Assembly: GCA_016748015.1 (NCBI GenBank)
Contig: JAAOMT010000397.1
Coordinates: 37,871-64,558, forward strand
Direction: 5' to 3'
Source of the DNA: Geosiphon pyriformis
Lineage: Eukaryota > Glomeromycota > Glomeromycetes > Archaeosporales > Geosiphonaceae
DNA length: 26,688 bases
Shown: positions 1 to 26,688 of the stretch, piece after piece
Position numbering within the stretch: the first letter of the stretch is position 1
Layout of the letters: each line of letters begins with the position of its first letter
Made by a program: the position numbers and the translations under genes
Notes under the pieces: generated by a model
The model's input: only the letters and a program-made list of their open reading frames with translations
The model's database searches: none
Told to the model about the DNA's origin: nothing

Positions 1-671
1 AAATGTATTTTTAGTTTGCCAAAATTATAGCAAAAAGAAAAGTACAAGTTTAAAGACTAGTACTACAACAAGTTATATAAAAAAAAAGCTTTTTTTCAAG
101 AAAATGTATCTTATTTCAGATATCTTAAGTAGAATCAATTATCTTTTACACATCTTTAAAAAATTAAATAAAAATCAAATATTCAAACCCAAAAATTTTT
201 AATAATTATATCTGAAATTCCCAAAACCTAACTAACGTTTTTGAAATTGATTAACTATCAATTTCAATAATTTGTTAGTAATTCCAGGTCTAGATAAAAA
301 ACGTTTCTCTTAACAAAATTCTATTTCTTTTATATTTTTTTTATTTTCTTTTATTTTTTTATTATAATTATTAAGGTAGTCTACAAACAAAATTTCTGTA
401 GAAGTGTTATAGCAAAGTAGCTATACATTTTAATGAGTTTTCAGATGAGCAATTTCTAAGAAAGAGTTAATATTTACTACAATGTAATTACACAAAGTAA
501 TTGGCATAGAATTGGTCATTCTATTTATAAGACCAGCAGTTTAAATAATAAGAGATAATTTGAAGATAAATTTAGTTATTAAAGGTTTAACTACTTCTTA
601 AAAACGTAAATTCACAGCAAACAAACATTAACAACATTCAGTAAAAAAGACCAAAAACCTTTGATAACATT
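1..671 (+). repeat. AT-rich segment, probably the 3' part of a gypsy 5' LTR
   Basis: No open reading frame of note and no recognisable protein. The segment ends in ..TAACA at 669, followed by TT and a TGG-initial primer-binding site. A second gypsy LTR in this window ends the same way at 6083, so I read the end of this stretch as the 3' end of an LTR. I could not align its body with the two LTRs at 1780-2699 and 5144-6083, so it belongs either to another family or to a much older copy. The LTR start lies outside the window or is not recognisable. Confidence 0.35.
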
Positions 672-686
672 TGGTGCTCTCTCACA
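672..686 (+). promoter_or_regulatory. Primer-binding site of gypsy element 1
   Basis: TGGTGCTCTCTCAC follows an LTR end (..ACA) after two T bases. The element at 6086 has the matching arrangement, ACA-TT-TGGTGCTCCC. A PBS starts with TGG because it pairs with the CCA 3' end of a tRNA that primes minus-strand DNA synthesis. I cannot name the tRNA. Confidence 0.55.
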
Positions 687-689
687 AAA

Positions 690-1779
690 ACAACACAGCA
701 ACAACAAAATTCAAAGTAACAATTCTAGCAGATACAACTATTTTAGAGTATTATCAATCAATTTATATTTATTACAAGCAGAAATTTAACATTCAAGACA
801 GAATTGAAATTTTTAAGAAAAAACTCTACTAGTACATTAAAAACTGCATCAACAATTATCTTTTTAGAAACTATAACATCTTAGAAGTCAAACACAATCT
901 ATATAAAAACCTGCTAAACTATTTTTGTCTAAACACTAAAGATTTCAATAATCAAACATTTAATACTTACTTTTAAAAACTTAACTACAATATCATTCAA
1001 TATTGTGAAAAAAAATACCCTGTATAATCTAAATTCTCTCTTGGTTTTAAATTAGAAATTAAAACAAGCAACAAAAACAAACAAAAATTGAAACAACACT
1101 TAAAAACCACTTCAAACACTCTGAAAATACCAAAAATAACTGCCAACACTTGCAAACTTCAAAACAAGAAACCAGTATTAAACTTCCATTTTCAGTTACA
1201 CTATTTTTAGCTTCACTTGCTCAATAGCAAACTCCAAACTTACTATTTATCTGGTTCTTAAGACTAGAAAATTTTCAGTCCTCTAAAAATTTTACTTAAT
1301 AGCAAGAACCAATATCAACCAGTACTAATCTTCTTAATTACTTATAAAAAAATCAAAGTAATCTTTCAAAGAACTTAGAAAGTGAAGAAACCAAATTAAA
1401 ACAAGAAAAAACTTCCGAAAACAAAAAAAAAATAGCAACTACATATATTGCAAAAATTACTAAATTCACAAAAAAAGATGCTAACACTAGCTCACAAAAA
1501 TGGCTTGACAAAGTCCAGAAAGCAGAAAATACAAACAGATAAAATGCAACAAGAATGCTAAAAGCAATTTTATACTTTCTCCAAAAAACAACAGAAAAAT
1601 AGTTTGAAAACTTAAATGAATTATTTGAAAACTGGCAAACATTCAAAGATGCTTTTTTACAACAAATTACTAACAACAATACCTCTATTACTCTCCAAAA
1701 TTGCTTTTACAATATTAAACAAAAATTATCTGAAACTTTCATGACTTATCTTGGAAGATTTAAAAATTTTTTTAGATAA
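690..1779 (+). pseudogene. Ty3/gypsy gag remnant (element 1)
   Basis: This is the capsid-like Gag of a Ty3/gypsy retrotransposon, which packages element RNA into cytoplasmic particles. It is heavily decayed. From about 1441 one frame reads a Retrotrans_gag pattern: an IAKITKF start, then W-L-D at 1501, a dead Trp near the RNTNR block, LYFL, a second dead Trp, W-x-x-F at about 1634-1645, and YLGRF before 1779. The order matches the better preserved gag at 7100-7686 (AKLDNF, WLND, IPYFLKDTADSWY, FKVEFLRYF, TTYLG). Two stops sit where that copy has or predicts Trp (TAA near 1541, TAG near 1600), as expected from G-to-A change. Upstream, 690-1440 is a Lys/Asn-rich reading with stops that fits a gag N-terminal region only loosely. 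The remnant ends abruptly at 1779, where a minus-strand LTR begins. Confidence 0.6.
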
Positions 1780-2699
1780 TGTTACAGATAATTATTTGGA
1801 GTTTCAAAGCAAATAACAAATCTGTAACTTGGTGCTTAATAGCTGATATAATAGTAATATCTGAAAGTTGTAGTGATTTGAAGAATTTTAGTAATTTGAA
1901 GATTTTGGTTGAGTTCTTTATATAATGAACAGTGATTCAATAGTTGTTTTTAGTAGACTTCTAAAATTGCAATTCTGCCAAATTTTTTTCTTAGCATAGT
2001 AGCCAGTAATTTTTCTGGTAAGCTATTTTTGATTCTGTGAGTATTCTACCCTTGTTTTACAGATTTTTTACCAGTCTTTTTGATGTTGATAATTCTACAC
2101 ATTGATTCTTAATCAATTAGTAAACAACAAAACAAATAAAAAAAATTAAAAAAATTAATTCAAGACAATTAAGTTAGTATTCCATTAATAGTCATGATCA
2201 AGAGCTATTGTTCCAGCATAGTTAAATATTGACAGCTATTAACATAAAGTATTGATAGTTTAGAGTTTGATGAATATTTTTTAATCAAACAATAACAACA
2301 TAAATTAGATATAGATAAGTATTTTATTGATAATTTGATGATTTTATTTTAGCAAATATAAACTATTCTTAAAGCAATTAGAAAATAGATAAAAAGGGAA
2401 GTCCAAACTAAGAAGTCTGTCTTTTTTGCTTCTAATATTACTGCTATATATACAAATTTGAAATTTCTCAATTCCTCAATTTTTTTCACTAAGAATTCTG
2501 CAATTCCTAGAATTCTGCAATTTTTTAAGAAGAATTCTGAAATTCTGAAATCCTGTGATTTTTTGTATAAGAATCCTGTAATTTCTGAAATCCTAAAATT
2601 CCTCTAAAAAGAATCCTAGAATTCCATATTTTACTATGTCTACTTCTGATTAGCTAATATATATACTACTATGATTTTTATATTTTATGAGTAATATTA
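1780..2699 (-). repeat. LTR of gypsy element 2 (3' LTR, minus strand)
   Basis: The reverse complement aligns over its length with the plus-strand LTR at 5144-6083. Shared landmarks are the start (TAATATTACTCAT against TGATATTACTCAT), the GAATTC/AGATTC-rich block at 2460-2640, a TATATATAG box near 2445-2455, the AATAGCTCTTGATCATG block near 2190-2207, and the end ..TCTGTAACA at 1780-1790. It is about 920 bp against 940 bp for its partner, with much C-to-T and G-to-A divergence. A purine-rich tract lies just upstream in element orientation. It sits inside the gag remnant of element 1, so it inserted later. Confidence 0.75.
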
Positions 2700-2712
2700 T
2701 TTTTTTCTTTTA
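2700..2712 (-). promoter_or_regulatory. Polypurine tract of gypsy element 2
   Basis: Read on the minus strand, a run close to AAAAGAAAAAAA directly precedes the LTR start. This is where the polypurine tract that primes plus-strand DNA lies in LTR retrotransposons. AT-rich sequence makes purine runs common, so the position is the main support. Confidence 0.45.
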
Positions 2713-3489
2713 ATATTGAGCTCTGTCAAAATTCTTGAACTTTCTTAATTTTTTTTTTTTAATTATTTCTTGGACTTTTTTTTCAAGAATTACCTGTGTT
2801 ATTTTGGTCTGTAATTTTTTAAATTAGGCATTAGTTATTTTACTCATTTGATTAGTAATAACTGTATTTATTATTGTGTTAAGTAGTATTTTTAGTCAGT
2901 CTTAAAATTTAGCATATAATCAATAGATAGCTTATGTTTGTATTGTTAGATTGTTTTTTCTCACAAATTGCTTAAGTTATTATAGTATTGTTATGTCAAA
3001 TAATTGTTTTGTTTTATCTGTATATAAATTCTGAATATTCAGATATTGTCTTAAGTAGAAATAACAAAAGTTTCTTGAAAATTAATGTATTTACCAATTC
3101 CATGTTTTTTTTGTCAACTCTTGATATAGTATAACTTTTGTTTGTTCTTTTTTTGCTGATTTTACTTTTATGATTATCTTGTCAATAATGTTTTTTAGTT
3201 TTCTCTGTACTTCATATTGGGGTCTCTTTCTTGTATCTTTATATTAAATGGTTTGTTGGTTAATTGTAATTTTCATATGTTGTTATTGAATTAATTGAAA
3301 AAATTATTGAGCCGATATGTAAATATTATCAGTAATTTCTATTTTTTTGATATTTTTTGTTACATTTTAACTCTTTATATAGAGTTTTGATGTTTTAATT
3401 TAACATATTTATGTTGATAATTATTATTAGTTCTAGATCTTATAGAATCTTTTCTGGTTGAACTAGTATTTTCTGTATTTTCAATTGTG
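2713..3489 (-). other. Non-coding 3' region of gypsy element 2
   Basis: About 780 bp of T-rich DNA lies between the end of the pol remnant and the polypurine tract. I see no conserved protein motif on either strand and no internal repeat. It may be a long 3' untranslated region or a decayed extra domain. Confidence 0.4.
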
Positions 3490-5143
3490 AAATATCATAA
3501 ATAGATAATAATACTATATTGTGATAGAGTTTTAGTCAATCACTATACATTGTTTTGATTAAAATTTTGTTGTTCTATCTTAATTTATAAGCTTTATTTC
3601 CTAGAATTTCTTCTATGTAAAATGGTTTGTCCTATTTGAGATCAAATTTTCTATTCTATTGTTTTTTTGCTTTAATATAATGTAAGAATACTTTGTCTTC
3701 AATCCTAAATTAAACTAGTTTGTCTGGTAATTGGTTATTGTGTCTTTCTTTTTATTTTTTTTGTGATTTTTGTATATTATTAACTGCTTTTTACTATTTG
3801 TTTTCTAGAGTTTCCATTAAGTTATATGTTCTTTTCAATAATATTTCTTTGGAAATTGTCTTCTGTTATTGGTTTAGTTGGATATGTCTTGACTTCTATT
3901 TCAACTGGTAGTGTTGTTGTTCTACTATATATTAATTGAAATAATGCTGTTTGTATAGTGTCTTGCTTTATTGTCCAATAAGCAAATAATATTAATAGTA
4001 TAAATAAATCTTATTTGTCTTGGTTTTTTTGACTGATTTTAGTAATTGCTTCATACAGTATTCTATTGAATTTATCAACTAAGCCATTAGTTTGTTAATA
4101 ATATAGTAATGATAGTGGTCATTTAATTCCAAATTTTTAACTTAATTCTACCAATGTTCTGTTTACAAAGTAAGTTTCTTGGTCTGATAACTATTTTTTT
4201 GGACATCTGTGTTAACATATTAAGTCTTGATGAATAAATTCAGCTATAGATTTTGCATCTGCTCTTTGAATTGTTTTTGCTTTTGGTTATTTTGTGAAAT
4301 AGTCTATAGTTACTACAATATATTTGTTTCCTTTGCTGGTAATTGTCAGTAGTTTGAATAAGTCAATTTCAACGTGATCAAATAATTGTCCTATTTTAAT
4401 TGGTTTCAATGGCTTGTTAAGTCTTGTTTCTTCTTTTCTTTAACAAGTATCACAATTTTGAATTTATTGGATGATATTTGAATATATTAATAGCCAATAG
4501 TATCTTTTTCTGGTTTTTTTTATGGTTGCTTCTTTATAAAAATGTCCTGTCATTGGATCTGAGTGCATATTAAATAGTATTGTTTCTTTCTTTGGTTCTG
4601 TGATTACTCTGAATAGTTGGTCTGGATCCTTTTTTTTTTTGATATAATATATTTTGGTAGTTAATAAAATATTTGGATTATTGTTTTATGTTGCTTTGTT
4701 CTTTTTGAGATAATTTTTCCTTAAACAATTGAATATCAATATATTGTTAGAGTTGTTGATATTTTTGTGTATTCATCTTTTGTTATATTTTTGAGTTGAA
4801 ATGTTCTTAGATTTGTTTTATTCATAACAAACTGTTGGCATTTTCATTTTTTTTTTCTTTTTTATAATGTACTGTATAATTAAATAGTAAAAGCTCTATT
4901 TTTATCTTATATGTTAATTGTCTTTGTAATTAGTATATACGTTAAACTTTTGGCTCAAATATTCCTTTTATTTAATAACTGCCCAATAAATAGTTAAGTT
5001 TTTAGTGCTGGTGTTCCATAGTTTTTTTCTGCTAGACTCAAATTTCAGATGACATATACTACTAAATGTTCTCTTCCATTCAATCTTTTTTAAGATAATA
5101 CAGCTCTTAATATTTGACTTAATACATCAGTAGTGATAATGAA
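3490..5143 (-). pseudogene. Ty3/gypsy pol remnant: RNase H and integrase
   Basis: Minus-strand translation gives the C-terminal half of a gypsy Pol polyprotein, which makes and integrates cDNA. An RNase H remnant (about 5150-4870) reads ITTDVLSQILRAVLS, then AEKNYGTP. The integrase (about 4460-3490) shows CDTC of the zinc-binding HHCC module, HVEIDLFKLL around the first catalytic Asp, YIVVTIDYFTK before a dead Trp, LSDQETYFVN with the second Asp, and NGLVDKFNR where the family has NGxxERFN, so the catalytic Glu reads Asp. The C-terminal core follows (AYWTIKQDT, PVEIEVKTYPT), then a degraded KFD..ILGN..YK stretch. Many in-frame TAA/TAG/TGA codons occupy expected Trp, Arg or Gln positions. Reverse transcriptase and protease are missing because the next element's LTR interrupts at 5144. 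Confidence 0.75.
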
Positions 5144-5247
5144 TGATATTACTCATAGAATATTGGAAATATAGTATTATTAGTCAGTAAATATTAGCCA
5201 ATCAGATGTAGACGTAATAAATGTGGAATTCCAAGATTCTTTTTAGA

Positions 5248-5325
5248 AGAATTGCAAGATTCCAGAAATTTCAGAATTCTCTGATAAGGAATCACAAGAT
5301 TCCAGGAATTTCAGAATTCCTGTCG
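5248..5325 (+). repeat. 39-bp direct duplication in the LTR
   Basis: Two adjacent imperfect 39-bp units (5248-5286 and 5287-5325) share AAGATTCCAG(A/G)AATTTCAGAATTC. The units are rich in GAATTC and AGATTC, so they can also fold back on themselves. A related but more worn block lies in the other LTR at 2460-2640. Confidence 0.7.
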
Positions 5326-5354
5326 CAAGAAATTGAGGAATTGAGGAATCTCAA

Positions 5355-5367
5355 ATATATATATATA
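5355..5367 (+). promoter_or_regulatory. LTR TATA box
   Basis: A run of alternating A/T ending TATATAG is followed by CAGTAGCATTAGAAGCAG. The minus-strand LTR keeps the same element (TATATATAGCAGTAATATTAGAAGC in reverse complement), so it is conserved where the surroundings diverge. It is a candidate core promoter for element transcription, with the RNA start shortly downstream. Confidence 0.5.
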
Positions 5368-5643
5368 GCAGTAGCATTAGAAGCAGAAAAGAGAGAATCA
5401 ACACTAAGAATTCTTAGCTTAGTTATCACAATCCTCAAAAAAATAATTATTTACTATATCAAATTTATTCTTCACTATCAACATTTCATGTTGATAGTAA
5501 CTGATACTTAACCATACTAAAACAATAGCTCTTGATCATGGCTATTAACAGGATACTAATTTGCAAATTGCCTTGGCTTATTTCTTAGTTTCTCTTTTAT
5601 TTTTTTTTGTTTTCTTTGTTGTCTACTAACTTGATTAAATGAT

Positions 5644-5818
5644 TTACTCTTGAAGGACTTATGGAGTAATAAAACTTACTTAAAACAATACTTACTCTTG
5701 GAGGACTTATGAAGGAATAAAACTTACTTAAAACAATACTTATTCTTAGAGAACTTACAGAGGAATAAACTTGCTTAAAACAATATTTACTCTTGGAGGA
5801 CTTACAGAGGAACTGCCA
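5644..5818 (+). repeat. 48-bp tandem repeat, about 3.6 copies, inside the LTR
   Basis: Units begin TTACTCTTGGAGGACTTA at 5644, 5692, 5740 and 5787, with periods of 48, 48 and 47 bp. Each ends in ACTTACTTAAAACAATA, except that the fourth stops after AGAGGAA. Variation is mostly transitions. Tandem arrays in LTR U3/R regions often affect promoter strength, but there is no direct sign of function here. Confidence 0.85.
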
Positions 5819-6085
5819 TCAGAAAACAGCACTGGTATATACTTATGAAGAATATCATACTAAGAAAATCATCAATCATCAAGCTGAGCAAGCAATCGAC
5901 AAAACTACAGTTTCAGAAAACTACTGATAAACTGTTATCATTGAATCTCTGTCCATTATACAAAGAACTCGATTGGAAAACTTTCAGATAAAATACCTTC
6001 AAATTATCATTGTTACCAATCACTTTGCGTACCAAGTTATGGATTTGTTATTCACTTGACACCCCAAGAATTCACCTGTAACATT

Positions 6086-6101
6086 TGGTGCTCCCTGTGA
6101 G
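6086..6101 (+). promoter_or_regulatory. Primer-binding site of gypsy element 3
   Basis: TGGTGCTCCCTGTGAG begins two bases after the LTR end at 6083. It shares its first nine bases with the PBS at 672. The tRNA it pairs with would end ..GGGAGCACCA; I cannot identify that tRNA from the window. Confidence 0.65.
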
Positions 6102-6145
6102 ATATAATTCTACAGAGAACTAGCACTAACAAGAACAAACCAAAA

Positions 6146-7686
6146 GTGGCAGAATCAAAAAATATAGGAGCAAACCATTTAGGATTCGCGAAATTTTTGT
6201 TTCAACAATACAGCCAACAATTAGAATTAAATAGTAATCATTACCCAGCCAAATCAGCCTTCAACTTCTATGTCAATGACAAAATCACTAAATCCTTAGG
6301 AAGAACAGTTAACATTGAAGCAGCAAGAGAAAACTTTTACACAGAATTATTCCAACACACCAACTTACCAAGGAACTATAGTTTTGTACCAATAATCAGA
6401 GAAATTAACCAAACTATTGAAAGATACACTTAACAACAATTTCCTATCATCTATGCAGATAAAGGCAAAGGAAGGTTACAAACACCAGCAATAATGCCTA
6501 AAGAGATACAATTACCAACCTGAAAGAAACAAAGAATTAAATCCCCACCATATCCATCATATAATCACACACCCGGAAACACTATCAATATTTTATCTGC
6601 AGGTGCATTCACATCAAACGCGACATTAATATTTGGACAATTCCCATTTCAAAGTAACAAAAGAAAGTGGAGTTATTAGAACCATATGGCGAATATTTTG
6701 AGAGATTTAAATTGTGATCACCAACACCATTAGGAATTTAATCACTGCCATCTCCACCAGATTTTGGAATCTCTGATCCATGGAAGGTAACAGAATGAAA
6801 AAAAAGAAACTGAGGATCAAGAATTTACTTACTAGAACCTGATCACTAAAAACCCAGAAATTGAAACCCTGAATCTTCAAAACCAGCAAAATTTAAATTC
6901 AGTAAATTCGGAAGTTGAAACTCCAAATATTCAAACACCACCAACTCAGGATAATCGAAACTCTGATTTAATTAATCAACCAAACTTACCTCTGGTAATT
7001 GTTATTGATCAATCACTAATTGATCCAATAGCTGAACCCATACAGCAGCCATTTCAACTACCACCTTAACAAAATCAACAACCACTTCAACAGCCACCAC
7101 AACCATTCAACTTAGACCCAATGGCCTATGCACCAATCGCAAAACTGGATAATTTCACCAGCAAAGAAGACGACGCTCAAGTATGGCTGAATGATGTAAA
7201 AAAAGCTATCGTAGCCAACGGATGGAATGACACCTGAGCAATGCAAGCCATTCCCTATTTTCTCAAAGATACTGCCGATTCATGGTATCAGAGCTTGATC
7301 AATAAACCACAAGACTTCAATGCCTTCAAAGTGGAATTTTTAAGATACTTCAGCAACAATAAGAGAAACTGAAGCAGTCACTACTTACCTGGGATGCTTC
7401 CATAGAAATCTGTGCTAGATTCAAGTAATTAATGCCAACTATTTTACAGCACCACAGATCCTTAACCAGTTTATCTGTGGTCTGCGCAGCAGCATCTTGC
7501 AACATGTATGCCCATTGCATCTAGGCATCCTTCAAGATGCAATTATACATACCAGAGATTTCGAATCAGCTGAGTCCAAGGCCAACCACATCCAAGCTGT
7601 TAATCTAGTGATAAATAGATCATCTGAATTAGACTCCAAATTGAAACAATTCAGTAATTCAATTAATCAGAAATTAGAAGAATACT
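6146..7686 (+). pseudogene. Ty3/gypsy gag remnant (element 3)
   Basis: This is the Gag-like protein of the third gypsy element. The first open stretch, from a GTG codon at 6146 to a TAA at 6431, gives an N-terminal region (FYVNDKITKSLG, NFYTELFQHTNLP, REINQTIERYT). Reading continues through TAA 6431 into QQFPIIYADKGKG and PTxKKQRI, with TGA replacing an expected Trp, then a Pro/Gln-rich linker (7050-7110). The conserved core at 7125-7370 reads MAYAPIAKLDNF, QVWLNDVKKAI, IPYFLKDTADSWYQSL, FKVEFLRYF. A small deletion near 7365 shifts frame, and the fold resumes as RETEAVTTYLGCFHRNLC, then FTAPQILNQF, LQHVCPLH and RDFESAESKANH up to 7686. TGA 7235 and the TAG after NLC fit Arg and Gln codons. 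No protease or pol follows, because a LINE fragment abuts at about 7687. Confidence 0.8.
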
Positions 7687-8256
7687 TCCTCTTGAATTGT
7701 TCCAAGTAAGAATCCTAGCTAGAGAGTAACCACCAAAAACATTAACTAAACCCAAACTTAAACATTTCCTAAGACTCGCCCCCTTGACTAAATTGTCTTC
7801 ATTGAAGTCCCCATCCAAAACAACAAAAGAACTCCTATTGACAATATCAGCAATGAATGAATTAATAACAGAAGCCTGAGCAAAATGGTTACCACCAGAC
7901 ACACAAGCATAAAGCCCAATAACAGACACAGAAAGCTTGTTTTTGAACAAAAGGCAAATTGAAAGAACCCTGCCCTTCACCTCCTCGACTTTGAAAACAT
8001 GACGAGCCAGAGAATCATTCACAAAAATAGCCACACCAGTCCCACGAAACCCAACATCCAGACCAGATGTAAAAACCCGGACACCCTCAAATCTTTTCAT
8101 AATCCATGGTTGTAAACTGGAACACAACTTGGTTTCCATAACAATCGAGATCGAACTACTAGATTCCTTATGCCAGCGATAAATGTCCTCCTGCTTTGCA
8201 AGATTGTTCATTCCCCTAATATTACACATGGCAATTTTCCAAATAAAACTGGTCAT
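7687..8256 (-). pseudogene. LINE ORF2 N-terminus: APE-type endonuclease, truncated
   Basis: An apurinic-endonuclease-like domain that nicks target DNA to prime reverse transcription. I place the start at ATG 8254-8256 (MTSFIWKIAMCNIRGMNN): it overlaps the ORF1 stop as ATGA exactly as in the full LINE. The ATG at 8295 adds 13 residues inside ORF1 with no match there. Visible motifs: CNIRGMN (metal-binding Asn), METKL (Glu), GLYACVSGG (Tyr region), DGDFNEDN (Asp and Asn) and TWNNSRG. The residues present are intact, unlike in the full LINE, but the last third with the SDH motif is missing. After SRG the frame runs into gypsy gag sequence and stops at 7663, so the last seven codons are chimeric. 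Confidence 0.8.
8253..8256 (-). promoter_or_regulatory. ATGA ORF1-ORF2 overlap (LINE fragment 1)
   Basis: On the minus strand the ORF2 start codon (8256-8254) shares bases with the ORF1 stop TGA (8255-8253). The full LINE has the same arrangement at 23488-23491. The overlap suits translation of ORF2 by ribosomes that terminate on ORF1 and reinitiate, known for several non-LTR elements; that function is inferred here. Confidence 0.65.
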
Positions 8257-10115
8257 TGTGATAAAGAGATAACTGAAGAACCCAAGCCAGCACATAACTG
8301 ATCCAACTTAACCAAAATTGAACCAATGGAGATGTTGAGGGCAACCAGCTTTGATTCCAGACCACCAACTTTGGAAGTCAGGACTTTGGAACTACTTGGA
8401 CTCAATAGTGAACTGGTAACACCTGGAGAGAAAGAAGTAGGCTGGACAAAAGGATCATCAACCGCCATGTCAAAATCCAAGTCGGAATTTGCAACCACAA
8501 GAGAAACAGAGGTTGGGAACTGAAAAACTACCACAGAAGGAGCCAATTGAGAGGAAGGCACCAAAGGTGCTGAACTAATATTGTCAAGATGAGAAAAAAT
8601 GTTCGAAATTTGTTCAGACATAAGCTCTACAGAGCATTCTAAAAGCGCTTAGTGAGCACTTAAAGGAGAATTGACCACAGGAAGAAGGGGGAGTACTCCA
8701 CCTGAACTCAAATCACCGGAAGGCGGGGAACTGGAACCAAAACCAGCACGAAAACCATGAGAGACTGAAGCAACTGAGACCACTTGAGCCCAAGATTTGC
8801 CACCAAAGGCAACAGGATAAGAGATCGGCACATTTTTCTTCACATACAATTTGGCCAGCTAGAAACGAGTATCAGGGTTGGTAGGCCTTATAAAAAACTT
8901 TGAAGATTTGAAAGCTGATGCAACCTCAGCATCACATTCCAAGGCAGAATGACCAAACTTTCTACACTGTTCACAGTGAACCAAATCCAGCCTAGCCCAT
9001 GAAAGTTTCATACTACCAAGGATTGGTTCTGTGCAAAAAGCTGACTCCAAAATCTCATTAGAATCAAAACACACAACAGCACAGCAGACCCTATTACCAG
9101 TCTCCAATAACCAATTTATAACACAAGTTTTTCCACCAGCCCCTTCAAGAAGATCCCCAAGATCATGAGCAGTAGTTCCCATTGGCAAAGTAAACAAAAG
9201 TGCCTTGAACTGGTTCCTAGACACCCAAGTTTCATGGTTGCTCACCACCATAGTCACACAAACTGAGTCTTTACCAATCAGGAAGGACCACCTAGCAGTC
9301 AAAAACACAGCCTGTTCCAATTCGGCGAATTCCACCACAGTTTTTTGCCATAAACTAATCAACTGGATTTTGATTGACTTAATTTCTCCAAACTTGGATA
9401 CTGCGGCGACGATCATTTCTTTTGGCGTGTCCATGGGAATTTCCTTGATCACTAAAGCCCAATCTGAACATATTCTTTGTCTCTTAAGATCACTGTTTAC
9501 AATGATGTTATTTTCCCTGGCTAATGACACGGCTTTTTTCATGCTTGCTTCAGAGATGAAGATAGATCTAATGATCCCTTCAAATTTTGAGGGGGTAGTG
9601 GCCTCTCCAAAACCATTGATTTTTGAAAATAATTTTCTTATGGCATGAGTTTTGGCTGTCGCCGATTTCCCTTCCACAGCCGAAAGATTGACGTCCAAAG
9701 CAAAAGATTTTTTTACAGCTACTTCCACCTGAGTTTTAATGATTTTGGAATCAATCCACACCTTATCCAAAGAAAAAGTCTTACGGGGGAGAAGAAAAAC
9801 CTCTTCTTTCTCTTCTATGTCGAAATTAATAGAGCTGAGAGAGGAGCCAACAATCGCACCATTATTGAAATGCTTGGCTTGGGGTGTATTCATCTTGGAA
9901 TCGAATACTCCTTCACCTTTGGAAGCCTCCCCATCAGTATCTATGCTATTAAACTGCCTGACCACTTGACCAAATCTACTACCTTTGAGAACCACACCAT
10001 TACTTGATAACTTAGCACTACCAGGAGGTTTTTTGACCTTATGACTTGAACCACTACTAACTAAACCAGAAGTTGGAACTCTGGACGATCTTTTTTTAGC
10101 ACCAGTACTACTCAT
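8253..10115 (-). pseudogene. LINE ORF1: tandem RRM-like and CCHC-knuckle RNA-binding protein, two nonsense codons
   Basis: The frame runs 621 codons from ATG 10115 to TGA 8253-8255, broken by TAG 8859-8861 and TAA 8649-8651, with no frameshift. ORF1 proteins bind LINE RNA and form the ribonucleoprotein with ORF2. Order: a basic Ser/Lys-rich N-terminus; a conserved block KSFALDVNLSAV..IRKLFSKINGFG..TPSKF; RRM-like fold 1 (WALVIKEIP and KTVVEFAE as RNP2/RNP1-like strands, about residues 215-290); RRM-like fold 2 (KALLFTLPMG, CCAVVCFDS); zinc knuckle CEQCRKFGHSALEC (CX2CX4HX4C) near residue 392; then GGKSWAQV and a Ser/Pro-rich tail with heptad-like C-terminal helices ending SVISLSQ. The full LINE's ORF1 matches across both stops, so they are nonsense mutations, not the protein end. 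The ORFs on the opposite strand (8326-8523, 9205-9648, 9645-10007) are shadows. Confidence 0.8.
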
Positions 10116-10245
10116 AGAAGCAGCCAGGTCAACAACAAAAGGATTTGTTTCTTGTAAAGTGATGGAAAACAGTATGAAATAGCAGAAAAAATTTCTTTCG
10201 AAATACGCTTTTTGAGGATTTTTAGGAGGTAAAAGAGAAAGAAGT

Positions 10246-11040
10246 TTTTATAATTGTAAATTGAAAAAATTTATAAATTTTGAATTAAATTTTTTTAACT
10301 GTATTTTATTTTTTTATTTATGCAAAAATTATATTTAAATTCTTTTAAAAAATAACTAATTGTTAATATTAAATTTTTTTGAAAATATTTATATAATAAT
10401 CTTATAAATTTTAAGTAATTTATTTTTATAAATTTTAATTTTGTTTTTTTGTTAAATAATTACTAATTATGTTTTATTTTTTATAAAATATATTTTACAA
10501 AAAACACCAAATATTACAAATAGATAAATAAATAATTAATTTATAAGTTAGTACTATTAATTAATAAAATTAAAAATTTTATTAAATTTAAAATTTTGGT
10601 AATTAAGTTTTTTGTATAATAAACAAAGATTTAAGTAATAGTAATTAACAATATTTGGTATTGAATTTTTTTGGCATAATAATTGGTTTATTCTAATATT
10701 TTATATTTTTTTAATAAGTAATTTAATTATTAATAAGTAATTTTATATTTATTTTTATATTTTTTATCAAACAATTTTTAATCTTGTAATTTTGAAATTT
10801 TTTTAATTAATTAAATAATTAAATAATAATACAAAATAAATAAATAAAAAGTTAATATTTTGTTAATAATTATAATTAAAAGTTATTGTTTTAATATTAT
10901 TAGATTTTTTAAATAAGCATTATTAATATTGATTGTTTTAATAAGTTTAATATTAAAAATAAATAATTATTAATAAAATAGATTATAATTTATATATATA
11001 TACAATTTTAATAAATAATTTAATTTAATAATTGTAATTT
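10246..11040. other. AT-rich filler, nothing recognised
   Basis: About 800 bp of nearly pure A/T with long T and A runs and a TATATATATA run near 10994. No reading frame with protein character and no long repeat that I can see by eye. It separates the 5' end of LINE fragment 1 from the truncated half-LINE. Confidence 0.6.
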
Positions 11041-11042
11041 TA

Positions 11043-12980
11043 TTGGCTGGTTTTTCACCAGTCAAAGTTCCCTCAAAGAGACACACTTGGGTTAGTCCCA
11101 GTGTTGCCTTTACCCCGACTAAGAGCCCAAAAGTTTTTAATAATAGACCAGTAAATAAGCTGGTCTTCCCCTTTATAGATTTAACACCTGATGTTTCTGG
11201 CACCACCTCCTCAAAAAAAATGATCAAAAAAACCAAAATTTCAAAAAAGTGGAAGCAGTCGCTTGCCTCTGCTATTGTTACACTGAACCTCTTTGTGGTT
11301 CCCAATGAGATCTTAGATAAAATCTCCATAGCATCATCCGGCATATTATCCAAGATGGGCCAAAATCAACTACTGGCTGTGTTGCCAAATGTGGTGTCTT
11401 CTGGCAGATCATTGCCAGTTTTAAAAGCAAAACAATTTTCTTTTGTTGGGTCATCTGTTCTTGGGAACTGGACTGATCAAATAGAAACTGATTCATTTTC
11501 TTCTCTAGTTTCTGGTGCTACTTTTGGTGGTGCTTGGAAAACTATTACTAGTCGTCAAAAGTTTGCTGGGTGGGTGGCCTTTACTCTGGTGCCTGGTGTT
11601 ACTTTTAAGATCAAATTGGCTCATGTTAAGACTGTTTTTCAGTCTGTGCATGGTTTCTTGGATGCTAAATCTGTTTGAAAAGATAATGTGAAGCTTTTCT
11701 GTATGGAGTTTGCTTCTCAATAGTCTTTGAAAGCTGTGTTTCTGGTTGAGCTTACAGGCTCTGTTTGTTTGACCACTCTCAAAATTGCCAAGTCTTTGGT
11801 GGTTTCTGAATCTGGTTCCTCTCCTGCTGCTGTTGCACTGTGTAATGTACCTTTGGGTGTGTCTACTGCTGACATCAAGTTGGCTTTCAGTGTTTTTGGT
11901 AGTATTACTCGTGTTGTGCTGAAGCCTGCTGGTATTTGGCAGTATGTGGTGATTTATTTTGAAAAGTTGGACTCTGCTGTGTCTGCTTTGGAGCATTGGT
12001 CAGTCTTGATGGGCAAGAATAGTGTTAGAATTCTTCCTCTGGTAAATCAAAATAAGACTATTTTGTTTTGTGATAAGTTTAAGGCCAAATTGGTCAATCT
12101 TCCTCCTGGCTGTACTGCTTTTGAAATCAGTGATATGATTTCTCAGATTGGTGGTCGAACATGTTTCATCCCTTGTTCTCCTGATTCTGGTTGTCATTTC
12201 CAGTTTGCTTTGATTATATTTGAATTTCAAGGTGATTTGGATTCTGCTGTAGTCAAGACTGGTACTCTAAGGAAATACCGTATTTGGTGGAAAACTTCTG
12301 GCTGCCGGTGCTGCTTTAGGTGTCAAGAAATGGGCTATCTGGCTATGGATTGCAAGATTTCTCCACCTCCTACTCCCAAGATTCCCAAGGTTTTCAAGTC
12401 TTGTTTTGTGAGTTCTGCTTCATATGCCAAGACTGCTGTTCCTTCTGGTCTTTCTGAGTTTCCTCCTTTAGTGGCTTTTTTGGCTGCTTCTGCTGCTGAT
12501 CCTGCTATTAGTTCCAGGTTGGACTCTTTGGAAAAGCAGATTTTGGATTTGGCTGCTCTGGTTAAGTCTATTGTTAAGCCTGTTAGTTCTTTGGTTGCTT
12601 TGGTGTCTCGTCTTCTTAATGATAATGCTGTTAAGGCTGTTCAGGTCAAGAAAGATATCATTTCCATGAAGAGTGCTGCTAACAATTTTTCTAACCTTAT
12701 AGTTAGAGTTTCCAAAGACATTGCTTGTTTTAGATTTGAGGTTGACTTTGGTGATATGGATTATGATGGTATGCTGGCTGCTAAGTCTTCTTTTTTAAGT
12801 GAAGACACTATTGAGTGTATTATTGCTTTGTGGCAAATGTCTGGTGCTGAAACCAGGAGCAATATTAAGTCTACTAGATTGTTTTTTAGTGAGTTTATTT
12901 TTGACTCTAAGAATTTGAATGGTATTATTGAGAGAATTTGTGAGTTGGAGTTGTTCTCACCTACTTTTGATTCAGCATAG
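11043..12980 (+). pseudogene. Half-LINE ORF1-type protein, copy 1, two nonsense codons
   Basis: One frame runs from 11043 to TAG 12978-12980, about 645 codons, interrupted only by TGA 11676-11678 and TAG 11721-11723. Copies 2 and 3 read Thr or Ser at the first stop and Ser or Val at the second. Order: an N-terminal region beginning inside the protein (no native ATG left); block GWVAFTLVPGVTFKIKL; a KAVFLVELTGSV..LKIAKSLVV stretch; RRM-like fold 1 (VALCNVPLG, YVVIYFEKLDSA, then HWSVLMGKNSV); RRM-like fold 2 (KAKLVNLPPGCTAFEI, FALIIFEF); knuckle CFRCQEMGYLAMDC; then a SYAKTAV motif and heptad-like helices (LDSLEKQILDLAALVKSI). The knuckle reads CCYC instead of CCHC, and copy 3 keeps His, so it is probably broken. 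The WSxLxGK motif after fold 1 is shared with both LINE ORF1s. The minus-strand ORFs here are shadows. Confidence 0.75.
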
Positions 12981-13095
12981 TGAGTTCTTGATTGGGCCGA
13001 ATGTCTGATCATGTGTAGAAAACGCATGATTTACGCTTATAATATAATCTCTTCTGTGGTATTATAGTTTTAGGTAGTATTTGGGTCTCGCTTGT
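12981..13095 (+). other. Half-LINE copy 1 3' UTR, shared with the full LINE
   Basis: Two blocks match the 3' UTR of the full LINE: TCTGATCATGTGTAGAAAACGCATGA (13004-13029) and AGTTTTAGGTAGTATTTGGGTCTCGCTTGTTA (13065-13096). The LINE reads GCTGGTCACATGTGGAAAG-GCATGA and AGTTCTAGGTAGTGTTTGGACCTCGCTCGTTA. Differences are mostly transitions. In LINEs the 3' UTR is what the reverse transcriptase recognises. Confidence 0.7.
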
Positions 13096-13126
13096 TAAAA
13101 TAAAATAAAATAAAATAAAATAAAAT
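13096..13126 (+). repeat. (TAAAA)6 tail of half-LINE copy 1
   Basis: Six units of TAAAA directly follow the conserved 3' UTR end. Short tandem A-rich tails are the usual 3' terminus of I/Tad-like non-LTR elements. The full LINE ends in (TAA)n instead, so tail units differ between the two. Confidence 0.8.
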
Positions 13127-13409
13127 TTATTTTAAATACTAAATTTATTAACTTTTAAATTAAATAAATTAATAATTTAATGTTTTTTGGTTTTTAAAAT
13201 TACTATTATCATATAAATTTTTATAATACAAAAATTTAGAATTTTTAATAATTTTTATATATTTTAAATAATTATTAAAATTTTTAATATTTTTAAAATT
13301 TTTAAAATCTTTTTTGGTTTTTTAAAATTTTAATATTATATTTGCTAACTTATTTATTATATATATTAAATTTTATTATTTTTTTATTATTTTTTAAGTA
13401 ATATTATTT
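13127..13409. other. AT-rich filler between half-LINE copies 1 and 2
   Basis: About 280 bp of A/T with no reading frame or repeat I can support. Copy 1 and copy 2 are in the same orientation and separated only by this spacer. Confidence 0.5.
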
Positions 13410-15675
13410 ATTATAAAATTAAAAAACTCTTTATGTTCTTAATTTTATGACCACAATTAAAGCAAAGAGTAAAAAGACTGCAATTTTTTTTTTTAAAGTA
13501 ACTAATAAAGTTTTAATATAAAAAAGTCTCTTTGTTATTAAATAGCTAAATATAATGTCTTAACTACATTTTCTTTAGATATTAATAATGAAAAGCTGTC
13601 TTTAATAATTGCTAAAACATTTTTTTCATCTTTGACTGGTTTTTTATTAATTAAAATTTCTTCAAAAAGACACACTTGAATTAGTTTTAGTATTGCTTTT
13701 ATCTTTTTCAAAAGCCCAAAAGTTTTTAATAACAGACTAGTTAACAAGCTAATCTTTCTTATTATTGTTTTTATATCTGGTGCTATTAGTACTATTTCTT
13801 CAAACAAAATGATCAAAAAGACCAATGTCTTAAAAAAATGGGAGCAATTGTTTGTCTCTGCTATTGTTATACTGAATCTCTTTATAATTCTAACTAAAAT
13901 CTTAAGTAAAATTTCCACTGTATTATTCAGCATATTATCTAAGATAGACCAAGATTAATCATTGACTGTGTTGCCAAATGTGGTGTCTTTTAATAAATTT
14001 TTGGCAGTTTTAAAAGTAAAGTAATCATTTCTTATTGGGTCATCTGTTTTTGAGAACTGGACTGATCAAATGGAAACTAAATCATCTTTTCTGATTTTTG
14101 ATGCTGCTATTAGTAATATTTGTAAAACTATTACTAGTTGTCAAAGGTTTAATAGGTAGATGGTCTTTACTTTAGTATTTGATAATATTTTCAAGATCAA
14201 ATTGGCTTATGTTAAAGCTGTTTTTTGGTTTGTACATGGTTTTTGGATGTGAAATCAGTAACAAAAGACAATTTGAAGCTTTTTTGTATGGAATTTGCTT
14301 CTCAAAGTTCTTTGAATGCTGTATTTTTGATTGAGCTTACAAGTTTTATTTGTCTTATTACTTTTAATATTGCCAAGTCTTTGATAATTTCTGAGTTTGG
14401 TTTTTTTTTTGCTGTTGTTGCACTGCATAATATGTTCTTAAATATGTCTGTTGTCAATATTAAATTAGCTTTTAGTGTTTTTAGTAAAAGTCTATTGGTA
14501 TTTAACAATATGTGGTTACTTATTTTAATGAATTAAAAACTGTTGCATTTATTCTCAATTATTAGTTAATATTAGAAAACAAAGACAGTATTTGGATTTT
14601 TTCTCTTGTAAATCAAAAAAAATTATTGTGTTTCATGATAAGTTTAGAACTAAGTTGGTCAATTTTTTTTTTGGCTGTACTGCTTTTAAGATTAATAATA
14701 TGATTTTTCAAGTTGGTAGTCAAACTTGTTTTATTTCTCATTTATCTAATTCTGGTTGTTATTTCCAGTTTGCTCTGGTTATATTTGGCTCTTAAGTTAA
14801 TTTGAATTCTGTAGTTGTCAAGACTGATACATTAAAAAAATGCTCTATTTGGTGAGAAACCTCTAGTTGTCAATGCTGCTTTAAATGCCAAAAGATGAGC
14901 CATTTGGCTGCAAACTATACAGTTTTTTTATCTTTTCTTTTTATGGCTTCTAAAATGTTCAAATTATGTTTTATGAGTAATGTTTTTTATGTTAAGGTTT
15001 TTGTTTATTTAAATTCTTTTGAATTTTTTTTTGACAGCTTCTGCTTTTTTTTCTGTGATTGTTGTTAATCTTCTGTTTTTTTTTGGCTAGTATTTCTGGA
15101 ATCTGATTTGGTTAAGTTGTCAACTTTGATTAAATCAATTAATAAACTTATTGGTGTATTAATTACTGTATTTGAATATTTTATTAAAAACAATCTTACT
15201 TTTAGCAGTGTTTTTAGTTTAAAGATTAATAAGCTTATGGTTTATTTCGGTTTTTTTAACAAGATTGTTAGTAAGTTAGAAAAAAAAATAGTTTTTTTGA
15301 AGAAAAAATACTACATAAATAATATTGATATGTCTGGTAATTTGGAGTGTTCAATTGGTATAGATAATAATATGTTTTTTAACTTGATGTTTTTTTGAAC
15401 ATATAAACCTATTAATATTAAAACTGATTCTTTAAAAACAGCCAAATGACTGATTAAATTGGTTTTTTATAGTATTATTTTGTTTGAAATTATTTAGAAG
15501 ATATTATTTTTGGATAAGTTTTCTTTTGTTATATCAATATAACATATTCTGAACTAACTTAAATAACTGGTTATATATAGAAAGTATATGAATTATATTT
15601 AGTACTAAAATACTTAATTTGTTCCTAATTTCTAAATAGTAGTTGGATTTTGTTCATTGAATCTAATAAAAAAAA
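13410..15675 (+). mobile_element. Half-LINE copy 2, full length but heavily C:G-to-T:A mutated
   Basis: It begins with a short 5' UTR (ATTAAAAAACTCTTTATG..CTTAATTTTATGA) that matches the 5' end of copy 3, so both have a defined 5' terminus. The 3' end keeps CTGAACTAACTTAAATAACTGG (from 15551) and AATAGTAGTTGGATTTTGTTCATTGAA (15635-15661), then a degraded A-rich tail. Compared by eye with copy 1, about four fifths of differences over a 117-nt sample are C-to-T or G-to-A. Confidence 0.7.
13447..15497 (+). pseudogene. Half-LINE ORF1-type protein, copy 2, decayed
   Basis: The ATG at 13447 opens M-T-T-I-K-A-K-S-K-K, matching M-I-R-A-K-S-K-K of copy 3. Reading fails within about 30 codons and is then rebuilt piecemeal: LKLFCMEFASQSSL and VFLIELTS at 14270-14345; FNIAKSLIISEFG; RTKLVNFFFGCTAF and QFALVIFGS at 14640-14790; a knuckle remnant CFKCQKMSHLAANY at about 14878-14920, with the last Cys replaced; and C-terminal helices FFNKIVSKLEKKI at 15250. 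It ends at TAG 15495-15497, which copy 3 shares. Nonsense codons are numerous. The ORFs at 14225-14536, 14592-14795 and 15108-15398 are fragments of this one frame. Confidence 0.7.
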
Positions 15676-16204
15676 AATTTATCAAATCTAAATTAAAATA
15701 TTTTTTAAAACTAATATTTTTTTAAATTTATTTTTATTAAAATTGTCATCTAAAATAACAAAAAAAATTATTTATAGTTTTAGTTATAAATTAATTTTAT
15801 TTATCTAAGCCAATTATATATTTAAAAAAATATTAATATTTAATCTTAAACCAATAATAAAATATTTATATTTAAAAAACAGTTTAAATAATAATAATTA
15901 TTAATTTATTTTTAAAATCTTGTATATATATCTAACTAAATTATTGTTTACAAAAATTATAATACCAAATTTCAAATAATTAAAATTAAAAATATAATTT
16001 TAATTTTATTAAATTTATTTATAATTTAAAATTTAATTTAATCATAATAAATATAATAATTAAATTTTAATTATTTTATATTATTTATTAATATTAATTT
16101 ACTTAACAATATTTTTTATACTTTTAATATTACATATAAATATTTTTTAAATTAAATTAAATATTAAAAAAAAACTATTTATAACTTATTTTTAAGAATA
16201 TTTT
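15676..16204. other. AT-rich spacer between inverted half-LINE copies
   Basis: About 530 bp of A/T with no coding signal. It separates copy 2 (plus) from copy 3 (minus), which lie tail to tail. The last 11 bases, AAGAATATTTT at 16194-16204, recur at 18519-18529. Confidence 0.55.
16194..16204. repeat. Target-site duplication, left copy (half-LINE 3)
   Basis: AAGAATATTTT here and at 18519-18529 are identical, and the bases beyond them differ. The match includes a G, which makes chance less likely in AT-rich DNA. Confidence 0.6.
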
Positions 16205-18518
16205 TTATTTTTATTTTATTTTTTATTAAAGTTTAACAAATAAGGCCCAACTACTATCTAATACAATAAAACTACATAAAGTTCTAAATTAAATATGGCT
16301 CACATGCTTTCTACATATAACCAGTTACTCAAGTCAGTTCAGGCTATACTATGTTGAAGCTTTTGAAGAAAACTTACCCAAAGCTAACATCTTCTAAACA
16401 ATAGAAAACAAAGTAACACTACAAGGAACCAATCTAACCAGCCACTCAGCTGTTTTCAAGTCATTAGTTTTGACATCAATAGATTCATGTTCCCAAAGAG
16501 ACATCAGATTAGAAAACACCTTATCATTCAAGCCAACCAAATGCTCTAAATTACCAGACATATCTATATTCTCCATGCAGCACTCTTTCTTTAAAGAAAT
16601 CATCTTTCTTCCCAACTTACCAACAACTTTATTAAAGAAACCCATATGCATCATAATCTCATTAATTTTAATGCCAAGCTTGCTGCTCGAGACCAAATCA
16701 CCATTAACAAATTGTTCAAACAATTTGACCAAAAAACCAACTGGTTTGACAATAAACTCAACCAAAGCAGAAAGCTTAACCAAATCAGATTCCAAAGAAG
16801 ATAATCAGAACAGCACCAGAGAATCGCCAACAACAACTGGAGAAAAGACAAGAGGAGATAAAGGCGGAAATCCAGAGGAGCCCAAGAGAACAGAAGCTTT
16901 GGCATAAGACTTGGGACCAACAAAATAAGATGTAAACACCTTGGAAATCTTAGGAAGAAGAGGTAAAGAAACCTTACAATCTGCAGCCAAATGGTCTAAC
17001 TTTTGACACTTGAAACAATGCTGATAACCAGAAGTTTTCTACCAAATGCAGCATTTTCTCAATGTACCAGTTTTGGCAATAGCAGAATCCAAATTAATCT
17101 GAAACCCAAATATAACCAGAACAAACTGAGAACAATAACCAAAATCAGAGAACTGAAGAATAAAACATGTCCGACCACCAACCTGAAAGATCATATTACT
17201 AATCTCAAAGACAGTACAGCCAGAAGAAAGATTGACCAATTTGGTCTTAAATCTATTACAAAACAAAATAGTCTCATTTTAATTCACCAGAGGGAGGATC
17301 CTAATACTATTTTTGCCCACCAAAACTGACCAATAATTTAAAGCAGACACAACAGAGTTTAAACTTTTAAAATAAATTACCACATACTGCCAAATGCCAG
17401 TAGGCTTTAGCACAACATAAGTAACACTACCAAACACACTAAAAGCTGTCTTAATGTTAGCAGTAGACACACCCAAGGGCATATCATGCAGTGCAACAGC
17501 AGCAAAAAAGAAACCAGACTCAGAAATTACCAAAAATTTGGCAATTTTGAGAGTGGCCAAATGTACAGAGCTTGTAAGCTCAACCAAAAATGCAGTTTTT
17601 AAAGACACTTGAGAAGCAAACTCCACACAAAACAGCTTTACATTGTCTTTTGATACTGACTTTGCACCCAAAAAACCATGTACTGACTGAAAAACAGTCT
17701 TAACATAAGCCAATTTGATCTTGAAAGTAGCACCAAACATTAGAATAGAGGCCACCCATCCAGCAAACCTTTGACAACTAGTAATAGTTTCTCAAGCACC
17801 ATCAGAAGTAGTATTAGAAACTAAAGAAGGAGATAATTCAGTTTCCATTTGATTAGCCCAGTTCTCAAGAACAGGTGACCCAACAGAAGAAAATTGTTTT
17901 GCTTCTAAAACTGGCAATAATCTACCAGAAAACACCACATTTGGCAACACAGCCAGTGGTTGATCTTGGCCCATCTTGGATGATGTGTTGGATGATGCTA
18001 TAGAGATCTTATCTAAGATTTCATCAGGAACCACAAAGGGATTTGGTGCAACAATAGTAAAGACAAGTGACTGCTTCCACTTTTCTGAACTTTTGGTCTT
18101 TTTGACCATTTTTTTTGAAGAGAAGGTATTAGCAGCATCCAGATGTTGAAGCTATAGAAAGGAACACCAGCTTGTTAACTGGTCTATTATTAAACACTTT
18201 TGGGCTCTTAGTAGAGATGGAGGCAACACTGGGACTGATCCAAGTGTGTCTCTTTAAGAGAACTTTAACTGGTAAAAAACCAGCCAAAGATGAGGAAGTT
18301 GTTTCAATGGCTATCAAAGACAGTTTTTCACAATTACTGGGTAAAGAGAAGGCTTCTAAAACGTTTTGCCTAGTTGCTTCTACAACAAAGAGAGCTTTTC
18401 TGGTTGAAATTTTATTAGATATCTCAGGACAGATATTAAGTGCAGCTTTTTTACTCTTTGCTCTGATCATGATTATAAAATTAAGGAGACAAAGAGTTTT
18501 TTTAATATTTTTTTATTG
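16205..18518 (-). mobile_element. Half-LINE copy 3, full length with 11-bp candidate target-site duplication
   Basis: Minus-strand copy, about 2.31 kb. The 5' UTR (18518-18471; AAAAAAACTCTTTGTCTCC) aligns with that of copy 2. The 3' UTR keeps both blocks shared with the full LINE (in + coordinates about 16298-16345 and 16231-16262), followed by an ATTTT-rich tail at 16205-16230. AAGAATATTTT lies directly outside each end. No endonuclease, RT or RNase H is present. Confidence 0.8.
16394..18470 (-). pseudogene. Half-LINE ORF1-type protein, copy 3: four nonsense codons, one frameshift
   Basis: The most complete view of the protein, about 690 codons from ATG 18470 to TAG 16394-16396. The N-terminus (M-I-R-A-K-S-K-K-A-A-L-N-I-C) is missing from copy 1. 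A 1-nt length difference from copy 1 between about 18170 and 18110 shifts frame, giving the stop at 18129. After it: KTKSSEKWKQSL, GWVASILMFGATFKIKL, VFLVELTSSVHLATLKIAKF, RRM-like fold 1 (VALHDMPLGVS, YVVIYFKSLNS, YWSVLVGKNSI), RRM-like fold 2 (KTKLVNLSSGCTVFEI, FVLVIFGFQ), an intact knuckle CFKCQKLDHLAADC (CX2CX4HX4C), KSYAKASV, and C-terminal helices. Compared directly with copy 1, TGA 17792 and TAG 17039 replace TGG, and TAA 17279 replaces CAA. A further TGA lies at 16805. The plus-strand ORFs here are shadows. Confidence 0.75.
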
Positions 18519-18529
18519 AAGAATATTTT
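18519..18529. repeat. Target-site duplication, right copy (half-LINE 3)
   Basis: Identical to 16194-16204. It lies just outside the 5' UTR of the minus-strand copy. Confidence 0.6.
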
Positions 18530-18689
18530 ATTAAGTTTTAATCATACAATATTAAAATATAAAAGTTTAATCAATTTAACTTTAAGATATTTTAACTTAA
18601 ATATTAAAAAAACAGCAAATAAAAATATAATATCTAATTTAAAAAATATTAATAAGATTTAATTAGACAAAAACCTAATATTATATTTT

Positions 18690-18709
18690 TATTATTATTA
18701 TTATTATTT
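18690..18709 (-). repeat. (TAA)n tail of the full LINE
   Basis: On the + strand ATT repeats run directly into TTAACGAGCGAGG, the end of the conserved 3' UTR. TAA-type tails are known for I-like elements. Confidence 0.75.
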
Positions 18710-18823
18710 AACGAGCGAGGTCCAAACACTACCTAGAACTATACATCAAAGAAATGATCTAAACTAGGTGTGAATCATGCACTTTCCACATGTGACCAGC
18801 CATTCAAGCCAGTCAGAACAACA
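18710..18823 (-). other. LINE 3' UTR, shared with the half-LINEs
   Basis: In sense orientation it holds CTGACTGGCTTGAATGGCTGG with CACATGTGGAAAG-GCATGA (in + coordinates about 18770-18815) and TAGTTCTAGGTAGTG with TTTGGACCTCGCTCGTTAA (about 18708-18743). The same blocks in the same order close all three half-LINE copies. It is a candidate recognition site for the LINE reverse transcriptase. Confidence 0.7.
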
Positions 18824-21800
18824 CTATGCAATTATATTAGCTAAAACTGGGTTCCCAATACCTAAAAAAAAAGAGCAAGATTTGTAAAAGCCAAAACGGA
18901 TGCCAAAAGCTTCAGTAATACCAAGCAGTTTAACCACATCATTCAAGAATCTTGACGTCAAACCAGAAATTGAGATGGAAACCAAGCCATCCACCAAAAT
19001 TAAGTCATTCTTTTCTATGTATGCACAATGCTTGGCATGGACCAACCAAATGTCATTCCTGAAAGCAATACAAATAGAGTGTACAAAATCAGCAATATTA
19101 ATGCCAGCAACTTTGGAATCATGGAAGATAGAAACAGCTTCCTGAAGCCATCCTTTGAAAATGAAACTCTTGCAAAGAGCTGAGAATACCAGGAAATCTG
19201 AAGCACAGATCAACAGCATCTATAAAATGCTTGAAGAAGAGAGAGAGAGACCAGAAAGCATCTTCCAAGAAGACATACAGGATTCCAAAACCCAACGACG
19301 AGCTGCATCATTAATCATACAAGAAAACACATGATCAGACACCTCCATCTTACCACAATATAGACACAAAACGCTAGGGTAACATTTATCATAAATGCGC
19401 TTTTAAACAACAACAGAAAGCCGATGGTACAAAGCCTTCATAAAGTAAGTATGAATATCAGCAGTGCGTCTACTGGTGAAACCAGTTGCCATATGCAAAT
19501 CAGAGTGCCAAACTCCAGAAAAGGTAAGCCAATTGACATCCGAGTGCAAATCACCAGCTAGAAACCCAGAACCAAAACCGATCTCCCAGCGCGCCCGATA
19601 GACAGCACGAAAAACATTTCAAACAAAGTGCCTAGAATTACCAGAAACAATATCACCATCTGCCAACAAAAACCATTTAGCAACACAAGGAGAGAGAAAC
19701 TGATCAGAAAGAGCTGCAGCGTCAGCGATGCTATCGGTGCAATCATTTCCTAATACACCAGAGTGGCTTTTAATCTTGTGCCAGCTAACCCTCAAATTTT
19801 TTCTGTGAATAATATTCCTAATATGCTGGTGCTCAACCCAACACTGATTGTGAAAATCAGGACACACCAAGTTAACCTCTGATTTGCAAGCATTCAAAGC
19901 AGCCTGGTTATCTAAAAACAGGCAAACAGAATGATCCACAGGTACACACTTCAGAGCCAATGCTATAGCCTGCAACTCTGCCAAAGTAGACAACATTAAA
20001 CCCTAAACACAGACACCTAAACCCAAGTCAATGTCCTCAAAAAAGGCAGCAGCTCCGGCCTTACAACCAGTCATGCCCAAATTTTTCACCGACCCATCTG
20101 TATACACAGACAAACTATTAGTGCCAACCCAAGAAAGACAATCATATACAGACACAAAATCATCAGAACCACAAATGTCCATAGGGCTAACACCACACAA
20201 AGCCAAAGAAGAGAGAGGTGTACCACTAAAAAATACAACAGAGTGCCCGAACTACTCAGAAACTGGGCCACAAGGATCCAGTTTTTTCCACCACTTAAAG
20301 GTGTACTAATCAAAGATATCCTCATGATGATCCTGAAGCTGATCCACAAAGACAATGCCATATCACCAAAGAGAAGGCATGTATTTGAAAAACAAGGATT
20401 TACCCAGAACAGTAGATATAGGCACCCTATCACGAAACCAAAAAGAGCTGGCCAAAGAGCCACCTAAAGACAAATTGCATTCAAAAAGAATGTGTACCAA
20501 ACTTAACAAGAAATTATTGGAAACACTGACATGGATATGAGCTGGTGAACTCAATGAATGAATGGGGTGCCAATACAGAATCTGCAAGTCATAAGACCTG
20601 TGATTAAACAATTGACCCAGGACCCCGCAGGAGTTCACAAAACTAATAAGTAAAGCAACCTTGCTTTTACACTGACATTGTGAAAATGACTTTAAACCGA
20701 AAAAGGAAGGATGATAAATCATGTTACTAGGAAAATTGAGAGAAAAACCAGATTTAAGTTTCAAACCCTTATGAATCAGAGCATTCCATTTGTCATACAC
20801 ACTAACAGGAACAAAACTGAATTGTGTCTTGTAGCTGACTATAGGATAAAGAACTGCCAACATCAGGTACAAGAACTGCTTATCTGAAACCACTTTCTTT
20901 AGAACCAAATTGCTGAAAAAACAAATGTCTAAATACACTTTAGCTAAACTAGGCTTAGAAAGACCATTAGTTAAGAGAAAGATACCAAGATACTGATGAG
21001 ATTTGCCTTTTTTGGCTATGGAAATGGGTGAACCACTGATGAAAAGAGACAGATTGCTGATCCTGCTATTAATAGAAATGACCACAGTTTTGTCATTATT
21101 GATTGAAATGTCATTAATCTAAAAAAATTCATTAGCAACATTGAGAATATGTTGAATAGCAGCCTGACTGCTGCCAACCCAAATCATGTCATCAACAAAG
21201 GCCCCAGCAGCAAAGAAAGTAGAAAACCCAGCCTAAGATTCAGCGTGACTACTTCTAGAGACAAAATGGAAATTAAGTCTATACCTGTATACACTCTTTT
21301 GATGCTTGACTTCACACAAAAGAGGATCATAAAATATGTGCCAAAGAAGAGGGGAAAAAACTTCTCCTTGGTCCAACCCATCATGTACACTATAACCATC
21401 AGTTAAACCGAAATCTGTCATAACCCAATTGGTCTGATTTCTATGAATATTACCACAAAAACAAATAAATTTGTCACACATTTTGATTCTGACCAAACAC
21501 TTCTTGAGATGCTCCCATCCAACAGAGTCATACACTTTTCGCATGTCCTACAATACCAGCTAGAGCTCTTGGTTCTTCTCCAAAGCATTTTTAACAATCA
21601 AACCAATAGCAAAAATAGGAGTTTGGGTAGTTGTACTCTTCAAAACTAAAAAATTATCTCCACGAAGAATGTTATGAGCACTGCACGCCAGTGATATCCT
21701 GTTGAAGAGGATCTTATGAGCTGTTTTAATCAAGACTATAGGTCAAATATTTGTGAGGACACTTTTCGACTTGTATGGTTTAGGGATCATCGAAATCCAA

Positions 21801-23491
21801 GCTTCCCTCCAAGGACCAGACACAGACTCATGAGACAGACAAGAATTCAGAAGCACCAAAAGCATATCCAGAACAGACCTATTACTGTGCATCCACAGCT
21901 CATTTGAAATACCTGAAAGACCAGCAGCCTTGTTAATAGGCAGATCAGAAACCATACCAAACAATTCCAAAAACTCAATTGGCTGCATTACATCAGAAAA
22001 AGCCTCATTAAAAACGTAATTCAATAGCTGATACTGACAGTATCACATATCAGAAACATCGGGAACCACCCTATGCTTCTTAGTCCATTCTTCCATGATT
22101 TCATCCACCCTTGATCTCACAGGACCAGGTTCCAAAATCAGCTCATCGTCCACAACCAAGTAATCCAAAACAATCTTATGGAAAGTTCGCTCCAGAATGC
22201 TCCGAATAATGTAACCCTTGTTCAGCTCGAAACTTTCCATTCTCTTATTGATTGCTGATTTAATTTGAGATTCCTCTATGTGCTTCAATTCCACCATTTT
22301 AAGTGAGCAATAAGTTTTTTTGATCTTAGAAAAAGCTGACCAAACAGTATTAAGAGGAAAGCTAGAGAGAAAAAGAAATCTGACCACAGAGGCATTATCA
22401 TTATCAAGAGAACTCCAGACATCCAACAGTGAAATGAATTTGTCACAACAAATCAACCGAAAAGCTTTAATCAGCTTCGATATCAAAAGTTCCAACTTAT
22501 AAAATTTGGATGAATTCCTAGTGAAGACACCATCATAGTCCTTAAATCATTTCTTCTTGAACACCTCATCAGCTGAAAAAATCATTATCTTGTGAACAAT
22601 GTCTCACATTGCATCCAAATCTGAGAATTACTGGGAGACAATAAAATCATCAAAGAACATGGCAGCATTAGCTGCCGTAGCACCCTTGAATTTGTTCCAT
22701 TTCACGTTATCAGCACCCTTAAAATTAAACTTCCAACAATCTCTATTCACCTGTTTGCGAAGAAAATTCAACTGCACATCCAATAAACCACCCAAACCCA
22801 AAGACACAAAAACAGCCTGATAGTCCATTTCAAAATACTCACCAACATCTGAGACACTGCAGTGTACTATTGCATTAACCAAATTTGAAGAAACAAATAT
22901 ATAGTCAATCATTTTTCTAGCACCCCTAGAGTTTGCCCAAGTAGGCAATTTCACAGCCAGGCTTTTGACCAAAGAATTTGCCAGACCCAAATCAAGGCAC
23001 TTCCTAAAACTTGCACACTTATGAGAACCATCTTCATTGAAATTACCACCAAGAATAATGAAAGAAGATTTATTGACAGTCTTCGCAATGAGAGAGTTGA
23101 TTTCACCAGCCTGAGATAACCAAACTGCCAGAGAAACACCAGCATAAAGCTCCAGAATCAACACAGAAAATTTACTCTTGAAAAGTAATTTAATGAACAG
23201 AAGCTGACCAGACACCTCAGAAATCTTGCACATATGATGAGCCAAAAAAACGTCCATAATAACAGCAACACCCACACCCAAGTGACCAGAGTCTAAACCA
23301 GAAGTGAACACTCGAACACCATCAAACTTATCTACAATCCACGAACAAATCTTACTTCTTAATTTCATTTCAGTAATGATAGAAACCAAATTGTTTATTT
23401 CCTTATGCCACTTAATAATGTTTTTCTGCTTAGCAGGATTGTTCATGTCCCTAACATTGCATGTGGCAACTTTCCAGACCAAACTGCTCAT
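18824..23491 (-). pseudogene. LINE ORF2: APE endonuclease - reverse transcriptase - RNase H - Cys/His knuckle, 16 nonsense codons
   Basis: One frame of 1,556 codons from ATG 23491 to TAG 18824, with no frameshift. ORF2 nicks target DNA, copies LINE RNA at the nick and removes RNA from the hybrid. Endonuclease (23490-22750): CNVRDMN, ITEMKL, ELYAGVS; GGNFNED stands where LINE 1 has GDFNED, and MDYQAV where TDHxAV is expected, so catalytic Asp and His are lost. RT (22040-20900): motif LTNI-stop-PI in place of NxRPI, motif A QDMRKVYDSVGW (Gln now TAG), motif B DQGEVFSPLL, motif C FVDDMIWVG. RNase H (20140-19700): YTDGS, ELQAIALAL, LDNQAAL, HSGVLGND, all acidic residues present. C-terminal knuckle CLYCGKMEVSDHVFSC at about 19369-19320. 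Stops: TAA 22628, 19403; TGA 22604, 22547, 22043, 21743, 20363, 19619; TAG 21560, 21548, 21233, 21119, 20306, 20252, 20003, 19220. Confidence 0.85.
23488..23491 (-). promoter_or_regulatory. ATGA ORF1-ORF2 overlap (full LINE)
   Basis: The ORF2 ATG (23491-23489) shares two bases with the ORF1 stop TGA (23490-23488), as at 8253-8256. The neighbouring protein sequences have diverged while the overlap is kept, which argues for a role in ORF2 translation. Confidence 0.7.
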
Positions 23492-25281
23492 TGAGTGAGA
23501 GGTAGAGACACCGAATGCACATCTATACTATCCACTTTGGCCGAAAGGCCCAAAACCGTTTCCATTAGACACTTTATGCTGTCTTCCAGCTTAGACACCG
23601 AAGACATATCGAAAGACACTGCTCTCACAACAGTCTCACCACCAGTGAACACACCCGAGCTCTCACTCATCACTACATCCACCCCTTGATCCTGTGATGA
23701 AGAGGTCACCAACGGCTGACATCCAGGGCTAGGCTGGGGAACCATTGGTCCAAATGCATCCAATCTCTTAGCCAGCTTACCAACTTGCTCCGCGAGGCTG
23801 GTGAGACTGCACTCAAGAGTGGCGAACCTATTGTTGACCTCCATTGTAACCAGTAGGGACAGCTTCATCTCCAAAAAAGAGCCATTATCCACCAAAACAT
23901 TCTGACTAGAAAGAGGGAGAGAAGAAGACCTGCAAGCAACTTTTGCCCAAGATGGATCACCAAAAAAGACCAGACAAGCAACTGAAGCCAAGCATTTGGC
24001 ATAGATGGCTGCCAGCCTGCTTTTATCTGTGTCCGAGAAAGCCCTACATGACAAATTACCAGAAGAAAATTTCCCACCAACAACACAATCCAATGACATA
24101 TGACCCAACTTCTCACACTTGGTGCATTTAGCAGAAATGAGGCAAGACCAGTAGAGATTGGCGTTTTTAAGTACTGATGTGGTTCCCACAGCAGCATTCA
24201 ATGATTCAGCAGAGTCGAAGCAAACAACAGCACACCTGGCCTGAGCATACATAACAGGATGATGATCAATGACACATGTTTTCTCATCCACAGATCTAAC
24301 AAAGTCCCAGATATTATGAGCATTAGTCCCCATTGGCAATGTGTAGAACAGTGCCCTATGTCAATTCCTTGCATCCCATGTCTTTTTGTCTGAATTAGCT
24401 CTAGCCATGCATACAGCATCTTTCCCAATCAGAATAGACCACTCAGCTGCAACCAAATCAGCCTGATCCGATTGCTCGAAATCTACCACTGCCTTCTGTC
24501 ACAGCCTGATTAATTGCATCTTGATCACCTTAATAACTCCAAACTCGGATAATGCAACGCGCACAGCTTCAGCTGACATTTCAATCAGAATTTTTTTTAT
24601 GACCACAGCCTGATCTAACCACCCAAATGATTTTTTGAGATTGGTGTTTACTAGGATCTTCGCACTCGCAGCCTTATCAGTAGCTTTCATTAGACTCGAT
24701 TCAGAAGTGAACGTCACTTTGATGATCTCTGAGAATTTTGAAGGAGTAGATGCCCTTCCAAAACCATTGATTCCAGAAAATAATTTCCTCACCACCACAA
24801 GCTTTTCCTGAGAAAATTTGCTGGCCACCTTATCTAAGCTAATATCCAATGCAAATGACTTCCTGACTGGAACATTAACTAAGTTTTTCATAGGAGGGGG
24901 GAGCTTAAAAGGAGCATCTGAGAGAACACTATCATCATCACTACTCTTTGAGAAATCAATCTTTCCCAACGACTTGCCCAATGCCTTCTTGGTTTTAACT
25001 TTTGAACCCGTGAGTGTTTGATCATGATCTCCACCAGCCAGAGCACCACTTTTACCATAATCAAAGCTGGTCTTCTCTACCAGACACTCTTCTTCCATAT
25101 TAACACTCTTAGATTCAGTAGTGTCCCCAGTCTCTGAACCCCATGAATAGCTCTCCTAAACTTTAGAAGCTACTTTTTTACTACTGGAACCATCTTCCAA
25201 AACACCTCCCCTCCTCTTCTTTTTCGACAAGACTGTTTCAAAACCACCACCAGAACTAGAACTCTTAGCAGCCTTCTTCAT
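23488..25281 (-). pseudogene. LINE ORF1 (full element): RRM-like and CCHC RNA-binding protein, three nonsense codons
   Basis: 598 codons from ATG 25281 to TGA 23488-23490 in one frame, broken by TAG 25156, TGA 24499 and TGA 24361. I chose ATG 25281 over 25098 because it opens a Lys/Ser-rich N-terminus like that of LINE 1 and lies just after the shared 5' UTR. Order: KKAAKSSSS and KKKRR (possible nuclear targeting); block KSFALDISLDKV..VRKLFSGINGFG..TPSKF; RRM-like fold 1 (AVVIKKILI, KAVVDFE, AEWSILIGKDAV); RRM-like fold 2 (ALFYTLPMG, CAVVCFDSAES); knuckle CTKCEKLGHMSLDC (CX2CX4HX4C); PSWAKVA; a heptad-like segment FATLECSLTSLAEQVGKLAKRL; end SVSLPLTQ. LINE 1 has Trp at the 24499 stop (LWQK), so TGG became TGA there. 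At 24361 LINE 1 reads Gln. ORF2 follows with an ATGA overlap. Confidence 0.85.
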
Positions 25282-25435
25282 GATAGTAGTATTTGGGCCA
25301 ACAGCAATCTTGTAATCAAACAAAAACAGTTTAGAGATATCGTACTGAATGGTAAAAATTCTTTTGAAAAAACTTTTGACTCTTTTTTGGGAATTTTGGA
25401 TGAAGAAAAAAAGGAATTTGCTTTTTTATTTTCAG
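25282..25435 (-). other. 5' UTR of the full LINE
   Basis: In sense orientation a pyrimidine-rich leader (CCTTTTTTTCTTCATCC, then CCCAAAAAAGAGTCAAAAG) precedes ATG 25281. LINE 1 has a similar leader (CTTCTTTCTCTTTTACCTCC, then CCTCAAAAAGCG). The shared starts suggest that both copies have complete 5' ends. Any internal promoter would lie here; I see no definite box. Confidence 0.5.
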
Positions 25436-25444
25436 TTATATTTT

Positions 25445-26688
25445 AAAATATTTATTTAAAATCTATAAATAAAAAAATAAATTAAAAAAACATTAAATAA
25501 AATATATTTTAACCAAAAATTTGGCCAAAAACAACTATTTAAATTTATAATTTACTATTATAAATGATTATATAAAAAATAAAACATTTTTTTTAACATA
25601 AAAATTAACAAAATAAGATTAATTAATTTAAAAAAACATATATTTTTAGAATTTATTAAAAAATTTTTTAAGTAAATTATATTTTAATTTAAAATATTTA
25701 AAATATTTATAATTTTTACTAAAAATACAAATAATATAATAAATTTAATTTAAATTTTTTTTAATTTTAAAATAAATAATTATATATTATATTTTATAAT
25801 AATATATATAATTTATAATGTAAATTTTTTAGATTTATTTAAAAGATTATTATAAACAATAATATACATAAACAAAATAAACAATACAATTTTAAATTTA
25901 TTTTTTTGTTTTTATATTGTTTAATTTTTATTAGTCTTAATTATATATATAAAATTTTTATTAATTAAAAAAATATTTTAAAGCCAATAAATTAATCTAA
26001 TTAAATTTAACATATTTTATTATAGCTTTTTATTATAATCTAATTAGTTATTATTAGATTAATATAATTTTATTAAATTTAAATAAAACTAAAATAATTA
26101 TTTTTTTAAAAATATTATGAATTTTTTTTTGAAAATTATAACTTATTTAAATATATTTTTTGTTTTTCAAGATTTTTGTTTATTTAGATTTTTTTATTTT
26201 TAATTAATGTTATAATTTTTTGCAAATTTTTTTTAAAAATAATATAAATCTAATAATTTTTTAAAATTATTTATTATAAAAAATAATTTTTTAACAATTA
26301 TTAACAAATTAATATCTAAAATTTAAAGTAATAAAATAAAAATAAAAAAACTATTATTTTATTTGTATTTATTTTTTTAGGTTTAAAATATTTGATTAAA
26401 AGTATAAAAAAGTCTTACTTTTATTATTTGTTTTTTAATTAATATTAATATTTAAAAAAAAATTTATCTTTTTTACAAAATTAGTTTTTAAATTAATTAA
26501 TACAAATATTATCTAAAATTATTTTTAAAATTAAAATTATTTTATTATTTAAGTTTTTAATATTTTTAACCAACTCTTTAAATTTTTACGTAAAAATATT
26601 ATTTATAAAACCATAAATAGTTCTATTTATTGACTTTTTTTAATTATGATATTATTAATAATAGCTCTTAAATTTTTTTTTTTTTAAG
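25445..26688. other. AT-rich filler, nothing recognised
   Basis: More than 1.2 kb of A/T with long homopolymer runs and many AATT/TTAA palindromes. I see no reading frame with protein character, no RNA gene and no clear tandem repeat. It resembles the filler at 10246-11040 and 15676-16204. Confidence 0.6.

What the first reader, a model, noticed from the sequence alone, without database searches (positions are those of the whole stretch)
11041..18518. A family of ORF1-only 'half-LINEs' carrying the 3' UTR of a LINE
Three copies encode the same tandem-RRM-like and CCHC protein and then pass directly into a 3' UTR. None has endonuclease, RT or RNase H. Copies 2 and 3 share a 5' terminus and copy 3 has an 11-bp candidate TSD, so the short form is itself the mobile unit, not one deleted LINE. 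Two 3'-UTR blocks match the adjacent full LINE in order and spacing. Established parallel: mammalian HAL1, an ORF1-only L1 derivative. Inference: the LINE machinery mobilises these in trans while the element supplies its own RNA-binding protein. I know of no such description for Glomeromycotina, but I cannot search.
Basis: partly seen in the sequence, partly recalled or inferred. Interest (0 to 1): 0.85.

Follow-up and report, generated by a model that had tools for sequence, protein, structure and literature searches.

The report
Fungal ORF1-only retrotransposons riding on LINEs
A fungal genome holds hundreds of copies of a short jumping element that makes only an RNA-binding protein and carries the same folded RNA tail as a resident full-length LINE retrotransposon, so it very probably spreads by borrowing that LINE's copying enzyme.

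Summary
The three window copies belong to a large ORF1-only ("half-LINE") family. 366 genomic places carry the same 28-nt 5' terminus at up to 3 mismatches (reversed control 0). Of 11 independent type-A loci, chosen without regard to the 5' end, 10 start there. Flanking repeats are real across 29 copies (0 of 100,000 permutations); one copy sits inside a LINE ORF2 with a 9-bp duplication. No LINE ORF2 domain lies inside any of 34 loci. The element ends in a 118-nt 3' UTR shared with the LINEs. Its five-helix fold covaries (95.7% of cells paired; 89.7% shuffled, 30-37% slid). A model of it hits 5 of 5 held-out LINEs right at the ORF2 stop. Best reading: LINE ORF2 recognises this fold and mobilises half-LINE RNA in trans; that step is inferred. 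Unlike a simple HAL1, the ORF1 is no deleted version of these LINEs' ORF1 (26% identity; own N- and C-terminal parts). Subfamilies share a 5' module but differ in C-terminus and 3' UTR. ORF1-only elements (HAL1, HeT-A) and shared LINE 3' tails are known; this combination looks new. The taxon was not verified.

The parts
11043..13125 (+). Copy 1, type A half-LINE, 5'-truncated by about 209 nt; ORF1 in two pieces (11043-11678 and 11724-12980), 3' UTR 12980-13099, (AAAAT)n tail
12980..13099 (+). Structured 3' UTR of copy 1
   Evidence: R1 108.8 bits; copy 1 (as L001) was in the model's training set
13427..15675 (+). Copy 2, B-type half-LINE, full 5' end, heavily decayed (13 stops in the reference frame); 3' limit approximate
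15542..15661 (+). Structured 3' UTR of copy 2, held out of the model
   Evidence: R1 59.9 bits, E 4.8e-13
16205..18496 (-). Copy 3, type B half-LINE, full 5' end to A-rich tail; broken ORF1
16232..16349 (-). Structured 3' UTR of copy 3
   Evidence: R1 95.3 bits; in the training set
18519..18529 (.). TSD of copy 3, 5' side (AAGAATATTTT on + strand)
16194..16204 (.). TSD of copy 3, 3' side
18497..18518 (.). 22-nt A-rich stretch between the 5' TSD and the conserved 5' terminus of copy 3; such variable stretches recur in other copies
18690..25155 (-). Adjacent LINE: ORF1 pieces 25155-24499 and 24360-23488, EN 23527-22628, RT region including 21118-20363, RNase H 20002-19619, ORF2 C-terminus 19219-18824, then 3' UTR and (TAA)n tail; several frame breaks; outer limits approximate
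18707..18824 (-). Structured 3' UTR of the LINE, shared with the half-LINEs
   Evidence: R1 139.3 bits (in the training set); alignment A1

Best explanation
The copies belong to a non-autonomous non-LTR retrotransposon family that encodes one protein, a tandem-RRM plus CCHC ORF1, and ends in a structured 3' UTR shared with resident LINEs that have an APE-type endonuclease (weak domain match), RT and RNase H. Proposed cycle: the element is transcribed from its fixed 5' end. Its ORF1 protein is translated and coats its RNA. LINE ORF2 protein recognises the folded 3' UTR as it does its own, nicks A/T-rich DNA and copies the RNA by target-primed reverse transcription, leaving a TSD and an A-rich tail. 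Shown: fixed ends, TSDs, absence of ORF2 in the copies examined, shared covarying 3' fold, presence of ORF2-bearing LINEs with that fold. Inferred: recognition by ORF2, supply of ORF2 in trans, use of the element's own ORF1 protein.
For: 5' terminus: 366 places at up to 3 mismatches, reversed control 0; 10 of 11 independent type-A loci. Fixed unit: 37 of 43 places matching copy 3 cover at least positions 45-2282 of 2311. TSDs: 29 copies, mean score 14.1 matched against 11.3 mismatched, 0 of 100,000 permutations. L026 lies antisense inside a decayed LINE ORF2: the three residues FAC (9 bp, ACATGCAAA) occur at both flanks where the related LINE has LAC once. ORF2: hits with EN, RT, RNase H and C-terminal pieces lie only in flanks of the 34 loci. 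3' UTR: 69 sequences, 28 pairs, 95.7% of cells paired against 89.7% shuffled and 30-37% slid; 151 double-change cells against 58.8, 0/500. Held-out: in 5 of 5 LINEs chosen by RT the model match starts at the ORF2 stop codon. 9 of 10 fetched hits of a B' half-LINE 3' UTR follow LINE ORF2 (two of the ten were picked because they lie beside listed LINE C-termini). One intact 708-aa ORF1. Precedent for ORF2 binding a 3' stem-loop: PMC4176376 (abstract and passages).
Against: No transcript, protein or retrotransposition assay. The closest of the 41 aligned LINE 3' UTRs is only 66-73% identical to types A and B (78-81% for B'), so which LINE serves A and B is unknown. Most copies seen are broken. 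Pairwise dN/dS (0.65 in A, 0.44 in B) and A-B fixed differences are weak evidence for selection on the protein. Two covariation measures are weaker: pairs with double changes 17 against 15.4 (92/500) and further pair types 47 against 44.2 (19/500). TSD repeats taken as abutting the 5' end give almost no signal (6.2 against 5.5).
Confidence: 0.85

Rival explanations
1. HAL1-like in the strict sense: an undetected autonomous LINE has this very ORF1 type plus ORF2, and the half-LINEs arose from it by internal deletion. Trans-mobilisation then works as in the best explanation; only the origin differs, so this overlaps with it.
For: The ORF1 core (residues 237-586) is homologous to LINE ORF1 (hhalign 99.7%, E 1e-25, 26% identity), so a LINE ancestor at some depth is very likely. 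Searches score only the best 100-150 of thousands of candidates, so such a LINE could be missed.
Against: 40 of 40 scored type-A 3' UTR hits (230 candidates) follow half-LINE ORF1 and none follows LINE ORF2. 0 of 143 half-LINE places has a sampled LINE C-terminus within 7 kb downstream. The type-A C-terminal part finds no counterpart in the LINE ORF1 set compared.
Confidence: 0.25
2. The copies are dead fragments of LINEs or segmental duplicates, not mobile units.
For: All three window copies have stops, and the locus is duplicated at C403 at 94% identity.
Against: Fixed 5' and 3' ends, TSDs, hundreds of places on many contigs, unrelated flanks except for the C403 duplicate, one copy inside a LINE ORF2 with a 9-bp duplication.
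Confidence: 0.03
3. A multicopy host gene family derived from ORF1, as proposed for the EKA effectors of Blumeria, spread as ordinary retrocopies.
For: ORF1-derived gene families exist in fungi (PMC4641428, abstract and passages); one intact 708-aa frame.
Against: The copies carry the LINE-type structured 3' UTR to its end and fixed termini rather than arbitrary mRNA ends. Most copies seen are broken.
Confidence: 0.05
4. Mobilised in trans by poly(A)-tail recognition (relaxed type, as for L1), with the 3' UTR similarity merely inherited.
For: Tails are A-rich.
Against: The fold is kept with compensatory changes while the primary sequence diverges to about 58-66% between subfamilies, which inheritance alone would hardly give.
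Confidence: 0.08

Closest known systems
HAL1 (half-L1) of mammals
   Same: Non-autonomous, encodes only ORF1p, derived from a LINE, arose several times (PMC5753468 passages).
   Different: Here ORF1 is of RRM-RRM-CCHC type and 26% identical to the LINE ORF1s compared, with its own N- and C-terminal parts. The link to the LINE is a structured 3' UTR rather than a poly(A) tail (L1 as relaxed type: PMC4176376 passages). The original HAL1 paper was not held.
HeT-A of Drosophila, with TART/TAHRE
   Same: Gag-only non-LTR element lacking RT, with the RT probably supplied by TART or TAHRE; abundant (PMC5537684 passages).
   Different: HeT-A is telomeric and head-to-tail at chromosome ends; these copies lie inside many contigs and have TSDs.
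Stringent-type LINE/SINE pairs (UnaL2, ZfL2)
   Same: Shared folded 3' tail recognised by the LINE's ORF2 protein (PMC4176376 abstract and passages).
   Different: SINEs carry no ORF (recalled); these passengers encode an RNA-binding protein. No Rfam family reaches its cut-off in window 12900-18900; the one match overlapping the LINE 3' UTR is chance-level (E 3).
EKA/Kryze ORF1 copies of Blumeria graminis
   Same: Fungal multicopy family derived from LINE ORF1; apparently none of nine Avrk1-like consensus sequences had both ORFs (the sentence prints 'Any'; PMC4641428 passages).
   Different: Interpreted there as truncated or co-opted copies. The abstract and passages that I saw show no tests of shared 5' end, TSD or structured 3' UTR. 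One of 34 full-length fragments had RT-RNase H downstream.

Membership tests
Non-LTR retrotransposon (mobile unit) | Target-site duplications and 3' A-rich or simple-repeat tail | tested here: met
   29 copies, 0 of 100,000 permutations; L026 inside a LINE ORF2; tails
Non-LTR retrotransposon (mobile unit) | Reproducible 5' end in full-length copies | tested here: met
   366 places, control 0; 10 of 11 independent type-A loci
HAL1-like ORF1-only element | Encodes ORF1p, lacks ORF2 | tested here: met
   0 of 34 loci with LINE EN, RT, RNase H or ORF2 C-terminus inside the element; hits only in flanks
HAL1 (L1 family) | Derived from L1; L1-type ORF1p | tested here: not met
   RRM_1 and zf-CCHC; homologous to the ORF1 of a fungal LINE whose ORF2 has RNase H
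HAL1-like ORF1-only element | Derived from a contemporaneous LINE by loss of ORF2 | tested here: inconclusive
   ORF1 core 26% identical to the LINE ORF1s in hand; no closer ORF2-bearing relative seen, but searches are capped
Stringent-type LINE/passenger pair | 3' tail shared in sequence and secondary structure | tested here: met
   A1/R1:
Stringent-type LINE/passenger pair | ORF2 protein requires and binds the 3' structure | not testable with these tools
   needs binding or retrotransposition assays
HeT-A-like telomeric element | Telomeric head-to-tail arrays | tested here: inconclusive
   Copies lie inside many contigs, which speaks against it; some same-orientation neighbours with LINEs; telomeres were not mapped

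The most novel reading that the evidence does not exclude
An old, independently evolving 'gag-only' retrotransposon lineage has lived alongside the LINEs of this fungus. It keeps its own long ORF1 and lets the rest diverge, but preserves by compensatory change the 3' fold that the LINE enzyme reads. It renews itself by swapping C-terminal and 3' modules behind a common 5' module. Its abundant ORF1 might even be used by the LINEs in return.
Probability: 0.35. Interest if true: 0.75.

Novelty: new variant of a known kind. Interest (0 to 1): 0.62.

Why it matters
ORF1-only LINE passengers are documented in mammals (HAL1) and flies (HeT-A). Here a passenger keeps its own RNA-binding protein and also carries a structured 3' recognition element, so the two signals (which RNA the protein coats, which RNA the enzyme reads) can be separated and tested. 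The covarying 118-nt fold gives a concrete RNA to test for ORF2 binding. Before recent curation, about 30% of Rhizophagus irregularis genomes consisted of unclassified repeats (PMC11075540, passages). If this genome is of that kind, a family like this is a candidate for part of them; that link is an inference.

Tried and rejected
Rejected: 'one deleted LINE' (shared ends and TSDs in many copies). Rejected: copy 3's TSD as alignment accident (0 of 28 mismatched partners as good), though single repeats in this A/T-rich DNA are weak and the support is mainly collective. Requiring the TSD to abut the conserved 5' end gave almost no signal (6.2 against 5.5; likewise): the repeats sit a variable distance outside it. 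Rejected as evidence of strong protein selection: dN/dS, because A-B fixed differences are mostly nonsynonymous (76 against 9 for A-B1) and A-B divergence concentrates in the C-terminal module.

Led nowhere: AlphaFold of L004 ORF1 (mean pLDDT 38.1, pTM 0.21). The strand/helix order at 325-385 and 409-468 resembles RRMs and 550-629 is a long helix, but confidence is too low for a fold search, so none was run. PDB by sequence: one match at E 0.006 to 1whx (residues 320-375; that it is an RRM is recalled) and one at 0.47. Rfam: nothing above chance. Attempt to identify the assembly from its size in papers: nothing.

Rows dropped before counts: from A1, copy 2, L013 (duplicate of the window locus), L018, L019 (13-nt insertion), L025, L031 (deletion); all six were later scored with the model as held-out cases. 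From the TSD test: L025, copy 2, L013, L001, L009. From dN/dS: copy 2 and L013. Of 43 copy-3 places, 20 were fetched besides the window's own. Of 41 listed B' 3' UTR hits, 10 were fetched, mostly from the lower half of the list; many others without a listed neighbour were not checked.
Full report
What is there. The window is G000:C335:37871-64558 of an unnamed 124.7-Mb, 406-contig genome. Three related copies lie at about 11043-13125 (+), 13427-15675 (+) and 18496-16205 (-), next to a LINE on the minus strand (25155 to about 18690). Copy 1 is type A; copies 2 and 3 are type B. Pfam finds RRM_1 in copy 1, best over the upstream RRM. In the intact genomic copy L004 (ORF 708 aa) it finds the downstream RRM and zf-CCHC. 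The LINE side has an ORF1 with RRM_1 (572 aa in L076) and, in the window LINE, a weak CCHC match (E 0.034, below cut-off). It also has Exo_endo_phos (E 0.001, below Pfam's cut-off), RVT_1 and RNase_H.

Unit and ends. A DNA search with copy 3 returned 43 places (1804 candidates, 40 scored). 37 of 43 cover at least positions 45-2282 of the 2311-nt query. Apart from the window's own, they are 76-94% identical, save one at 66%; one place is a 141-nt tail only. Twenty were fetched. 19 of 20 begin at CTCTTTGTCTCCTTAATTTTATGACC..., L014 being shorter, and flanks diverge immediately upstream (L013, the C403 duplicate, shares copy 3's flank). That ranking favours full-length copies. The less biased figure is from type A, fetched by the C-terminal ORF1 half: 10 of 11 independent loci begin at this terminus (L001 and L009 are the duplicated window locus, truncated). 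Genome-wide the 28-nt terminus occurs 366 times at up to 3 mismatches, against 0 for the reversed pattern.

TSDs. In A/T-rich DNA single repeats are weak, so matched 5'/3' flanks were compared with mismatched pairs. For 19 type-B copies the mean score was 14.4 against 11.3, 0 of 20,000 permutations. For 29 copies of both types it was 14.1 against 11.3, 0 of 100,000. Not every copy has a convincing repeat: for 7 of 29 (L005, L012, L015, L021, L024, L027, L032) at least half of the mismatched partners score as high. In 27 of 29 the best repeat lies 1-32 nt outside the conserved 5' terminus. Two copies sit antisense inside LINE ORF2 sequence (L022, L026). For L026 the flanks read as LINE RT residues up to 145 on one side and from 143 on the other; the three shared residues (FAC; LAC in L077) are the 9-bp repeat ACATGCAAA.

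No ORF2. tblastn with LINE EN, RT, RNase H and C-terminal pieces gave no hit inside the element in any of 34 loci (12 type A and 22 type B entries, including the window copies and the duplicate). The hits (L004, L006, L019, L022, L026, L030) lie in flanks. The 708-aa ORF1 fills the 2.3-kb unit. Of 40 scored type-A 3' UTR places (230 candidates), 32 abut one of the 100 listed ORF1 hits. The other 8, fetched, all have half-LINE ORF1 upstream, one of them (L080) only a 35-aa remnant, and none has LINE ORF2. None of 143 half-LINE places has one of 150 sampled LINE C-termini within 7 kb downstream on its strand. These are samples of thousands of candidates (4651, 4038). Cases that could be mistaken for ORF1 plus ORF2: L002 has LINE ORF1 sequence downstream of its own 3' UTR in the same orientation, and a half-LINE on C370 has a LINE C-terminus 6.4 kb downstream beyond its own 3' UTR.

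Shared 3' UTR. Forty LINE 3' ends were fetched by their ORF2 C-terminus. With the window's, these 41 average 86% identity among themselves over 118 nt, 65% to type A, 63% to B and 75% to B'. RNAalifold on 69 sequences (41 LINE, 12 A, 16 B/B') gave 27 pairs, 17 with double changes. For the 28-pair structure, 95.7% of cells pair, against 89.7% shuffled and 30-37% slid; 151 double-change cells against 58.8; covariation 0.425 against 0.303 (0/500 for these three). Pairs with double changes (17 against 15.4, 92/500) and pair types (47 against 44.2, 19/500) separate less. Model R1 finds exactly four places in the window, including held-out copy 2. It finds five of five LINEs chosen by RT (123.9-133.8 bits), each match starting two bases after the first base of the stop codon that ends the open frame. 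It finds held-out half-LINEs L013, L018, L019, L025 and L031 (53-107 bits), and 18 of 18 further loci, which had been picked by 3' UTR similarity. A half-LINE B' 3' UTR used as DNA query (1155 candidates, 41 listed) reaches LINE ends. Ten hits not in the half-LINE lists were fetched, two of them because they lie beside listed LINE C-termini. Nine follow LINE ORF2, which is 41-81% identical to L073's, and one follows half-LINE ORF1.

Not a deleted copy of this LINE. Half-LINE ORF1 residues 237-586 align with LINE ORF1 at 26% identity (hhalign 99.7%, E 1e-25). The first 236 residues and the last 120 or so do not, and the type-A C-terminal part finds nothing in the LINE ORF1 set; the type-B part has a weak match up to the coiled-coil region (70%, E 4e-5). 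By blastn of three half-LINEs against five LINE loci, the only same-element nucleotide similarity lies around the 3' UTR (64-80%). The other hits are further half-LINE sequence downstream of the LINEs in L073 and L074.

Mosaic subfamilies. In 150-column windows types A and B are 83-89% identical over columns 150-1500 (the first window includes flank) and 79% over 1500-1650. They fall to 38-57% over the next 600, and are 58-64% in the 3' UTR; B and B' differ less. The A and B C-termini are still homologous proteins (35%, E 1e-27). Some ORF1 hits only 65-69% identical to copy 1 have a B'-like 3' UTR next to them (C247, C272, C386, C401). This looks like exchange behind a common 5' module; how it happens was not tested.

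State of copies. Among the fetched half-LINE loci only L004 has the whole frame open; one search lists further long open frames that were not checked. 144 stops in 32 aligned copies fall mainly at TGG, CAA, CAG and CGA codons, as C-to-T/G-to-A decay would give. Nearest neighbours are up to 94% (A) and 91% (B) identical among those fetched, so no very young copy was seen in this sample.

Mechanism. The anatomy fits mobilisation by LINE ORF2 through its own 3' recognition structure, as tested for zebrafish LINEs (PMC4176376, abstract and passages), with a passenger that brings its own RNA-binding protein. HAL1 (PMC5753468, passages) and HeT-A (PMC5537684, passages) are the nearest in coding content; LINE/SINE pairs are nearest in the 3' signal. 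In print: the rows listed by searches (15 of 267; 20 of 128; 15 of 43; 12 of 22; 15 of 73; 8 of 79; 9 of 9) show no title on ORF1-only elements of arbuscular mycorrhizal fungi. In two Rhizophagus TE papers a term search of the main text found no 'ORF1' and no 'non-autonomous' (PMC11075540; PMC8647823, also no 'nonautonomous'). Subscription literature and supplements were not searched.

Noticed in passing
Window 18496 and 18824; L073 7142-7653; C398:556239-559379; C55:10406-13585; C402; C117: Half-LINEs often lie just 3' of a LINE in the same orientation: 6 (5 independent) within 2 kb of 150 sampled LINE C-termini, 1 opposite, 0 on the 5' side, about 0.34 expected in all. Two of five LINEs fetched for other reasons also show it (L073, L074). 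Suggests insertion into or near A-rich tails.
   Followed up: partly
L003, L004, L006, L011, L012, L014, L076 flanks: Further R1 tails lie within a few hundred bp of element ends, both tail-to-tail and in the same orientation, again pointing to 3' ends as insertion targets; some may belong to short or SINE-like elements.
   Followed up: partly
Window 18497-18518 and other copies: Variable A/T-rich stretches, 1-32 nt in 27 of 29 copies, sit between the 5' TSD and the conserved 5' terminus; their origin (untemplated addition, upstream transcription start, other) is unexplained.
   Followed up: partly
C403:92590-99371 versus window 11043-18496: The window locus has a segmental duplicate: copy 1-like, copy 3-like (94%) and LINE remnants in the same arrangement.
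   Followed up: partly
L022, L026: Two half-LINEs are inserted antisense inside decayed LINE ORF2 sequence, so half-LINEs also hit LINE bodies.
   Followed up: partly
Window 7663-10247 (-): A second LINE fragment with ORF1 (RRM_1 E 2.8e-7) and an endonuclease-like frame (read by eye); no RT was seen in this stretch.
   Followed up: no
Window 5624-5812: Four tandem copies of a 46-48-bp unit.
   Followed up: no
Copy 2, window 13427-15675: By eye, strong C-to-T and G-to-A decay relative to the other copies, as methylation-driven or RIP-like mutation would give; not quantified for this copy.
   Followed up: no
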